DNA of 64,000 nucleotides from Streptomyces halstedii (GTDB lineage: Bacteria; Actinomycetota; Actinomycetes; Streptomycetales; Streptomycetaceae): positions 248,001-312,000 of the forward strand of contig JOAZ01000001.1 in NCBI GenBank assembly GCA_000720535.1, written 5' to 3'. This document shows positions 1 through 64,000 of the stretch, piece after piece. Within the stretch, counting starts at the first letter, position 1. Each line of letters opens with the position of its first letter. A program made the position numbers and the translations under genes. The notes below the pieces were generated by a model that made no database searches, was not told the DNA's origin, and saw nothing but the letters and a program-made list of their open reading frames with translations.

Positions 1-20
1 TCTAAAAGGATGGGAGAGCG

Positions 21-1859
21 ATGAGTGCGATCGATCCCGCTGTGGCGAGGGAGCGGTCCACGCCGTTACCGGACGCCGGTTCAGCAGCGGAACAGGGTAT
101 GGGCCGACTGCTGCGCCCCTACATCTGGAAATTCGCGGCCGTGGTGGTCCTCCAGGTGGTCGGTGCCGTGGCGGGACTGGCACCGCTGCTGGCGGTGGTC
201 GAGCTGGGGCGGACCCTGCTGGCCTCGGGACCGGTCGATCGCGATCATGTGTGGCTCGTCGTGATCCTGGGGGCCGTCGGTCTCTTCGTCCGGCTGGTGT
301 TCACGGCCGCGTCGTCCGGGATCGGGCACATCGTCGACGGCCAGGTGCAGCTGGCGTTCCGCCGGCAGCTGGCCGCCCGGCTGGGGCGCGTACCGATCGG
401 CTGGTTCTCCCGGCGCCGGACCGGCGAGCTGGCCAAGGTGGTGGGGGAGGACGTGGGTGCCGTGCACCCGTTCATCGCCCACACCCCCGGCGAGCTCGTC
501 TCCGCGTTCGTGGTCCCGCTGGTCTCGCTGGTCTATCTGTTCACCATCGACTGGCGGCTCACGCTGATCACGCTCGTACCCGTGGTGCTGGCCATCGCCC
601 TCGTCCCCCTGATGATGACCCCGACCCGGCTGCGTGAGCAGGAGGAGTTCGACACGGCCATGGGCCGGATCTCCAGCTCCGTGGTCGAGTTCGTGCAGGG
701 CATCGCGGTCGTCAAGGCGTTCGGCAGCTCCGGGCGCGCGCACCGCAAGTTCCTCACCGCCACCGACGACTTCGTGGGCACCTTCTACCGCTGGGTGCAC
801 GGCATCTCCCGGATCGCCGCCGGGATGCAGCTGGTGCTGTCGCCGCCGTTCGTCCTGCTGGTCGTGCTGATCGGCGGCACCGGCCTGATCACCAACGGTG
901 GTCTGGACCCGGCCGACCTGCTGCCCTTCCTGCTTCTCGGTCTCGGCCTGACCGCCCCGGTGGCGGCCCTGGGCCACGGCTTCGACGAGATGCAGGCCGC
1001 CGGGCGCGCCGTCGGCCGGATCCGCGAGGTGCTCGGGGTGGAGTCGCTGCCCGAGCCCGCGCACCCGGGCGTCCCCGAGGGACACCGGGTGGAGCTGCGT
1101 GACGTCCGCTTCGGCTACGAGGACGACCACGAGGTCCTGCGCGGGATCGACCTGGTCCTGGAGCCGGGCACGGTCACCGCCGTCGTGGGCCCGTCGGGAA
1201 GCGGCAAGTCCACGCTCGTCCAGCTGCTGCCGCGGTTCTTCGACCCGACCCAGGGCTCGGTGCGCCTGGGCGGCGTCGACCTGCGCGAACTCGGCAGCGG
1301 CGAGCTCTACCGGATGGTCTCCTTCGTCTTCCAGGACGTCCGGCTGCTGCGCGCGTCGATCGCGGACAACATCGCGCTGGCCGTCCCGCACGCCGACCTC
1401 GACGACGTGGTGCGGGCCGCACGGCTCGCGAACATCCACGACCGCATCCTCGAACTGCCGCGCGGCTACGAGTCGGTGGTCGGTGAGGACGCCGGGCTGT
1501 CCGGCGGTGAGGCGCAGCGGATCTCGATCGCCCGCGCGCTGCTCGCCGACACCCCCGTCCTCGTGCTCGACGAGGCGACGGCCTTCGCGGACCCGCACAC
1601 CGAACAGGCGGTCCGTCAGGCCCTGGCGACGCTGGAGGGCGACCGGACCGTCCTGGTCATCGCCCACCGGCTGGAGACGATCAAGGACGCCGACACGGTC
1701 GTGATGCTGGAGGACGGGGCGGTCGCCGAGCGCGGCTCCCCCACCGAACTGCTCGCGCGGGACGGGAAGTTCGCCGCGTTCTGGCAAGCCCAGCGATCCG
1801 CGGTCGCCGACGAGGCCGAAGCCCGCGGTGGCGTACTGCAAGGAGACGAGCCCCGATGA
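21..1859 (+). CDS. ABC transporter, fused permease/ATPase, YbtP-like half
   Basis: 612-residue half-transporter: an N-terminal six-helix exporter-fold membrane domain (about 30-330) followed by an ATPase domain. Visible motifs are Walker A GPSGSGKST near residue 390, signature LSGGEAQR near 493, Walker B VLVLDEAT near 514 and an H-loop His (IAHRLE). The D-loop reads AFAD rather than the usual SALD. The next gene overlaps its last bases, so the two probably form a heterodimer. Paired transporters of this fold beside salicyl-thiazoline NRPS genes are known as YbtP/YbtQ, which import ferric yersiniabactin, and that is the likely role here; export is the alternative. The start has a GGGAGAG ribosome site. 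Codon 16 is a rare TTA, suggesting bldA-dependent translation. The first ~85 bases of this gene are duplicated at 17.4 kb. Confidence 0.9.
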   Translation: MSAIDPAVARERSTPLPDAGSAAEQGMGRLLRPYIWKFAAVVVLQVVGAVAGLAPLLAVVELGRTLLASGPVDRDHVWLVVILGAVGLFVRLVFTAASSGIGHIVDGQVQLAFRRQLAARLGRVPIGWFSRRRTGELAKVVGEDVGAVHPFIAHTPGELVSAFVVPLVSLVYLFTIDWRLTLITLVPVVLAIALVPLMMTPTRLREQEEFDTAMGRISSSVVEFVQGIAVVKAFGSSGRAHRKFLTATDDFVGTFYRWVHGISRIAAGMQLVLSPPFVLLVVLIGGTGLITNGGLDPADLLPFLLLGLGLTAPVAALGHGFDEMQAAGRAVGRIREVLGVESLPEPAHPGVPEGHRVELRDVRFGYEDDHEVLRGIDLVLEPGTVTAVVGPSGSGKSTLVQLLPRFFDPTQGSVRLGGVDLRELGSGELYRMVSFVFQDVRLLRASIADNIALAVPHADLDDVVRAARLANIHDRILELPRGYESVVGEDAGLSGGEAQRISIARALLADTPVLVLDEATAFADPHTEQAVRQALATLEGDRTVLVIAHRLETIKDADTVVMLEDGAVAERGSPTELLARDGKFAAFWQAQRSAVADEAEARGGVLQGDEPR

Positions 1860-3571
1860 TCCGAATGCTGATGCGCGTGCTGGGACGCGAGTACGCCCAG
1901 CCGTTGCGACGCACCGTGGCCCTGATGACGACGACCGCCGTCGCCGAAGGCCTGTCCTACGCCCTGGTGGTGCCCGTCCTGCGGGCCCTGTTCGGCGACA
2001 CACCTGAGGACGCCTGGCCCTGGCTGATCGCCTTCGGGATCGTCATCGCGGTCTACGCGGTCCTGCGGTACGTCAGTGACCTCTCCGGCTTCCACGTCGG
2101 CACCGAACTGCTGCGAGGCATGTACCACCGGCTCGGCGAACACCTGGGCCGGCTGCCCATCGGCTGGTACAACGCGGGCCGCCTCGGCGAGATCTCCGTC
2201 CTGGCCAGCCGGGGCGTCCTCCAGGCCATGAGCGTGATCGCGCACCTGCTGGCGCCGTTCATCTCCGCCTGTGTGACCCCCCTGACGATCGTCGTCGTGA
2301 TGCTCGTCTTCAACTGGCAGATGGGGCTGGCCGCCCTGGTGGCCGTACCGGTCGTCGCCGCGATCCAGATCTGGACCGGCCGCTCCATGGTGGCCGGCGA
2401 CGCGGAGCGCGCCGAACGCGACGAGCAGGCCACCGGACGGGTCATCGAGTTCCTCCAGGTCCAGCCGGTGCTGCGGGCCGGCGGCCGGACGACCGAGCGG
2501 TTCCGGCTGCTCGACGACTCGCTGCGGGACGTGGAGCGCGCCTCCCGCCGGTCCACCTTCTCGGCGCTGCCCGGCGCGGTGGGCCTGACCCTCGTGGTGC
2601 AGACGATGTTCACCGCCCTGCTGGTCCTGGGCGCCTATCTCGCGCTCGACGGGAACGTCGGGGTGGCGGAGATCCTCACCATCCTGGTGCTGGCCGCCCG
2701 TTGCGCGGACCCGGTGCTCTCGCTCACGGACATCGGGGGCAAGCTCCGCGGCGCGCGGTCCGTGCTGGCGAAGCTCGACACGGTGCTCCAGACCGAACCG
2801 CTGCCGGAGCCCGCCGAACCGCTCCAGCCGGACGGGCACGACCTGGAGTTCGACTCCGTCACCTTCCGGCACGGCGACCGCACGGTGTTCGACCACGCGT
2901 CGCTGACCGTGCCGCAGGGACAGCGCCTCGCGGTGGTCGGACCGTCCGGCAGCGGCAAGAGCACCCTCCTGCAACTGCTCGCGCGGTTCTACGACGTGGA
3001 CGCGGGCGCGGTGCGGGTGGGAGGCGTGGACGTACGCGCCATGAACGCCGAGGAGCTGATGGCACGGATCGCCATCGTCTTCCAGGACGTCTACCTCTTC
3101 GACGGCACCATCGAGGAGAACATCCGCCTCGGCCGTCCCGACGCCGACGAGGCCGATGTACGGGCGGCGGCCACGGCCGCCCGCCTGGACGAGGTCATCG
3201 AGCGGCTCCCCGACGGCTGGGCGGCCAACGTCGGCGAGGGCGGGGCCCTGCTGTCGGGCGGTGAGCGCCAGCGTGTCTCGATCGCGCGGGCCCTGCTGAA
3301 GGACGCGCCCATCGTCCTGCTGGACGAGGTGACCTCCGCGCTGGACCCGGTCAACGAGGCGGCCGTCCACGAGGGCATCGAACGCCTGATGGCGGGCCGC
3401 ACGGTGGTGATGGTCGCGCACCGCATGCGGACCGTCCAGCGCGCCGACCGCGTCATCTTCATCGACGAGGGCCGGATCGTGGAGGAGGGCAGCCACGACG
3501 AACTGCTCAGGCAGGGTGGCCGTTACGCCGAGTTCTGGAACATCTCCATGGCCCCGGCAGTGAGGGACTGA
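1856..3571 (+). CDS. ABC transporter, fused permease/ATPase, YbtQ-like half
   Basis: 571-residue exporter-fold half-transporter, translationally coupled to the preceding one by an ATGA overlap. The membrane domain occupies about residues 15-310 and the ATPase the C-terminal half. Walker A GPSGSGKST lies near residue 362 and the signature LSGGERQR near 466. Walker B is LLDEVT, the D-loop is canonical (SALD) and the H-loop reads VAHRM. Its partner has an altered D-loop, so the two ATP sites may be unequal. It probably forms a heterodimer with the gene upstream and moves the siderophore or its ferric complex across the membrane. The thioesterase follows after 8 bases, which indicates one operon. 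Confidence 0.9.
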   Translation: MIRMLMRVLGREYAQPLRRTVALMTTTAVAEGLSYALVVPVLRALFGDTPEDAWPWLIAFGIVIAVYAVLRYVSDLSGFHVGTELLRGMYHRLGEHLGRLPIGWYNAGRLGEISVLASRGVLQAMSVIAHLLAPFISACVTPLTIVVVMLVFNWQMGLAALVAVPVVAAIQIWTGRSMVAGDAERAERDEQATGRVIEFLQVQPVLRAGGRTTERFRLLDDSLRDVERASRRSTFSALPGAVGLTLVVQTMFTALLVLGAYLALDGNVGVAEILTILVLAARCADPVLSLTDIGGKLRGARSVLAKLDTVLQTEPLPEPAEPLQPDGHDLEFDSVTFRHGDRTVFDHASLTVPQGQRLAVVGPSGSGKSTLLQLLARFYDVDAGAVRVGGVDVRAMNAEELMARIAIVFQDVYLFDGTIEENIRLGRPDADEADVRAAATAARLDEVIERLPDGWAANVGEGGALLSGGERQRVSIARALLKDAPIVLLDEVTSALDPVNEAAVHEGIERLMAGRTVVMVAHRMRTVQRADRVIFIDEGRIVEEGSHDELLRQGGRYAEFWNISMAPAVRD

Positions 3572-3579
3572 GAGCCGAG

Positions 3580-4380
3580 ATGGTTGACGATCCTTCGTCG
3601 GCGGGCCGTCGCGCCGGGGCGTTCCGGCGCCACGCGCCCCGGCCGTACGCCCGCGCCCGGGTGGTGCTGTTCCCGCACGGCGGAGGCAGCGCGAGCTACT
3701 ACCGGACGTGGGCGGCGGCGGCACCCTGGGACATCGAGTTCCTCGCCGTGCAGTACCCGGGACGCGAGGACCGGTACGCCGAACCGGTCCCGGCGGACAT
3801 CCAGGGGATCGCCGCGGCGCTGGCGGAGGAGCTGCCGGACGACGGGCCACCGCTGCCGACCGTCCTGTTCGGTCACAGCATGGGCGCCGTCGTCGCCTAC
3901 GAGTTCGCCCGCCGGCTCTCCACGGCGGGCGAACCGCCCCGGCGGCTGGTCGTGTCGGGGCACCCCGCCCCGGTGCTCACCCGGCCGGGCCGGGTCCACC
4001 TCGGTACGGACGAGGAACTGGTCGAGGAGTTGCGGCGCACCGAGGCCACACACCGCGACATCCTCGACAACGCCGCGCTCATCCAGGCCTTCCTGCCCGT
4101 CATCCGGGGCGACTACCGGTTGAGCGAGACCTACCGGCCCGCGCCCGGCGACCGGCTGAAGACCCCGGTCACGGTGCTGTACGGCGACCGCGACCCGGAG
4201 ATCCACGCGTGGGAGGCCGAGGGCTGGCGTGAAGTGACCGGCGGGCCCTGCGAGTTCCGCACCTTCGAGGGCGGCCACTTCTATCTGGAGGAGCACCGCG
4301 ACGCGGTCGTGGAACTCCTCACGGCGCAGGCACGCGCGGCCTCCGACGCGTCGGAGGCCCCCTGGCTGTCCGCCCCGTGA
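3580..4380 (+). CDS. type II thioesterase (alpha/beta hydrolase)
   Basis: 266-residue external thioesterase of the GrsT/YbtT family. It hydrolyses aberrant or stalled acyl groups from carrier proteins of NRPS lines. The nucleophile elbow GHSMG puts Ser at residue 100, the conserved HGGG motif is near residue 30, and the C-terminal catalytic His is in GGHFY (residue 233). The Asp expected before it is in the YGDRD stretch. Length is typical. It is the third gene of the ABC operon, so a role in editing the salicyl/cysteinyl NRPS line is likely, although the NRPS genes lie 14 kb away. The start follows a weak GAGAG site only 8 bases after the previous stop. Confidence 0.88.
   Translation: MVDDPSSAGRRAGAFRRHAPRPYARARVVLFPHGGGSASYYRTWAAAAPWDIEFLAVQYPGREDRYAEPVPADIQGIAAALAEELPDDGPPLPTVLFGHSMGAVVAYEFARRLSTAGEPPRRLVVSGHPAPVLTRPGRVHLGTDEELVEELRRTEATHRDILDNAALIQAFLPVIRGDYRLSETYRPAPGDRLKTPVTVLYGDRDPEIHAWEAEGWREVTGGPCEFRTFEGGHFYLEEHRDAVVELLTAQARAASDASEAPWLSAP
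4338..4359. repeat. 22-bp perfect palindrome inside thioesterase 3' end
   Basis: Positions 4338-4359 are a perfect inverted repeat with 9-bp arms (GGCCTCCGA / TCGGAGGCC) around CGCG. It lies within the last 15 codons of the thioesterase gene. As RNA it would form a strong hairpin just before the stop codon. It may serve as a transcription terminator or 3' stabiliser of the ABC/thioesterase transcript. No T-run follows, which is normal for Streptomyces. Confidence 0.6.
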
Positions 4381-4983
4381 CCGCCCGCCGGACGGACGGG
4401 CCCGCGGCCGTGTGACCGCCGCGGTCCGGCGGCCGCCGCCCGGACCGGCCGTACGCGCGGGCCCCGTCCCGCGGCACAGCCCCACACCCCGGCCCCGTAC
4501 CGGTACCACCGGTGCGGGGCCGAGGCGTGTCCGCGCCCCGCCCCGGCGTGAGGCGGCGCCGGCCCGGGAACGGGCCTTCCGGTTCTCCGGTTCTCCGGTT
4601 CTCCGGCTCACCGACCACGCGGCCGGGCCCGGGCCGACGGGGAACGCGGCATTTCCCCGCACCCCGTGGGAAATTCACATGGGGAGGGGTGAACTGAACA
4701 TTGTGGTGCCCATATCCCGGTCGGTAATCTGCCGATATCTGAATAAGTGGAAGTTTCGCTTTTCCATGTGAACAGACCGGGTGGCGCCATGCGTCGGTCC
4801 GACGTCATTTCCTCCGTCCGCCCTGTGCGGCGCGTATCCGTGGGCCGTTGGTGACCGGCGGCTGCCCACCTTCCAGGACCGGCGGGAACGCATCGCGTTC
4901 CGGGGTTCTCGGATCCTTCCGCCCCACCGTGGATCCGGCTGTTCGAGAAATGTACGGGAACGCAGCGGAAATGGGGTTCTTGC
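4381..4983. promoter_or_regulatory. intergenic region before the asparagine synthetase gene
   Basis: 603 bases with no convincing gene. The first half is GC-rich and holds an 8-bp tandem repeat (CCGGTTCT, three copies at 4579-4602, then a diverged fourth). From about 4660 the composition becomes unusually AT-rich, as expected for a promoter region. A perfect 9-bp inverted repeat, TTCACATGG at 4674-4682 and CCATGTGAA at 4764-4772, flanks this AT-rich stretch and could be a pair of operator half-sites. Transcription of the 4984-9674 operon probably starts here. Confidence 0.5.
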
Positions 4984-6828
4984 ATGTGCGGGATTGCCGG
5001 CTGGGTGTCGTTCGACGCCGATCTGACGCGCCGGGGCGATGTGCTCGACGCGATGACCGAGACCATGGCGTGCCGCGGACCGGACGGCCGCGGCACCTAC
5101 GTACGCACCCATGTCGGGCTGGGGCACCGGCGCCTCGCCGTGATCGACCTGCCCGGCGGGGCGCAGCCGATGAGTGTGAGCACCCCGGCCGGCGAGATCG
5201 CGATGGTGTACTCCGGGGAGGCGTACAACTTCCAGGAACTGCGTGACCGCCTCACCTCCCTGGGGCACACCTTCCGGACGGACAGCGACACCGAGGTGGT
5301 GCTGCACGCCTACCTCCAGTGGGGTGAGAGCCTCGTCGACCACCTCGACGGCATGTACGCGTTCGCGATCTGGGACGGGCGGGAGCAGAAGCTCCTCCTG
5401 GTACGCGACCGCATGGGCATCAAGCCGCTCTTCTACCACCCGACCCCCGACGGCATCCTGTTCGGCTCCGAGCCGAAGGCGATCCTGGCCAACCCCCTGG
5501 TGCGCAAGGCCGTCGACACGGACGGACTGCGGGAGCTGTTCGCGCAGACCAAGACCCCCGGCTGGGCGCTGTGGAAGGGCATGAGTGAGCTGCTGCCTGG
5601 CTCGCTGATCAGCGTCGACCGCGACGGCGTCCGGCAGCGGACCTACTGGCGTCTGGGGGCGGCCGAGCACACCGACAGCCGTGAGGACACCGTGGCACGG
5701 GTGCGGGAGATGCTCACCGGGATCGTCGGCCGGCAGCTGATCTCGGACGTGCCGCAGTGCGTCCTGCTCTCCGGCGGGCTGGACTCCAGCGCGATCACCG
5801 GGCTCGCGGCGGAGCGGCTGGCCCAGCGGGGCGAGCGGGTGCGCACGTTCTCGGTGGACTTCGTCGGCCAGGAGGAGAACTTCGTCCCCGACGCGATCCG
5901 CGACACCCCTGACTCGCCGTTCGTACGCGACGTCGTCGCGCACGTGGGCTCCGCCCACCACGACGTGATGCTGAACCCCGCCGACCTCACCGACCCGGCG
6001 GTGCGGCGCGCGACCGTGGCCGCCCGGGACATACCCAACGGGTTCGGTGACCTCGACAGCTCGCTCTACCTCCTGTTCAAGGCGATCCGCGAACAGTCGA
6101 CGGTGGCGCTGTCGGGGGAGTCGGCCGACGAGGTGTTCGCCGGCTACCCCTGGTTCCACAACGAGGCCATGCTCCGGGTGGAGACCTTCCCGTGGATGGC
6201 GGTCATCCCGCCGCTGAGCCTCGCGGCGCGCTCCGACCACATCGAACCCGGGCTGCGCGCGCGACTGGACGTGGGGACCTACACCGCCGACCAGTACGCC
6301 ACGGCGCTCGCCGAGGTCGAGCACCTCGACGGGGAGTCCGGGACGGAGCGGCGCATGCGGTCCATGTGCCATCTGCACCTGACGCGCTTCGTCCGGGCGC
6401 TGCTGGACCGCAAGGACCGGCTGTCGATGGCGGTCGGTCTTGAGGTGCGGGTGCCCTTCTGCAACCACGAGCTGGTCGAGTACGTCTACAACACGCCCTG
6501 GCCGCTCAAGACGTTCGACGGCCGGGAGAAGAGCCTGCTGCGTCAGGCGGCGGCCCACACCCTGCCGCGGTCGGTGGTCGAACGGGTGAAGAGCCCGTAC
6601 CCGTCCCCGCAGAACCCCCAGTACGCGGCGATGCTCCAGCAGCAGGTGAAGGAACTGGTGGCGGCCCCGGACGCGGACGTGTTCGCCCTGGTCGACCGGG
6701 TCTGGGCGCAGCAGGTCGTGGCACAGGACCCGGCGCGGATGACGGTGGCCACGCGGGCGGGTCTGGAGCGGGTGCTCGACCTGCACACCTGGCTGGAGCT
6801 GCACTCGCCCGAACTCCTGCTGGACTGA
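4984..6828 (+). CDS. asparagine synthetase (glutamine-hydrolysing), AsnB family
   Basis: 614 residues. The N-terminal class II glutaminase domain begins MCGIAG, with Cys2 as the N-terminal nucleophile after Met removal. The C-terminal synthetase domain has the ATP pyrophosphatase loop SGGLDSS at residues 263-269. Such enzymes release ammonia from glutamine and amidate an adenylated carboxylate. In biosynthetic clusters they often amidate something other than aspartate, for example the amide-forming AsnB paralogs of tetracycline-type pathways, or they close lactams. It starts the operon with the thiolase and CoA ligase. The real acceptor cannot be told from sequence. The start is fixed by the MCGIAG motif. 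Confidence 0.9.
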   Translation: MCGIAGWVSFDADLTRRGDVLDAMTETMACRGPDGRGTYVRTHVGLGHRRLAVIDLPGGAQPMSVSTPAGEIAMVYSGEAYNFQELRDRLTSLGHTFRTDSDTEVVLHAYLQWGESLVDHLDGMYAFAIWDGREQKLLLVRDRMGIKPLFYHPTPDGILFGSEPKAILANPLVRKAVDTDGLRELFAQTKTPGWALWKGMSELLPGSLISVDRDGVRQRTYWRLGAAEHTDSREDTVARVREMLTGIVGRQLISDVPQCVLLSGGLDSSAITGLAAERLAQRGERVRTFSVDFVGQEENFVPDAIRDTPDSPFVRDVVAHVGSAHHDVMLNPADLTDPAVRRATVAARDIPNGFGDLDSSLYLLFKAIREQSTVALSGESADEVFAGYPWFHNEAMLRVETFPWMAVIPPLSLAARSDHIEPGLRARLDVGTYTADQYATALAEVEHLDGESGTERRMRSMCHLHLTRFVRALLDRKDRLSMAVGLEVRVPFCNHELVEYVYNTPWPLKTFDGREKSLLRQAAAHTLPRSVVERVKSPYPSPQNPQYAAMLQQQVKELVAAPDADVFALVDRVWAQQVVAQDPARMTVATRAGLERVLDLHTWLELHSPELLLD

Positions 6829-6885
6829 CGGGCCGTCAGCGCGTGCGACAGGAGGGCGAGTTCTCATCAGACGAAGGAGCGGGGC

Positions 6886-8112
6886 GTGGCGGAGCCGGTG
6901 TGGATCGTAGGGGTGGGGATGACGCCGTTCGGCCGTCACACCGGCCGGGGGGTGCGTGACCTCACGGCCGAGGCGGTCTCGGAGGCCCTGGCCGACGCGG
7001 GGCTGGAACGGGGGGACATCGGGGCGGCGTTCTTCGGCAACACCACTCAGGGGGCGCTCGAAGGCCAGCTGATGGTGGGCGGCCAGATCGCGCTGCGGGC
7101 CATGGGGTTCGAGCGGATCCCGGTCTTCAACGTCGAGAACGCCTGCGCCACCGGGGCCACCGCCCTGCACCTGGCGGTCAGTCAGGTCCGCGCCGGGGCG
7201 GCCGACATCGCGCTGGCCGTCGGCGTGGAGAAGATGAACGTGGCCGACCGCGACCGGGCCATGGCCGTCTTCGAAGGCGCCTACGACGTGTCGGACCCGG
7301 ACGGGCTGTCCGCGACGCTGACCGCGCTGGGCGGCGAGGTGGACGACACCGGCGCCGGCCGGCGCAGCGTCTTCATGGACATCTACGCGGCCCTGGCACG
7401 GGCGCACATGAACACCTTCGGCACCACCCAACGGCAGATCGCGGCGGTCGCGGAGAAGAACCACCGGCACGCCATGCACAACGACAAGGCGCACCACCGC
7501 ACACCGCTGACCGTCGAGGAGATCCTCGCCGCCCGCCCGCTGGCCTTTCCGCTCACGGTGCCGATGTGCGCGCCGATCACGGACGGGGCGGCCGCCGTCG
7601 TGGTGTGCGGACAGCGCGGGTTGCGCCGGCTGGCCGGGGCCGAGCGGCACGTGCGCGTCCTGGCCTGTGTGGTCGGCACCGGGGTGGAACGCCCGCTGGA
7701 GGCGTCGGACCGGCACATCACCCGGTTGCTGGCCGAACGAGCGTATGAGGAGGCCGGTGTGGGGCCGGAGGACATGGACGTGGCGGAACTGCACGACGCG
7801 ACGGCGTTCGCGGAGATCCAGCTGACCGAACTGCTCGGGCTGTGCGAGCCCGGCGCCGGTGGCGAGGCCGCCGAGCGGGGCGTCACGACGCTGGGAGGGC
7901 GCCTTCCGGTCAATCCGTCCGGGGGGCTGGAGTCGAAGGGGCATCCGCTCGGCGCGACCGGGCTGGCCCAGGTGTACGAGCTGGTTCAACAGCTACGAGG
8001 TGAGGGGGGTGTCCGGCAGGTGGACAGAGCACGGATCGGAATCGCGGAGAACGGCGGAGGGTTCTACTCCGGCGAGGAGGCGGTCTCCGCCATCACGGTG
8101 GTGGGGGTCTGA
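6886..8112 (+). CDS. SCP2-type thiolase / lipid-transfer protein
   Basis: 408 residues of the thiolase superfamily, sterol-carrier-protein (SCPx) branch. The nucleophilic Cys is at residue 87 in NACATG. The C-terminal signature NPSGG...KGHPLGATG contains His353, and a further His occurs in ELHDATAF. These enzymes make or cleave 3-oxoacyl-CoA, though some cluster members have altered roles. GTG start with a good AAGGAG site. It overlaps the following CoA ligase (TGATG), so the pair is probably cotranslated. Together with the ligase it may lengthen or shorten a small acyl-CoA used by this module. Confidence 0.85.
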   Translation: MAEPVWIVGVGMTPFGRHTGRGVRDLTAEAVSEALADAGLERGDIGAAFFGNTTQGALEGQLMVGGQIALRAMGFERIPVFNVENACATGATALHLAVSQVRAGAADIALAVGVEKMNVADRDRAMAVFEGAYDVSDPDGLSATLTALGGEVDDTGAGRRSVFMDIYAALARAHMNTFGTTQRQIAAVAEKNHRHAMHNDKAHHRTPLTVEEILAARPLAFPLTVPMCAPITDGAAAVVVCGQRGLRRLAGAERHVRVLACVVGTGVERPLEASDRHITRLLAERAYEEAGVGPEDMDVAELHDATAFAEIQLTELLGLCEPGAGGEAAERGVTTLGGRLPVNPSGGLESKGHPLGATGLAQVYELVQQLRGEGGVRQVDRARIGIAENGGGFYSGEEAVSAITVVGV

Positions 8113-9674
8113 TGGCGATCATAGATTTCTTCGACCGCGGCTGGCGGCTCGGCCCGGGAGCCACCGCCTATGTGGGCGAGGACCGGAGCTGGACGTTCGA
8201 CGAGGCGCGGAAGCTCTCGTGCCGGATCGCCCACGGGCTGCGGGCGGCGGGACTCGACCGGGAGACCAAGGCCGGGGTGCTGTCCCCGAACGACCCGCGG
8301 GCCTGGATCTGCGTGCTGGGCATCTGGCGGGCCGGGCTGGCCTGGGTGCCGCTCAACCCCACCGTCCCGGCCGCCGACCTCCAGGTCATCCTGGACCGGT
8401 TCGACTGCGAGGTGCTGTTCTACCACCGGTCGACGGCGACCACCGTGGCCAAGCTGGCGCCGATGCTGCCGAAGGTCAAGCACTACATCTGCCTCGACGA
8501 GGACCCGGCGGCGGACGACGTCCCCTCGCTGGCCGACTGGACGGCCGGGCACCCCGACACGCCGCCCGAGGTGCGGTACGAGATGGACGACGTGGCGGCC
8601 ATCGCGTCCACCGGCGGGACGACCGGGCTGCCGAAGGGCGTGATGAACACCCACCGGTCCTTCTCGGTGGTCGTGGCGCAGTTCCTGCTGAACGTGCAGT
8701 ACCGGGCCGACGAGCCGGTCGTCGACCTGGCCGCGCTGCCGATGACCCACGCGGCCGGGGTGTTCAGCCTCGCCGCCACGGCCCGCGGCGGCACGGTGGT
8801 CGTCCTGCCCCGGGCCGAGCCGGGCGCCATCCTCGACGCGATCGAGCGGTACCGCGTCACCGAGGTGTTCCTGGCACCCACCGTCGCCTACCGGGTGATG
8901 GAGACCCCGGGGATCGAGGAGCGCGACTTCTCCTCCGTGCGCTATCTGATCTACGGCGCGGCGCCCATGTCCACGGACAAACTCCGCCGGGCCATCGAGC
9001 TGTTCGGCCCGATCCTGACGGAGGCCTACGGTCTGGCGGAGGCGTTCGCCGGCATCTCCTTCATGCGCCCCGAGGAACACCTCGTGGACGGCCGCACGGC
9101 CCCCGACTCCCGGCTGGCGTCGTGCGGCCGCCCCAACCCGCTGATCAACCTGGAGATACGCGACGACGACGGCCGGCCGGTGCCGGTGGGGCAGACCGGG
9201 GAGATCTGCGTCCAGGGCGACATCCTGATGAAGGGCTACTACAAGGAGCCCGACAAGACCGCCGAGTCCCTCGTCGACGGGTGGCTGCACACCGGTGACG
9301 TCGGCCATCTCGACCAGGACGGCTACCTGTTCATCACCGACCGCAAGAAGGACATGATCATCTCCGGCGGGATGAACGTCTTCCCCAGCGAGGTCGAGCA
9401 GGTGATCTGGAGCCACCCGGCCGTCCAGGACTGCGCGGTGATCGGGGTGCCCCACGACGACTGGGGCGAGGCGGTCACCGCGGTCGTCGAGCTCAACCCC
9501 GGGGCCCAGGTCGACGGCAGCGAGCTGATCGCGCTGTGCAAGGACCGGCTGGGGAGCGTCCGCGCCCCCAAGCGGGTGGACTTCGTCGACTCGCTGCCCC
9601 GCAGCGGCAACGGCAAGGTCCTCAAGCGGGCGGTCCGCGAGCGGTACTGGACGGCCGGCGCACGGCAGATCTGA
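8112..9674 (+). CDS. acyl-CoA synthetase (AMP-forming)
   Basis: 520-residue ANL-superfamily adenylate-forming enzyme. The phosphate loop reads STGGTTGLPKGV near residue 170. The adenine-binding YGLAE motif, the hinge region (FITDRKKD) and the C-terminal catalytic Lys motif SGNGKVLKR follow in the right order. It converts a carboxylic acid to its CoA thioester by way of an acyl-AMP. Substrate is unknown; sequence length and the intact C-terminal domain favour a medium-chain or aryl acid:CoA ligase. It ends the plus-strand operon with the thiolase and faces a convergent FAAL gene across two strong terminators. Confidence 0.87.
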   Translation: MAIIDFFDRGWRLGPGATAYVGEDRSWTFDEARKLSCRIAHGLRAAGLDRETKAGVLSPNDPRAWICVLGIWRAGLAWVPLNPTVPAADLQVILDRFDCEVLFYHRSTATTVAKLAPMLPKVKHYICLDEDPAADDVPSLADWTAGHPDTPPEVRYEMDDVAAIASTGGTTGLPKGVMNTHRSFSVVVAQFLLNVQYRADEPVVDLAALPMTHAAGVFSLAATARGGTVVVLPRAEPGAILDAIERYRVTEVFLAPTVAYRVMETPGIEERDFSSVRYLIYGAAPMSTDKLRRAIELFGPILTEAYGLAEAFAGISFMRPEEHLVDGRTAPDSRLASCGRPNPLINLEIRDDDGRPVPVGQTGEICVQGDILMKGYYKEPDKTAESLVDGWLHTGDVGHLDQDGYLFITDRKKDMIISGGMNVFPSEVEQVIWSHPAVQDCAVIGVPHDDWGEAVTAVVELNPGAQVDGSELIALCKDRLGSVRAPKRVDFVDSLPRSGNGKVLKRAVRERYWTAGARQI

Positions 9675-9740
9675 GCGGCCGGGCGTCCCGGTCCGGCCGG
9701 TCCTCACCGGGCCGCCCGGACCGGGCGCGGGACGACGGGA

Positions 9741-9797
9741 ACACGGCGGCGCCGGGTCCGGGGAGCACGACTCCCCGGACCCGGCGCCGCCGCCGTG
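9741..9797. terminator. strong hairpin terminator after the CoA ligase gene
   Basis: A stem of about 21 paired bases (left arm 9745-9765, right arm 9771-9791) closes on a 5-base loop CACGA. The pairing continues outward with a 3-base bulge. It lies 70 bases after the stop of the CoA ligase, between convergent genes. Confidence 0.8.
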
Positions 9798-9808
9798 TCC
9801 TGGCCCGT

Positions 9809-9866
9809 ACGAGCCGGGGGCCCGGGGCCGGGCCCGCACGAGCCGGGGGCCCGCACGAGCCGGGGG
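9809..9866. repeat. three direct repeats of ACGAGCCGGGGG
   Basis: The 12-mer ACGAGCCGGGGG occurs at 9809-9820, 9838-9849 and 9855-9866, between the two terminator hairpins. It looks like local slippage or duplication in non-coding sequence. No function is evident. Confidence 0.5.
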
Positions 9867-9875
9867 AGGAACCGC

Positions 9876-9913
9876 CACCGCCGACGCGGGGACGAATCCC
9901 CGCGTCGGCGGTG
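9876..9913. terminator. hairpin terminator of the FAAL operon
   Basis: A 16-bp perfect stem (9876-9891 pairing with 9898-9913) with the loop ACGAAT ends 18 bases before the 3' end of the convergent FAAL gene. It can act in both directions. Confidence 0.8.
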
Positions 9914-9931
9914 TGCGTACGGAACCGGCCC

Positions 9932-11701
9932 TCAGGACTGTCGTGCGGCCGCGCCGGCGGGTGTGGTCGCGGCGGGCAGTTCGCCGTTCTCGTAGCGCCG
10001 CTTGCACGCCCGGCGCTGCACCTTCCCGCTGGAGGTCTTCGGCAGCGCCCCGCGCCGCACGACGAGGACGTCGTCCGGAGTGATCCGGTGCCCCTCCCGT
10101 ACGGCGTCGTGCACCCGGTGGCGTACGGCCTCGGCGCCCAGGGAGTTGAGCAGCCGGCCGTCCGCCTCGACGACCACCACGAGCCGTTCGCGCTCACCGT
10201 CGTCGCAGGAGAAGGCGGCCGCGCAGTTCGGGTGCAGCCCCTCCACCGAGGCCTCGGCGGACAGCTCGATGTCCTGCGGGTAGAGGTTGCGGCCCTTGCG
10301 GATGATGACGTCCTTCAGGCGCCCGGTGACGTACAGCTCCCCCTCGTGCAGGAAGCCGAGGTCGCCGGTGCGCAGATGGGTGGCACCGGAGTCCTCCGGG
10401 CCCGCCAGCCGCGCCCGGAAGGTCTCCTCGCTCTCCGCCGCGCGCCCCAGGTAGCCGCCCGCCACGCAGGGACCGTCCACCCAGATCTCGCCGACCCGCC
10501 CGTCCGGCAGGGCCCGCCGGGAGTCGGGGTCCACGATCCGCACCCGGGTGCGGCCGACCGTACCGCCGCTGCTCACCAGGGGCACCGCCCCGTCCGCGTA
10601 CTCGCCGGCCGCCAGCGCGGTCCCGTCGCGCAGGGCCTCCGCGGACAGCCACCGGACGGTGGGCTCCCGGTCGTTGGCGGCGCCGGTGGCCTTGAGGGTG
10701 TTCTCCGCCAGGCCGTAGCCGGGGCACATGGCGCGCGGGTCGAAACCGTGCGGAGCGAACGCGTCGATGAAGGACCGCATGCTGGACCAGCGCACGGGCT
10801 CGGCGCCGTTGGCCGCCAGCCGCCAGCGGGACAGGTCGCCCACGGAGCCCGTCCTGCCCGCCGCCGCGGCCCGCGCGCACAGCTCGTACGCGAAGCTCGG
10901 CGCCGCGGCGTGCGTGCCGCCGAACCGGGCGAGGGCCTCCAGCCAGCGGGCCGGGCGCCGGATGAACGCGTCCGGGGACATCAGGTAGGAGGGGATGCCC
11001 GCCCACAGCGGCAGGACGATGCCCATCAGCATGCCCATGTCGTGGAAGAGCGGCAGCCAGTTCACCACCGTGCCGCCCGGCTGGCACGGCCACGACTCGT
11101 CCGTCTCGACCACGTTGGCCAGGAAGTTGGCGTGACTGACCATGACCCCCTTGGGGTCACCGGTGGAGCCCGAGGTGTACTGGAGCAGCGCGGTGTCCTC
11201 GGGGCCGGGCGGCGCGGGCGCCACGGCGTCCGGGTCGTGCGGCAGGGCGTCGGTGGCCAGCAGGGTGAGCCCGGCCAGCGCGGGCAGGTCGCCGAAGCGC
11301 TCCTGGAGGTCGCGGATGACCTCGGTGGTGGTCAGGACGGTCGTGGTGCCGGCGTCGTCGGCGATCCGGCGCAGCCGCTCGGCCTCCGCGCGGCGCCGGG
11401 GCGCCTGCACGGGGGCGCTGGCCACCCGTCCGTACATGCAGCCCAGCAGGGTCCGGATGAACTCCAGGCCCGTGGGGTACAGCAGCACCGCGCTGCGGCC
11501 GGAGAGGCCCGCCGCCCCGAAGGCGGCCGCGCGGAGTTCCGCCGCCTCGTGGAGTTCGCGGTAGGTCAGCGTCTCGTGCGGCTCCTCGCCGTCACGGAGG
11601 AAGACATAGGCGGTTTCGTCGGGCTGCTTCTCGTGGTGCAGCCGGAGGGCGTCGGGAAGGGTCCGCACGTCCACGGTCGGATACGGTCCGGTGGTACTCA
11701 C
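9932..11701 (-). CDS. fatty-acyl-AMP ligase (FAAL), first copy
   Basis: 589-residue adenylate-forming enzyme of the FadD32/FAAL type. It activates a free fatty acid as acyl-AMP for transfer to a carrier protein. Evidence: the phosphate loop YTSGSTGDPKGV, the FAAL-typical NWLPLFHDMGM stretch, the adenine motif GYGLAENT, the RTGDLGF motif and a C-terminal SSGKVQRR. GTG start with an AAGGAG site 9 bases upstream. It is last in the minus-strand operon KAS III-KAS III-hydrolase-CCR-FAAL. No carrier protein gene is visible nearby, so its partner must be elsewhere, either in another cluster or in this window's other modules. Confidence 0.88.
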   Translation of the reverse strand: MSTTGPYPTVDVRTLPDALRLHHEKQPDETAYVFLRDGEEPHETLTYRELHEAAELRAAAFGAAGLSGRSAVLLYPTGLEFIRTLLGCMYGRVASAPVQAPRRRAEAERLRRIADDAGTTTVLTTTEVIRDLQERFGDLPALAGLTLLATDALPHDPDAVAPAPPGPEDTALLQYTSGSTGDPKGVMVSHANFLANVVETDESWPCQPGGTVVNWLPLFHDMGMLMGIVLPLWAGIPSYLMSPDAFIRRPARWLEALARFGGTHAAAPSFAYELCARAAAAGRTGSVGDLSRWRLAANGAEPVRWSSMRSFIDAFAPHGFDPRAMCPGYGLAENTLKATGAANDREPTVRWLSAEALRDGTALAAGEYADGAVPLVSSGGTVGRTRVRIVDPDSRRALPDGRVGEIWVDGPCVAGGYLGRAAESEETFRARLAGPEDSGATHLRTGDLGFLHEGELYVTGRLKDVIIRKGRNLYPQDIELSAEASVEGLHPNCAAAFSCDDGERERLVVVVEADGRLLNSLGAEAVRHRVHDAVREGHRITPDDVLVVRRGALPKTSSGKVQRRACKRRYENGELPAATTPAGAAARQS

Positions 11702-12199
11702 GGTTCAGATCTCCTTGTCGGCCGGTCGTCGTGCGGCACGGGGCGGGCGGCGAAGGGCCGGGGCGGTGTGCCGCCGGTCCGGCGCCGGAGGGCCGGCGGC
11801 CGGGTTCCGGCGCCGTCCTCGTCCCTGTCCGGCGCGCGGGTACGCGCGCCGCCCGTGCGCGTGTCTGTCCGTCGGGCGGGGGATGTCGGGAGGGTCCACG
11901 ACGGGCGGCGCTGCCGGTCGCGGACGTCGGGAGGACCTCGGAGCCGGTCGTGGGACCGGAGGCCGGGAAGGGGTCGGTGAACGCGGTGCGCCCCGGACCG
12001 GAACACGGTCCGGGGACGCGCCCGTCCGGGCTCCGGGGGCGCGGGTGGCCCCCGGTCACCGGGCGACGGGAGCCGCGGGCGCGCGAGCCGGCCGGGCGGA
12101 CACCGGGCGGTGCCGGCCCGTCGCGGGGCCGGCGACCACTCGCCCGGCCCCGCCGGAGCCGGGGCGGGACACCGTCACCGCCCCGGGGGGAAGGGCCGG
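11702..12199. other. 498-base gap between CCR and FAAL genes
   Basis: GC-rich sequence with no ORF that has a believable start, ribosome site and family match. It holds the AAGGAG site of the FAAL gene at its left edge. The length of the gap inside an otherwise coherent operon suggests either a lost small gene or a second promoter; neither can be shown. Confidence 0.4.
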
Positions 12200-13429
12200 T
12201 TACCGGCCGTCGGCGGACGCGTTGACGCGGACGGCCATGTTCCCGGAGGGATGCACGTTGTCGTGCATCATCTGGTGCACCTTCCCGATGTCCGCGAAGT
12301 CGCCAGTGTAGTTGAGACAGGGATCGACGTCCCCCTTCGCGACGAGCTGGGTGAGCTCGTGGCACTGACGGAGGTTGAATCCGTGCGAGCCCTGAAGCCG
12401 CTTCTGGCGCATCCACAGGAACCGGAGGTCGACGTCGCCGTGATATCCGGTCGTGCCCCCGCAGAGCACGACCATTCCGGCGTTGTCGCACAGGTAGATC
12501 GAGGTGGGGATGGTGTTCTGCCCGACGTGCTCGAAGACGATCTTGGGGGCCCGGCGCTCTCCGAGCTTCTCCCAGAACTGCTTCCCGAACCGCTTGACCT
12601 CGTGCAGCCACTGCCCGAACGCCTGGGGGTCACCGATGTCCGGAAGCCTGCCCCAGTGCGTGAACTCGTTGCGGTCGATCACGCCGTGGGCGCCCAGCTT
12701 CAGGCAGTAGTCGGCGCGTTCGTCGCTCGACGCGACCGCGATGGGCACACCGCCGAAGACCTTGGCGATCTGGATCGCCATGGAGCCCAGCCCGCCGGAA
12801 CCGCCCCAGATCAGGATCGGGTCGCCGGGCCGGACGACGTTGGGCTGCCACCCCGTCAGCTGCCGGTACGCGGTCGCGCCGGACAGGATGTACGCCGCCG
12901 CCTCCTCCCACGACAGCCGCTCGGGCTTCGGCACGCACTGGAAGTCCCGTACCACCGTGAACTGGGCGAAGGAGCCGTAGTTGGTCTCGTACCCCCAGGC
13001 CAGCGTCGAGTCCGAGGCCGTGGGGTCGACCCCCAGCCTGATGTCCCGCGCGGTCTCGTCCCACACCCCCGGCGACACGACGACGTGCTCGCCGACCTTG
13101 ACGTTGTGCACGCCGTCGCCGACCGCCCAGACGATTCCCGAGCAGTCGGACCCCCCGATGTGGAAGTCCTCCTTCTCGCCCCTGCGCTGCCGGGCTCCGA
13201 TGACGTCCACCGGCTGACCCAGCGCGGCCCAGACGTTGTTGTAGTTGATGCCCGCGGCCATCACGTAGATGAGCACCTGCCCCCGGCCGACCGGGGGCAC
13301 GTCGACGACCTCGGCCTGGAAGGCCTGGGCGGGCGGGCCGAACCGCTCACGCCGGATGAGCGACGCGTGCATCTTGGCCGGCACCACCCCGGTGGGCGGC
13401 ATCTCGCCGAGTTCGTACAGTTCTTTCAC
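12200..13429 (-). CDS. ccr: crotonyl-CoA carboxylase/reductase
   Basis: 409-residue zinc-independent medium-chain dehydrogenase of the Ccr family, which reductively carboxylates crotonyl-CoA or longer 2-enoyl-CoAs to alkylmalonyl-CoA with NADPH and CO2. Recognisable blocks are the GGSDCSGIVW segment, WGYETN followed by GSFAQF, the NADPH loop WGGSGGLGSMA and DHVG-like FEHVGQ. A GTG start at 13429 (VKELYELGE) is chosen because TGAGGA lies 8 bases upstream; an ATG further upstream lacks a ribosome site. It supplies extender units for polyketides or branched acids, yet no PKS is visible in the window. Confidence 0.9.
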   Translation of the reverse strand: MKELYELGEMPPTGVVPAKMHASLIRRERFGPPAQAFQAEVVDVPPVGRGQVLIYVMAAGINYNNVWAALGQPVDVIGARQRRGEKEDFHIGGSDCSGIVWAVGDGVHNVKVGEHVVVSPGVWDETARDIRLGVDPTASDSTLAWGYETNYGSFAQFTVVRDFQCVPKPERLSWEEAAAYILSGATAYRQLTGWQPNVVRPGDPILIWGGSGGLGSMAIQIAKVFGGVPIAVASSDERADYCLKLGAHGVIDRNEFTHWGRLPDIGDPQAFGQWLHEVKRFGKQFWEKLGERRAPKIVFEHVGQNTIPTSIYLCDNAGMVVLCGGTTGYHGDVDLRFLWMRQKRLQGSHGFNLRQCHELTQLVAKGDVDPCLNYTGDFADIGKVHQMMHDNVHPSGNMAVRVNASADGR

Positions 13430-13500
13430 TTCGAAATTCCTCACATTCCCGGAAATGCGGACGCAGGTGTCCGAACCGAACATGGCGGGGGCCGTCGGCG

Positions 13501-14433
13501 TCACTTGGCCGTCGGCACCGAGGTCAGCGTCCGTTCCACCGCCGCCAGCACGTCGCGCAGCGCCGCCGAGGCCGCGGGCACGACACCGGCCATGAGGAGG
13601 TAGCCGTGCACCAGGCCCGGCGCCGGAACGTGTCGCACCGCGACCCCGGCGGCGGCCAGGCGGGACGCCAGGTCCACGCCCTCGTCGCGCAGCCCGTCGA
13701 ACTCGGCGGTCCCCACGACCGTCGGCGGCAGCCCGCGGTGGTCGGCGTTGAGCAGGTCGATCGCCGGATGGGTGCGGTGCGCCGGATCGGGCACGTACTG
13801 CTCGTAGTACCAGCGCAGATCGTCGGCCTCGGCCAGATAGCCCGTCCCGTACGCCCGGACGGACTCCGACGCCATGGTGGGGTCGGCGGGCGGGTACACC
13901 AGGAGCTGGGCGGCGAACCCGGTGTCGCCCCGGTCGCGCCGGTGCATCGAGATCCCCAGGGCGAGCCCCGCCCCCGCGCTGTCACCGGCGATCACGTGGT
14001 CGCGGCCGGGGAACGCGGCGGCCGCCCAGTCGGCGGCGGCGATCCCGTCCTGGAGCGGTACGGGAAAGGGGTGTTCGGGCGCGCGGCGGTAGTCGACGGA
14101 GACCACGACCGCGTCGAGGGCGCCCGCCACACGGCGGCACACCGGGTCGTGGGTGTCCACGTCACCGGCCATCCAGCCGCCGCCGTGCAGATAGGTCACC
14201 AGGCGGCCCCGGTCGGTCACCGGCAGGTAGACGCGGACACGGAACGTGCCGCCCTGCCCGTCGATCGTCCGGTCCGTCACCTCGGCCACCGGTTCCGGCG
14301 CGGTACCACGCGAGTGGACCGCGCTGTCGGTGTAACGGCGGCGTACCTCCGCGGGCGTGAGCGTGCGCGCCGGCGCCGGCCGATCGACAGCCTGCCACTG
14401 GATCAAGGCGTGGATGAAACGGTCGATGGGCAC
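13501..14433 (-). CDS. alpha/beta hydrolase, HSL-type esterase
   Basis: 310 residues of the hormone-sensitive-lipase family. The oxyanion motif HGGGW is near residue 81, the nucleophile elbow GDSAG near 150, an acidic residue follows in the FDGLRDEG region, and the catalytic His is in LVHGY close to the C-terminus. Such enzymes hydrolyse short- or medium-chain esters or thioesters. GTG start with GAGGAG 7 bases upstream. Its place between KAS III and CCR genes suggests release or trimming of a short acyl product, but the substrate is not predictable. Confidence 0.85.
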   Translation of the reverse strand: MPIDRFIHALIQWQAVDRPAPARTLTPAEVRRRYTDSAVHSRGTAPEPVAEVTDRTIDGQGGTFRVRVYLPVTDRGRLVTYLHGGGWMAGDVDTHDPVCRRVAGALDAVVVSVDYRRAPEHPFPVPLQDGIAAADWAAAAFPGRDHVIAGDSAGAGLALGISMHRRDRGDTGFAAQLLVYPPADPTMASESVRAYGTGYLAEADDLRWYYEQYVPDPAHRTHPAIDLLNADHRGLPPTVVGTAEFDGLRDEGVDLASRLAAAGVAVRHVPAPGLVHGYLLMAGVVPAASAALRDVLAAVERTLTSVPTAK

Positions 14434-14619
14434 GAGACTCTCCTCGGTTCTGCCGGCGGAGGATGCGGCGGTGAAGTGCCACGCGGCCGGTGGCGCGGGC
14501 GGTCGCCGCGGTGCGGTCGCGCGGGTGGCGTGGCCGCACCGGAGCTCAGGACCGGGGCCGGCGGGCCCCGGAGCCCGGGGTGCCGGAGCTCCACGGTCCG
14601 CCCCGCCTCGGGGACGGCG

Positions 14620-15615
14620 TCACCACTCGACGAGCGTGAGCCCGACCGAGACCCCGCCCCCCAGACCGACCAGCAGGATCTTGTCGCCCCGGGACAGCGC
14701 CCCGGCGCCGGCGGCGCGGTCCAGGGTCAGCGCGATCGAGGCGGACCCCGTGTTGCCGAACTCGCCCACCGTGCGGTGCACCGTCGCGGCGGGCAGGTCC
14801 AGTCGCGAGGCCAGGTCGTCGAGCATGATGCCGTTGGGCTGGTGCGGCACCACGTGCGCGATCTCGGAGGGGAGTACCGCGCTGTCGTGGAGGAACTGCT
14901 TCACCAGCCCCGGCACGATGGTGTTGGACAGCTCCCGCGCGGTGCGCCCGTCCATCGCGAAGTAGTGCAGACCGGCGTCGTGGATCGCCGGGTCGTACGG
15001 CTTCCGGCTGCCGCCCGCGGGCACCTGGATGAGGTCGGAGAACTCGCTGTAGAAGTGGAACGCGGAGGTCAGGACGGAGCCGCCGTCACGGCTCGGACCG
15101 ACGACCGCCGCACCGGCGCCGTCGCCGAACAGGACGGCGGACTTCGGGTCGGCCGGGTTGAGGATGCGCGAGTACACGTCGGCGCCGATGACCAGGCCGT
15201 ACCCGCCGTTCCTGGCGACCAGCGCGGAGACCACGTCGAGCGCGTACACGAACCCGGCGCAGACGGCGTTCACGTCGAACGCCGCCACCCCGGCCCCGGG
15301 CCCGCCCAGATTGCGGTGCACGAAGGCCGCCGTCGCCGGCTGCTGCTGGTCCGGCGTGGAGGTCGCGACGACGATGGTGGACAACTGGTCCACCGTGATC
15401 CCGGCGGACTCCAGCGCCCTGCGCGCGGCGCCGGTGGCGATGTCCGAGGTGGCCTGGTGCGGTTCGGCCCAGCGCCGCTCGCGGATGCCCGTCTTGCGCA
15501 GGATCCACTCGGCGTCCACACCGGCGGGCGCACCGACCTCGTCGTTGGACACCACGCGGTCCGGGGCACAGGAGCCGGTGCCCAGGATCGCGACGGAGCC
15601 CGCGGGGGCGCTCAT
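14620..15615 (-). CDS. 3-oxoacyl-ACP synthase III (FabH-like), canonical triad
   Basis: 331 residues of KAS III length. The complete triad is visible: Cys in NAVCAGF, His in VPHQPN, Asn in EFGNTGS. This is a genuine condensing enzyme that joins an acyl-CoA starter to malonyl-ACP or a related unit. The start at 15615 has GAGG just upstream. An alternative ATG at 15627 overlaps the stop of the preceding gene (ATGA) and would add four residues. It is coupled to a KAS III paralog with an altered triad, and the two may act as a pair. Confidence 0.9.
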   Translation of the reverse strand: MSAPAGSVAILGTGSCAPDRVVSNDEVGAPAGVDAEWILRKTGIRERRWAEPHQATSDIATGAARRALESAGITVDQLSTIVVATSTPDQQQPATAAFVHRNLGGPGAGVAAFDVNAVCAGFVYALDVVSALVARNGGYGLVIGADVYSRILNPADPKSAVLFGDGAGAAVVGPSRDGGSVLTSAFHFYSEFSDLIQVPAGGSRKPYDPAIHDAGLHYFAMDGRTARELSNTIVPGLVKQFLHDSAVLPSEIAHVVPHQPNGIMLDDLASRLDLPAATVHRTVGEFGNTGSASIALTLDRAAGAGALSRGDKILLVGLGGGVSVGLTLVEW

Positions 15616-15623
15616 CGGCGGCC

Positions 15624-16691
15624 TCATTCCGTGACGTCGGCCGGCAGGGCGAAGTCCGTGGTGGCCTCGGGCCACTCCGGGACCGACTCGATCTCCAGGA
15701 CGGCGGCGGTCAGCGAGTACCCGCCGCCGGCGCTGACCAGGAGGACGTGGTCGCCCTGGCTGAGCTGCTTCTTCTCCACCAGACGGGCCACACCGGCTAT
15801 CAGGTCGCCCGCGCCCATGTGCCCGGTGTAGCGGCCCCAGTCCATCAGGGTGCGCTCGCTCGTGATGCCCAGCGGCTTGAGGAACTGGACCGCCATCAGG
15901 CCGTGGCCCATGTTCGGCATGAGGATCTTGGCGAAGTCGTCGATCTGGTGGCCGGTCTTCTTGAGCACCGAGCGGACGAGCGTGACCAGCGCGTCCTCGC
16001 AGCGCCGCAGCACCGACTCCTTCCCGACCTCCTCCAGGTACGACTTCTTGGGCGCCCGCAGATCGTGGGCGACCTCGCCGTACGCCGAGGTGAACGGCTC
16101 GGAACCGCGCCACAGCGGTTCCAGGGAGGCGTCCGTGAGCGAGTCCACGGCCACGACGCGGGCGAAGCCGCTCTGCGTGGAGAGCACCATGGCCGTGGCC
16201 CCGTCGCCGCCGACGATGCCGTACGCGCCCCGCCACCGGTTGAGGGTGGGCGCGGCGAAGCGGTCCGCGGTGGTGACCATGGCGCTGGACCCCCGGCCCG
16301 CTTCGAGCATGGCCACCGCCATGTCGAGCGCCACCATGCCGCCGTTCGAGCACTGCTCCACGTTCACGGAGGTGGCGTCGGTGATGGCCAGCGCCCGCTG
16401 GATGTAGGGCGCCGAGGTCCAGCCCCAGTCGCGGCCCTGGTGGTAGAGCGACGCGTGCACGATGAGGTCGACCTGGCCGCCGACCACGTCCACGGCGCGG
16501 TCGAGGGCGCGGCGCCCGGCGATCACCGCCATGTCCGGAACCGAGATCTCGTCCGAGGCGACCGGCAGGCAGAGGATGTTGTTGGTGGTGAAATCTTCGG
16601 CGACGTACCGGCCGTCGGCCACCGCTTCCTTGGCCGATTCCGCCGGCGGGATCCAGGCCGCGGCCGACGTAATGTAGACAGGGGTGCTCAT
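15624..16691 (-). CDS. KAS III-like acyltransferase with altered triad
   Basis: 355 residues, thiolase fold, similar in outline to KAS III-like acyltransferases such as ChlB3, CerJ and DpsC. The nucleophile Cys114 is in VEQCSNGG. The usual His motif is replaced (LMPNMGHG, so Asn stands where His is expected) and the usual Asn motif reads TGHMGAGD, placing a His there. It is therefore unlikely to carry out decarboxylative condensation in the ordinary way. Acyl transfer or an unusual Claisen step is more likely. First gene of the minus-strand operon, with a GGAGGAAG ribosome site. A KAS III-like protein with a His at the same last position is at 61.7 kb. Confidence 0.82.
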   Translation of the reverse strand: MSTPVYITSAAAWIPPAESAKEAVADGRYVAEDFTTNNILCLPVASDEISVPDMAVIAGRRALDRAVDVVGGQVDLIVHASLYHQGRDWGWTSAPYIQRALAITDATSVNVEQCSNGGMVALDMAVAMLEAGRGSSAMVTTADRFAAPTLNRWRGAYGIVGGDGATAMVLSTQSGFARVVAVDSLTDASLEPLWRGSEPFTSAYGEVAHDLRAPKKSYLEEVGKESVLRRCEDALVTLVRSVLKKTGHQIDDFAKILMPNMGHGLMAVQFLKPLGITSERTLMDWGRYTGHMGAGDLIAGVARLVEKKQLSQGDHVLLVSAGGGYSLTAAVLEIESVPEWPEATTDFALPADVTE

Positions 16692-17185
16692 TCTCTACTT
16701 CCTCCGAGTTCGATTCCCGTCGGACAGGCAGTTCTCACACACCGAATTGCCGGGCCGATCGGTTGGTGCGGCAGCGCGTAAGGGGTGGCCGGGGCCCCTG
16801 GGGCACCCGTCACGGGAGCGCTCGACGATGCGGGCCGTCAGGCCGCGGACATGACGCGTGACGCTGGTGAGGCTTTCGCTGACGGAACCCGTCCGTTTAT
16901 GCCGCAGCCCCGCCCGACGAGTTCGCCCACCCCTCCAATGAGCGTTTCATCGGAATACGGTCCACGCTACCAGCGCCCACCCTGGTCATTGAAATATGAA
17001 TTTCTCACGACTTGTGGTTAATACCGCACGGGCTATGAGGAGTTCGTGGACGGCGGGGCCTTCTCCCGGGCGCCGGGAGGGCGGTGGGCACGTCGGGTCG
17101 CGGGGGTCCGGGGGCGCGGAGTCCGGGCCGCCCGTCCGCGCGCGGACCAGGTGGCCGCCACCGAGGGCCCCGTACGCGGAGTCCG

Positions 17186-17273
17186 GACGATCCCGTGCGC
17201 GGTCGCCGACGATCCCGTGAACGGTCGCCGACGGTCTCGGGGACAGTCTCGGACGATCTCGTGCGCGGTCCTC
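17186..17273. repeat. four tandem 22-bp repeats, candidate activator sites
   Basis: Units at 17186, 17208, 17230 and 17252 are each exactly 22 bases and share the frame GACGATCNCGTG-GGTC with some divergence; the third is the least alike. Direct repeats with an 11- or 22-bp period are the classical layout of SARP activator binding sites. Two SARP genes occur in the window. The array lies upstream of both NRPS1 and the divergent KAS III operon. The heptamer TCGAGNN typical of known SARPs is not obvious, so the assignment is inference. Confidence 0.6.
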
Positions 17274-17405
17274 GAACGGTCCTACCCCGCAAGCGCGTTC
17301 TCACGCGGTGGGGCGGGGTTCGCGCCGATCCCGGGAACTCGGAACCCGGCGGACGTGTTCGCGGTACAGTAATTTTCGTACGCGTTTCCAAATCGTTTCC
17401 GCAAC

Positions 17406-17657
17406 GATGGGAGAGCGATGAGCGCGATCGATCCCGCTGGGGTGAGGGAGCGGTCCACGCCGGTACCGGACGCCGGTTCGGCGGGGGAGCGGTGGGCGAG
17501 CCCTCCGGCCCCGAGACGGCTCTTCGCCCCCCGGCCTCCAGGGCGGCGCCTCGCTCGTACCGTCGTCCGCGCACGCCACCGGGGGCGAGGGCCGGCCGAG
17601 CGCGGCCGGCCACCCTTCGCCCCGGCCGATGGCCCCTCGGGTACCGCGGGCCGGTAG
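17406..17657 (+). pseudogene. truncated duplicate of the ABC transporter 5' end
   Basis: Bases 17406 to about 17490 match bases 9 to about 93 of the window with few mismatches, including the ribosome site and the start codon. The predicted peptide begins MSAIDPAGVRERSTP against MSAIDPAVARERSTP in the transporter. After about 22-25 codons similarity ends and the frame runs through GC-rich sequence to a TAG at 17655-17657. The rare TTA leucine codon of the intact gene is GTA here. It is a relic of a duplication or rearrangement and is unlikely to be functional. Confidence 0.75.
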
Positions 17658-18284
17658 CCGTCCCCGGCCGCGCGCCGGCACGCGCTCCGGGCCGAAGGAA
17701 CCGCTTCCGGCCGCCGCGGACCGGGCCGGGGTGACGCGGGGCCCACGCCAGGGACCGGGACGCGCCCGGAGACGGCGCGCGGCCGTTCGCCGCATGCCAC
17801 CGGTGGCCCCACGAGCCCCACGGGTCAGTCGAGTTCGCCGCTCCGGTCGCCGCTCGCCCTCCCGGCGCGACCGGCGCGGGGCGGCCCTCGGCACGCGCGC
17901 TCCCCGGCGGGACCACCGGGCCGCCCGGTGGTCCCGCCGAATGGCGCGCGTCGGCCGCCGGACCGCCGTGACGAGCCGTGCCCCACCCCGGTCCGGGAGG
18001 GCGGCGGGCACCCGGCGCACGGCCCTCGTCCGTGCCCCGCGCGAGGCGGCGGACCGGCCGGGGGACGCGCGGTGCGCCGTGCTCCGTCCGCGTCGGGGCC
18101 ACCGCGCCGGCCGGCGGGCCCGCGAGGCCGGTCCGGGGCGCCGGGCCCGGCGCGGGCACGGGCGACTCCCGTGACCGGTCATGATCACGCCGAATTCCCG
18201 AAGATCGACACAACGACGGCGCCCGACCGGAAAGATGCAGTTGACCCCGCTCCGTAGACCACCTCCCGACGAACTGAGGAATGG

Positions 18285-21200
18285 ATGTCACAGAAGCGCA
18301 CGTCGAGACGCTCGTCCGGGCCGGTGGACCCGCAGGTCCTCATGGGCAGCCCGGAAGCACTCCGGAGGCAGCTGTCCGAACTCCTCGGTACGGAGCTCGG
18401 GGTCGGGCACCAGGACGCCAACCTGTTCGAACTAGGCCTCCAGTCACTCCAGTTGATGCAGTTCGTCAACCGGCTCAACCGGGCGGGTGTGCGCGCCGAC
18501 TTCTCGCTGATGGCCCAGGACGCCCGCCTGTCACGCTGGTACGAGCTGCTCAGCGGCGAACTCGGCGAGACGGACGGCGGGGGCGGCCCCGCCGCACCGC
18601 CCGCCGCGCCCCGCGTCGACGGCCGGGATCCTTTCCCCCTGACGCCCGTTCAGCAGGCCTACTGGATCGGCCGGGAGGACGGCAGACCGCTCGGCGGCGT
18701 CGGCTGCCACGCCTACCTGGAGTTCGACGCGCCGCACGTCGACGCCGACCGGCTGGAGACCGCCGTACGGGCCCTGATGCGGCGTCACCCGATGCTGCGC
18801 GCCCTCTTCCTGGACGACGCGACCCAACGCGTGCTCGACACCTCGCCCTGGCCGGGACTCACCGTCCACCGCCACGAGGACCCGGCCGACGCCGCCCGCG
18901 CGCTGGAGACCGTGCGCGAGACCCTGTCCCACCGACGCCCGGACGTGGCCCGGGGCGACGTCATGGACGTCCAGCTGAGCCACCTCCCCGACGGCGGACA
19001 CCGCATCCACCTGGACGTGGACCTGCTCGCCGCCGACGTCCACAGCGTCCGGGTGATCCTGGCCGACCTGGCCGCGCTCTACGAGGACCCCCACGCGCCC
19101 GGGGAGCCGGCCTACGGCTTCGCGCAGTACCTGGCGGACCGCTCGGCGGCCGGCCACGACGCCGGGGCCGAACGCGCGAAGGAGTACTGGGCCAAGCGGC
19201 TGCCCGGACTGCCCGGCGGCCCGGCGCTGCCGCTCCAGGCCGACCCCGGCGAGGTCGCCGTCACCCGCTTCGTACGCCGCACCCGCGTACTGACCCCGCA
19301 GCGGTGGGCGGTGCTGCGGCGCCGGGCGTCCGAGCACGGCCTCACCCCGTCCGTGGTGGTCGCCGCCGCCTTCGCCGAGGTCCTCGCACGGTGGAGCGGC
19401 GAGCGGCACTTCCTGCTCAACCTCCCCTTGTTCGACCGCGACCACGAGGCGCACCCGGACGTCGGGGGCGTCGTCGCCGACTTCACCAGCCTGATCCTGC
19501 TGGAGGTGGACCTCACCCGGGGCGCCGGCTTCGCCGAGCGGGCCCGGGCCCTCCAGGAGCGCCTGCACGAGGACGTCGGCCACGCCGCGTACTCCGGTGT
19601 GGACGTGCTGCGCGACTTCATCAGGGCCGATGTCGAGGCCCCCCGCGCCGCCCCGGTGGTCTTCGCCTGCAACGTGGACGCGCCGCTGGTCCCCGACGCC
19701 TTCGCGGAGCTCTTCGGCGACGTGACCTGGATGGTGTCCCAGACCCCGCAGGTCTGGCTGGACTGCCAGGTCTACCGCACCCGGGACGACGGCCTGCTGC
19801 TGGCCTGGGACGCGGTGGACGAGCTGTTCCCGCCGGGGATGCTCGACACGATGCTCGACGCCTGCGCCACCCTGCTGGGGGAGCTGACGGTGACGGACTG
19901 GGGCGGCGCACCGGAACTCCGGCTCCCCGCCGCCCAGCGCCACCGCCGTGACGAGGTGAACCGCGTGCCCCGCGCGCACAGCGGACGGCTGCTGCACGAG
20001 GCGTTCTTCGCCCGCGCCCGCGAGCGGGCCGACGCGCCGGCCCTGCTCTGGGGCGACGGCGGCGACGGCGGCGACGGCGGCCCCGGGCCGCGCTGCGGCA
20101 CGGGCGACGGCCCCGGCGGCACGCTCACCCACGGAGAGCTCGCGGACCGCGCCCTGCGCATCGCCGGGAGCCTGGCGCGGCGCGGGGTCTGCCGGGGCGC
20201 CCCGGTCGTCGTCACCGCCCCCAAGGGCCCCGACCAGATAGCCGCGGTGCTCGGCGTGCTGGCCGCCGGAGGCACCTACGTCCCCATCGGCGTCGACCAG
20301 CCCGCCGAGCGCCGCGAGCGGATGCTCGCCCTGAGCGGCGCCCGACTGGTCCTCGACGGCAGCCAGAGCCGGCCGCCGGACCGGCCAGGCACCGAAGTCC
20401 TCCCGCTGGAACAGGCGTTGCTCGCGGCCCCGCTCACCGCCCCGACACGTGCCGACCCCGAGGACACCGCGTACGTCATCTTCACCTCCGGGTCCACCGG
20501 CACACCCAACGGCGTGGAAATCAGCCACCGGGCCGCCGTCAACACCGTCGAGGACGTCAACGACCGCTTCCACGTCACCGCCGACGACCGGGTCCTCGCG
20601 GTGTCCGCCCTGGACTTCGACCTCTCGGTGTGGGACGTCTTCGGCCTCCTGGGCGCGGGCGGCGCGCTCGTCCTGGTGGCGGAGTCCGACCGCCGCGACG
20701 CACAGCGGTGGCTGAGCCTGTGCCGCCGCCACGGGGTGACGGTGTGGAACTCCGTACCCGCCCTGATGGACATGCTCCTGACCGCCGCCGACCAGGCCCC
20801 GCTGCCCGGATCCCTGCGCCTGGCCCTGCTCTCCGGCGACTGGATCGGCCTCGACCTGCCGGGCGCCCTGCACGACGCCACCGACGGGCGGTGCGCGCTG
20901 GTGGGCCTGGGCGGGGCCACCGAGGCGGCGGTCTGGTCGAACTACCACGAGGTCGGGGCGGTACCGGCCCACTGGCGCTCCATCCCCTACGGCACCCCGC
21001 TGGGCAACCAGCGCTTCCGGGTGGTCGACGCCCAAGGCCGGGACTGTCCCGACTGGGTGCCCGGCGAGCTGCGGATCGGCGGTGACGGCCTCGCGCGCGG
21101 CTACCGGGGCGACCCCGCGCTGACCGCCGAGCGCTTCGTGTCCGACCGGGGCGAACGCTGGTACCGGACCGGTGACGTGGCCCGCTACTGGCCCGACGGG

Positions 21201-22877
21201 ACCCTGGAGTTCCTGGGCCGGGCCGACCAGCAGGTGAAGATCAACGGCTTCCGCGTCGAACTGGGCGAGATCGAGACCGCCCTCCAGGGCCACCCCTGCG
21301 TGGCCCACGCCGTCACCGTGGCGCTCGGTGAGCGGCGCGACGAACTGGTGACGGCCGTCGTCGAACGGCGCGCACCGGCTCCGGCCCCCGGCCGCGCCGT
21401 CTCCCCGCGCCCGCCGCACGGCGCGGTGGACCAGGAACACGCGCTGACGGAGACGCTGCTGGCCGCCGTCCTCGACGGGCTCTGCGTCCCCTCGGCGGAC
21501 GGGGCGATGTGGCCGCCGCCGATCCCCGAGGAGCAGAAGGCCCGGCTCGACGGATGGACGGAGTACCTGGTGGGGCGCGAGGTCCTGGCGGGCTCCGCGC
21601 GCCCTCTGGTGCCCGGCCCCCGCTGGAACCAGGTGCGGGACCCCCGGCGCCCGGCGTTCCTGCGGGAGCGGACCGCCGGTACCCACCTGGAGCGGGTGGC
21701 GGACGCCTGGGCGCGCGCCGTGCCCCTGCTCACCGCCGTGGTCAAGGGGGAGGCCGGGACGGAGGCGCTCTTCGAGGACCCCGCCCTCTCACCGGAAGGT
21801 CTCGGCGATCTGCTGCCCGGCGTCCGCGCCTGCCTCGCCGACGTCGCGCGGGAGCTGTCGGGACCGGCACGGGACGGGACGGGCCCGCTGGCCGTCGCCG
21901 AATGGGGCGCCATGGGCGGCAGGAACGCCGACCGGCTCTTCGAGGACCTCGACCCGGACAGCGTGATCTACACCCTGCTCGCCCCGTCGGCCGCCGAACT
22001 GGCCTCCGCCGAAGCCCGGTTGGCGACCTCGCGGCACACCGTGCGGATGGCGCTGCGGGACGCGTCGGCCGTCCCCGAGGCGTATCTGCACCGCTTCGAC
22101 GCGGTGGTGGTCAACGACGCGCTCAGCAGCATGCCGGATCCGGACACCGCCGTCGCCGCCATGGCCCTGCTCGGCACCGCCGGCGGCCGGCTCTGGCTGC
22201 TGGCCCGGACCGAGCCCTCACCGCTCGCATTGCCCGGCACCACACCGACGCCCGGCACATGCCCCTTCCACGCCGGACAGTGGCTGCGGGCCCTGGCGTA
22301 CGAGGGCTTCGCCGACGCCCGGGTGACCCGTGTGGAGCCGGACCAGGTGGTGCTGATCACCGCCCGGTACCCGCCGAAGGCGCCCGGCCTCGACCCCGTG
22401 GCGCTGCGGGCCTGGCTCGCGGACCACCTGCCCGCGCACATGATCCCCGGCATGCTCGTCGCCCTGCCCGCCCTGCCGCTCAGCGGCAACGGCAAGGTGG
22501 ACCACCGCCGCGTCAAGGAGGTCCTCTCGGGCTGCGCCGTCCGGCCCCCGGAGAGCACCGAACCGCCCCGGGGCGAGGTGGAGGAGACCCTGGCCGGGCT
22601 GTGGACCGAGGTACTCGGCGGCCACGACGTCTCCCGCGAGGCCAACTTCTTCCTCATGGGCGGCGACAGCATGCTGGCCACCCAGCTGGTGACCGGTGTC
22701 CGGCGGCGGCTGGGGGTCGAACTGCCCATGCGCGCCGTGCTCAGGGCGCCGACCGTCGCCGGAATGGGCGCGCTGGTCACCGAGTTGCGCGAGCGGGCGG
22801 CCGCGGCGCCGCGCGGCACCCGCGCCGGCGCGTACGACGTCCACGGGCAGGACGCCTACGACGAAGGGGAGCTGTGA
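18285..22877 (+). CDS. NRPS1: ArCP-Cy-A(degenerate MT insert)-PCP, PchE-like
   Basis: 1530 residues. Order: aryl carrier protein with Ser54 in GLQSL; cyclisation domain with the DxxxxDxxS motif at 246-254 (DLLAADVHS); adenylation domain with A3 TSGSTGTPNG near 734 and A4 FDLSVWD near 778; an insert at about 1030-1380 between A8 and A10; catalytic Lys in SGNGKVD near 1402; PCP with Ser1462 in GGDSM. The specificity residues read D-L-W-N-L-S-L-V-W-K, close to the cysteine code of PchE/Irp2. The insert sits where PchE carries its methyltransferase-like epimerase, but its SAM loop is degraded (EWGAMGGRN). It should join salicylate to cysteine and form a hydroxyphenylthiazoline. GAGGA precedes the ATG. 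Confidence 0.92.
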   Translation: MSQKRTSRRSSGPVDPQVLMGSPEALRRQLSELLGTELGVGHQDANLFELGLQSLQLMQFVNRLNRAGVRADFSLMAQDARLSRWYELLSGELGETDGGGGPAAPPAAPRVDGRDPFPLTPVQQAYWIGREDGRPLGGVGCHAYLEFDAPHVDADRLETAVRALMRRHPMLRALFLDDATQRVLDTSPWPGLTVHRHEDPADAARALETVRETLSHRRPDVARGDVMDVQLSHLPDGGHRIHLDVDLLAADVHSVRVILADLAALYEDPHAPGEPAYGFAQYLADRSAAGHDAGAERAKEYWAKRLPGLPGGPALPLQADPGEVAVTRFVRRTRVLTPQRWAVLRRRASEHGLTPSVVVAAAFAEVLARWSGERHFLLNLPLFDRDHEAHPDVGGVVADFTSLILLEVDLTRGAGFAERARALQERLHEDVGHAAYSGVDVLRDFIRADVEAPRAAPVVFACNVDAPLVPDAFAELFGDVTWMVSQTPQVWLDCQVYRTRDDGLLLAWDAVDELFPPGMLDTMLDACATLLGELTVTDWGGAPELRLPAAQRHRRDEVNRVPRAHSGRLLHEAFFARARERADAPALLWGDGGDGGDGGPGPRCGTGDGPGGTLTHGELADRALRIAGSLARRGVCRGAPVVVTAPKGPDQIAAVLGVLAAGGTYVPIGVDQPAERRERMLALSGARLVLDGSQSRPPDRPGTEVLPLEQALLAAPLTAPTRADPEDTAYVIFTSGSTGTPNGVEISHRAAVNTVEDVNDRFHVTADDRVLAVSALDFDLSVWDVFGLLGAGGALVLVAESDRRDAQRWLSLCRRHGVTVWNSVPALMDMLLTAADQAPLPGSLRLALLSGDWIGLDLPGALHDATDGRCALVGLGGATEAAVWSNYHEVGAVPAHWRSIPYGTPLGNQRFRVVDAQGRDCPDWVPGELRIGGDGLARGYRGDPALTAERFVSDRGERWYRTGDVARYWPDGTLEFLGRADQQVKINGFRVELGEIETALQGHPCVAHAVTVALGERRDELVTAVVERRAPAPAPGRAVSPRPPHGAVDQEHALTETLLAAVLDGLCVPSADGAMWPPPIPEEQKARLDGWTEYLVGREVLAGSARPLVPGPRWNQVRDPRRPAFLRERTAGTHLERVADAWARAVPLLTAVVKGEAGTEALFEDPALSPEGLGDLLPGVRACLADVARELSGPARDGTGPLAVAEWGAMGGRNADRLFEDLDPDSVIYTLLAPSAAELASAEARLATSRHTVRMALRDASAVPEAYLHRFDAVVVNDALSSMPDPDTAVAAMALLGTAGGRLWLLARTEPSPLALPGTTPTPGTCPFHAGQWLRALAYEGFADARVTRVEPDQVVLITARYPPKAPGLDPVALRAWLADHLPAHMIPGMLVALPALPLSGNGKVDHRRVKEVLSGCAVRPPESTEPPRGEVEETLAGLWTEVLGGHDVSREANFFLMGGDSMLATQLVTGVRRRLGVELPMRAVLRAPTVAGMGALVTELRERAAAAPRGTRAGAYDVHGQDAYDEGEL

Positions 22878-22899
22878 GCACCGGAGCGTCCACCGGTAC

Positions 22900-22928
22900 G
22901 GGGCGGCCGGGGCCCGCCCGGCCGCCCC
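22900..22928. terminator. 12-bp stem hairpin after NRPS1
   Basis: Arms GGGGCGGCCGGG (22900-22911) and its complement (22917-22928) with a 5-base loop, 22 bases after the NRPS1 stop. The next gene on the same strand starts 180 bases later, so this may be an intra-operon attenuator or processing site rather than a full terminator. Confidence 0.6.
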
Positions 22929-23060
22929 ACGCGGCCCGTACCCACGCCCGTGACGGACTGGCGTGCTTCCCGCACGGGAGGTCCTGCCCGCCCTCGACCG
23001 GCTGGCCGTCCCCGCCCTGAGCGGCGGACCGGCCCCGCGACCCACCCCCTGACCCCGGAA

Positions 23061-23086
23061 GAGAACCCGGACAGAGAACCCGGACA
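23061..23086. repeat. two tandem copies of GAGAACCCGGACA
   Basis: The 13-mer GAGAACCCGGACA is repeated exactly at 23061-23073 and 23074-23086, with a partial third copy after it, just upstream of the salicyl-AMP ligase start. It may be replication slippage; a binding site is possible but unsupported. Confidence 0.5.
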
Positions 23087-23108
23087 GAGAACAGGACGGA
23101 ACGTATCC

Positions 23109-24707
23109 ATGCGAGAAGGCTGTGTGCCGTGGCCCGCCTCAACCGCCGCCACCTACCGTGCCCAGGGGTACTGGAACGACGACGTGCTGGGCCGGCGGTA
23201 CACGTCCGAGCCCGGCCGTGACACGCGTACCGCCGTGATCACGCCCACCCGGCGGCTGACCTACGGGCAGCTGGACCGGGCCGCCGACCGGCTCGCCGCC
23301 GGACTGAGGGGCCGGGGCCTGGACGCCGGTGACCGTGTCGTGGTGCATCTGCCCAACGACGTGGAGACGGTGGTGCTCTGCGTCGCCCTCTTCCGGCTGG
23401 GGGCGCTCCCGGTCTTCGCGCTGCCCGCGCACCGCACCTCGGAGATCACCCATCTGGTGAACACCGCGGAGGCGGTCGCCTACGTCTGCGCGGACCGGGT
23501 GCTCGACTGCGACTACCGCGTCATCGCCGAGGAGGTGCGGGAACGCACCGACTCCCTCCGCGAGATCTACGTCGTCGGTGACCCGGGCCCCTTCACGGCG
23601 CTGGCCGAGGTGGACGCGGACCCGGTGGAGCTGCCCGCGCCCCGGCCCGAGGACGTGGCCCTGTTCCTGCTCTCCGGAGGCACGTCCGGACCGCCCAAGC
23701 TCATCCCGCGTACGCACGCCGACTACGGCTACCAACTGCGGGAGTCCACGCGGCTGTGCGGATTCGGCCCCGGCACCCGCTATCTGTGCGCCCTGCCGCT
23801 CGGGCACAACTTCGCGCTGGCCTGCCCGGGTGTGCTCGGCACGCTCCGGGCGGGCGGCACCGCGGTCCTGGCCCCGGCCCCGACACCCGAGTCGTGCTTC
23901 CCGCTGGTGGAGAGCGCGGGCGTGACGGCCACGTCGCTGGTTCCGCCCCTGGTGCCGCTCTGGCTGGACGCCGCCGAGTGGACCGAGCACGACCTCGGCT
24001 CCCTGGAACTCCTCCAGGTCGGCGGCTCCCGGCTCGACCCGGCCACCGCCCGCGAGGTGCCCGAGGGCCTGGGCTGCACGTTGCAGCAGGTGTACGGGAT
24101 GGCGGAGGGCCTGCTGAACTTCACGCGCCTGGACGACCCCGACGACGTCGTCTTCCACACCCAGGGCCGTCCGCTCTCCCCGGCGGACGAGATACGGGTG
24201 ATCCGCGAGGACGGGCGGGAGGCCGGACCGGGCGAGGAGGGCGAGCTCTTCACCCGGGGCCCGTACACGCTGCGCGGCTACTACCGGGCCGAGGAGCGCA
24301 ACCTCGTCCAGTTCACCGAGGAGGGCTACTACCGCACCGGTGACGTGGTGAAGCGGACCGCCGGGGGCGACTTCGAGGTGGTGGGCCGCACCAACGACGT
24401 GGTCAACCGGGGAGGTGAGAAGGTGCCCGCCCAGGAGGTGGAGGAGCACCTCCTGGCCGATCCGCGTATCCGGCAGGCCGCGGTGGTGGCGCTGCCGGAC
24501 CCGCACATGGGGGAGCAGACCTGTGCCTGCGTGGTCGCGCGGGACGAGGACCGGCCGCCCGTCCTGCGCGAGGTGCGGGCCGCTCTGCGGGGGCGCGGCA
24601 TCGCCGCCTACAAACTCCCGGACCGGCTCGTCGTCCTGCCCGGCCTGCCGGTGACCGGCGTGGGGAAGGTCGACAAGAAGGCGCTCAGGGCCCGCCTGGG
24701 CGGCTGA
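23109..24707 (+). CDS. salicyl-AMP ligase (YbtE/PchD/DhbE family), first copy
   Basis: 532-residue stand-alone aryl-acid adenylating enzyme. It activates salicylate or dihydroxybenzoate and loads it on an aryl carrier protein, here most likely the N-terminal domain of NRPS1. Supporting motifs are the N-terminal EGCVPWP, the loop LLSGGTSGPPKLIPRTH, the LPLGHNFALACPG segment characteristic of aryl-acid ligases, YGMAEGL, YYRTGDV, RGGEKVPAQEVE and the C-terminal GVGKVDKK. ATG at 23109 is preferred; in-frame upstream sequence is low-complexity and lacks a good ribosome site. Its closest relative in the window is the partial ligase at 62.8 kb. Confidence 0.92.
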   Translation: MREGCVPWPASTAATYRAQGYWNDDVLGRRYTSEPGRDTRTAVITPTRRLTYGQLDRAADRLAAGLRGRGLDAGDRVVVHLPNDVETVVLCVALFRLGALPVFALPAHRTSEITHLVNTAEAVAYVCADRVLDCDYRVIAEEVRERTDSLREIYVVGDPGPFTALAEVDADPVELPAPRPEDVALFLLSGGTSGPPKLIPRTHADYGYQLRESTRLCGFGPGTRYLCALPLGHNFALACPGVLGTLRAGGTAVLAPAPTPESCFPLVESAGVTATSLVPPLVPLWLDAAEWTEHDLGSLELLQVGGSRLDPATAREVPEGLGCTLQQVYGMAEGLLNFTRLDDPDDVVFHTQGRPLSPADEIRVIREDGREAGPGEEGELFTRGPYTLRGYYRAEERNLVQFTEEGYYRTGDVVKRTAGGDFEVVGRTNDVVNRGGEKVPAQEVEEHLLADPRIRQAAVVALPDPHMGEQTCACVVARDEDRPPVLREVRAALRGRGIAAYKLPDRLVVLPGLPVTGVGKVDKKALRARLGG

Positions 24708-24717
24708 GCGCGCCGCC

Positions 24718-24774
24718 CCGCGCGGCCACGGGTGCCCCCGGCAGCCGGCAGCCCGGTCGCCGGCGGCCGCGCGG
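24718..24774. terminator. hairpin between ligase and convergent TetR gene
   Basis: Perfect 10-bp arms CCGCGCGGCC (24718-24727) and GGCCGCGCGG (24765-24774) with a GC-rich, itself foldable, 37-base loop, placed between two convergent genes. Bidirectional terminator is the likely role. Confidence 0.6.
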
Positions 24775-24794
24775 GCGGTCCGCCCCCCCCGGGA

Positions 24795-25463
24795 TCAGGG
24801 GGCGGCCCGCAGGAGGCCGTCCACGACGGCTTCGAGCCCCCGCCGGTGGTTGTCGGCGGTGGCCAACTCCGTCCATCTGCCGTCCAGACGGGCCAGCTGG
24901 GGATACTCCTCCGCGGTCAGCACGCGCATGGTCCGCTCGCGCTGGGGCGGGCTCCCGCCCTCGCTCCGGGCGCGCTCGCGGTTGAAGCGGACGGTCAGCT
25001 CACCGACGGTGTAGTACCAGATGACCCGGTAGGCGTACACGGCGTCCTCATGCGTCAGCCCGCAGCCGACCGCCGCGTCGATCATGCTCTCCACGAGCCA
25101 CATCGCGGAGACGCTCACGAAGCCGTCGGACGCCAGGACTTCGACGATCCACGGGCAGTCCACCAGGATGTCGTGGAGGGCCTGAGCGCTCGCCAGCAGT
25201 CGCTCACGCGGCGCCTCGGGCAGTTCGGGCCGGGGAAAGGCCTCGGCGTGCGCGTCCAGCAGGAGCAGCAACAGCTCCTCCTTGTCCCGCACATGGTGGT
25301 AGAGGGCCATCGGCGTGCTGGACAACTCCTTGGCCAGCCGCCGCATGGAGAGGTTCCCGGCCCCTTCCTCCCGGAGAACGCGCTGTGCGGCGGCGAGGAT
25401 CGTCTGCCGCGACAGGCGGCCCACCCGGCCAGGCGCGACCGGCTGTTGCTTCTGGTACTGCAT
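24795..25463 (-). CDS. TetR-family regulator, first copy
   Basis: 222 residues. N-terminal helix-turn-helix (about 20-65: ILAAAQRVL, LAKELSSTPMALYHHVRDKEEL) and a C-terminal ligand domain with the distinctive IWYYTVGE segment. The second TetR at 50.6 kb shares both this segment and the flanking layout, so they belong to one subfamily. The ATG at 25463 is chosen because the HTH begins about 20 residues later. Probably a ligand-responsive repressor for the NRPS/ligase region or for a transporter. No operator like the one at 51474 was found near it. Confidence 0.85.
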   Translation of the reverse strand: MQYQKQQPVAPGRVGRLSRQTILAAAQRVLREEGAGNLSMRRLAKELSSTPMALYHHVRDKEELLLLLLDAHAEAFPRPELPEAPRERLLASAQALHDILVDCPWIVEVLASDGFVSVSAMWLVESMIDAAVGCGLTHEDAVYAYRVIWYYTVGELTVRFNRERARSEGGSPPQRERTMRVLTAEEYPQLARLDGRWTELATADNHRRGLEAVVDGLLRAAP

Positions 25464-25715
25464 GCGTCCAGCTTTCTCTGTTCCAGGCCCGACCGGGCCC
25501 ACGCACCACCGACCGAGGGCGTTCGCCGGGCCGTACGGCGGGGCGGAAGCGGGTGCGGGAGCGCCGGGAGGGCTCCATGGCACACGACCGTAGTCTCCGC
25601 CGGGGTGTTTGACGCCGCCGAGGAGGCACCTCCGTGGCCGGAGACGGTACGGGGGCAGTGCGGCGGACCGGTGACGGTGCCGGGCGGCGGCCGGACGGTG
25701 ACGGTCCGACAGCGT

Positions 25716-25807
25716 CCGTTCGCACAGCGCTTCGAGACCAGGCAGCCGTTCGCACAGTGCTTCGAGGTCGAGGCAGCCGTTCGCGCGCCGCTTCGAGGCC
25801 CGCGCGG
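25716..25807. repeat. three imperfect tandem repeats of about 30 bp
   Basis: Copies begin at 25716, 25746 and 25777, each starting CCGTTCGC and containing CTTCGAG. Spacings are 30 and 31 bases. The first two copies are nearly identical; the third has diverged. Each contains a TCGAG core, but the 30-31 base period is not the 11/22 period of known SARP sites. Confidence 0.55.
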
Positions 25808-26119
25808 CGACGGGTACCGGCCCCGGCGGCCTGACTCCGACGAGCGGCGAGAGGGTCCGGCGCCCGCTTCCCGAAGCGGTCGGCCGGCCCGGCCGGACCG
25901 ATCGGCCACGGGCTCGACCGGCCTGGTCAGGGCCGGGTTCCAGCAGGCCCGAGCGGGCTCCGCCCCGCACCGGTGGCACGCGTGACGGCGTCCACGGAGA
26001 AGGAGTTGGAGGATCTTGACCGGCCGTTGGGGCATGAGTGAAGCGGGATGACAATCAGCCATGCCGACGCTAGTGTGACCTTACGCGTACAACTTATGGG
26101 TGAAAAAGACGGGGGAAAC

Positions 26120-26272
26120 ATGCTAAGCCGATCTTTGCCTGATGGTTTACTCAGTGGCTCGGATGCGCGTGCGCCCTTGCGTGGACGTCCGAGCCCGCGG
26201 CGGCGGTACCTGATAGCGGCACGGGCCGTCGGGCGCCGCGAGACCCTTATGGCTATTTCATACAGGTGTTGA
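26120..26272 (+). CDS. possible 50-residue peptide, unknown
   Basis: A short frame begins at an ATG preceded by GGGGGAAAC and ends at TGA. It contains one rare TTA codon (GGT TTA CTC). The peptide is Arg-rich in its second half and matches no family I recognise. The frame can be extended upstream to 26048 without a ribosome site. It may be chance; the only support is the ribosome site. Confidence 0.2.
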   Translation: MLSRSLPDGLLSGSDARAPLRGRPSPRRRYLIAARAVGRRETLMAISYRC

Positions 26273-26609
26273 TCAGGCGAAGGCCCGCGGCTGATCTGTA
26301 GTCCCGTTTCGCGCCGGTGCGCGTGCGTACGAGCCCCTCCCGGTCGCGGTCGTCCGAGCGTCCGGTGGCCGGCGGTGTCGGCTTCCCTGGTGGCGCTTCG
26401 GGCTCCGGCGCTCCGACCTGACGTACCGACACGTCGGTCGCGCGTCTCGACCGCCCCGCGTGGCCGTCGCGGCACACCGATGGTGCGACCCCATTTTTTG
26501 GGTGTGTGGGCCACGAGTTTCGGCCCCTCAGCAGGGACATGCCTTTTCTGCCGACGATGTCGTGACCGGACGCATTCCCGATGTGAATGCCCTGGTCCAG
26601 AGGGGGGAC

Positions 26610-26930
26610 ATGAATAGCTCTTACCGCACGTCCGCTCCGAAAGAGCGGCGCGGTTCCCTCGGTGGCGCAAACGGACTTGACGCCTCCGACATTTCTACCA
26701 CACGTGTGGTGTGCACGGAACTCGGTGGCAGGTCGATATCCAGCCGAATGGCAGATGAATTCCTGCCGACCTCCCGACGTATTCCGTCCCGCGCGAACGG
26801 CACCCCCGGCCCGGTGCGCCGGGCGGACGGTCCGGTCCCGGCCGGGGGCGCCGGACCGGCGGAGCGGTCCCGCGCCGCGCGTGAACTGAAGGAGACCCGC
26901 GCCACGTTGAAGTCCCTGCCCCGGTGCTGA
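26610..26930 (+). CDS. hypothetical 106-residue protein upstream of SARP
   Basis: ATG preceded by the strong site AGAGGGGGGAC and ending 57 bases before the SARP start. The protein is polar, with no membrane segment, no signal peptide and no recognised domain. Codon use in the first 50 codons is mixed and in the last 40 it is Streptomyces-like. It could be a small regulator or leader gene cotranscribed with the SARP. I do not recognise it. Confidence 0.4.
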   Translation: MNSSYRTSAPKERRGSLGGANGLDASDISTTRVVCTELGGRSISSRMADEFLPTSRRIPSRANGTPGPVRRADGPVPAGGAGPAERSRAARELKETRATLKSLPRC

Positions 26931-26987
26931 CGCGGGTGAGTCGGTACGGCAGCGGAACGGAACGCCACTTCAGGAGGCGAATGACCC

Positions 26988-28964
26988 ATGGCCACCACGG
27001 GAGCAGCCTTACGCATACAGCTCTTGGGGTCGGTACGCGCCTGGCGGAAGGGGGTGGAGGTGGCTCTGGGCCCGCCCAAGCAGCGGGCCGTGCTGGGCCT
27101 GCTCGCCAGTCGCGCCAACGACGTCGTGGGCGTCGAGAACATCGTGGACGCCCTGTGGGGCGGTGACGTACCCCAGACGGCCGCCAACGGCGTGCACACC
27201 TATGTGGGCGGGCTGCGCCGGGCGTTGGAGCCGGGACGCAGCAGAAGAGCGGCCGGCGCCGTCCTCACCTCCGAATCCGGCGGGTACTGCCTGAGGCTGG
27301 ATCCCCTGGACGTGGACGCCACCCTGTTCGCTCGCAGTCATAGTGACGCGCGTAGGTCCCGGGGGCCGGGCTCCAGCGAGGTGACCCTGCGGCTGTACGA
27401 ACAGGCACTGTCGCTCTGGCACGGCGAGGCGTACTCGGGGGTCCCCGGGCCCTTCGCCGCGATGGAGCGCACCCGGCTGCGCGACCTGCGGCTGACCGCC
27501 GTGGAGGAGTGGGCCGCCGGGATGCTGGCGGCCGGCCGGCACGCCGAGATGGTCACCGGGCTGACGGGCGCGGTGTCCGAGGAGCCGCTGCGGGAGAAGC
27601 TGCGCTGGCTGCTGATCCTGGCGCTGTACCGCTGCGGGCGGCAGGCCCACGCCCTGCACATGTACGAGGAGACCCGGCAACTGCTCAGCAGCGAGCTGGG
27701 CGTGGAGCCGGGCGCCGACCTGCGCATCCTCTACCAGCAGATCCTGTCCGGGCACCCGGAGCTGCGCCCGCCGGGCGGCGACACCCCGCACGAACTGCTC
27801 GGGGTCCGGGAGGCGGCGTTCCGTGGCGGTGCGCCCAAGCCGGTGCAACTCCCGCCACTGGCACGCGGGTTCGTGGGGCGCGACAAGGAGCTGTCCCAGC
27901 TGGAGGCGGTGCTGGAGGAGGAGAGCGCGGGCCACGGCGCCTCCACCCCGGTCGCGGTGGTGGACGGACCGGCCGGTGTCGGCAAGTCGGCGCTCGTCCT
28001 GGAACTGGCGCACCGGCTCATCGACCGCTTCCCCGACGGGCAGCTGTACGTGGACCTGCGCGGCACCGCGTTGCAGGGCAGGCCGCTGAGCGCCGCGGAC
28101 GCGCTGGGACAACTGCTGGGCAGCCTGGGGGTCGACGACGCCCAGATGCCTCCGGGCCTGGCCGCCCGCGCCTCCCTCTACCGCAGTCTGCTGCACGGCC
28201 AGCGGATGCTGGTGGTGCTCGACGAGGCGCAGAGCGCCGACCAGTTGCGGCCGCTCATACCGCGTGGCTCGTCCTGCGTCCTGGTGACCAGCCGGCAGCG
28301 CTTCGGCGGGCTCGCGGCGCGGGACGGCGCCCATCTGGTCACCGTCGGACCGCTGGCCCAGAAGGAGTCGGCGCGGCTGCTCGCCGGACTCAGCGAGGGC
28401 CGCCTCGACGAGCGGGACCCGGCCACCGCGCGGCTGGTGGCGCTCTGCGGGGGGCTCCCGCTGGCCCTGCGCATCGTCGCCGACGGACTGGCGGCGAACC
28501 CCGAGGTGCCGGTGGACGCGCTGGTCGAGCAGTACGCGGCCGAGCACGGCCGGCTCGACCGGCTCACGGTCGAGGACGACGCGGCGGCCAGCATGCGCAG
28601 TGTCTTCGAGGCGTCGTACCAGGCGCTCCCCGAGGACGCGGCACGGATGTTCCGCCACCTCGGCATGTACCGGGGCACGTTCACCGTGCAGATAGCCGCG
28701 ACCCTCGCGGAGACGGACTGGGACACCACCCGCAGGCTGCTCTCGCTGCTGGCCGCCAACCATCTGCTGGAGGAAGAGCCGGGCCACCGGTACCGCTTCC
28801 ACAACCTCATCGGCATCTACGCCGCCGAGTGCGCGGAGCGTGAGCCGCCGGCCCGCCGCGAGGAGGCGCTCGCCCGGCTGGTCCGGCTGGGGCCGACCGT
28901 GCCGCAGGCCCGGCCGCCGTCCGGGCACGGCGACTGGCGCGACGCCCGCGCCGCCGCGTTCTGA
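26988..28964 (+). CDS. SARP-type activator with NB-ARC ATPase domain, first copy
   Basis: 658 residues of the AfsR/SARP class: OmpR-like winged-helix DNA-binding domain (about 8-95), bacterial transcriptional activation domain (about 105-245, ending GVEPGADLRILYQQIL) and an NB-ARC ATPase with P-loop DGPAGVGKSAL near 326. The tetratricopeptide tail of AfsR is missing, so it is a medium-size form. The start uses AGGAGG 10 bases upstream. Codon 8 is TTA, which makes translation dependent on the bldA tRNA. It most likely activates the siderophore NRPS genes and perhaps others. The 22-bp repeats at 17.2 kb are candidate targets. Confidence 0.9.
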   Translation: MATTGAALRIQLLGSVRAWRKGVEVALGPPKQRAVLGLLASRANDVVGVENIVDALWGGDVPQTAANGVHTYVGGLRRALEPGRSRRAAGAVLTSESGGYCLRLDPLDVDATLFARSHSDARRSRGPGSSEVTLRLYEQALSLWHGEAYSGVPGPFAAMERTRLRDLRLTAVEEWAAGMLAAGRHAEMVTGLTGAVSEEPLREKLRWLLILALYRCGRQAHALHMYEETRQLLSSELGVEPGADLRILYQQILSGHPELRPPGGDTPHELLGVREAAFRGGAPKPVQLPPLARGFVGRDKELSQLEAVLEEESAGHGASTPVAVVDGPAGVGKSALVLELAHRLIDRFPDGQLYVDLRGTALQGRPLSAADALGQLLGSLGVDDAQMPPGLAARASLYRSLLHGQRMLVVLDEAQSADQLRPLIPRGSSCVLVTSRQRFGGLAARDGAHLVTVGPLAQKESARLLAGLSEGRLDERDPATARLVALCGGLPLALRIVADGLAANPEVPVDALVEQYAAEHGRLDRLTVEDDAAASMRSVFEASYQALPEDAARMFRHLGMYRGTFTVQIAATLAETDWDTTRRLLSLLAANHLLEEEPGHRYRFHNLIGIYAAECAEREPPARREEALARLVRLGPTVPQARPPSGHGDWRDARAAAF

Positions 28965-29048
28965 GCGGGACGGCGCGCCGGTGACCGGGGCCCGCGCGGC
29001 CCCGGCGCCCGTACAGACAGAGGACGACCGGTACTTCATGGAGGATGG

Positions 29049-29798
29049 ATGTCAGTGGGACAGCTGGACGAGAAGGTGACCTTGGTGACCGGTGGCTCGA
29101 CCGGGATCGGTCTGGCCATCGCCCGGCGGTTCGCCGCCGAAGGGGCCACCGTCTATCTCACCGGGCGGAGCAAGGCCGAGATGGACGAGGCGGTGAGGAC
29201 CGTCGGTGAACGGGCCGTCGGCATCCGGAGCGATGTGTCGGACCTGGACGACCTCGACCGGCTCTTCGCTCAGATCAGGGAACGCAGCGGACGGCTGGAC
29301 GTCGTCGTGGCGAACGCGGGCTTCGGCGAGCTGGCCCGGCTGGGGGAGATCACCGAGGAGCACTACGACAAGACGTTCGACACCAACGGCAAGGGGACGC
29401 TCTTCACCGTCCAGAAGGCCCTTCCCCTCATGTCGAGGGGTGCCTCGGTGATCGTGCTCTCGTCCACCAACGCCTCGACGGGCGTCAGGGGGATGACCAC
29501 CTACAGTGCCACCAAGGCCGTCGTCCGCAGCTTCGCGCGCACCTGGGCGGCCGAGCTGGCGGGCCGGGGCATCCGGGTAAACGCGCTCAGCCCCGGGCCG
29601 ACCGAGACCCCCGGTCTCCGGAGCCTCACCGCGCCGGGCGGCCGGCAACTGGCGGACGCCCTCGCGGCCGCGATCCCGTTCGGCCGGCTCGCACGGGCCG
29701 AGGAGGTCGCCAACGCCGCCCTCTTCCTGGCCTCCGACCAGAGCTCCTTCACCACCGGGGCGGAGCTGTTCGTGGACGGTGGCCTCAACCAGGTCTGA
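29049..29798 (+). CDS. short-chain dehydrogenase/reductase
   Basis: 249 residues of the classical SDR family. Cofactor loop TGGSTGIG near residue 14, NAG motif near 90, catalytic Ser in VLSSTN near 138, and YSATK Tyr/Lys near 153-157. Oxidises or reduces an alcohol/carbonyl group with NAD(P)H. The ATG follows GGAGGATGG. It sits between the SARP and the thiazoline reductase/NRPS2 pair. Pyochelin-type pathways do not require an SDR, so its role could be an additional tailoring step or an unrelated reduction. Confidence 0.88.
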   Translation: MSVGQLDEKVTLVTGGSTGIGLAIARRFAAEGATVYLTGRSKAEMDEAVRTVGERAVGIRSDVSDLDDLDRLFAQIRERSGRLDVVVANAGFGELARLGEITEEHYDKTFDTNGKGTLFTVQKALPLMSRGASVIVLSSTNASTGVRGMTTYSATKAVVRSFARTWAAELAGRGIRVNALSPGPTETPGLRSLTAPGGRQLADALAAAIPFGRLARAEEVANAALFLASDQSSFTTGAELFVDGGLNQV

Positions 29799-29812
29799 GA
29801 GCGCCACGGGAC

Positions 29813-29849
29813 CCGGCGGGCGGGCGGCACATCCGGCCCCGCCCGCCGG
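29813..29849. terminator. hairpin between SDR and reductase genes
   Basis: Perfect 12-bp arms (CCGGCGGGCGGG at 29813-29824, complement at 29838-29849) with a 13-base loop, between convergent genes. Acts probably in both directions. Confidence 0.7.
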
Positions 29850-29907
29850 AGGGCCTCAGAGTGTGCCCGTGCCGGAAGGCGCCCGCGCACCCGCGCGCCG
29901 GGCGGCG

Positions 29908-31065
29908 TCAGAGTGTGCCCTCATCCACCCCGCCCGCTTCGGTGCCGTCCCCCGGGCCGGGCCTGTGCTCCGCGTCCGTCGGGGACGAGACCGTGGTCTG
30001 CCGTACGGTCACCCCGGGGACCCCGGTCCGCAGCCAGTCGACCACGGCCTGCGGCGACAGGACCGCCGACGCCCGGTGCACCCCCCGTAGCACCTGCCCG
30101 CCGCACACCGCGGCGGCGGCGAACGCCCCGACCGCGCCGGTCAGACGGGAACCGTCCTCGCCCCGGATCACGATCGCCCGGCTGACCGCGTTCCCCTCCT
30201 GGTCCGATCCCTCCAGACGCCCCCACAGCACGTGGTAGGGGGTGCGTCCGGCCGCGTCCAGGGCGCTGGAGCGCACCAGCTCCTCGGCCCTGGCCGCGAG
30301 GTCCCGCGCCCCCGGGTGCCCGCCCCGTGACCGCTTCAGGGTGCCGAGGACGGCGTCCCCGTCGAAGGCGTTGTACCACCGGGCCTCGCCGAGGCCCAGC
30401 TCCCGTGCCCTGTCCACCAGTTCCTCGGTCAGGAAGGGGTGCGCGGTGAGCGGCCGGGGCACGCCGGGCACCGGGAAGTGGAGTTCGACCGCCAGCGCCG
30501 AGGGCACCACCCGGCCCCGCCACACGGCCATGGGGGTGCCGTAGCCGCGCTCCGCGCTCAGCAGGTAGTCGAGCGCCCCGGTCCGGGTCAGGGTGCCCAG
30601 ACCCGCGTAGCAGCCGGTGAACTCCCCGCCGGGGTCCAGACCTTGGGACAGCAGCCCCGGCAGCAGCCCGGAGAGCCCCGGCATGAGCCCGGCCGACAGG
30701 ACGGCCGTACGCCCCGGGACCGGATCGGCCGGGCGGCCGTCGTCCATGACGTCCACGTAGTCGGCACCCGCGGCGAAGGCCGCGCGGCGGGCCCGGTCGG
30801 CCAGCAGATAGGCCGGACCCGCGCAGTTGAGCACGGTACGGCAGCCCTGGCTGAAGCGGCCCAGGCTGCGGGCGTCGCCCGCGTCCACCGCCATGGCCTC
30901 GGCGGGCGCGGCGAGCCGGGCGGCGCAGGCCCGCGCCGCCTCACCGTCCCGCCCCCCGAGCCGTAGCCGGAACCGGCCCTGGGCGGCCAGGCTGCGCGCC
31001 GCGCTCCGCCCGACCGCGCCGTAGCCGCCGATGATCCCGATCAGGGGCGCGCGACGGGGGCTCAT
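29908..31065 (-). CDS. saccharopine-dehydrogenase-like reductase, probable thiazoline reductase
   Basis: 385 residues. The N-terminal Rossmann fold begins GIIGGYGAVGRSAARSL near residue 9 and resembles the saccharopine dehydrogenase NADP-binding family. It overlaps the stop of NRPS2 (ATGA), so the two proteins are made together. In pyochelin-type pathways one thiazoline ring is reduced to a thiazolidine before N-methylation. PchG/Irp3 enzymes of the Gfo/Idh/MocA family do this, but no such gene is visible, and this protein is the natural candidate. I recall PchK of enantio-pyochelin being a non-PchG type reductase, which would fit; I cannot verify homology here. Confidence 0.75.
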   Translation of the reverse strand: MSPRRAPLIGIIGGYGAVGRSAARSLAAQGRFRLRLGGRDGEAARACAARLAAPAEAMAVDAGDARSLGRFSQGCRTVLNCAGPAYLLADRARRAAFAAGADYVDVMDDGRPADPVPGRTAVLSAGLMPGLSGLLPGLLSQGLDPGGEFTGCYAGLGTLTRTGALDYLLSAERGYGTPMAVWRGRVVPSALAVELHFPVPGVPRPLTAHPFLTEELVDRARELGLGEARWYNAFDGDAVLGTLKRSRGGHPGARDLAARAEELVRSSALDAAGRTPYHVLWGRLEGSDQEGNAVSRAIVIRGEDGSRLTGAVGAFAAAAVCGGQVLRGVHRASAVLSPQAVVDWLRTGVPGVTVRQTTVSSPTDAEHRPGPGDGTEAGGVDEGTL

Positions 31066-34000
31066 GCCGCACCCCCCGCCGTCGCGCGCAGCAGGTGTCC
31101 GGCGAGCGCCGCGGCGTGCGGCGGCCGGACACAGGTGAAGTGGTCACCCGGCGCGTCGGTCACGCGCAGACCGCCGCCGCACACCCGCTGCCAGTAGGCG
31201 CGCATGTCGTGGTGCATGCCGGGGAAGATCTCCGCCTCGCCCCTCTGGCGCACCAGGGTGGTCGCTCCGGTGTACGGGGTGGCCCGGTGGGCGGCCACCG
31301 CCGCCAGGCTGTGCTTGACGGTGCGGAAGGCTCTCTCCAGACGTTCGGGCGCTCTCAACTCCGCGCTCTCCTGGGGCAGATAGGCGCCGATGGCCCGCAG
31401 CCTCTCCTCCTGGGGCCGCGCGGCCAGGGATCTGAAGGCGCGCAGGGCGCCGGTCCCGGCCGGTCCGAGCGCGGTGGCCGGCCGCTCGGTGAGGGCGCCC
31501 CGCGGCACCCGGTCGCCGTGCCGCCGGGTGGCCGCCGTGACCAGGGCGCGGGTCGCCGCCTCGTCGCGGGGGTAGCCGAGCGCGACGGTGTCGGCGCGCA
31601 TCATGCGGGCGAAGACGTACTCGGCGAGCAGGTCGTCCTCCACCAGGTAGGGCACCCGGTAGCTGCTGATGACCGACACTCCGCTCACCTCGGCGCCCGC
31701 CCCGCCCAGCCGGCCGGCCAGCTCGGTGGCCAGCAGCCCGCCCATGCAGTAGCCCACGAGGTGGACCCGGGTGAGGCCCTGGTCGAGGAGCACCCCGGCA
31801 TAGCGGTCGGCGAGGGCGGCGATCAGCGTCCCGGGGTCGCCGCCCAGATAGGCGTCGAGGTCGTCGACGACCAGCCCGGCGACCGGCAGCCGCCCGGAGA
31901 GCTCCTGGACCAGCGCGCGGTAGGGCCCCACGGTGCCGGTCCCGTCGTGCACCAGGAGCAGGGTCGTGGGCTCCCCGGAGCCACCGGGCCCGGCGGAGGT
32001 ACCGGGGCCGCCGCCGATCCGTACCAGGGGAGAGGCAGTCGTGGCGGGTGGACCGCCGGCCGTCCCGCCCGCCGGGCGCAGCCGGTCGGCGAGCGCGGCG
32101 ACCGTCGGCCGGTTGAGTACGCAGCGCAGCAGGTCGTCCCAGTCCATCCCCGCGGCCTGCGGGAGGTGTTCGCGCATCCGGCCGACCAGGCGGGCGACCA
32201 GCAGGGAGTCGCCGCCGAGTGCGAAGAAGTCGGCGTGCCTGCCCACGGCGGGCACGTCGAGCACCTGGGACCACAGGCCGGCCAGAGTGCGCTCCAGGTC
32301 GTCGGCCGGTGCCGCGCCGGCATCTCCGGCGGCGGCACCGGCCGCCGCCGGGGAGACGAGGCGGGCCAGCCGGGCGCGGTCCACCTTGCCGTTCGCGGTC
32401 AGCGGGACCGTGTCCACCACCTGGAGCTCCGCCGGGATCATGTGGCCGGGCAGCCGCTCGGTCAGATGCGCCCGGAGCTCCGCGGTGGTCAGGGCCGCGC
32501 GGTCCGGCTTGAAACGGGCGGCGAAGACCTGCTGGCCGACGTCCGCGAGCGCGCTGTCCTCGCGGGGCAGGCACAAGGCGGTCTCCGCCCCCGCCTCGCG
32601 CAACAGGTCCAGCCACTGCGGCCGGGTGAGGAAGGGGGCACCGGTCTTCTCCCGCGCGTCGGTGAAGCCGGTGAGCCCGTCGTTGAACTCCATGGACGTC
32701 ATGGCGCGGGCCGTGTCGCGGGTGGCCTCGACGAAGACCAGCCAGCCCCCGGGGGCCGTCAGCTCGCGGATCCGCTCCAGCGCCCGGCCCGCGTGCACGG
32801 CGTTGTGCAGGACGTTCGCGGCGACGACCACATCGGCGCCGTTCGGCCGGAACCCCTGGGCCCGGTAGTCCTTGTCGAGGTCGAACAGCCCGAAGCGCAC
32901 CCACGGATGGGCGGCGAAGGCCTCGCGCGCCTCGGCGAGGAAGAAGTGCGAGACATCGGTGAAGTGGTAGTCGACCGGCAGGCCCTCCAGCGCCGGGATC
33001 AGGCCCGCGCTGGTGCCCCCGACGCCGGCCCCGATCTCCAGCAGGCGGACGGGGCCCAGCCCCTGGTGCTCCCGTACGAGGTGCCGTACGGCCCCGGTCA
33101 CGGCCGCGTTGTTGTACCGGCTGATCAGGTTCCCGCGGTAGGCGGCGGCCGCCGTGTCCAGGCGCCCCTCGGGGAAGAGCAGGTCCCGCAAAGGGAGTTC
33201 GCCGCTCAGTAGGGCGGCCAGCCGTGCCTCGCAGTCGCGGTGGAAGCGGACGAGGCCGGGGCCCCAGCCGACGGCGCGCTCCAGCGCGTCCACACGTGCC
33301 CACAGCTCCGCGCGGTCCCCCTTCCGCACGGGCGCCAGGCCGCGGTACCCGCCGTCCCGGTCGCGGGTCAGCCGGCCCGCCGCCTCCAGGGCGCCCAGCC
33401 AGCGTCGTACGAGGCCCTGGTGACGGGCGTGCGCACCGCAGGCCGCGGCGGCCTCCCCGGCCGTGTGGAGGTCCCCGGGCGAGGCGAACAGGCCGCGCTC
33501 GCGGAGCAGCAGGGACATCGCCTGGAGGGCGGAGGCGTCCAGCGCCGCGCACAGGGCGCGGACGGCGTCCGCGTGCTCCGCCTCGTCGAACCCGGCCGCC
33601 CGCCCGGCTGCCTCCTCCGCCTGCCGCGCCAACTCCGGGCCCGGGGCGGGCCGTCGCCGCACACGGGCGGTCTCGGCGAAGGCCACCAGCCCGCGCGCGG
33701 CCCCCTCGCCCCGCGCCAGCGCCGCGGCCAGCCGTACCGACGGGTGGCTCCGGAGGGCGGCCTCCACCTCGGCCAGCTCGACCCGGTGACCGTTCAGCTT
33801 GACCTGGCCGTCCTCCCGGCCCAGCAGCTCGATCACGCCGTCCGCCCCGCGCCGGCCCAAGTCGCCCGTGCGGTAGAGCCGTTCACCGCTGTGCGGGCGG
33901 ACGACGAACCGCTCCCGGGTGCGCTCGGCGTCCCCGAGGTAGCCCAGCGCCAGGCCCGCGCCGCCGATGTACAGCTCTCCGGTGACGTGCTCGGGGCAGT

Positions 34001-36593
34001 CCCGCAGCCGGTGGTCGAGGACGTGCACGGTCTGGTTGGCCAGCGGACGGCCGTAGGGGATGCTGACCAGGTCCGGGTCCACGTCGGTGACCGGGTGGTG
34101 GATGGACCAGATCGCGGCCTCCGTGGCCCCGCCGAGGGCGATCACGCGCAGGGAGGGGACGTGCGCCCGTATCGCGTCGGGCAGCGTCACCGGTATCCAG
34201 TCGCCGGAGAGCAGTGCCAGGCGCATCCGGCCGGTGCCGCGGGCGGGACCGGTCCGCAGGTACTCCTGGAGCATCTGGAGCTGGGCGGGCACCGAGTTCC
34301 ACAGGGTGACCGCGTGCTCCTCGGCCAGGGCCGCCCAGTGGGCGGGGTCCCCGCGCCGCCCGGCGTCGGGCAGGACGAGCGCGCCGCCCACGGACAGGGG
34401 CCCGAAGATGTCGTACACGGACAGGTCGAAGCCCAGGTGGGCCAGACCCAGGATCCGGTCGTCGGGGCCCACCGCGAAGCGGTGGTTGATGTCGTCCACC
34501 GTGTTGCGGGCGGCGGCGTGGGTGATCATCACGCCCTTCGGCGTGCCGGTGGAGCCCGAGGTGTAGAGGACGTACGCCAGGTCGTCGGGGCCGGTGGCGG
34601 CGTCCTCGTACGCCTCCTCGCCACCGGCGGGAGCGGATGTGTCCACCGTGAGGGACCGTACGCCCGGCGGCAGTTCGAGGCCGGGCGACAGCCAGGACTG
34701 GGTGAGCACGGTCCGGACCGCCGCGTCCGCCAGCACCGCGGCCCGGCGCAGCGCGGGCTGGGTGGTGTCCACGGGCAGGTACGCCCCGCCGGCCAGCAGC
34801 ACGCCCAGTACGGCGACGACCTGCTCCCACCCCTTGTCCATGACGATGCCGACCCGCTCACCGGGCGCCACGCCCTCGCGGGTGAGGGCGGCGGCCACAC
34901 CCCGGGCGCGGGCCAGGAGTTCGGCGTAGTCGAGGCGGCGGCCGGGGGCGACGACCGCCGTACGGCCCGGTGTGCGTACGGCCTGCGCCACGACCTGGGC
35001 GTGCAGCGGCCCCCGGGTGCGCGGGGCCTCGGTGGCGTTGAACCGGGCCAGCCGTTCGACCTGGGCGGCGGGCAGCTCCAGGGGGTCGGCCTCGTGCCAG
35101 ACGGCGTCCTCTCCGGCCAGCCGGTGCGTCAGCCGGGCGAACGCGTCGAACATGTCCTGGACCACGCCGTCGGGGAACAGGCCCTCACGGACGTCCCAGT
35201 GCGCCAGCAGCCCGCCGTCGTCCTCCATGATCTGGCAGTCGATCCACACCTGCGGGGTCTGGGTGATCCCGTGGACGAGCGTGCCGCCGGGCATCAGCGA
35301 GGAAGGACCCGCCGCCCCGGTCCCGCCGCCCGGCCCGCCGACCGTACTGGTGAAGACGACCGGCATCAGGGCCTCGGCCCGTCCACGGCGCCGCGCGATC
35401 TCCCGGAGCACCTCGACACCGCCGCAGAGCCGGTGGTCCATGTCGTCCCACAGGCGCGCCTGCGACGCCTGTGCGCGCTCCGCCAGGCTCGTCCCGTCGC
35501 CGAGGTCCACGGCGAGCAGGCTGGTGGAGCTGAAGTCGCCGACGACCCGGTCCACCCCGGGGTGCACCGGAAGCCGGTTCTGCACGGTGAGGCCGAGGGT
35601 GAAGCGCGGGTGGCGGCTCCAGCGCCCCACCGCCTCCGCGAAGACCTGGAGCAGGGCGCCCGAGGCGGTGACCCCGGCGGCCGCGGCCCGCCGGTTCAGC
35701 GCTTCCCACCGCCGGGGGCCGAGGCGCGTGCCGTGCCGGTGGAAGCGGGGCGGGGCGGCGGGGGCGTCGGTGCGCAGCGGCAGTTCCGGGGCGGGCGGCA
35801 GGCTGTCGACGCGGTCCCACCAGTAGGCCCGGTCGCGCTGGTACCGCGTGCCCTCCTGGGTGGCGCGCGCCGCCAGGACGTAGTCCCGGAAGGTGACGCC
35901 GGGCGGGTCGGCGGGCGGGGCTCCGGTACACAGCTCGTGGAGTTCGGCCAGGAGCAGCCGGATACTGCTGTAGTCGCAGATCAGCAGGTCGACGGAGAGG
36001 TGCAGCCGCAGCCCGCGGGCGGTGCGGGTGGTACGCAGGTCGAACAGGGGCCACCGCTCGGCCGGTCCGTGCCGGTGCGACATCCGCGCGCGGACCGCCT
36101 CCAGCGCGTGCCGCTCCTCCGGCCCGTCACAGGCGCCGAGGTCCGTGTGGGCCACGTGGTACCGGGGCACCTGGGGCAGGACGCGCTGATGGCCCTCGGC
36201 CGAGACGACCGCGCGGAGCATGTCGTGCCGCTGGATCAGGGTGTTCCAGGCGTCCTCCACGGTGTCGTCGGCGACGGCGGGCAGCGCGATCTCCAGATAT
36301 CCGTGGCAGGCCACCCCTCCGTAGTCGAAGGCCTCGCCGCGGCCGAGCAGATAGGCCGACTGGACATCCGTCAGCGGGAAGGGATCGTGCCGGGCGCCGG
36401 GGTCGGGGACCAGTCCCGGTCCCGTCTCCAGGACCCGCAGATGCTCCAGGACGGCCGGCTTGTTCTCGCGCAGCCAGGCCAGCCGGCGCGGTGTCAGCAC
36501 CCCCTGCCGGGCGCGGTAGCGGAGTCGACCGTCCTCCTCGTGCAGGAGGACGCCCTCCGCGGTGAGTTGGGCAACGTACTCCGCTACGCGCAT
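31062..36593 (-). CDS. NRPS2: docking-Cy-A(MT)-PCP-TE, PchF-like
   Basis: 1843 residues. Order: N-terminal TubC-type docking segment (1-52); cyclisation domain with D202-x4-D207-xx-S210 (DLLICDYSS); adenylation domain with specificity residues D-L-Y-N-L-S-L-I-W-K, the cysteine code; embedded methyltransferase with an intact SAM loop EIGAGVGGT near 1181; Lys in ANGKVD; PCP with Ser1463 in GGDSL; C-terminal thioesterase. The thioesterase nucleophile is Cys1616 (GYCMGG) instead of Ser. The catalytic His is in GDHFT. It should add and cyclise the second cysteine, N-methylate the reduced ring and release the product. ATG at 36593 is chosen because the docking domain begins there. Confidence 0.92.
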   Translation of the reverse strand: MRVAEYVAQLTAEGVLLHEEDGRLRYRARQGVLTPRRLAWLRENKPAVLEHLRVLETGPGLVPDPGARHDPFPLTDVQSAYLLGRGEAFDYGGVACHGYLEIALPAVADDTVEDAWNTLIQRHDMLRAVVSAEGHQRVLPQVPRYHVAHTDLGACDGPEERHALEAVRARMSHRHGPAERWPLFDLRTTRTARGLRLHLSVDLLICDYSSIRLLLAELHELCTGAPPADPPGVTFRDYVLAARATQEGTRYQRDRAYWWDRVDSLPPAPELPLRTDAPAAPPRFHRHGTRLGPRRWEALNRRAAAAGVTASGALLQVFAEAVGRWSRHPRFTLGLTVQNRLPVHPGVDRVVGDFSSTSLLAVDLGDGTSLAERAQASQARLWDDMDHRLCGGVEVLREIARRRGRAEALMPVVFTSTVGGPGGGTGAAGPSSLMPGGTLVHGITQTPQVWIDCQIMEDDGGLLAHWDVREGLFPDGVVQDMFDAFARLTHRLAGEDAVWHEADPLELPAAQVERLARFNATEAPRTRGPLHAQVVAQAVRTPGRTAVVAPGRRLDYAELLARARGVAAALTREGVAPGERVGIVMDKGWEQVVAVLGVLLAGGAYLPVDTTQPALRRAAVLADAAVRTVLTQSWLSPGLELPPGVRSLTVDTSAPAGGEEAYEDAATGPDDLAYVLYTSGSTGTPKGVMITHAAARNTVDDINHRFAVGPDDRILGLAHLGFDLSVYDIFGPLSVGGALVLPDAGRRGDPAHWAALAEEHAVTLWNSVPAQLQMLQEYLRTGPARGTGRMRLALLSGDWIPVTLPDAIRAHVPSLRVIALGGATEAAIWSIHHPVTDVDPDLVSIPYGRPLANQTVHVLDHRLRDCPEHVTGELYIGGAGLALGYLGDAERTRERFVVRPHSGERLYRTGDLGRRGADGVIELLGREDGQVKLNGHRVELAEVEAALRSHPSVRLAAALARGEGAARGLVAFAETARVRRRPAPGPELARQAEEAAGRAAGFDEAEHADAVRALCAALDASALQAMSLLLRERGLFASPGDLHTAGEAAAACGAHARHQGLVRRWLGALEAAGRLTRDRDGGYRGLAPVRKGDRAELWARVDALERAVGWGPGLVRFHRDCEARLAALLSGELPLRDLLFPEGRLDTAAAAYRGNLISRYNNAAVTGAVRHLVREHQGLGPVRLLEIGAGVGGTSAGLIPALEGLPVDYHFTDVSHFFLAEAREAFAAHPWVRFGLFDLDKDYRAQGFRPNGADVVVAANVLHNAVHAGRALERIRELTAPGGWLVFVEATRDTARAMTSMEFNDGLTGFTDAREKTGAPFLTRPQWLDLLREAGAETALCLPREDSALADVGQQVFAARFKPDRAALTTAELRAHLTERLPGHMIPAELQVVDTVPLTANGKVDRARLARLVSPAAAGAAAGDAGAAPADDLERTLAGLWSQVLDVPAVGRHADFFALGGDSLLVARLVGRMREHLPQAAGMDWDDLLRCVLNRPTVAALADRLRPAGGTAGGPPATTASPLVRIGGGPGTSAGPGGSGEPTTLLLVHDGTGTVGPYRALVQELSGRLPVAGLVVDDLDAYLGGDPGTLIAALADRYAGVLLDQGLTRVHLVGYCMGGLLATELAGRLGGAGAEVSGVSVISSYRVPYLVEDDLLAEYVFARMMRADTVALGYPRDEAATRALVTAATRRHGDRVPRGALTERPATALGPAGTGALRAFRSLAARPQEERLRAIGAYLPQESAELRAPERLERAFRTVKHSLAAVAAHRATPYTGATTLVRQRGEAEIFPGMHHDMRAYWQRVCGGGLRVTDAPGDHFTCVRPPHAAALAGHLLRATAGGAA

Positions 36594-36841
36594 GGTGCTG
36601 TGCCTCTCATTTCGCCGTGCCGACGGGACCTGGACGGAAACAGAGCGGGCCGCCAGCTTTACACGTGACAACGGGTGAGCGCTCCACTTCCGCGACAACA
36701 GGCGCCCCAGGAGCCCGAGTTGGGGCAGTCGCTCGGCGTGCCCGTGGAAAGCCGACGCGATCCCCACTCTCCGTCAGGTGTTCGTCACCACACGCGATAC
36801 GCTGAGCTGACCGCGCACCCTCCCGCCGGTCGCGAGCGCCG

Positions 36842-36871
36842 GTCTGTACGGCGCCGGCCGTCCATACAGAC
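36842..36871. promoter_or_regulatory. inverted repeat GTCTGTA-N16-TACAGAC
   Basis: Exact 7-bp arms separated by 16 bases, extended by GG/CC pairs, upstream of both divergent genes. The half-site spacing would suit a dimeric regulator. Which protein binds is unknown. Confidence 0.4.
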
Positions 36872-36976
36872 GGCGTACATACTTCGCCCAGCCGGGCTGT
36901 CCCAGAATGACGACGCCCGCGCCGGACGACCTTCGAGCGCGCTGATTGATCCTCGGTACACCCAAGGGGGAGGTCC

Positions 36977-37108
36977 ATGCTCGCCGCGCCGAGCCACGGG
37001 AACGGCACAGTGCCCTCCGCTCCGCGTCCGCCCGCACCGGACCGGTTACCGGCGGAACTCCAGCTCGTCGGTCCTCCCGCCGGCCGGGCCGGCCCCTTCG
37101 GTGGATGA
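36977..37108 (+). CDS. possible 43-residue peptide with strong ribosome site
   Basis: The frame starts at an ATG preceded by AAGGGGGAGG, one of the strongest ribosome sites in the window, and ends at TGA 130 bases before the LuxR-type gene. The peptide is Pro/Gly/Ala-rich (20% Pro) and ends GPFGG. No signal peptide or known family. It could be a leader peptide, a small signalling peptide or chance. Confidence 0.3.
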   Translation: MLAAPSHGNGTVPSAPRPPAPDRLPAELQLVGPPAGRAGPFGG

Positions 37109-37238
37109 GGCTCCGGCCCTGACCGGTGGTGGGAACGAGGGGAGCGGGCCTCAGGGGCCCACCCGGCCACCACCCGGTCGCACGCACGTTCGTATGGCGC
37201 CCCAATAGGGCGGTCGAGGAACTACGTTGGGGGATCGA

Positions 37239-37844
37239 GTGGGAATCGATGTATTGGTGTCCGACGACCTGCACCTGTCCCGTTTCGCGCTCAGCGCACT
37301 GCTTGAGCGGCATGAGGAGATCCGAGTCGTCGGGTCGGTGGAGAGCAGTCTGGACGCGTTGGAGTTCGCCGAGCTGCACAGCCCGGACGTGGTGATCATC
37401 AGTTTCGAGGACGCGGACAGCGACACGATCGCGATCGCCGAGAAGATCGCGAGCCTTCCGGGGTGCCGGAGCATGCTGCTCGGCAGGGCGTTCACCCGGT
37501 CGGTCGTCCGTCAGGCCTTCGCCGCCGGGATCGGCGGCATGGTGGAGCGCAGCGTCCCTCCGCGCCAGTTCTTCGAGGCCATCCACCGGGTGCACCAGGG
37601 GGAGCGGGTGTTCGACGCGGAGTTGACGGTCGCCGCGCTGATCAACAGGGACTCCACCTTGACGCTGCGGGAGTTCTCGGTGCTGGAGCACGTGTCCCGG
37701 GGCGACACCGTGGTCGAGATCGCGGCGCGCCTGCATCTCTCCGAGGGGACCGTGCGCAACTACCTTTCGTCCATGGTGACAAAGCTGGGCGCGCGCAACC
37801 GGATCGACGCTTTACGGATCGCCCGGGACGCGCGGTGGATCTAG
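37239..37844 (+). CDS. LuxR/NarL-type regulator with degenerate receiver domain
   Basis: 201 residues: a receiver-like domain (1-120) and a C-terminal LuxR helix-turn-helix (about 140-195, EIAARLHLSEGTVRNYLSSMVTKL). The acidic pair is present (SDD, 8-10), but the phospho-acceptor Asp is Ser55 (DVVIIS) and the conserved Lys is replaced (GGMVER). It probably does not respond to phosphorylation and may instead sense a ligand, as atypical response regulators do. No histidine kinase is adjacent. A TTA codon at 37812 suggests bldA control. GTG at 37239 is preferred (GGGGG five bases upstream); TTG at 37227 with GAGGA is a real alternative. Probable activator of the operon that follows. Confidence 0.82.
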   Translation: MGIDVLVSDDLHLSRFALSALLERHEEIRVVGSVESSLDALEFAELHSPDVVIISFEDADSDTIAIAEKIASLPGCRSMLLGRAFTRSVVRQAFAAGIGGMVERSVPPRQFFEAIHRVHQGERVFDAELTVAALINRDSTLTLREFSVLEHVSRGDTVVEIAARLHLSEGTVRNYLSSMVTKLGARNRIDALRIARDARWI

Positions 37845-38568
37845 ACGGCCCATCCGTGCCCGGCCCTGTTCGCGTCCTTTTTGCGGTCCTGTTTCCGGAC
37901 CTGTTTTCCGGATCTGGCAAACATCACCCCATGAGTGTCTTCCGCCGATTTCGTGACGCACGGCCGGCATAACTCGTCCCCGCCCGACGTGGCACCTAGA
38001 TGTACCACCGGGGCGCCGACGGTGCAATGGCCCCAGGGTCCCCGGATCCGTTGTCCCGTGCTGTCCGAATGAGTTCTTAACAATCGAATGCGCGATTCTC
38101 ACCGATACGGTGGACGCGACCCCCGCCGGCCGGGGCTCTCGGAGCCTTGGGCCATCGGCGGGGGTCGCTCGCATGCCCGGACCCGCCCGTACGGCGCCCC
38201 GGCCGGCCCTCGCGGCCTTCCGTGAGCGCGCCCGGCGTCCGGAACCGACGAGGCGTACGGCTCGTCCCGGTGTCCTGGAACCGCCGGGCTGAAAGAGCCG
38301 AGTGGTGGGTAGCAGTGGAGTCCGGCCGGTATTGATTTCTCCAGCCCGTATATGTGAAACGCATGGGCGTGCATGTGGAACTAATCTGTCGCGACATGAA
38401 GGGCGGCTGGTACCGTCGAGACGTTCCGGCAGATTCAGGCGGGGAGCCGGGGGAAAAGTCCGCGATTCACTGAGCCGATTGCGGTGACCTGCGCGACATT
38501 ACCGTGGAATCGCGGAGACGATGGGCGTCGAACCATCGGTACGAATGCTTTTCCTGGAGGGGTGAACC
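37845..38568. promoter_or_regulatory. intergenic region before the N-oxygenase operon
   Basis: 724 bases without a supported gene. It contains two nearly identical adjacent direct repeats, CCTGTTTCCGGA at 37888-37899 and CCTGTTTTCCGGA at 37900-37912. A perfect 13-bp stem also lies at 38116-38128/38156-38168. The stretch 38310-38480 is relatively AT-rich and should contain the promoter of the operon at 38569. Confidence 0.5.
38116..38168. terminator. 13-bp stem hairpin with inner hairpin
   Basis: Outer arms GCGACCCCCGCCG (38116-38128) and complement (38156-38168). The 27-base loop contains an inner stem GGCTC-TCG-GAGCC. It is 270 bases after the LuxR-type stop and probably terminates that transcript, separating it from the next operon. 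Confidence 0.65.
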
Positions 38569-39540
38569 ATGCCGAACCGAGCTGTAGTCCCGCCCATTCC
38601 CTGGGGGGAAGTGGCGAGTTCCATCCAATTCATTCCCGCCGAGTACTCCCGTACGGACCAGCCGGAATCCGTCGCGCGGGAGATGCTGCGCTGCGCGTCC
38701 GTGGACATCGACAGGCTCGTCGACGCGGGGCTGCCGTTCGACCGCCGGGAGGGCGTGCGCCACTTCGACGTGAACGACCTGTACACCCTCGGCATGTACT
38801 CGAACAGCACCCGTACGCAGCCGGAGCTCGCGTTCCGCATGCTGTTCCGGTTCGCCGGGCGTCCGGTCGACGACCTGCTGCGCGACAAGGCGTGGGAATT
38901 CCGGGTCCAGCTGGAGTGCCCGGAATGCGACGAGGTCGCCCCCTGGCACTTCGAAGCACCTGACGTCGTCCGGTTCGGAGGGCGCCTGGAGGGCGGGGCC
39001 GCCCCGGAACCGAGCGCGGGGTCGGCCGAGTACGCGGCGACCGTCACCACGACGGGTGCGCGGACCCCACTGGTCTCCACCGAATTGCGCCGGCTGACCC
39101 ACGAGTACCTCGACGCCGGCTACCGGTGGCAGATGATCCCCGTCGCCATGCAGGCCGACTACGAACTGGTCCACGCTCTGGGGGCGACGAGCTGCATCGC
39201 GGCGAGCCTGCTGCTGGCCGAGCGCTTCCGGACGGCGGGCTACAAGGCCGAGGCGAAGCGGGGCTGGTTCTGCGGCGTGCTCGGTGGCGCGCTGGACCTG
39301 CCGCACGCCTGTGTGGAGGTCGAGGACGACGACGGCAGGCTCAAGACCGTCGACATCGCCAAGGCGCAGCTGGCCGCGCGGCTGTCGTCGGACACCGGGG
39401 ACTTCCAGGAGCTGTGCCTCGGGTCGATCTACAACAAGGTGATCCCGTCCACCGCTTCCGGAAACGCGTCTTTCGGCCACCACGCGTGCGGTTCACCGCT
39501 ACCGGCCCAAGTGCGCGCGGACATCCGGTCGGCGCGTTGA
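38569..39540 (+). CDS. transglutaminase-like protein, candidate aminoacyltransferase
   Basis: 323 residues. The C-terminal half has the layout of the transglutaminase/papain-like fold. It has Cys209 at the start of a helix (TSCIAASLLLAERF), His246 on a strand (PHACVEVE) and Asp262 on the next (TVDIA), giving a C-H-D triad. The N-terminal half (1-165) is unlike anything I recognise. Family knowledge: AdmF of andrimid biosynthesis is a transglutaminase homologue that forms an amide from carrier-bound thioesters. Inference: this protein moves an aminoacyl group from a carrier protein to an amine or hydroxylamine. It opens the operon, with GGAGGGG before its ATG. Hydrolysis or proteolysis are alternatives. 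Confidence 0.65.
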   Translation: MPNRAVVPPIPWGEVASSIQFIPAEYSRTDQPESVAREMLRCASVDIDRLVDAGLPFDRREGVRHFDVNDLYTLGMYSNSTRTQPELAFRMLFRFAGRPVDDLLRDKAWEFRVQLECPECDEVAPWHFEAPDVVRFGGRLEGGAAPEPSAGSAEYAATVTTTGARTPLVSTELRRLTHEYLDAGYRWQMIPVAMQADYELVHALGATSCIAASLLLAERFRTAGYKAEAKRGWFCGVLGGALDLPHACVEVEDDDGRLKTVDIAKAQLAARLSSDTGDFQELCLGSIYNKVIPSTASGNASFGHHACGSPLPAQVRADIRSAR

Positions 39541-39581
39541 GCTGAATTCTCGAAACACCCTGTGTGGAAGGACGAGTGAGA

Positions 39582-40463
39582 ATGGCAGTACGTGAGATCG
39601 AACCGGTCGTGCTCGAACTCGACCGGTTGGAGCAGCTGGCCGAGTCCGGCTACTACAACCCGTACACGATGTTCGACTGGCCCGACACCATCGAGCCCGA
39701 CAAGCCGTGGATGAGCGAGCACCTCACCACGCTGGGCGGCACGCCGATGTGGGACGAGCTGACGCGCGAGCAGCAGCTCGCGCTGACCCGGTTCGAGGCG
39801 ATCAACTTCTTCAGCCTCAACATCCACGGCATCCGCGAGCTGATGAGCGACGTCGTGATGCGCATCCACGAGAAGACCTACGCGGACGTCTCGGAGTTCC
39901 TCCACCACTTCATCGGTGAGGAGAACGAGCACATGTGGTTCTTCGCGCAGTTCTGCCTCCGCTACGGCGGCAAGCTGTACCCGGCGCAGCCGACGCTGAA
40001 GGCCGACTCGGTGGAGCACCTCTCGCCGATCGCCCGCGAGCTGATCGTCTTCGCGCGCATCCTCATCTTCGAGGAGATCGTCGACCACTACAACGCGTAC
40101 ATGGCGACCGACCAGACCCTCCCGCACATCGCCCGCGAGATCAACCGGGTGCACCACCAGGACGAGAGCCGGCACGTCGCGTTCGGCCGCATGGTCTTCA
40201 CCAACTTGCTCGGCCAGCTCGTCAAGCGCGACCCGGACGAGGCGCCCGTGGTCGCCGAGTACCTGGAGAACTACCTCCAGTACAGCATCGGCACCCTCTA
40301 CAACCCGGCCGCCTACCGCGACGCGGGCATCCCGGACGCGCTGGCGCTGCGCCGCAAGGCGCTGGCCCACCCCGTCCGGGTGGAGGCGCACGACCAGGTG
40401 CTGAAGCGGACGAGGAAGTTCCTGTCGAAGTCCGGCGTAGGCAGGGAAACGATCAAGCGATGA
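39582..40463 (+). CDS. AurF-type diiron N-oxygenase
   Basis: 293 residues, all-helical ferritin-like fold. The metal ligands are recognisable: Glu near 72, E114-xx-H117 (EENEH), Glu in FEEIVDHY (164/165) and H191-x3-E195-xx-H198 (HHQDESRH). The last two spacings equal those of AurF. AurF and CmlI oxidise arylamines to nitro compounds by way of hydroxylamines; relatives act on alkylamines. Here the aminotransferase-reductase fusion in the same operon would supply an alkylamine, so an alkylhydroxylamine or nitroalkane is the expected product. ATG at 39582 is preferred to an in-frame GTG 18 bases upstream because AAGGA lies about 9 bases before it. The carrier protein gene overlaps its stop. Confidence 0.85.
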   Translation: MAVREIEPVVLELDRLEQLAESGYYNPYTMFDWPDTIEPDKPWMSEHLTTLGGTPMWDELTREQQLALTRFEAINFFSLNIHGIRELMSDVVMRIHEKTYADVSEFLHHFIGEENEHMWFFAQFCLRYGGKLYPAQPTLKADSVEHLSPIARELIVFARILIFEEIVDHYNAYMATDQTLPHIAREINRVHHQDESRHVAFGRMVFTNLLGQLVKRDPDEAPVVAEYLENYLQYSIGTLYNPAAYRDAGIPDALALRRKALAHPVRVEAHDQVLKRTRKFLSKSGVGRETIKR

Positions 40464-40705
40464 CCGACCCCATGCAGGCGGTCCAGGAGTTCATCCTGGG
40501 CCGTAACCCCGCCCTCGACCGGGTGTCCGAGGACCTCGACCTGATCGACAGCAGGGCCATCAACTCGCTGGCGTTCGTCGAGTTCATCTTCCTGCTGGAG
40601 GAGCTGACGGGCGAGTCCATCGATCCGGAGGACCTGGATCTGGACGACTTCCGCACCCTCGACGCGCTGGAAGCACGATTCTTCAAGAAGGAAGCGGCGC
40701 GATGA
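40460..40705 (+). CDS. carrier protein 1 (amino acid carrier)
   Basis: 81 residues, four-helix carrier-protein pattern with the pantetheine Ser36 in the motif INSLAF, an Asn-Ser variant of the usual Asp-Ser-Leu. Coupled by overlaps to the diiron gene before and the aaRS-like ligase after, which identifies it as the probable acceptor for that ligase. In the known bacterial pairs of this kind the ligase loads glycine or alanine on the pantetheine arm. It would be modified by the PPTase encoded 3 kb downstream. Confidence 0.85.
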   Translation: MTDPMQAVQEFILGRNPALDRVSEDLDLIDSRAINSLAFVEFIFLLEELTGESIDPEDLDLDDFRTLDALEARFFKKEAAR

Positions 40706-41529
40706 CCACAGCGACCGACAACGGCCTGGGAGTTCTCGACGGCGGCCAGCTGCGGTTGCTGCGGGCGATCGACGGCGTGGTCCTGCGATGGGCCGACAGC
40801 TGGGGCGCCCCGGAGTTCCGGTTCCCGTTTCTGATGCGGTGTCAGGACCTCGACACCTTCGACTACTACGACAACTTCCCGCACCTGGGCCTCGCCGCGA
40901 CCCGGCTCGACCCGCAGCGTCTGGGCGGCCTGCTGGCCGAGACGCCCCGGCCGGTCGCGCAGATGCCGACCGAGGTCATGGAGCCGACCGCGTTCGCGCT
41001 GCCCTCGGCGGCCTGCTACTCGGTCTACCTGAACCTGGCCGGCTCGGAGCTGCCCGCCGAGGGAGCCCTGCGGACCACGGTCGGCACCTGCTTCCGCAAC
41101 GAGGAGCACTACCAGGGCCTCCAACGGCTGCTCGGCTTCTCCATGCGCGAGATCGTCTGCGTCGGACCGGAGGAGGTGGCGAAGAACCACCTGCTCCGCG
41201 CCAAGGACGTCGTGACGAAGCTGTGCGCCCAGCTCGGGCTGGACGTCCGGCTGGAGGTCGCCACCGACCCGTTCTTCGACAAGAACGGCGGCAAGGCCAA
41301 GATGCAGCGGCTGTTCCCGGTGAAGGAGGAGTTCGTCGTCGACGGCCTGGCGATCGGCTCCGTCAACTACCACCGGAACTTCTTCGGCGAGCGGTGCGAC
41401 ATCCGGGCCGGGGACGACACGGCGCACACCAGCTGCCTGGCCTTCGGCCTGGAACGCTGGGTGCACGCCCTGACCGCGCGGTTCGGCGGCACCGACGCCG
41501 CGGTGTCGGCGATCGAGAGCCTGAGCTGA
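40702..41529 (+). CDS. amino acid:[carrier protein] ligase, class II aaRS-like
   Basis: 275 residues, a SerRS-type catalytic core without any tRNA-binding arm. Motif 2 is FRNEEHYQG (131-139) and motif 3 is FGLERWVHAL. Cys105, Glu150 and Cys245 lie where the zinc ligands of the amino acid:carrier protein ligases are expected. These enzymes adenylate a small amino acid and transfer it to carrier-protein pantetheine rather than to tRNA. The preceding gene is the matching small carrier protein. In valanimycin biosynthesis a SerRS and seryl-tRNA supply the activated amino acid; this pair would do so without tRNA. The amino acid cannot be read from sequence; glycine or alanine is likeliest, serine possible. 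Confidence 0.88.
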   Translation: MTTATDNGLGVLDGGQLRLLRAIDGVVLRWADSWGAPEFRFPFLMRCQDLDTFDYYDNFPHLGLAATRLDPQRLGGLLAETPRPVAQMPTEVMEPTAFALPSAACYSVYLNLAGSELPAEGALRTTVGTCFRNEEHYQGLQRLLGFSMREIVCVGPEEVAKNHLLRAKDVVTKLCAQLGLDVRLEVATDPFFDKNGGKAKMQRLFPVKEEFVVDGLAIGSVNYHRNFFGERCDIRAGDDTAHTSCLAFGLERWVHALTARFGGTDAAVSAIESLS

Positions 41530-42533
41530 TGCGTGCCACGCTGGCCGGAGCGCTCGGCCTGGACGTGGCGCTGCTCCAGTCGGGCATGGGCGGCGTCGCG
41601 GGCGCGGAGCTGGCCTGCGCCGTGTCCGAGGCCGGCGCGGCGGGCTGTGTGGGCGGCTACAAGCTGGTGGGCGACGCGCTGTCGGCCGTACTCGGCCGGT
41701 TGACCGCCGGTACCGAACGGCCCGTCGGCGTGAACCTGATCCCGGAGGTGGTGGGGCCGGACGAGCTCGACCGCCAGGTGGCGCAGGTGCTCGACGAGAC
41801 GCCCCAGCGCGTGCACCTGTCGTTCTTCGGCATGCCCGAGGACGCGGTGCTCGACCGGGTCGTCGCGGCCGGCCGGGGCCTGGTGGTCCAGGTCGGATCC
41901 GTCGAGGACGGGACACACGCGGCCGGACGGGGGGCGGTCGTGGTGGCCCAGGGCACCGAGGCCGGCGGCCACCTCCTGGGTACCGCACGCCGCGACGACC
42001 TGGTCGCGGCCCTGCGCGACCGGCTGCCCGACGCCTGCCTCGTCGCCTCGGGCGGCATCGGCTCGCCCGGGGAGGCCGAGCGGGCACTCGCCGCCGGAGC
42101 CGACGGCGTCCTGCTGGGCACCGCCTTCGTCGTCGCGCACGAGTCGCGGGCCCACTCCCGCTTCAAGGCGGCGGTGACCGCCGCCGACGAGGCCGACACC
42201 GTGATCACCGACGTCTACGAGATCGGCTGGCCGGGCCGGCGGCACCGTGTCCTGGCGACCGCCGTCACCGCCGACCCCGGGCAGCCGAAGAATTTCATCG
42301 GCCGCACGGTGGTCGAGGGAAAGCCGTACCTGGTACCGCGCTTCAGCTCCGCGGTACCGACCGAAGCGACCAGCGGCCGGATCGAGGAGATGGCGATGTA
42401 CTGCGGCCGGTCCTGCGGCGACGTCTCCGAACAGCTCTCGGCGGCCGATGTCGTGGCCGCGTTCGCGCGTGTCCTGCCGGGCGCCGAGACCGTCAAGAAC
42501 CAGACAAGGATGGAAAGCAATGTCAGCCGATGA
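41529..42533 (+). CDS. nitronate monooxygenase-like flavoprotein
   Basis: 334-residue TIM-barrel FMN enzyme of the 2-nitropropane dioxygenase/NMO family. It has the QSGMGG start, the family motif VAQGTEAGGH, and the phosphate-binding SGGIGS and ADGVLLGTAF segments. NMOs oxidise alkyl nitronates to carbonyl compounds. Members of the same family (FabK) reduce enoyl-ACP. Next to an amine N-oxygenase, a role on a nitro or nitronate intermediate or in detoxification of over-oxidised product is attractive; a desaturation or enoyl-reduction role on the alkyl chain is the alternative. It is coupled to the ligase before (TGATG) and overlaps the hydrolase after by 14 bases. Confidence 0.85.
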   Translation: MRATLAGALGLDVALLQSGMGGVAGAELACAVSEAGAAGCVGGYKLVGDALSAVLGRLTAGTERPVGVNLIPEVVGPDELDRQVAQVLDETPQRVHLSFFGMPEDAVLDRVVAAGRGLVVQVGSVEDGTHAAGRGAVVVAQGTEAGGHLLGTARRDDLVAALRDRLPDACLVASGGIGSPGEAERALAAGADGVLLGTAFVVAHESRAHSRFKAAVTAADEADTVITDVYEIGWPGRRHRVLATAVTADPGQPKNFIGRTVVEGKPYLVPRFSSAVPTEATSGRIEEMAMYCGRSCGDVSEQLSAADVVAAFARVLPGAETVKNQTRMESNVSR

Positions 42534-43392
42534 GGCGCAGGACAACCACCACGACCTGAGCTACCGCGAGGACATCCCGCGCGTCCGCACCAGGGAAGGC
42601 GTCGAGCTCTACGCCGAGACCAACGGTGAGGGCGACATCACCGTCACCACGCTCAACAACTTCTTCTTCAGCGCCCCGTTCTGGCGTGAGTACACCGAGG
42701 AACTCGTCAAGCACTACCGCGTCCTGAGCTACGACCTCTGCAACCACGGGCAGTCCTCGCGGGTGGAGCAGGAGCCGACCTGGGAGGAGCACGCGGAGGA
42801 CCTGATCGGACTGCTCGACGCGCTGGGCATCGAGTCGACGTACCTGATCGGCACGTCGGCCTCCACCCAGCTCGCCCGGGACGTCGCGCTGGCCCACCCC
42901 GACCGGGTCAGGGGCATGGTGCTGGCCGGACCGGTCGTCGGTCCGCAGGGGATGCGGCGCCACCGCGGGCTCCAGCGCGCGTGGCTGCGGACGCTGAACA
43001 GCTACGGCATGCCCGAGCTGTACAGCCACATGTACCCCGAGGTGATCAGCACCGACATGAACGAGGAGACCGGCACGCCGGGCTTCCTCGGGCTGCGGGA
43101 GAGCTTCCTGGCGATGTCCACGGCCGAGGAGCTCAACAACGGACTGACACTCGCCCAGCAGGGCGACCCCAGCCCCGAGCTGCTGACCCGCGTCCAGACC
43201 CCGACGCTGATCGCCCTCGGCGACGACGACATCCTGCTCGGCCCGACGGCCGGCCAGGAACTGGCCGCGCTGTTCCCGAAGGGCCGTCTCGCGCTCATGC
43301 CGAAGGCCGGCCACGTGCCGTTCCTCGACGACCCCGAGGGTTTCCAGGAGATCGTCCGCAAGTTCGTGGACGAAGTGGAATCGGATGTCTGA
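42520..43392 (+). CDS. alpha/beta hydrolase, possible release enzyme
   Basis: 290 residues. The nucleophile elbow reads GTSAS, so the last Gly of GxSxG is Ser. The acid is in LGDDD and the His in AGHVPF. Oxyanion region NFFFS near residue 43. The closest broad family is 3-oxoadipate enol-lactonase-like hydrolases. In this operon it may release a product or intermediate from a carrier protein, or catalyse a non-hydrolytic rearrangement, as some hydrolase-fold enzymes do. ATG at 42520 is inside the end of the NMO gene and is preceded by AAGGATGGAAAG. Confidence 0.82.
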   Translation: MSADEAQDNHHDLSYREDIPRVRTREGVELYAETNGEGDITVTTLNNFFFSAPFWREYTEELVKHYRVLSYDLCNHGQSSRVEQEPTWEEHAEDLIGLLDALGIESTYLIGTSASTQLARDVALAHPDRVRGMVLAGPVVGPQGMRRHRGLQRAWLRTLNSYGMPELYSHMYPEVISTDMNEETGTPGFLGLRESFLAMSTAEELNNGLTLAQQGDPSPELLTRVQTPTLIALGDDDILLGPTAGQELAALFPKGRLALMPKAGHVPFLDDPEGFQEIVRKFVDEVESDV

Positions 43393-43660
43393 TCCGCGGG
43401 CCGAAGCCCGGCTGCGCATCCGTGCGTTGCTGGTGGACATCTTCGGCGGCGACCGGTTCGTCAGCGGTGTGCCGGACACCGCGTCGCTCCGTGAGGCGGG
43501 GGTGCCCTCCACCGCGCTGGTGAGCCTGCTGGTGGCGATGGAGGACGCGTTCGGCTTCGAATGGGACGACGAGGTCCGCCCCGAGGTGCTGCGCACGATC
43601 GACTCACTGGCGGGGCACGTGGTGGAGACGGGCGCGGTGGGGACAGCGGGTGGCCGCTGA
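43385..43660 (+). CDS. carrier protein 2, atypical pantetheine motif
   Basis: 91 residues. Predicted helices and an acidic second helix fit a carrier protein. The modified Ser would be Ser42 in GVPSTALVSL, where Pro-Ser-Thr replaces Asp-Ser-Leu. It overlaps the hydrolase before and the PPTase after. Its partner is not clear. The unusual motif may mean a dedicated partner, or that this copy is not pantetheinylated. Confidence 0.65.
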   Translation: MSDPRAEARLRIRALLVDIFGGDRFVSGVPDTASLREAGVPSTALVSLLVAMEDAFGFEWDDEVRPEVLRTIDSLAGHVVETGAVGTAGGR

Positions 43661-44216
43661 GCCGCGTCCTCCCGCGGGCGTCGCGCCGGAGCCGGTGATC
43701 GAGTGGCATCCGGTGCCGTGGCCCCACGGACCGGCCCAGCAGTCGGCGGCGGGCCGCCACGCGGCCGCCGCGGCCCTGTCCTCGGCCGGCTCGGCCGAGC
43801 GGACGGTGCCCCGCGACCCGCACGGCCGGCCGTGCTTCCCGCGGGGCTTCCCCGGCTCCATCTCCCACACCGCCCACCTGGCGGTCGCGGTGGTGGTCCC
43901 CGGTGCCGAGGCCGTGGGCGCCGACATCGAGAGCGCGGCCGTCACCGCCCGCATGGCGGCGTTCGTCCTCGGCGAGCGGGAGCGGCGCACGCTGCTCCCG
44001 CCCGCCGGGGAGTACAGCCCCCGTGAGCTGTTCGCCGCCAAGGAAGCGGCCTACAAGGCCATGAACGGCGCCGGCACACCGGGTGAGTTCCTGTTCTGGC
44101 GGATCGGACTCAGCCGTTCCGGCGGGACGTTGACCGCGTCGTACCGCGGCGTGCGCGTACCGCTGTGGATCCACTCGGAGGCGGGCCACGCGTTCGCCGT
44201 GGCGATACGGCGTTGA
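43650..44216 (+). CDS. 4'-phosphopantetheinyl transferase, Sfp-type
   Basis: 188 residues. The three conserved blocks are visible: GSISHT (substrate and CoA binding), VGADIE (magnesium-binding Asp/Glu) and FAAKEAAYKA (catalytic Glu/Lys). It transfers phosphopantetheine from CoA to carrier-protein serines. A dedicated PPTase in the operon suggests that the three small carrier proteins are poor substrates for the housekeeping enzyme. GTG start overlapping the carrier protein stop. Confidence 0.9.
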   Translation: MAAEPRPPAGVAPEPVIEWHPVPWPHGPAQQSAAGRHAAAAALSSAGSAERTVPRDPHGRPCFPRGFPGSISHTAHLAVAVVVPGAEAVGADIESAAVTARMAAFVLGERERRTLLPPAGEYSPRELFAAKEAAYKAMNGAGTPGEFLFWRIGLSRSGGTLTASYRGVRVPLWIHSEAGHAFAVAIRR

Positions 44217-44286
44217 ATTCCGCGGTCCGCCTCGCCTTCCCGGGCCGGCACCCGGCCGACGGAACGTATCGAATGGGGAAGACGCA

Positions 44287-44547
44287 ATGAACCAAGAAAT
44301 CCTTGAGGTCGTCGATGAACTGTTCCGTCGCGGACTGCAGGTCTCTGAGATCGACATCGACGTCCCCCTCGTAGATTACGGCCTCGATTCCATTCGCTCC
44401 ATCAACCTGGTGGTCGACATGGAAGCCGCGTTCGACGTGCGGATATCGGATGAACAGGCGGCCTCGATGGAGACGCTGCGTGACGTCGTGGACCAGGTCA
44501 CCGCGTTGGTGACCGTGCGGGCCGGGCAAGGAGAAGGTGACGCATGA
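44287..44547 (+). CDS. carrier protein 3 (acyl carrier)
   Basis: 86 residues with a canonical motif GLDSIRSI (pantetheine Ser35). GGGGAAG precedes its ATG. It directly precedes and overlaps the aminotransferase/acyl-ACP reductase gene, with the FAAL next, so it is the likely fatty-acyl carrier on which the FAAL loads and from which the reductase draws. A 70-base gap to the PPTase is the only break inside this part of the operon. Confidence 0.88.
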   Translation: MNQEILEVVDELFRRGLQVSEIDIDVPLVDYGLDSIRSINLVVDMEAAFDVRISDEQAASMETLRDVVDQVTALVTVRAGQGEGDA

Positions 44548-47270
44548 ACGTCGATTCCGATTTCGAGCGGTACAGCCGGCCGGAGCTGGCCAGGCTGTTC
44601 CGCGCCCTGCGCCTGGACGTCACCTACCGGTCCGGCCAGGGCGACCATCTGACCAGGGAATCACCGGGCGCGGGAGACCGACCCGAGGCCGCCGACCAGG
44701 TGCTCGACCTGGTCGGCGGCGCGGGTTCGTCGCTGCTCGGGCACAACCACCCGGAGCTGCTCGACGTGGCCCGCCGGTGCTTCGACGAGCGGATCCCGTT
44801 CAACGCCCAGGTCAGCGTCCGCCCCGGAGCGGCCGAACTGGCGCGGCGGCTGTCGGAGATCGTGGGATCCACCACCGGCGCGAGCTATGTGGTCACCCTC
44901 GGCAGCACCGGGGCGGACGCGGTGGAAGCCGCGGTGAAGCACGCCACGGTCGAGCACCGGCGGCGGCTGGGCGCCCTCCAGGAGGACGTCGAACTCTCCC
45001 TGCGGCGGGTACGGCGGGACGCCGGAGCGGACGCCGTGTGCGCCGACGGGCCCGCGGCCGGACGCCGCTGCGCGGAGGTGCTGGGCGAGACCCTCGACCG
45101 GATCACCGAGATGCGGGAGACCGACCCGGTCTTCGTCTCGCTGCGCAACGCCTTCCACGGCAAGTCGGCCGGTGCCGGCACCCTGACGCACGGCGGCAAC
45201 ATACCCGCGGACCTGCACGTCCCGGGACCGCGGCACCGGCGTCTGCACGACTGGACGCCCGAGGCGGTGGTGAGCGCCCTCGACTCCGAACGCGTCGCGG
45301 TCCACACGGTCCGCGTGGACGCCGCCGGAGTGCCCCACTCGGCCGTACGCCACCTGTCGCCGGTCGCCGCCTGCTTCGTCGAGCCCATCCAGGGCGAGTC
45401 CGGGGTGCACGAGGTCCCCGTGGAGACGCTGGCCGCCCTGCGTGAACTCTCCGACCGGCACGACGCGGCCCTGGTGTTCGACGAGATCCAGTGCGGCATG
45501 GGCCGTACGGGCACCTTCCTGGCCTCCGAGGGCTCCGGCGTGGTCGCCGACTACTACCTGTTCTCGAAGTCCCTCGGCGGCGGGCTGGCCAAGGTCTCGG
45601 CCTTCCTGGTCGACGAGAAGCGGTACGTCACGGAGTTCGGCCGCCACCACACCTCGACCTTCGCCGACGACGACTTCTCGTCCCGGATCGCGACGGCCGC
45701 GGTGGAGCTCGCCCTCTCCTACCGCGACCGCGTCGTCGAGACGGGCGCACGCCTGCGCCGGCGGCTGGTGGAGGTCGCGGAGCGGTGGCCGGACTCCGTC
45801 GTCGAGGTGCGCGGACGCGGCCTGCTCCTGGGCGTCGAGTTCGTGCTGCCCCGGCCCGACTCCGGACTGCTGCGGGAGGCGATCGACTCCGAGTCGCTCG
45901 GCTACCTGATCGCGGGCCGTCTGCTGCACACCCACGGCATCAGGGTCATCCCCACCCTGTCCGCCCCCACCACGGTCCGTGTCCAGCCGTCCGCCCTGCT
46001 CCAGGCCGCCGACGTGGACCGTATCGCCGTGGCCTTCGACGACGTCGCCGGTCTGCTCTCCCGGGGTGACTACGCGACCCTGCTCGCCCACCTGACGGTC
46101 CCGGCCACCGAGGAGTGGAAGCCGAGGCAGCACGTCCCGCTGCCCCGCCGCGACTGGCCCGCGCCCACCGGCGGGGAAGCGGACGTGCCGCGCGTCGCGT
46201 TCCTGGCCAACATCGACAGCCCCGGCAAACTGGGCTCCCTGTCGCCGGAACTGGCCGCCTGGTCGGACGCGCAGTGCTCGGCGGCGCTCGACCGGATGTG
46301 GGGCGAGCTGGACCCCTTCGAGGTCGTCCGCCACCGCGTCACCTCCGAGAGCGGGGAAGAGGCCGAAGTCGTCATGGTGGCGGCGCCGTTCACCGCCGCC
46401 CAGGCCAACGCCGCGCTGCGGGCGGGCCACGGGGCGTGGCTGCGCCGCACGGTGCTCGACGCGGTGGACCTGAGCGTCTCGCTCGGCGCCCAGGCCATCG
46501 GCCTCGGCGGTCACACCTCCATCGTCACCAACGCCGCGCGGGACGTGGTCGAGCACGACATCAAGGTGACCTCCGGCAACTCGCTGACCGCCGCCTGCGC
46601 CTACGACCTGCTCCGCCTCCAACTGGCCGAGACCGACGGCGAACGCCGTGTCGGGCTCGTCGGCGCCATCGGCAACATCGGCGCGGTGATGGCCGAACTC
46701 ATCGCCCCGCACTGCGACTCGATGGTGCTGGTCGGCCGGCCCGGTTCGGCGCGGCGGCTGGAGGCGGTGGCCGCCCGGCTGCCCGGCCGGGTGGACGTGC
46801 GGATAGCCGAGGACCTCGACGCCCTGCGGGACTGCCCGATCGTGGTCAGCGCGACCAACTCGGCGGACCCGGTGATCCTCCCCGGACACCTCGCCGGTGA
46901 GCAGAAGGTCCTCGTCTGCGACCTCGCGGTCCCCGGTGACGTGCACCCGGCGGTGGCCGGACTGTCGAACGTCACGCTGGTCTCCGGTGGCCGGATCCAG
47001 CTCCCCGGCGTACAGACCCCGCACTTCCCGGGGCTCACACTGCCGCCGGGCATCCTCTACTCCTGCATGGCCGAAACGATGCTGCTCGGCTTCGAGCCCG
47101 GCACACCGAGCCCCTCCTACGGCGGCCTCTCCTCGAAGGGAGTGCTGGCCGCCCGGGACCTGGCCGCCCGGCACGGCTTCCTCCCCGCCCGGATCGTCTC
47201 CGACGACGTCTCGGTACAGCCGTGGATCACCGACCGGTTCAGCCGCACTATCGAGGAGCACATCCGATGA
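44544..47270 (+). CDS. class III aminotransferase fused to acyl-ACP reductase
   Basis: 908 residues in two parts. Residues 1 to about 530 are a class III PLP aminotransferase: VFDEIQCGMGRTG and the PLP Lys342 in FSKSLGGG. Residues about 555-908 resemble the cyanobacterial acyl-ACP reductase (AAR): LGGHTSIVTN, VTSGNSLTA and the NADPH loop GAIGNIG near 704. Inference: the C-terminal part reduces a fatty-acyl-ACP to the aldehyde, and the N-terminal part aminates it to a primary alkylamine without releasing the aldehyde. FAAL and ACP genes lie on both sides with overlapping codons. The fusion gives a self-contained fatty acid-to-amine catalyst. A thioester reductase of the SDR type is ruled out by the AAR-like motifs. 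Confidence 0.85.
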   Translation: MNVDSDFERYSRPELARLFRALRLDVTYRSGQGDHLTRESPGAGDRPEAADQVLDLVGGAGSSLLGHNHPELLDVARRCFDERIPFNAQVSVRPGAAELARRLSEIVGSTTGASYVVTLGSTGADAVEAAVKHATVEHRRRLGALQEDVELSLRRVRRDAGADAVCADGPAAGRRCAEVLGETLDRITEMRETDPVFVSLRNAFHGKSAGAGTLTHGGNIPADLHVPGPRHRRLHDWTPEAVVSALDSERVAVHTVRVDAAGVPHSAVRHLSPVAACFVEPIQGESGVHEVPVETLAALRELSDRHDAALVFDEIQCGMGRTGTFLASEGSGVVADYYLFSKSLGGGLAKVSAFLVDEKRYVTEFGRHHTSTFADDDFSSRIATAAVELALSYRDRVVETGARLRRRLVEVAERWPDSVVEVRGRGLLLGVEFVLPRPDSGLLREAIDSESLGYLIAGRLLHTHGIRVIPTLSAPTTVRVQPSALLQAADVDRIAVAFDDVAGLLSRGDYATLLAHLTVPATEEWKPRQHVPLPRRDWPAPTGGEADVPRVAFLANIDSPGKLGSLSPELAAWSDAQCSAALDRMWGELDPFEVVRHRVTSESGEEAEVVMVAAPFTAAQANAALRAGHGAWLRRTVLDAVDLSVSLGAQAIGLGGHTSIVTNAARDVVEHDIKVTSGNSLTAACAYDLLRLQLAETDGERRVGLVGAIGNIGAVMAELIAPHCDSMVLVGRPGSARRLEAVAARLPGRVDVRIAEDLDALRDCPIVVSATNSADPVILPGHLAGEQKVLVCDLAVPGDVHPAVAGLSNVTLVSGGRIQLPGVQTPHFPGLTLPPGILYSCMAETMLLGFEPGTPSPSYGGLSSKGVLAARDLAARHGFLPARIVSDDVSVQPWITDRFSRTIEEHIR

Positions 47271-49012
47271 CCGCGTCCCGACCGCGCCACCCGAGCATCC
47301 TGCACGCGTTACTGGCACAGGCGGAACGCGGCTCCGACGCCTCGGGGGTGACGCTGATCCCCGAACCGGGCCAGGAGGAGACCCTCCGCTACGACGTCCT
47401 CGTCGAGGCCGCGTCGCGGTGCGCGGCCGCCCTCGCGGACCGGGGGGTCGGCCGCGGCGACCGGGTGGTGCTGTGCCTGCCCACGGGCGCGCAGTTCATC
47501 ACGGCCTTCTTCGGGGCCCAACTGCTCGGTGCCATGCCGACGGCCATCGCCGTACCCCTGCGCTTCGGGGGCGCCGCGGGCTTCGAGGGCCAGCTGAAGG
47601 AACTCGTCGGCTACCTGCGGCCGACCGCGGTCATCACCGTGGCGGCCGTGATCGAGGGCCTCCCCGATCTCGGCGGCACCACGCTGGTCGACGGCGCGGA
47701 GCTGTACGCGCGCGCCACCGCCGCCGACGCCCCGGCGCACCCCGTCCGCCTGCCGGACGGCGACGACCTGGCGTTCATCCAGTGCACCTCGGGATCGACG
47801 GGCCGGCCCAAGGGCGTCATGATCTCGCACGCCAACCTCACCGCCAACTGCGAACAGATCACCCGCGCCGTCGGCTGGACGCACCGGGACACCACGGTCA
47901 ACTGGGTGCCCCTCTACCACGACCTGGGCCTGTTCTCGGGCATCCTGTGCCCGGTCTACTCGGGCGGGAACGCGGTGCTCATGCCGCCCGCCCGGCTCCT
48001 GCGCGCGCCCGCCGAGTGGCTGCGCCACATCAGCGCGCACCGCGGATCGGTGACGGCCGCCCCGAACTTCGCCCTCGGCTACGTCACCGCCCGCGCCCGC
48101 GACGAGGAGCTGGAGGGCGTGGACCTGTCGAGCTGGCGCATCGGGCTCTGCGGAGCCGAACCCATCCAGCCCGGCACCGTGCGGCGCTTCGTCGAACGCT
48201 TCACCCGGTGGGGCCTGCCCCCCGGCGCGATCACCCCCGCCTACGGCATGGCCGAGGCCTCCCTGGTCATCACGGCCACACAGCCGGGCGAGCCGCTCGT
48301 GGTCGATACGGTCGACCGGCAGGGCCTCGTCGCCGAGGCACGGGTGACCGACACCGACCCGGACGCCCCGGACGCGGTGCGGATCGTGGACTGCGGAGCG
48401 CCGCTGGACGGCAACGAGGTACGGATCGTGGACGGCGACGGCCGGGTCCTGGACGAGGACCGGGTCGGGCACGTCCAGTTCCGCGGCCCCGCGCGCACGG
48501 TCGGGTACTTCGAACTCCCGGAGGTGACCGCCGAGTCGGTCGACGCCCCGGACTGGTGGAAGACCGGTGACATCGGCTACCTGCGGGACGGCCGCCTGCG
48601 GATCACCGGCCGCGCCAAGGACCTGGTCATCATCCGTGGAGCCAACTACTTCCCGACCGACTTCGAACAGGCCGCGGAGACGGTGCCGGGCGTCCGCCTC
48701 GGCTCGGTGATCGCGGTCGGACACCGGCACGAGGAGGCCGACTCGGAGGAACTCCACCTCGTGGTCGAGACCGAGCTGGACCCCGCGGAGCACGAGGCGC
48801 TGCGCCGTTCCGTCCAGGCCGCCGTCAGCTCGCGGACCGGTGTCCGGGCCGCGGCGATCCACCTGGTCCCCAAGCGCAGCGTGCCCAAGACCACCAGTGG
48901 GAAGGTGCAGCGCTCCAAGGCCCGGGAGATGTTCGTCGAAGGATGGTCACCGGGCGGGCCGGACGACCTCCCGCCGGCGGCCGGCACGGACGACCGAGCC
49001 GTACGGCCGTAG
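47267..49012 (+). CDS. fatty-acyl-AMP ligase (FAAL), second copy
   Basis: 581 residues. Adenylate-forming motifs CTSGSTGRPKGV, NWVPLYHDLG (FAAL-type), YGMAEASL, KTGDIGY and C-terminal TTSGKVQRSK. It activates a free fatty acid and should load it on carrier protein 3. ATG overlaps the stop of the aminotransferase-reductase gene. Codon 15 is a rare TTA (47309-47311), so this operon also depends on bldA at the protein level. It resembles the FAAL at 9.9 kb in architecture, but the two lie in different operons. Confidence 0.9.
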   Translation: MTASRPRHPSILHALLAQAERGSDASGVTLIPEPGQEETLRYDVLVEAASRCAAALADRGVGRGDRVVLCLPTGAQFITAFFGAQLLGAMPTAIAVPLRFGGAAGFEGQLKELVGYLRPTAVITVAAVIEGLPDLGGTTLVDGAELYARATAADAPAHPVRLPDGDDLAFIQCTSGSTGRPKGVMISHANLTANCEQITRAVGWTHRDTTVNWVPLYHDLGLFSGILCPVYSGGNAVLMPPARLLRAPAEWLRHISAHRGSVTAAPNFALGYVTARARDEELEGVDLSSWRIGLCGAEPIQPGTVRRFVERFTRWGLPPGAITPAYGMAEASLVITATQPGEPLVVDTVDRQGLVAEARVTDTDPDAPDAVRIVDCGAPLDGNEVRIVDGDGRVLDEDRVGHVQFRGPARTVGYFELPEVTAESVDAPDWWKTGDIGYLRDGRLRITGRAKDLVIIRGANYFPTDFEQAAETVPGVRLGSVIAVGHRHEEADSEELHLVVETELDPAEHEALRRSVQAAVSSRTGVRAAAIHLVPKRSVPKTTSGKVQRSKAREMFVEGWSPGGPDDLPPAAGTDDRAVRP

Positions 49013-49092
49013 CGGGCACAGGCTCCGGACGGCCGGGGTGCTGATCCCCCGCACACCCCGGCCGTCCGGCCCCGCAGACAGAGGGAGCACCC

Positions 49093-50598
49093 ATGAGCAC
49101 GTCCCCGTCCGCCCCCACCCCACGACTCCAGGAAGGCGGACTCTCCCGCAGCCTCACCACACCCAAGATCGTCTTCCTGATCGTCGCGGCCGCCGCGCCC
49201 CTCTCCGCCATGGTCGGCACCGTGCCGCTGGCGTTCGCCCTGGGCAACGGACCCGGCGTGCCCGCCATGTTCGTCTTCGCGGGCCTGACCCTGATGTGCT
49301 TCTGCGTCGGCTACGCCGCGATCAGCCGCACGGTGGTCAACGCGGGCGGGTTCTACACCTACATCTCGTGCGGTCTGGGCCGGCCGCCCGCGGTGGGCGG
49401 CGGTCTCGTCGCCGTGATCGCGTACAACGCCGCCTCCGTCGGACTGCTCGGCGCGTTCGCCTACTTCGCCCGGCTCGTCGCCGCCTCGCACGGGCTGGAC
49501 GTCCGCTGGGAGATATGGGCGGCGCTCGGCCTGCTGGTGGTCGGCGCGCTGGGATACCGCCAGATCGACCTGAGCGTCCGGGTGCTCGGCGTGGCCATGC
49601 TCTGCGAGGTGGGCATCCTCCTGCTCCTGGCCGTGGCCGTGCTGATCCGGCACGGCCACGCCGCGCTGCCCACCGTGTCGTTCTCGCCGCACACCCTCAC
49701 CGGCGCGGGCGTCGGCGTCACGATGATGTACGCGTTCATCTCGTTCATCGGGATCGAGTCGGCCGCGCTCTACGGGGAGGAGGCGCACGACCCGGAGCGC
49801 AGCGTGCCGCGCGCCACCTACGTCTCCGTCTCGCTCATCGCCCTCTTCTACGGGTTCATCAGCTGGATCGCGGTGGGCGCCGTCGGCCCCGGCCACATCA
49901 AGGACGTGGCCGGCAGCCAGCTGGGGGACCTCTTCTTCCGGCTGAGCGACGACTACCTCACGGCCACCCTCACCACCGTCATGCAGGTCCTGCTGTGCCT
50001 GAGCCTCTTTGCCAGCTGGCTGGCCCTGCACAACGCCGCGAACCGCTACCTGTTCGTCCTGGGCCGCGAAGGGGTGCTGCCCGGTGCCCTCGGAGCGGTG
50101 CACGCCCGGCACGCCTCGCCGCACCGGGCCAGCCTCACCCAGACGGCGTTCAGCGTGCTCACCGCCACGGCGTTCGCGCTCGCCGGGCTCGACCCGTACC
50201 TCGGGATCACCACGAGCATGCTGGGCCTGGGCACCCTGGGCATCGTCTTCCTCCAGGCCGTGGCGTGTGTCTCGGTCATCGGCTACTTCTGGCGCAGACC
50301 GGACCGGCACTGGTGGCGCACCGCGCTCGCGCCGGCACTCGGCTTCGCCGGGCTCGCCGCGGGCACCTCCCTGGTCGTGACCCACTTCGACACCATGACC
50401 GGTACGGACAACCCGGTGGTGGGCGCCCTGCCCTGGCTGATCGTGGCCGCGGCGGTGCTCGGTCCCGTGTACGCCGTGTGGATCCGCTCCGCGCACCCCG
50501 AGCGCTACGCGCGCCTGGCGGGGGCCGACGAGCGGTCTGAGGAACCCGTCGAGCCCGCCGGACGGGACGTCCCCGACCGTGTGTCGGCCGGGCGTTGA
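49093..50598 (+). CDS. APC-family amino acid/amine permease
   Basis: 501 residues with about twelve hydrophobic segments. The first helix region contains the unwound-helix motif common in the APC superfamily (AAAAPLSAMVG), and FISFIGIESAALYGEEA matches the sixth-helix region. It would exchange or import an amino acid or amine, or export the product. It is 80 bases after the FAAL with its own GAGGGAG site and probably belongs to the same transcript. The terminator at 50601 closes the operon. Confidence 0.85.
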   Translation: MSTSPSAPTPRLQEGGLSRSLTTPKIVFLIVAAAAPLSAMVGTVPLAFALGNGPGVPAMFVFAGLTLMCFCVGYAAISRTVVNAGGFYTYISCGLGRPPAVGGGLVAVIAYNAASVGLLGAFAYFARLVAASHGLDVRWEIWAALGLLVVGALGYRQIDLSVRVLGVAMLCEVGILLLLAVAVLIRHGHAALPTVSFSPHTLTGAGVGVTMMYAFISFIGIESAALYGEEAHDPERSVPRATYVSVSLIALFYGFISWIAVGAVGPGHIKDVAGSQLGDLFFRLSDDYLTATLTTVMQVLLCLSLFASWLALHNAANRYLFVLGREGVLPGALGAVHARHASPHRASLTQTAFSVLTATAFALAGLDPYLGITTSMLGLGTLGIVFLQAVACVSVIGYFWRRPDRHWWRTALAPALGFAGLAAGTSLVVTHFDTMTGTDNPVVGALPWLIVAAAVLGPVYAVWIRSAHPERYARLAGADERSEEPVEPAGRDVPDRVSAGR

Positions 50599-50600
50599 CC

Positions 50601-50634
50601 GCGTCCGCACCACCCCCGCCACCGGTGCGGACGC
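50601..50634. terminator. hairpin terminator of the N-oxygenase operon
   Basis: Perfect 11-bp arms GCGTCCGCACC (50601-50611) and complement (50624-50634) with a 12-base loop, immediately after the permease stop and before the convergent TetR gene. Confidence 0.75.
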
Positions 50635-50639
50635 TCCGG

Positions 50640-51380
50640 TCACCCGGCCGTGGAGCCCGCCACCCGCGGGCCCCCGCCGGGCGCCGCGTCGCTCAGCGGT
50701 GCCGTCGAGGTGGCCTGGGCGAGCAGCCCGTCGACGAAGGCCCGGAGCCCCTGGGGGTAGGTGTCCTGCCAGGCCAGGCCCGGCCACTGGTCGGCGAGCG
50801 CGGTCATGCGCGGCAGCCGGGACCCGCCGTGGTCGGCGGTGAAGGCGTCCACGTCGGGGCTCTCGTCCTCCGCCCGCTCCCGGGCGGAGTGGGCCCGGAC
50901 GAGGATCTCGCCGACCGTGTAGTACCAGATGTTGCGGTAGATGTGGACGGCCTGCTCGGGCGTGCATCCGTGGTCGATGGCCCCGGCCACCATGGTCTCG
51001 ACCAGCCACAGGGCCGAGTCGCCGAGCCGGGCGAGGAAGCCGTCGGTGGTGAGGACCTCCGCCGCCCACGGCCAGGCCGCGAGGGCGTCGTGCACCGCGG
51101 TGGCGGCCGCGACGATGCGGTCCCGGGGCTCGGGGGGCAGGTCGGGGTGCGGGATCTGTTCCGCGTACTCGTGGATCAGCAGGAACAGCAGATCCTCTTT
51201 GTCCCGTACGTGGTGGTACAAGGTCGTCGCGCCGATGCCGATCTCGCCGGCCAGCCGGCGGATGGTCAGTTTCTCCCAGCCGTTCTGGTCGATGAGCCGG
51301 CGGGCCGCGGCCAGGATCTGCGTGCGGGACGTCACGGGGGGGCGGCCGACGCGGCCGTGCGGTGCATTGGTTCGGGACAC
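50640..51380 (-). CDS. TetR-family regulator, second copy
   Basis: 246 residues: N-terminal HTH (ILAAARRLI, LAGEIGIGATTLYHHVRDKEDL) and C-terminal domain with IWYYTVGE, shared with the TetR at 24.8 kb. GTG start. It is divergent from an MFS gene 147 bases away, the usual arrangement for a repressor of a drug exporter. A palindrome GAACATGTTC in the gap overlaps the start region of the MFS promoter and is the likely operator. Confidence 0.88.
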   Translation of the reverse strand: MSRTNAPHGRVGRPPVTSRTQILAAARRLIDQNGWEKLTIRRLAGEIGIGATTLYHHVRDKEDLLFLLIHEYAEQIPHPDLPPEPRDRIVAAATAVHDALAAWPWAAEVLTTDGFLARLGDSALWLVETMVAGAIDHGCTPEQAVHIYRNIWYYTVGEILVRAHSARERAEDESPDVDAFTADHGGSRLPRMTALADQWPGLAWQDTYPQGLRAFVDGLLAQATSTAPLSDAAPGGGPRVAGSTAG

Positions 51381-51441
51381 CGTCCCATCATGCCCTTCTG
51401 CTCTGACTCCGCCCGAAACCGGTTGGCTTCGAGGTTCCTGC

Positions 51442-51483
51442 TCGACAGCGGGCTGTTCCCGGTGATAATTTCAGAACATGTTC
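51442..51483 (+). promoter_or_regulatory. MFS promoter with overlapping palindromic operator
   Basis: A sigma-70-like promoter: TCGACA at 51442-51447, 16 bases, then GATAAT at 51464-51469. The perfect palindrome GAACATGTTC at 51474-51483 follows directly and would cover the transcription start, so a bound repressor (most likely the divergent TetR) would block initiation. Each promoter hexamer matches the consensus at five of six positions. Confidence 0.65.
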
Positions 51484-51527
51484 GAAAAATCTACTGGCCC
51501 GAGAAGAGCGCAGAGGACTGGGTTGCG

Positions 51528-53006
51528 GTGACTAACACGGAATCAGCAAGTGGGGAATCGGCCATCCAGCGGGGTGCTCGCCCGGGGCTCATCCTCGCCG
51601 CGGTGGCCGTCGTACAGTTCATGGTGTCGTTGGACCTGTCGGTCGTGAACGTCGGTCTCCCGGAGATAGGCAAGGGCCTCGGCTTCAGTGAGTCGGGCCT
51701 GACCTGGGTGATCCACGCCTACGCCCTCACCTTCGGAGGGTTACTCCTCCTGGGCGGCAAGGTCGCCGACCGGTACGGCCAGAAGCGGATCCTGCTGATC
51801 GGGCTGCCCCTGTTCGGACTCGCCTCCCTGGCCGGCGGACTCGCCCAGGAACCCGGTCATCTGGTGGCCGCCCGTGCCGTGCAGGGCGTCGGGGCCGCCG
51901 CGCTGGCCCCGGCCGCGCTGGCACTGCTCGCCTCGACCTTCCCCGGCGGCAAGGAGCGCGTGAAGGCGTTCGGCGTCTGGAGCGCGATGAACGCCGCCGG
52001 TGGCGCCCTCGGCGTCCTGATCGGCGGTCTGCTCACCGAGTACGCGGGCTGGGAATGGGTGATGTTCGTCAACGTCCCCATCGTCGCCGTCGCCCTGCTG
52101 CTGGCCGTGCGCGGTGTCGCCCCCGACCGGCCCGTGGCGAGCCGCGGTGCCCCGGACGTGCTCGGCGCCATCCTCGCCACGGCGGGCATGGGCCTGCTCG
52201 TCTTCGGCGTGGTCCGCACCGACCGGCATCCGTGGGGCTCCGCGGAGACGCTGACGACCCTGGCCGTCGCCGTCGTCCTGCTGGCCGCCTTCCTCTACGT
52301 CGAGCGCACCACCAGCCGCGACCCGCTGATCCGGCTCGGCCTGTTCAGCAACCGCTCGGTCGCCGGTGCCAACGCCTTCACCCTGCTGCTCGGCGGCGCC
52401 ATGGCCTCGGCCTTCTACTTCGTGTCCCTCTACCTCCAGCGGGTGCTGGGCAGCGGGGCGGCCAAGACAGGTGTGGAGTTCCTGCCGTTCGCGTTCGGTG
52501 TGGTCATCGGCTCCGTCCTCGCCGTCAAGTTCGGCTACCGCTTCGCGGCCCGCAACATCCTGCTGGCCGGTGGCGTGCTGATGGCGATCGGCTTCGCCTG
52601 GTTCGGCATGCTGAGCGCCGACGGCTCCTTCGCCGTGGACGTCCTCGGCCCGTCGATCGTCAGCAGCATCGGTATCGGGCTCTGCCTCGCACCGGCCGTC
52701 TCCCTCGCCACCTCCGGTGTCGCGGAACACGAGACGGGCAGCGCCTCCGGCCTGCTCAACAGCACCCGGCAGATCGGCGCCTCCCTCGGCCTGGCGGCCC
52801 TGGGTACCGCCGCCAACAACCGTACCGACGGCGTCCCCACCGCGGAGGCCCTCAACGACGGGTACGCGTTCGGTATGACGATCGGCGCCGGGGTCGTGAT
52901 CGTCGGCCTGGTCATCGCCTTCACCATGCTGCCGCGCACCGGACCGCAGGTCACGGCGGACGCGGCGGCGCCCGAGGGCGGCGACCTGCTCCCCGAGCGG
53001 GACTGA
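51528..53006 (+). CDS. MFS drug exporter, DHA2 family, first copy
   Basis: 492 residues with about 14 hydrophobic helices. Typical DHA2 features: first-helix LDLSVVNVGLP, the loop GGKVADRYGQKR, and helix-five GALGVLIGG. Proton-driven export of a toxic product is likely. GTG start at 51528 is chosen since the N-terminal helix starts about 20 residues later and upstream sequence includes the promoter. It contains one TTA codon at 51741-51743. Controlled most probably by the divergent TetR. Confidence 0.88.
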   Translation: MTNTESASGESAIQRGARPGLILAAVAVVQFMVSLDLSVVNVGLPEIGKGLGFSESGLTWVIHAYALTFGGLLLLGGKVADRYGQKRILLIGLPLFGLASLAGGLAQEPGHLVAARAVQGVGAAALAPAALALLASTFPGGKERVKAFGVWSAMNAAGGALGVLIGGLLTEYAGWEWVMFVNVPIVAVALLLAVRGVAPDRPVASRGAPDVLGAILATAGMGLLVFGVVRTDRHPWGSAETLTTLAVAVVLLAAFLYVERTTSRDPLIRLGLFSNRSVAGANAFTLLLGGAMASAFYFVSLYLQRVLGSGAAKTGVEFLPFAFGVVIGSVLAVKFGYRFAARNILLAGGVLMAIGFAWFGMLSADGSFAVDVLGPSIVSSIGIGLCLAPAVSLATSGVAEHETGSASGLLNSTRQIGASLGLAALGTAANNRTDGVPTAEALNDGYAFGMTIGAGVVIVGLVIAFTMLPRTGPQVTADAAAPEGGDLLPERD

Positions 53007-53034
53007 CCGGCCGCCGCGGCGACCCGCAGCCGCC

Positions 53035-53071
53035 GGGGCCCGTCCGACGCGACCCGCGTCGGACGGGCCCC
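53035..53071. terminator. 17-bp stem terminator after the MFS gene
   Basis: Arms 53035-53051 and 53055-53071 pair perfectly over 17 bases with a 3-base loop ACC, 28 bases after the MFS stop, between convergent genes. Strongest terminator in the window. Confidence 0.85.
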
Positions 53072-53237
53072 GCTCCGCGCCCGTCCGCGTTCGTTCACGC
53101 GCGTCCGCGCCCGGTTGCGCGGGCCGGTGGACGCGCCCCCTGGTGACCGGGGCCCTCGAAGCCTCCGGTCACGGGAGAGGGGCCGCGTCCGCGTCGCCCG
53201 CGCGCCCCCTGAACGCCCCGCCGGTGCCGTACGGCGG

Positions 53238-54116
53238 TCAGCGGGCCGCGCTGATGAGCCACACCCGCCCGTCGCACCCGGTCCCCGGACCGAACAGACC
53301 CGGGGCCTCCCGGCCGCTGCGCAGGGCGAGTTCCACGGGGTCGGTCAGACCGAACGTCCAGCCGTGCGGATCGAGCCAGCCGTCCGGGAAGTCCGGTGTG
53401 GAGCGCCGGCCCGGTCCGGCCGCGCGCGGGTCCTCCGTCACCGCCGCGCACCCCGCCGAACGCCGCAGCGCCCCGTCGAAGTGGTCCGCGACCAGCCGGC
53501 TGCCCGCGGCCGACATCGCCGTGATCCCGGTCAGCAGCCGGTCGTTCTCGGCGCGGCTCAGATACGGCAGCAGCTCCTCCGCCCCCCACACCGTGGGCCG
53601 CCACGGATTGAAGCCCGCGGCCCGCAGCGCCCCGGGCCAGTCGCCCCGCAGGTCCGCGCCCACCTCCACCCGCGCGCAGCGGGGCCGTTCGCCTGCCCTC
53701 GCCACGATGGTGTGCTTGAAGCGCAGGACGTCACTCCGGTCCACCTCGTACACCTCGGTGCCCCGCGCCCAGTCGAGGCGGAAGGCGCGCGAGTCCAGCC
53801 CCGCGCCCAGCAGCACAACCTGACGGCACCGCGTGGACGCCGCGCTCAGCTCCTCGTCGAAGAACCGGGTGCGCAGCGCCACGAAGTCCTGCACGCGCGT
53901 CCGGTCCACGGGATGCCCCTCCGGCAGACCGGCCGGGCCCGGCGGCCCGCCGAGGGCCTCCGCCAGCACCTGGGCGACGCGGTCCTCGAACAGCCGGTCG
54001 GGCCGGCTGTTCTCGGCGCCCCGGTCCCTCGCCGTGCACAGGGCCGTGAGGCCGACCCCGGCGGGGAGGGCCGCCGGGAGGCCGTCCGGCCCGTACTCCG
54101 GGTGCGCAGTGTCCAC
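53238..54116 (-). CDS. SAM-dependent methyltransferase, leucine carboxyl MT family
   Basis: 292 residues of the actinobacterial LCM/TIGR00027-type methyltransferases. N-terminal VGLTALCTARDR and PDRLFEDRVA, SAM motif VVLLGAGLDSRAF and acidic strand EVDRSDVLRFK, C-terminal WTFGLTDP. GTG at 54116 is chosen because AAGGGG lies seven bases upstream; longer in-frame starts lack a site. O-methyltransferase activity is usual for the few characterised members. Divergent from the Lrp-type gene, so that regulator may control it. No clear link with either biosynthetic pathway. Confidence 0.82.
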   Translation of the reverse strand: MDTAHPEYGPDGLPAALPAGVGLTALCTARDRGAENSRPDRLFEDRVAQVLAEALGGPPGPAGLPEGHPVDRTRVQDFVALRTRFFDEELSAASTRCRQVVLLGAGLDSRAFRLDWARGTEVYEVDRSDVLRFKHTIVARAGERPRCARVEVGADLRGDWPGALRAAGFNPWRPTVWGAEELLPYLSRAENDRLLTGITAMSAAGSRLVADHFDGALRRSAGCAAVTEDPRAAGPGRRSTPDFPDGWLDPHGWTFGLTDPVELALRSGREAPGLFGPGTGCDGRVWLISAAR

Positions 54117-54272
54117 GAGCAAGCCCCTTCGTGTGTCGTCGGCCCTGGCGGCGGGGCGGGTGCCACCGCCGCGCGTCGGCGTCATCTGCCCCGGATGCTG
54201 TGCCGTTGTGCCGGAAGGCACCACCCGGCAGGCCCCTCGTGCCGGATAACGACATCAACTAGGCTCCCGGGG

Positions 54273-55277
54273 GTGGAAGTCAACCCGCTCGACGCCCTGG
54301 ACCTCCGTCTCGTACACGCCCTCCAGCTCGACGGGCGGGCCCCCCTCACCTCCATCGCCGACGTGCTCGGCGTGTCCGACCAGACCGTGGCCAGGCGCTA
54401 CCGCCGGCTCCGCGGGGCCGGGGCGATGCGTGTCCTGGGGCTGGCCGACGCCGGCCGCTTCGGCCACATCGAATGGCTGGTGCGGGTCCGCTGCACCCCG
54501 GACACCGCGAGCGGCGTCGCCGGGGCGCTGGCGCGGCGGGACGACACCTCCTGGGTGAGCCTCACCGCCGGCGGCACGGAGATCGTCTGCCTCACGCGCG
54601 CCCCCCACCGGGCGGAGGGCGCCTCGCTGCTGCTCCAGAAGCTCCCGCGCACCCCGCGGGTGGTCGACATCAGCGCCCACTACATACTGCACACCTTCTT
54701 CGGCGGGCCCACGGGCTGGCACGGCAAGACCCAGGCCCTGACCGACGAGCAGGCCGAGCGGCTCCGGCCCCGGCTGCCCGAGCCCCCGCCGCGCGGCCTG
54801 CGCGTGCCCATGCGCGAGGGCGACGCCGAACTGTTCGCCACGCTCGCCTCGGACGGCCGGGCCGGATACGCCGAGCTGGCCGTGGCCACCGGCTGGTCGG
54901 AGTCCACCGTCAGACGGCGGCTGGAGCAACTGCGGCACATGCGCGCGCTGTTCTTCGACGTCGAGATCGACGCGGCGCTCCTGGGGTACGAGGCCGAGGT
55001 CATGCTCTGGCTCACCGTGCCCCCGGCGGAACTGGTGAGCGTCGCCGAGGAGCTGTCCGGCCACCCCGAAGTGGTCTTCACCGCCGCCACGTCCGGGCAG
55101 TCCAATCTGGTGGCCATCGTCGTCTGCCGGGACATCGACGCCTTCTACGACTACATGAGTACGCGGATCGGCGCGCTGAAGGCCGTGAACCACATGGAGA
55201 GCGCACCCGTGCTCCAGTCGGTCAAGAGAGCGGGCCGCCTCGTTCCGGCGCGAAACCATCCCTTTCCGTCACGGTAG
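54273..55277 (+). CDS. Lrp/AsnC-family regulator with two HTH domains
   Basis: 334 residues, a duplicated Lrp/AsnC protein: first HTH near residues 8-60 (LTSIADVLGVSDQTVARRYRRL), second near 175-230 (YAELAVATGWSESTVRRRLEQL), and effector-binding RAM-like regions after each, the last containing TSGQSNLVAIVVC. Such proteins sense amino acids or related small molecules. GTG start. Divergent from the methyltransferase, and followed after 123 bases by an MFS gene that it may regulate. Confidence 0.87.
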   Translation: MEVNPLDALDLRLVHALQLDGRAPLTSIADVLGVSDQTVARRYRRLRGAGAMRVLGLADAGRFGHIEWLVRVRCTPDTASGVAGALARRDDTSWVSLTAGGTEIVCLTRAPHRAEGASLLLQKLPRTPRVVDISAHYILHTFFGGPTGWHGKTQALTDEQAERLRPRLPEPPPRGLRVPMREGDAELFATLASDGRAGYAELAVATGWSESTVRRRLEQLRHMRALFFDVEIDAALLGYEAEVMLWLTVPPAELVSVAEELSGHPEVVFTAATSGQSNLVAIVVCRDIDAFYDYMSTRIGALKAVNHMESAPVLQSVKRAGRLVPARNHPFPSR

Positions 55278-55400
55278 GCGCCCACGTGTCGGTCGGCGCC
55301 AATTGACCGGCCCTGGCGGGCGGCGGCGGACCGGACCCTGAAGGGTGGGGCAGGTCTCGCACGGGAGCTCATGGGCTCCCGGGCTCGGAAAGGGGTTCGT

Positions 55401-56948
55401 ATGCGTAAGTGGTGGCCCTTGGCGGCGATCTGCCTGGGCACCTTCATGCTCCTGCTGGACGTCACGATCGTGACCGTGGCGCTGCCGGACATGGCGGCGG
55501 ATCTCGACACCACACTCCCCGATCTGGAGTGGGTGGTCGACATCTACGCCCTGGCGCTGGCCTCGCTGCTGCTGGGCGTGGGTTCCTCCGCCGACCGGAT
55601 CGGTCGCAAGAAGGTGTACCTCGTCGGTCTGGTCGTCTTCACCGCGGCGTCGCTGGTGTGCGCCGTCGCCCCGAACGCGGGCGTGCTCATCGCGGCCAGG
55701 GCGGTGCAGGGGCTCGGCGCCGCCGGGATGTTCGGGACGACGATCGCCCTGCTGGGCATGCACTACGCCGGCCGGGAGCGCGGTGTGGCCTTCGCCGTGT
55801 GGGGCGCCACCAACGCCATCGCGGCGGCCGCCGGACCGGTGGTCGGCGGGCTGCTCACCGAGTACCTGAACTGGCGCTGGATCTTCTTCGTCAACCTGCC
55901 GCTCTGCCTGGTCGCCGTCGTGATGGCGCTCCGCGTCCTGCGCGAGTCCAGGTCGCCGGGGCGGCAGCGGGCGGACGTCCTGGGCATCCTCACCTTCACC
56001 GTGGCCGCCGGGTCACTCACCTTCGCGCTGATCCGGGCCCACACCGACGGGTGGGGCGCCTCCCTGACCCTGACCATGTTCGCCGTCGCGGTGGTCGCCC
56101 TCGGCCTCTTCGTCATGGTCGAGCTGAAGCACGAACACCCGGTCCTGGACCTGTCGCTGTTCCGCAGCCCGTCGTTCACCGGCATCATGATCAGCGCCCT
56201 GGTCCTCCAGAGCGCCGCGTTCGCCTACCTGCTGTTCGAGTCGCTGTGGATGCAGTCCGTCCTGGGCTACGGGCCGGTCAAGGCGGGGCTGTACATCATG
56301 CCCATGTGCGCCGCCGCGTTCGTCGTCTCCGCGCTGGTCGGCCGTTTCGGGCCCTGGCCCGCCCGGTCGTCCATGGGCGTGGGGATGGCGTTCATCGCCG
56401 TCGGCGCAGGTCTCCAGGCCATGCTCGACGCGGGTTCGTCGGGCGACACCATCGTGCTGGGGCTCGTGGTGACCGGCCTGGGGGTCGGACTCGTGACGCC
56501 GAGCCTGTCCGCCGCGGCCCTGGCCGCGGCACCGCCCGAGCGCGGAGGCATGGCGGGCGGGGCGGTCAACACCTTCCGTCAGCTCGGGTTCGCGCTGGGC
56601 ATCGCGGTGTTCGGCGTGATCTTCCAGGCGCGGATCGAGGGGGTGCTGAAGGACGGCGGCCAGGTGGCGGACCCGCACGCGGCCGCCGTCGCGCTGAGCG
56701 GCGGCCAGGCCCGGTCGGTCGTCTCCGGCATGCCGGCCGGTGAGCGCGCCGGGATGGAACACCTGGTGCACGAGGCGTTCGCGTCGGGACTCAACGTCAT
56801 GCTCGGCGTGGCCGCCGGGCTCGCCGCCCTGGCCTCGGTCCTCGTCTTCGCGATGGTCCGCCTGCCGAGCGGCGGCACCGAGCAGCCGGCCCCGCGGAGC
56901 GGCGGGGCCGCGCCGGGACCCGGCATCCGGGCCGACGCCACGCTGTAG
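55401..56948 (+). CDS. MFS drug exporter, DHA2 family, second copy
   Basis: 515 residues with about 14 hydrophobic helices. DHA2 hallmarks LLLDVTIVTVALP in helix one and GSSADRIGRKK in the first loop; helix five reads AAAGPVVGG. ATG at 55401 is preferred because AAAGGGG is six bases upstream and the first helix starts a few residues later. It likely exports a product of the neighbouring pathways or confers resistance. Two short inverted repeats lie in its leader. Confidence 0.87.
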   Translation: MRKWWPLAAICLGTFMLLLDVTIVTVALPDMAADLDTTLPDLEWVVDIYALALASLLLGVGSSADRIGRKKVYLVGLVVFTAASLVCAVAPNAGVLIAARAVQGLGAAGMFGTTIALLGMHYAGRERGVAFAVWGATNAIAAAAGPVVGGLLTEYLNWRWIFFVNLPLCLVAVVMALRVLRESRSPGRQRADVLGILTFTVAAGSLTFALIRAHTDGWGASLTLTMFAVAVVALGLFVMVELKHEHPVLDLSLFRSPSFTGIMISALVLQSAAFAYLLFESLWMQSVLGYGPVKAGLYIMPMCAAAFVVSALVGRFGPWPARSSMGVGMAFIAVGAGLQAMLDAGSSGDTIVLGLVVTGLGVGLVTPSLSAAALAAAPPERGGMAGGAVNTFRQLGFALGIAVFGVIFQARIEGVLKDGGQVADPHAAAVALSGGQARSVVSGMPAGERAGMEHLVHEAFASGLNVMLGVAAGLAALASVLVFAMVRLPSGGTEQPAPRSGGAAPGPGIRADATL

Positions 56949-57069
56949 CGGCGGGCCCGGCACGACCCGCGGCCGGTGGTCCGGATGAGCGTTCCTCCCC
57001 CGGTGCTCACCGGCGCCGGCCGCGTAGCCCCGGTGCCGCGAGCTGTAGGAGGCCCGTGGCGCCGGGGCA

Positions 57070-59196
57070 TCACCCCTTCACGGCGCATACGGCCGCGTCC
57101 CGTGGCCGGGGACCCGGATCGGGCCCCTGGGCGGACCCGGCCGGTACCGGGCGGTGGTGCGGCCGGCGGTGCAGCCGGTGGAGCTCCGCCAGCGTACGGG
57201 CGAGGGAGCGGGCCGTGGCGTCGTGCCCGTCGGCGTCGGCCTGGTGGAACGCCGCGACCAGCCCGATCCGCTCGGCGTCGGACCACGGCAGGGCCCCGGC
57301 CGCGCGCACGGGGCGCCCGTCGGTCAGGGCGCGGACGGTGGCACGGGCCCGCAGCAGCCACGCGGTGAGCGCCCGGTCGACCGTCGCGCGGCGTTCGGCG
57401 CCGTCGCTCTCGTCCTCCGCGCGTTCGGCGGCGAACAGGCGGATGACGGGCGGCATCCGGTAGCGGAGCCGCCCCGCGCGATCCGACCCGCTCACCTCCA
57501 GCAGCCGGGCGTCGACCAGACCTTCGAGGACGTCCTCGGCCGTGGACTCGTCGGTCTCCAGCACGACGGCCGTCAGCCAGGCGGGTATCTCCGGGGTCCG
57601 CAGCAGCGACAGCCGGCACAGGGCCGTCCTGGCCTCGCCCGGCAGCCGCAGATAGCCCCGGCGGAGCGAGGACCGGACGTCCAGGTCGCCCAGGCGCAGC
57701 TCGTCCAGCGGCCGCCGGTGCCCGTCGGCCAGCCTGCGCGCCATCTCGGTCAGCGTCCAGTGGGGTTTGGCGGCCAGGCGCCCGGCCACCACGCGCACGG
57801 CGAGCGGCAGCAGCCCGCACCGCTCGACCAGCCAGTCGGCCACGGCGGGCTCCGCCGCGACCCGGCCGGAGCCGGCCACCCGGCTCAACAGGGCGAGCGC
57901 CTCGGGCCGTTCGAAGACGTCCAGCTCCAGCTGCCGGGCGCCCTCCAGGGCCGTGAAGCGCGACCGGGCCGTCACGACCACCCGGCTGCACGCGGCCCCC
58001 GGAAGCAGCGGCCGCACCTGCTGTTCGTCATGGGCGTTGTCCAGGACGACCAGCACACGGCGCTCGGCGAGCACGCTGCGGTAGAGCTGGGTGCGCTCGT
58101 CCACCGTCAGGGGCAGCGGGGTGCCCGGCTCGCACAGCGACTGGAGGAACCATTCGAGTACGTCGTGCGGGTCCTTGGAGCGGCCCGGTGGCCCGGCCAG
58201 GTCCGCGTACAACTGGCCGTCGGGGAAGGAGTCCAGGCGCAGTCGCCCGGCCTGGACGGCGAGGGCGCTCTTGCCCGCCCCGGCGGCCCCGGTCACCACG
58301 ACCGGTGCCGCGCCCGCCTGTTGGCCGGTCAACAGGTCGCACAGCTCGTCCAGTTGGGGCTTCCGGCCGGTGAAGTCGGCGACGTGAGGGGGCAGCATGG
58401 CCGGACGCACCGGCCGCCGCCGCCCGACGGGTGCCTCCGGGGGCCGGTCGGCGGGGGCGGTGAGCCCGGGGTCCCCGGACAGGATGGACTGGAAGACGTC
58501 GTTGAGCGCCGAACTGGGGTCGATGCCCAGCTCCTCCGCGAGGATCACCCGCCCGCGCCGGTACTCGGCCAGGGCGTCGGCCTGCCGTCCCGCCCGGTAG
58601 AGCGCGGTCATCAACTGGGCGCGCAGCCGCTCCCGTACGGGGTGCGCCTCCACCAGGCCCACCAGCTCGGAGACGAGCGCGTCATGGCGTCCGAGCGCGA
58701 GATCGGCGGCGATGCGGCCCTCCAGCGCCGCCATGCGCGCCTCTTCGAGCCGGGGGAGTTCGATCCGGGCCAGGTGCTCGGTCACGCCGCCGAGGGCGGG
58801 GCCGCGCCAGAGCGCGAGCGCGGTGGCCAGGTGTGCGGAGGCCGCCGAGTGGCGGCGCGCCTTCAAGGCGTCGTAGCCGAGACCGGCCAGCCGGTCGAAC
58901 TCGGCGTGGTCCAGGGTCGCGTCGGTCAGCACGAGCCGGTAGCCCGGCCGGTGGCGCAGGATCGCGGCACCGGGGGAGAGCAGTTTGCGCAGCCGTGAGA
59001 CATAGGTGTAGAGCTGCTGATCGACCGTGGCGGGGGGCGTCGGCCCCCAGGTCACCTCCCGCAGGCGCGCGTCGGAGACGACCCGGCCGCCCGCCAGGAG
59101 CAGCGCGGCCAGGACCGTCTTGGGCTTCTCCGCCACCGGCGTGAGGCCCCGGCCCGCCTGACGTATGCCGACCGGTCCGAGAACGCGGATCTCCAC
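57070..59196 (-). CDS. SARP-type activator with NB-ARC domain, second copy
   Basis: 708 residues: OmpR-like DNA-binding domain (1-95, IRVLGPVGI), activation domain (about 100-245, ending GIDPSSALNDVFQSIL), and NB-ARC ATPase with P-loop GAAGAGKSAL near 302, then NB-ARC/winged-helix sequence to the end. Larger than the SARP at 27 kb and with no visible TTA codon. GTG at 59196 is chosen because AAAGGGG lies five bases upstream. Divergent from the salicylate synthase gene, so it is a candidate activator of that operon. Confidence 0.9.
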   Translation of the reverse strand: MEIRVLGPVGIRQAGRGLTPVAEKPKTVLAALLLAGGRVVSDARLREVTWGPTPPATVDQQLYTYVSRLRKLLSPGAAILRHRPGYRLVLTDATLDHAEFDRLAGLGYDALKARRHSAASAHLATALALWRGPALGGVTEHLARIELPRLEEARMAALEGRIAADLALGRHDALVSELVGLVEAHPVRERLRAQLMTALYRAGRQADALAEYRRGRVILAEELGIDPSSALNDVFQSILSGDPGLTAPADRPPEAPVGRRRPVRPAMLPPHVADFTGRKPQLDELCDLLTGQQAGAAPVVVTGAAGAGKSALAVQAGRLRLDSFPDGQLYADLAGPPGRSKDPHDVLEWFLQSLCEPGTPLPLTVDERTQLYRSVLAERRVLVVLDNAHDEQQVRPLLPGAACSRVVVTARSRFTALEGARQLELDVFERPEALALLSRVAGSGRVAAEPAVADWLVERCGLLPLAVRVVAGRLAAKPHWTLTEMARRLADGHRRPLDELRLGDLDVRSSLRRGYLRLPGEARTALCRLSLLRTPEIPAWLTAVVLETDESTAEDVLEGLVDARLLEVSGSDRAGRLRYRMPPVIRLFAAERAEDESDGAERRATVDRALTAWLLRARATVRALTDGRPVRAAGALPWSDAERIGLVAAFHQADADGHDATARSLARTLAELHRLHRRPHHRPVPAGSAQGPDPGPRPRDAAVCAVKG

Positions 59197-60359
59197 CCGT
59201 ACCCCTTTTGTGTCATCACGGTCCAGAACGGCGGACACGGCCCAGGCGTCAAGGCGCCGAGGGGAAGCGGCGGGAGCCTCGTGCCGCAGGGTGAGGGCGC
59301 CGGCCTCCCACGACGGCGGGGGCGGCGCGAAGGACGCTCCCCGCCGGTGGCCCGGCACGGGTCACGGCAGCCGGGAACCGGCCACGCACACCGCCCGGCA
59401 GCCCCGCCGGCCCCGCCCGGGGCGCGGAGGGCGACATCGCCCGGAGCCGGGCGGGCACGCGGAAGGGGCGATCAGGTCAGGCGGACGCCGCAGGCGCGCA
59501 CGGACGCGCGGAGGCCGGGAACGGCCGGGCGGAACGCACGCGCCCCCGAGGGGCGACCGCACCGCGTCCGAGGGGCGGCGGGTCCGCAGCCCCCCACCGG
59601 ACGCGCGCGCGGCAACGCGCCCTGCCCTGTGCGCGTGTGCGGAAACGGCGTGGTGTGGCACAGCCCGACTCTCCCGACGAAGCGACCGCGCCGGTGAATC
59701 GGCGCCCCTCATGGCACGGTGCCACGGAAATGTCGCAGATGCCCACAGGGATCGATGCGGTCGATCGTGGACATCCCCGCCGGCCCCCCTGCCTGATTCC
59801 ACGGAGTGATCCCGAAGGTACCACCCTGCGATCACGGCGCAACAGGCTGTTTTCGCACGCGTCTTCATGCGTTTCGCACACCGATCGGCCTGTTTCTGAC
59901 GTCGGTTGATGTCCCGTCAGCCAGGCCGGCCACGTCCTCCCCGCGGCGCGCCGGTACGGCTCACCGACCTGCGCGGTATAGCGGCGATATGGCTTCACTC
60001 CGTCCCGGTATAGAAACCGTCCGCAAGATGTGGGCCGAGCGGACAGCCGGGTGGACATCCCGCTGCGTCAGTCAATGCCTACGGGGGAGCGCCATGAGCG
60101 GCGGGCGAATCGGAGGACCGGCCGTATCCGCCGGTGGCACGGCCTGCCGGACGCGGGCACCCCGGACACGGATCCCCGGGCCACGGCGTCCGGGGCGTCC
60201 GCGATGTTCCCCGCCCCGCTCCTGACCTCCGCCGTTCCGCCGTCCCCGTCGCCCCGGCACTCCCGCGCGACGCCCCGGCGCCCGCTCGCCCGAGAGCGGC
60301 CGCGCGGTGAACTCCCCGCTCCGCTTTCCCTTTCGGCTGTCGAGAAGAGGACGTTCGCG
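59197..60359. promoter_or_regulatory. 1.16-kb divergent region, SARP and salicylate synthase
   Basis: No gene supported. The octamer CGGTATAG occurs twice, at 59974-59981 and 60006-60013, 32 bases apart, in a relatively AT-rich patch that may contain the promoter for the salicylate synthase operon. A sequence frame runs from 60030 into the synthase without a ribosome site and lacks family similarity, so it is treated as untranslated leader. I see no iron-box-like site. Confidence 0.45.
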
Positions 60360-61730
60360 ATGTACCAGTCGCCCAGGCACTACTTCGAGAAGAGGCTGAG
60401 GCTGCCCTCGGACCCCATGACCGCCGCCGCCCGCCTGGCCTCCTCGGGCCTGCACGCGGACTACATGGTCTACGAGAACCGGGGCACCTGGTCCTACGCC
60501 GGCGGAGCGGCGGCCGAGATCACCCTGGACCGCACCGGCGCCAGGCTGCGGCAGCCGGACGAGGTGCTGCTGCCCTGGGACGGCCGCCCCCTGCACCAGG
60601 TGCAGAGCCTCCTCGACGCCGTACGGGTCACCGGCTGGCGGGCCTACGGCTGGGCGGCGTTCGAGCTGTCGTACGCCAAGGGCGGGGACCTCGCGCACAT
60701 CGGTGACCAGCGGCTGCTGCACCTGGTCGTCCCGCACACCGAGGTCAGGATCGAGGGCGGCGAGGCGTATCTGCGCTCCGTGGACGAGGCCGGCCTCGCG
60801 GCCGCGCTGGACGTGCTGACCGCGGAGCACACCGAGCGGCACTCCGTGCCCGATCCGGTGGACGTACGGCAGGCCGGCGCGGACGCCTACCGGCGGGCGG
60901 TCGGCATCGCGGTCGACGCGATCAACGACCAGCGGCTCCAGAAGGTGATCTTCTCGCGGGTGGTCCCCGTCGAACGCGAGCTGGACTTCGTGGGCACCTA
61001 CCTGGCGGGCCGCCGGGGCAACAGCCCGGCGCGGTCGTTCCTGCTCGACCTCGGGGGCATCGAGGCGACCGGCTTCAGCCCGGAGATCGTCGTCCAGGTC
61101 GATCCGGACGGGAAGGTGGTAAGCCAGCCGCTGGCCGGCACCCGGGCGCTGACCGGCGACCGGGCCGAGGACGAGCGGCTGCGCGAGGAACTCCTCGCGG
61201 ACCCGAAGGAGATCTACGAGCACGCGATCTCCGTGAAGATCGCCTGCGACGAACTGATCGGGGTGTGCGCCCCCGGCACCGTGGGCGTCGAGGAGTTCAT
61301 GGCCGTCAAGGAGCGCGGCACGGTGCAGCACCTCGCCTCACGCGTGGGCGGGCGGCTGGCCGCCGGCCGCCGGGCCTGGGACGCCTTCGACGCGGTGTTC
61401 CCCGCCGTCACCGCCTCCGGTGTGCCCAAGGCCGCCGCGTACGACAGCATCCGCAGCAACGAGTCCGAGGCCCGGGGACTCTACAGCGGGGCCGTGCTGA
61501 CGGTCGATCACCAGGGAGCGATGGACGCCGCCCTGGTGCTGCGCAGTGTCTACCGGCAGGACGGCCGCACCTGGCTGCGCGCCGGTGCGGGCATCGTGGC
61601 GCACTCCCGGCCCGAACGGGAACTGGAGGAGACCTGCGAGAAGCTGGGCAGCGTCGGGCGCTTCCTGGTGCCGGCCGCCGAACCCGTGGGCGCCGGTGTC
61701 GCCCCGATGGCGGAAGGGGCCCGCCCGTGA
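60360..61730 (+). CDS. salicylate synthase, Irp9/MbtI family
   Basis: 456 residues, a MST-family chorismate-using enzyme. It converts chorismate to salicylate by way of isochorismate with magnesium. Family blocks: KVIFSRVV, GFSPEIV followed by QPLAGT(R), PKEIYEHAISVK, EEFMAVKERG, and the C-terminal GAGIVAHS. Length equals Irp9/MbtI. ATG at 60360 with AGAGGA upstream is chosen over longer frames. It is the only salicylate-forming gene in the window and should supply both salicyl-AMP ligases. Overlaps the next gene by a GTGA. Confidence 0.92.
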   Translation: MYQSPRHYFEKRLRLPSDPMTAAARLASSGLHADYMVYENRGTWSYAGGAAAEITLDRTGARLRQPDEVLLPWDGRPLHQVQSLLDAVRVTGWRAYGWAAFELSYAKGGDLAHIGDQRLLHLVVPHTEVRIEGGEAYLRSVDEAGLAAALDVLTAEHTERHSVPDPVDVRQAGADAYRRAVGIAVDAINDQRLQKVIFSRVVPVERELDFVGTYLAGRRGNSPARSFLLDLGGIEATGFSPEIVVQVDPDGKVVSQPLAGTRALTGDRAEDERLREELLADPKEIYEHAISVKIACDELIGVCAPGTVGVEEFMAVKERGTVQHLASRVGGRLAAGRRAWDAFDAVFPAVTASGVPKAAAYDSIRSNESEARGLYSGAVLTVDHQGAMDAALVLRSVYRQDGRTWLRAGAGIVAHSRPERELEETCEKLGSVGRFLVPAAEPVGAGVAPMAEGARP

Positions 61731-62782
61731 AGACCGACGGCATCTTCCTCGCCGGAGTCGCGACCTGCCTGCCGGAGCCGTACACCACGCGGCGCGCCGT
61801 CGCGGAGGGGGCGTACGACGAGGCGGACCGGGAGGAGTCCGGGATCGAGTCCGTGCCCGTCGCGGGCGAGACCCCCGGGCCCGATCTGGCGGTGCGCGCC
61901 GCCCGGACCGCGCTGGCCCGCTCCGGACACCGGCCCGAGGACTTCGGCGCCCTGCTGCACAGCGGCGTCCACTTCCAGGGCCCCGACGGCTGGTCAGCCC
62001 CGCACTACGTGCTCCGGCACACCCTCGACCGCCCGGTGACCGCCGTCGAGGTCCGGCAGGGCTGCCTGGGCATGCTCTCCGCCCTGGAGATGGCCGCCTG
62101 CCGCCTGACGGCCGTGCCCGAGCACCCGGCGGTCCTGCTGACCTCCGGGGACAACTTCTCCACCCCGCTGGTGGACCGCTGGCGCGCCTCGAAGCTCTTC
62201 CTGCTGGGCGACGCCGGGGCCGCGGCCGTGGTGTCCCGCCGGGGCGGCTTCGCCCGGGTGCTCTCCGTGGGCTCGGTCTCCACCCCGTCGATGGAGGAGC
62301 TGCACCGCGGCGGGGAGCCCATGTTCCCGCCCGGCCCCACCGTGGGACGCACCCTCAACCTGGAGGAGCGCAGGGAGTACTGGCGCCGCGAGTGGGCCCG
62401 GGGGGTCCCGCCGCCCATGGGCAACTTCGGTGACACGGTCGCCGCCGCCGCCCGGCAGTCCCTCGCCGAGGCCGGAGCCACCATGGCGGACATCGCCCGC
62501 GTCTGCCACCTCGGATTTTCCGAACTCCCCCTGCGAGCCTGCTTCCTGGACCCGCTGGACATCGACGAGAAGCGGGGCATCTGGGAGTTCACCCGCACGA
62601 CCGGCCACCTGGGCGCCGCCGACCCGATCGCCGGTCCCCAACACCTGTGGCGGACCGGGCAGGTGGGAGCCGGCGACCTGGTGATGATCATCGGCGCCTC
62701 ACCCGGCATGGAGGCGGGCTGCGCCGTCGTCGAGATCACCCGCTCCTTCGGCGGTGCGGACGAGGAGGACGGCCATGCTTGA
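61727..62782 (+). CDS. KAS III-like protein with C-H-H type site
   Basis: 351 residues, thiolase fold. The nucleophile Cys is in VRQGCLGM and His in VCHLGF, but the position of the third triad residue (Asn in FabH) is occupied by His in TGHLGAAD. The KAS III-like protein at 15.6 kb has His at the same place. Decarboxylative condensation is therefore doubtful; acyl transfer is more likely, for instance moving salicyl groups between carrier and acceptor. GTG start with GGAAGGGG eight bases upstream, coupled to the salicylate synthase and to the ligase after it. A KAS III inside a salicylate-ligase operon is unusual. Confidence 0.78.
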   Translation: MKTDGIFLAGVATCLPEPYTTRRAVAEGAYDEADREESGIESVPVAGETPGPDLAVRAARTALARSGHRPEDFGALLHSGVHFQGPDGWSAPHYVLRHTLDRPVTAVEVRQGCLGMLSALEMAACRLTAVPEHPAVLLTSGDNFSTPLVDRWRASKLFLLGDAGAAAVVSRRGGFARVLSVGSVSTPSMEELHRGGEPMFPPGPTVGRTLNLEERREYWRREWARGVPPPMGNFGDTVAAAARQSLAEAGATMADIARVCHLGFSELPLRACFLDPLDIDEKRGIWEFTRTTGHLGAADPIAGPQHLWRTGQVGAGDLVMIIGASPGMEAGCAVVEITRSFGGADEEDGHA

Positions 62783-64000
62783 GGGATGCACCCCCTGGCC
62801 CGGGGAACGCGCGCGGCGCTACCGGGAGGCGGGCCACTGGCGGGGCGAGAACCTCGCGGACCTGCTGTCCACCACCGCCGCGGCGCACGCCGACCGCACC
62901 GCGCTCGTGCTCGGAGGGCGCCGTCTCACCTTCGCCGAGCTCGACCGGCGGGTGGCCAGGACGGCCGCCGGGTTCGTGGAGCGGGGCATCGCGGCGGGGG
63001 ACCGGGTCGTCGTACAGCTGCCGAACGTGCCCGAGTTCGTCATCGTCTGCTTCGCCCTGTTCCGCATGGGCGCCAAGCCGGTGTTCTCGCTGGTCTCCCA
63101 CCGGGCCAACGAGATCCGGCACCTGTGCGGGATCTCCGGCGCCGTGGCCTACGTGGTGCCGGGCGAGTACCAGGGCTTCGACCACACGCGGCTGGCCCTG
63201 GACCTGGTGGAGGAGTACGCCGCCCTGCGGAAGGTCTTCGTCCTCGACGGGCGGGCCGTCGCCGGGGCCGCCGCCGCCCCGGCGGGGGTGCTCGTCGCGC
63301 TGGACGACGTGGACGCCGAACCGCTGCCGCTGCCCGCGCCCGACCCGTCCGACGTCGCGTTCTTCCTGCTGTCCGGGGGCACCACGGCGCTGCCCAAGCT
63401 GATCCCCAGGACCCACGACGACTACGCCTACCAGGTCAGGGCGGCCGCCGCCCTGCTCGAACTGGACCAGGACGCCGTCTACCTGGCGGTGCTCCCGGCG
63501 GAGTTCAACTTCACCTGGGGGTGCCCCGGTGTGGTGGGGACCCTGCTCTCCGGCGGCACCGTGGTCCTGGCGGACGCGCCCATCGCCGACGAGTGCTTCG
63601 AGACCGTGGAGCGCGAGGGCGTCACCTTCACCTCGCTGGTGCCGACCCTGGCCCAGCTGTGGGTGGAGGCGGCCGAGTGGAGCGAGGCCGACCTGTCGAG
63701 CCTGCGGCTCGTCCAGATCGGCGGCGCCCGGACGCACGGCTCGCTCGCCGAACGGATCGGCCCCGTCCTGGGCTGCCGGCTGCAACAGGTCTTCGGGATG
63801 GCGGAGGGCCTGCTCACCCTCTCCCGGCCCACCGACTCCGAGGAGCGGGTCCTGGCCACCCAGGGCCGGCCGCTCTCGCCCGACGACGAGGTGCGGATCG
63901 TCGGCCCCGGCGGTGACGACCTGCCGCCGGGCGGTACCGGCGAACTCCTGACCCGGGGCCCCTACACCCTCCAGGGCTACTACAAGGCGCCGGAACACAA
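62775..64000 (+). CDS. salicyl-AMP ligase, second copy, cut by window end
   Basis: About 408 codons are present and the frame runs off the right edge. It starts MLEGCTPWPG, overlapping the KAS III-like gene by 8 bases. Aryl-acid ligase motifs: LLSGGTTALPKLIPRTH, LPAEFNFTWGCPG, FGMAEGL and TRGPYTLQGYY. It should activate salicylate or a related aryl acid. In the segment after the loop it has AEFNFTWGCPG where the other ligase has GHNFALACPG, so the partner or substrate may differ. The C-terminal domain lies outside the window. Confidence 0.9.
   Translation, partial: MLEGCTPWPGERARRYREAGHWRGENLADLLSTTAAAHADRTALVLGGRRLTFAELDRRVARTAAGFVERGIAAGDRVVVQLPNVPEFVIVCFALFRMGAKPVFSLVSHRANEIRHLCGISGAVAYVVPGEYQGFDHTRLALDLVEEYAALRKVFVLDGRAVAGAAAAPAGVLVALDDVDAEPLPLPAPDPSDVAFFLLSGGTTALPKLIPRTHDDYAYQVRAAAALLELDQDAVYLAVLPAEFNFTWGCPGVVGTLLSGGTVVLADAPIADECFETVEREGVTFTSLVPTLAQLWVEAAEWSEADLSSLRLVQIGGARTHGSLAERIGPVLGCRLQQVFGMAEGLLTLSRPTDSEERVLATQGRPLSPDDEVRIVGPGGDDLPPGGTGELLTRGPYTLQGYYKAPEH

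Follow-up and report, generated by a model that had tools for sequence, protein, structure and literature searches.

A gene cluster of Streptomyces halstedii (GCA_000720535.1, contig JOAZ01000001.1, positions 248,001-312,000; this 64,000-nucleotide stretch is hereafter the window, and all coordinates are window positions) probably consists of two modules, a glycine cassette (genes A-H) and a fatty-amine module (I-J-K). In the reading that we favor, and consider probable, A-H represent the denitrification branch of a glycine-derived nitronate cassette, the C2 unit of which caps the fatty amine made by I-J-K. The core of this reading is well supported, whereas the product is our inference.

According to the accessible parts of PMC9967187 and PMC11035981, which cite He & Ryan (2021), glycine-nitronate cassettes use a diiron oxygenase to convert a glycyl-carrier into a nitronate, which is either O-methylated (enteromycin) or denitrified by a nitronate monooxygenase (NMO). 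The window shares with these cassettes a diiron gene, a carrier, a ligase and an NMO but, compared with the cassettes as cited second-hand, adds genes A, F, G and H and an adjoining fatty-alkylamine module. In the same parts of both papers we found no stated purpose for the cryptic denitrification cassettes. The present reading would give them a testable role and connect them with fatty-amine formation and with a transglutaminase-fold enzyme that is as yet uncharacterised.

Gene content

Twelve plus-strand genes (A-L), characterized by ORF, Pfam, NCBIfam and PDB-sequence comparisons, fill positions 38569-50598. They are given here with their neighbors:

37227..37844, +, LuxR/response-regulator-type regulator, probably cluster-associated (GerE, 55.6 bits)
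38569..39540, +, A: transglutaminase/NAT-fold Cys-His-Asp protein, proposed amide synthase (conserved residues, fold)
39582..40463, +, B: ferritin-like diiron N-oxygenase, AurF family (PF11583, 120 bits)
40460..40705, +, C: glycine-cassette carrier protein (PP-binding, 20.9 bits)
40702..41529, +, D: aaRS-like amino acid:carrier protein ligase, probably for glycine (PDB Bll0957, 8e-23)
41529..42533, +, E: NMO-like flavoprotein (PF03060, 116 bits)
42520..43392, +, F: alpha/beta hydrolase, possibly a thioesterase or acyltransferase (PF00561, 75 bits)
43385..43660, +, G: second small carrier protein (NF005480, 29.8 bits; PP-binding, 18.1 bits; both below cut-off)
43650..44216, +, H: 4'-phosphopantetheinyl transferase, PPTase (PF01648 and PF17837)
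44287..44547, +, I: acyl carrier protein (ACP), fatty-amine module (PF00550, 44 bits)
44544..47270, +, J: aminotransferase (N-terminal) fused to acyl-ACP reductase (C-terminal) (Aminotran_3, 167 bits; PDB matches)
47267..49012, +, K: fatty acyl-AMP ligase, FAAL (top PDB match 3pbk, 1e-80)
49093..50598, +, L: APC amino-acid/amine permease (PF13520, 102 bits)
50640..51380, -, TetR regulator, cluster edge (PF00440)
51603..53006, +, MFS transporter, possible exporter (PF07690, 168 bits)
53238-54224, -, LCM-family methyltransferase (MT), the only one in ten scanned flanking genes

Judging from the intergenic gaps (A-B 41 bp, B-C -4, C-D -4, D-E -1, E-F -14, F-G -8, G-H -11, H-I 70, I-J -4, J-K -4 and K-L 80), B-H and I-K form two tightly coupled blocks. 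All functions listed in the preliminary description were found, along with further carrier proteins and the APC permease; it had counted an ACP and one other carrier, both of which are present, but the total is three (C, G and I). An APC permease likewise adjoins decarboxylase-type cassettes in other loci, and members of the sequence cluster of the MFS transporter recur at other cassette loci.

Conservation of the cassette

Two sets of loci were compared. The synteny sample consists of 20 Streptomycetaceae loci, the best-scoring 20 of 149 D matches besides the window's own; the named loci are stretches chosen by B (the best 80 of 219 confirmed), the 27 closest of which form a subset. Several of the 80 named loci belong to organisms already present in the other set, which makes the sets interdependent.

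The B-C-D trio occurs together in all 20 loci chosen by D (tblastn), and D is present in 79 of the 80 stretches chosen by B. By tblastn, 8 of the 20 relatives fetched keep genes A-H in identical order. In the closest subset of 27 named loci, which spans five actinobacterial orders, E always comes after the trio. Such recurrence indicates that the gene set is not due to chance. A homologue of the LuxR-type regulator (64-82% identity) is found in 11 of these 27 loci.

The diiron oxygenase, its carrier and its ligase

Residues E72, E114, H117, E164, H191, E195 and H198 of B are invariant in 21 aligned sequences, and all seven match by motif the ligands of FDO N-oxygenases in the list given in the part of PMC13061610 available to us. 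That source served only for the ligand list; a diazo reading by analogy with Dob3 was set aside. In the window C and D abut B, so that a dedicated carrier and an activating enzyme adjoin the diiron gene.

The nearest NCBIfam model for D is the amino acid-[ACP] ligase (PRK07080 equivalog), which it matches at 128 bits, far below the cut-off of 357. D has diverged from Bll0957 (PDB 3mey, E 8e-23), a homologous class II aaRS-like domain, but has Cys, Glu and Cys residues aligned with those of 3mey. Residues C130, E150 and C245, which we take to be the metal ligands of the amino acid:carrier protein ligase family, are invariant in 21 sequences of D. The homology to 3mey supports the earlier suggestion that the amino acid would be activated on a protein carrier, and by analogy with the described cassettes this amino acid is probably glycine. 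One named locus, from another strain of the enteromycin species (S. achromogenes), carries B at 51% and D at 44%, together with a carrier protein and an MT. B shares about 50% identity with the methyltransferase/enteromycin-like clade and is separated from it by a long branch of 1.3 changes per column, so its reaction could differ from that of this clade.

The preliminary description had instead assigned B to the alkylamine, following the logic of valanimycin and azoxy pathways: the diiron enzyme would N-hydroxylate the alkylamine, which would be joined to the carrier-bound amino acid and rearranged into an azoxy, hydrazide or hydroxamate lipid. An alkylamine module and a carrier-bound amino acid are indeed both encoded, and B has every N-oxygenase ligand. 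However, B stays with C-D where J is absent. With presence defined as 300 bits and half coverage, 13 of the 27 closest loci carry J. The fetched stretches of the other 14 lack it (those of L060, L062 and L075 lie on short contigs), as do all of the remaining 53 named loci. In addition, a Pfam scan covering the cluster plus ten genes flanking it recognised no VlmH/VlmR-type N-hydroxylase. Since B accompanies C and D rather than the amine genes, and since the closest described system acts on carrier-bound glycine, B is probably not an alkylamine N-hydroxylase, and we set the azoxy reading aside as very unlikely. Valanimycin and azodyrecin clusters do resemble the window in combining an amine with an activated amino acid but, as far as the accessible parts of PMC11705231 and PMC9379638 describe them, they rely on tRNA-activated serine, a flavin N-hydroxylase and VlmO/VlmB.

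Fate of the predicted nitronate

E scores equally against FabK-type reductases and NMOs (PDB and NCBIfam comparison), and H148 in its QGxEAGGH motif is invariant in 39 of 39 sequences. Among the 80 named loci (best of 219), 38 have an NMO, 31 an LCM-family MT, 11 neither and none both, counting same-strand genes no more than 6 kb away and, for MTs, the LCM family only. The window has the NMO, and a nitronate O-methyltransferase is absent near its cassette. A single change on the B tree suffices to explain this split, which therefore mainly reflects inheritance.

Both the window and L046 have an LCM-like MT farther away on the opposite strand, and in Tistrella the NMO is next to a class I methyltransferase. 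The LCM-family MT at 53238-54224 (-), which lies about 13 kb off on the other strand, was rejected as a nitronate O-methyltransferase: it is 34-40% identical to three cassette MTs and has no match above 150 bits across the 80 named loci.

Two alternatives concern this step. A nitronate (nitroacetyl) or oxime stage, rather than a glyoxylyl group, may be transferred to the amine, E being a side or detoxifying enzyme. This would agree with the N-O group being kept in enteromycin-class products (PMC9967187, accessible part), and A could accept any C2 thioester; but E abuts D, overlaps F, occurs in every one of the 27 closest loci and keeps H148 in all 39 sequences, which makes such a transfer improbable. 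Alternatively, the useful output may be nitrite (or reactive nitrogen species) that nitrosates an amine or takes part in N-N coupling, with glyoxylate as waste. The NMO does release nitrite in the published branch (PMC11035981, accessible part), and the L055 cassette lies beside a nitric oxide synthase (NOS) gene (517 bits). Yet NOS occurs in this single locus, and making nitrite requires neither the PPTase, nor the second carrier, nor the C-H-D acyltransferase. Moreover, no diazotase candidate was recognised, as K, the sole AMP-binding enzyme of the gene set, resembles a FAAL. We thus regard nitrite as unlikely to be the useful output, and retain conversion of the nitronate to a glyoxylyl-carrier.

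The candidate amide synthase and the fatty-amine module

Residues C209, H246 and D262 of A are invariant in alignments of 9 and of 29 sequences. The window's A has no Pfam match of its own, PF01841 included, and a profile search of the PDB sequences gave nothing at E values up to 1; PF01841 is found in 6 of 29 homologues of A (best 8e-05). An AF2 model reached pLDDT 90.2 from 29 sequences and 49.8 from 9. The best Foldseek match of A was 3isr (1.9e-05), with NAT and geldanamycin amide synthase weaker, but TM-scores are low (0.35-0.36), so that the fold call rests on the combination of E-value, C-H-D residues and PF01841 matches. The invariant residues and the predicted fold support the C-H-D protein described earlier, a plausible amide synthase. 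In closthioamide biosynthesis the transglutaminase CtaJ is the proposed catalyst for joining an amine to acyl groups held on a carrier (PMC6772006, accessible part); we liken A to it by proposed role. Homologues of F occur at 40-42% in the neighboring clade (L042, L081-L083 and L130).

The C-terminal part of J matches the acyl-ACP reductase (AAR) 6jzq (3e-05) and PigE 4ppm (1e-18), with C841 aligned to a Cys of the AAR, and K342 in the PLP-lysine motif is invariant in 13 sequences. PigE (prodigiosin) and cyanobacterial AAR provide the reductase and aminotransferase domains common to J, but the domain order of J is reversed, and it scores 280 bits against the PigE model NF053554 (cut-off 850). 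K looks like a FAAL by its nearest solved structure: the fatty acyl-adenylate ligase 3pbk is its top PDB match, and 6 of 19 listed matches are named fatty-acid-AMP or adenylate ligase. Together, the Pfam and PDB matches of I, J and K support the predicted route from fatty acid to alkylamine.

Proposed pathway

The comparisons above establish which genes are present, which residues are conserved, that B, C and D are linked, that NMO and methyltransferase loci are split, and that the second module is exchanged. Following published precedent, D would load glycine onto carrier C, B would oxidise the amino group of glycyl-C to an aci-nitro (nitronate) thioester, and E would convert this thioester to a glyoxylyl-carrier and nitrite. 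H would turn the carriers holo, and F may edit or move the acyl group, perhaps to G. In the second module, K would activate a fatty acid and attach it to ACP I; the fatty acyl thioester would then be reduced to an aldehyde and transaminated to an alkylamine by J. Finally, A would transfer the C2 unit from its carrier to the fatty amine, giving an N-alkyl glyoxylamide or derivative; this amide step and its product are our own proposal.

The akazaoxime/A-76356 cluster of Micromonospora resembles the window in that a diiron oxygenase is proposed to N-oxygenate glycine on a carrier; in the accessible part of PMC9967187, however, an NRPS loads glycine, with leucine and a PKS unit coming next, while the window has an aaRS-like ligase and a gene set without NRPS. 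No description of the full A-K set was found in the literature searched, which mostly excludes subscription papers. The earlier statement that no cluster with exactly this set had been described is thus uncontradicted by that literature, but the core cassette has already been described.

Exchange of second modules

In the closest loci without J, the neighbors are PKS genes, a histidine-decarboxylase-like gene, mevalonate genes or NOS (NOS and mevalonate/IspH neighbors being found in one or two loci each). A scan of part of the loci in which cassettes adjoin PKS/NRPS and mevalonate genes recognised no amine source. Full-length J at 77% or more is found in 4 of 297 genomes of the family, every time adjoining the cassette. 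Of nine close cassettes, five have no J; in L071, J is present but a close K is not.

Module labels require 5 changes on the B+D+E tree (25 rows; L073, L075 and L080 were removed because their matched segments contain stop codons), compared with a mean of 7.4 for shuffled labels and a value as low in 3 of 200 shuffles. On the B tree, from which L098, L108, L122 and L126 were excluded for the same reason, 7 changes are required. Second modules have thus been exchanged several times, but not freely. PKS rows mostly form a single clade. A Fisher test on 53 loci gave p = 9e-6, a statistic that ignores kinship.

If the favored reading is correct, A combined with B-C-D-E would be a single mining handle for a family of small reactive metabolites in many actinobacteria, among them the plant pathogen S. 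scabiei. More tentatively, A-H may serve as a portable "warhead" cassette, in which carrier-bound glycine becomes an electrophilic two-carbon acyl group used to cap whichever acceptor the neighboring module supplies (fatty amine, histamine-like amine, PKS/NRPS chain or isoprenoid). It would then define an undescribed compound family in at least five actinobacterial orders, represented here by N-alkyl glyoxylamides.

Gene content and layout

Twelve genes, A to L, occupy positions 38569–50598 on the forward strand of the window, which covers positions 248001–312000 of contig C1 in a 7.74-Mb genome. Family scans and gene layout together confirm the gene list of the preliminary description.

Genes of the operon (38569–50598, forward strand), in order
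A: Cys-His-Asp protein, no Pfam match in family scans
B: AurF-type diiron oxygenase
C: carrier protein
D: aaRS-like ligase, under the Pfam cut-off; closest NCBIfam model amino acid-[ACP] ligase, score under that model's cut-off
E: NMO
F: alpha/beta hydrolase
G: carrier protein, weak match to carrier models
H: PPTase
I: ACP
J: aminotransferase (class III) fused to NAD-binding acyl-ACP reductase
K: AMP-binding fatty acyl-AMP ligase
L: APC permease

From B through H, neighbouring genes share 1 to 14 bp, and from I through K they share 4 bp; a 70-bp gap separates H from I, the point at which the second module is swapped among relatives. The cluster is best read as a variant of the glycine-nitronate cassette (A–H) with a fatty-amine partner module (I-J-K); no description of such a partnership was found in the literature searched. 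Just upstream, on the reverse strand (29908–36767), lie a single-module NRPS (TubC_N, C, A, MT, PCP, TE) and then a saccharopine-dehydrogenase-like gene.

Fatty-amine module

An alkylamine module had been proposed, and protein comparisons bear this out. The closest solved structure to K is fatty acyl-adenylate ligase 3pbk (1e-80). The N-terminal half of J is closest to CrmG. Towards the C-terminus J resembles both PigE (4ppm) and the long-chain acyl-ACP reductase of cyanobacteria (6jzq), and C841 lines up with a cysteine of 6jzq that we take to be catalytic. Full-length J homologues (at least 77%) occur in four of 297 Streptomycetaceae genomes, each of which also has the cassette; the best score after these belongs to a match at 37%.

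Diiron oxygenase, carrier and ligase

D has a match in 105 of the 297 genomes. Among the best-scoring 20 D places after the window (gene families assigned by Pfam on one member each), B, C and D are all present in all 20, in quite varied settings.

Settings of the B-C-D trio
A–H with fatty-amine module: L035, L036, L038
A–H with APC permease and PLP decarboxylase: L034, L037
A–H with type I PKS: L039–L041
Trio with condensation domain, agmatine-deiminase-like and beta-eliminating-lyase genes: L043–L045
Trio with condensation domain and agmatine-deiminase-like gene: L049
Trio with NMO, MOSC, aminotransferase and inositol-phosphatase genes: L046, L047, L052, L053
Trio with PPTase, methyltransferase and SAM-synthetase genes: L048, L050, L051
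Trio present: L042

Because the trio co-occurs in all these differing settings, the partner of the diiron enzyme appears to be an amino acid bound to the carrier and not an alkylamine. The carrier-bound amino acid of the preliminary description is supported. Oxidation of the alkylamine by B is not supported, as B stays with C and D with or without the amine module, and neither is the valanimycin-like azoxy logic. D retains C130, E150 and C245, presumably the metal ligands of its ligase family. B retains all seven ferritin-like N-oxygenase ligands in an alignment (ligands as listed in a passage of PMC13061610).

Glycine-nitronate precedent and the NMO/methyltransferase fork

Oxidation of carrier-bound glycine by a diiron oxygenase is described in passages of PMC11035981 and of PMC9967187, the latter with reference to He & Ryan 2021 (Nat. 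Chem. 13, 599). Two fates of the nitronate intermediate are given there: O-methylation (enteromycin), or denitrification through a nitronate monooxygenase. By analogy with this precedent, the window's cassette would use glycine, a nitronate and denitrification. The best 80 of 219 B relatives from named genomes (neighbours within 6 kb, same strand) comprise 38 loci with NMO, 31 with an LCM-family methyltransferase, 11 with neither and none with both; the two were found together in none of the 80, anywhere in the fetched stretch. In the 20-locus set, L046 carries an NMO, plus an LCM-like gene about 8 kb off on the opposite strand. In Tistrella a class I methyltransferase adjoins the NMO. The window, having E, belongs to the NMO class; H148 of E, within QGxEAGGH, does not vary across 39 sequences. 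Since one change on the B tree (77 rows) suffices, the split apparently goes back to a single early divergence and not to repeated events. Because the B tree is deeply split into two groups and E resembles FabK, these data leave room for a different chemistry.

S. achromogenes NRRL B-2120 (L116) falls in the methyltransferase class; the enteromycin species, as named in a passage of PMC11035981, is S. achromogenes, NRRL B-2120 being another strain. An LCM methyltransferase about 13 kb off in the window matches three cassette ones at 34–40% and was excluded as a cassette member on that evidence. Diiron and NMO genes also lie on proteobacterial plasmids (L167, L168), with an aaRS-like ligase gene in Tistrella mobilis and a PPTase in Agrobacterium vitis. 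A divergent cassette in Solihabitans fulvus (L114; A homologue 34%, B 50%) showed neither NMO nor LCM methyltransferase.

Protein A and the proposed product

PF01841 is detected in six of 29 A homologues; C209, H246 and D262 are shared by every one of the 29 sequences. The predicted model of A (pLDDT 90.2) best matches 3isr, and more weakly arylamine N-acyltransferases (NATs) and geldanamycin amide synthase. NATs and amide synthases transfer acyl groups from thioester to amine. For closthioamide, the enzyme proposed to link an amine with acyl groups bound to a carrier is a transglutaminase, CtaJ (passage of PMC6772006). The gene content, conserved residues, B-C-D linkage, NMO/methyltransferase split and module exchange are read directly from sequence. 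From these and the precedents we infer amide formation, in which A would join the C2 unit to the amine, giving a product of N-alkyl glyoxylamide type.

Module exchange among close cassettes

The 27 loci with B at least 80% span five orders and group together in the B tree as a single starred clade (98). All carry E and 26 carry A (the exception, L054, is a stretch beginning at B); 13 have J, five a PKS, three a PLP decarboxylase and six none of these. Contigs are too short to judge for two of the six (L060, L062), and that of L075, a third member, is also short. The L037 decarboxylase is closest to a histidine decarboxylase model (208 against a cut-off of 305). S. echinatus has two A–H cassettes, one with PKS genes (L056) and one with a decarboxylase (L063). 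Module labels change five times on the B+D+E tree and seven on the B tree, fewer than when shuffled, so that modules are exchanged, though not freely.

Among the six, L055 carries a nitric oxide synthase oxygenase gene (4693–5949, 517 bits) about 3 kb upstream of A in its A–H cassette; genes for KAS III and an aminotransferase are close by. Also among the six, L080, which likewise has KAS III, is flanked by mevalonate-pathway and LytB/IspH-like genes (1464–8825 and 16266–17585), and L069 by a LytB/IspH-like gene (16386–17738); these may serve putative isoprenoid acceptor supply or protection against an IspH inhibitor. In Streptomyces sp. NBC_01431 (L166), a linear plasmid of 737 kb bears the cassette together with genes for an APC permease, a decarboxylase and KAS III. 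The Nonomuraea soli cassette (L072) contains a second aaRS-like ligase gene at 11981–12808, and the plant pathogen S. scabiei 87.22 (L059) has the complete A–K set.
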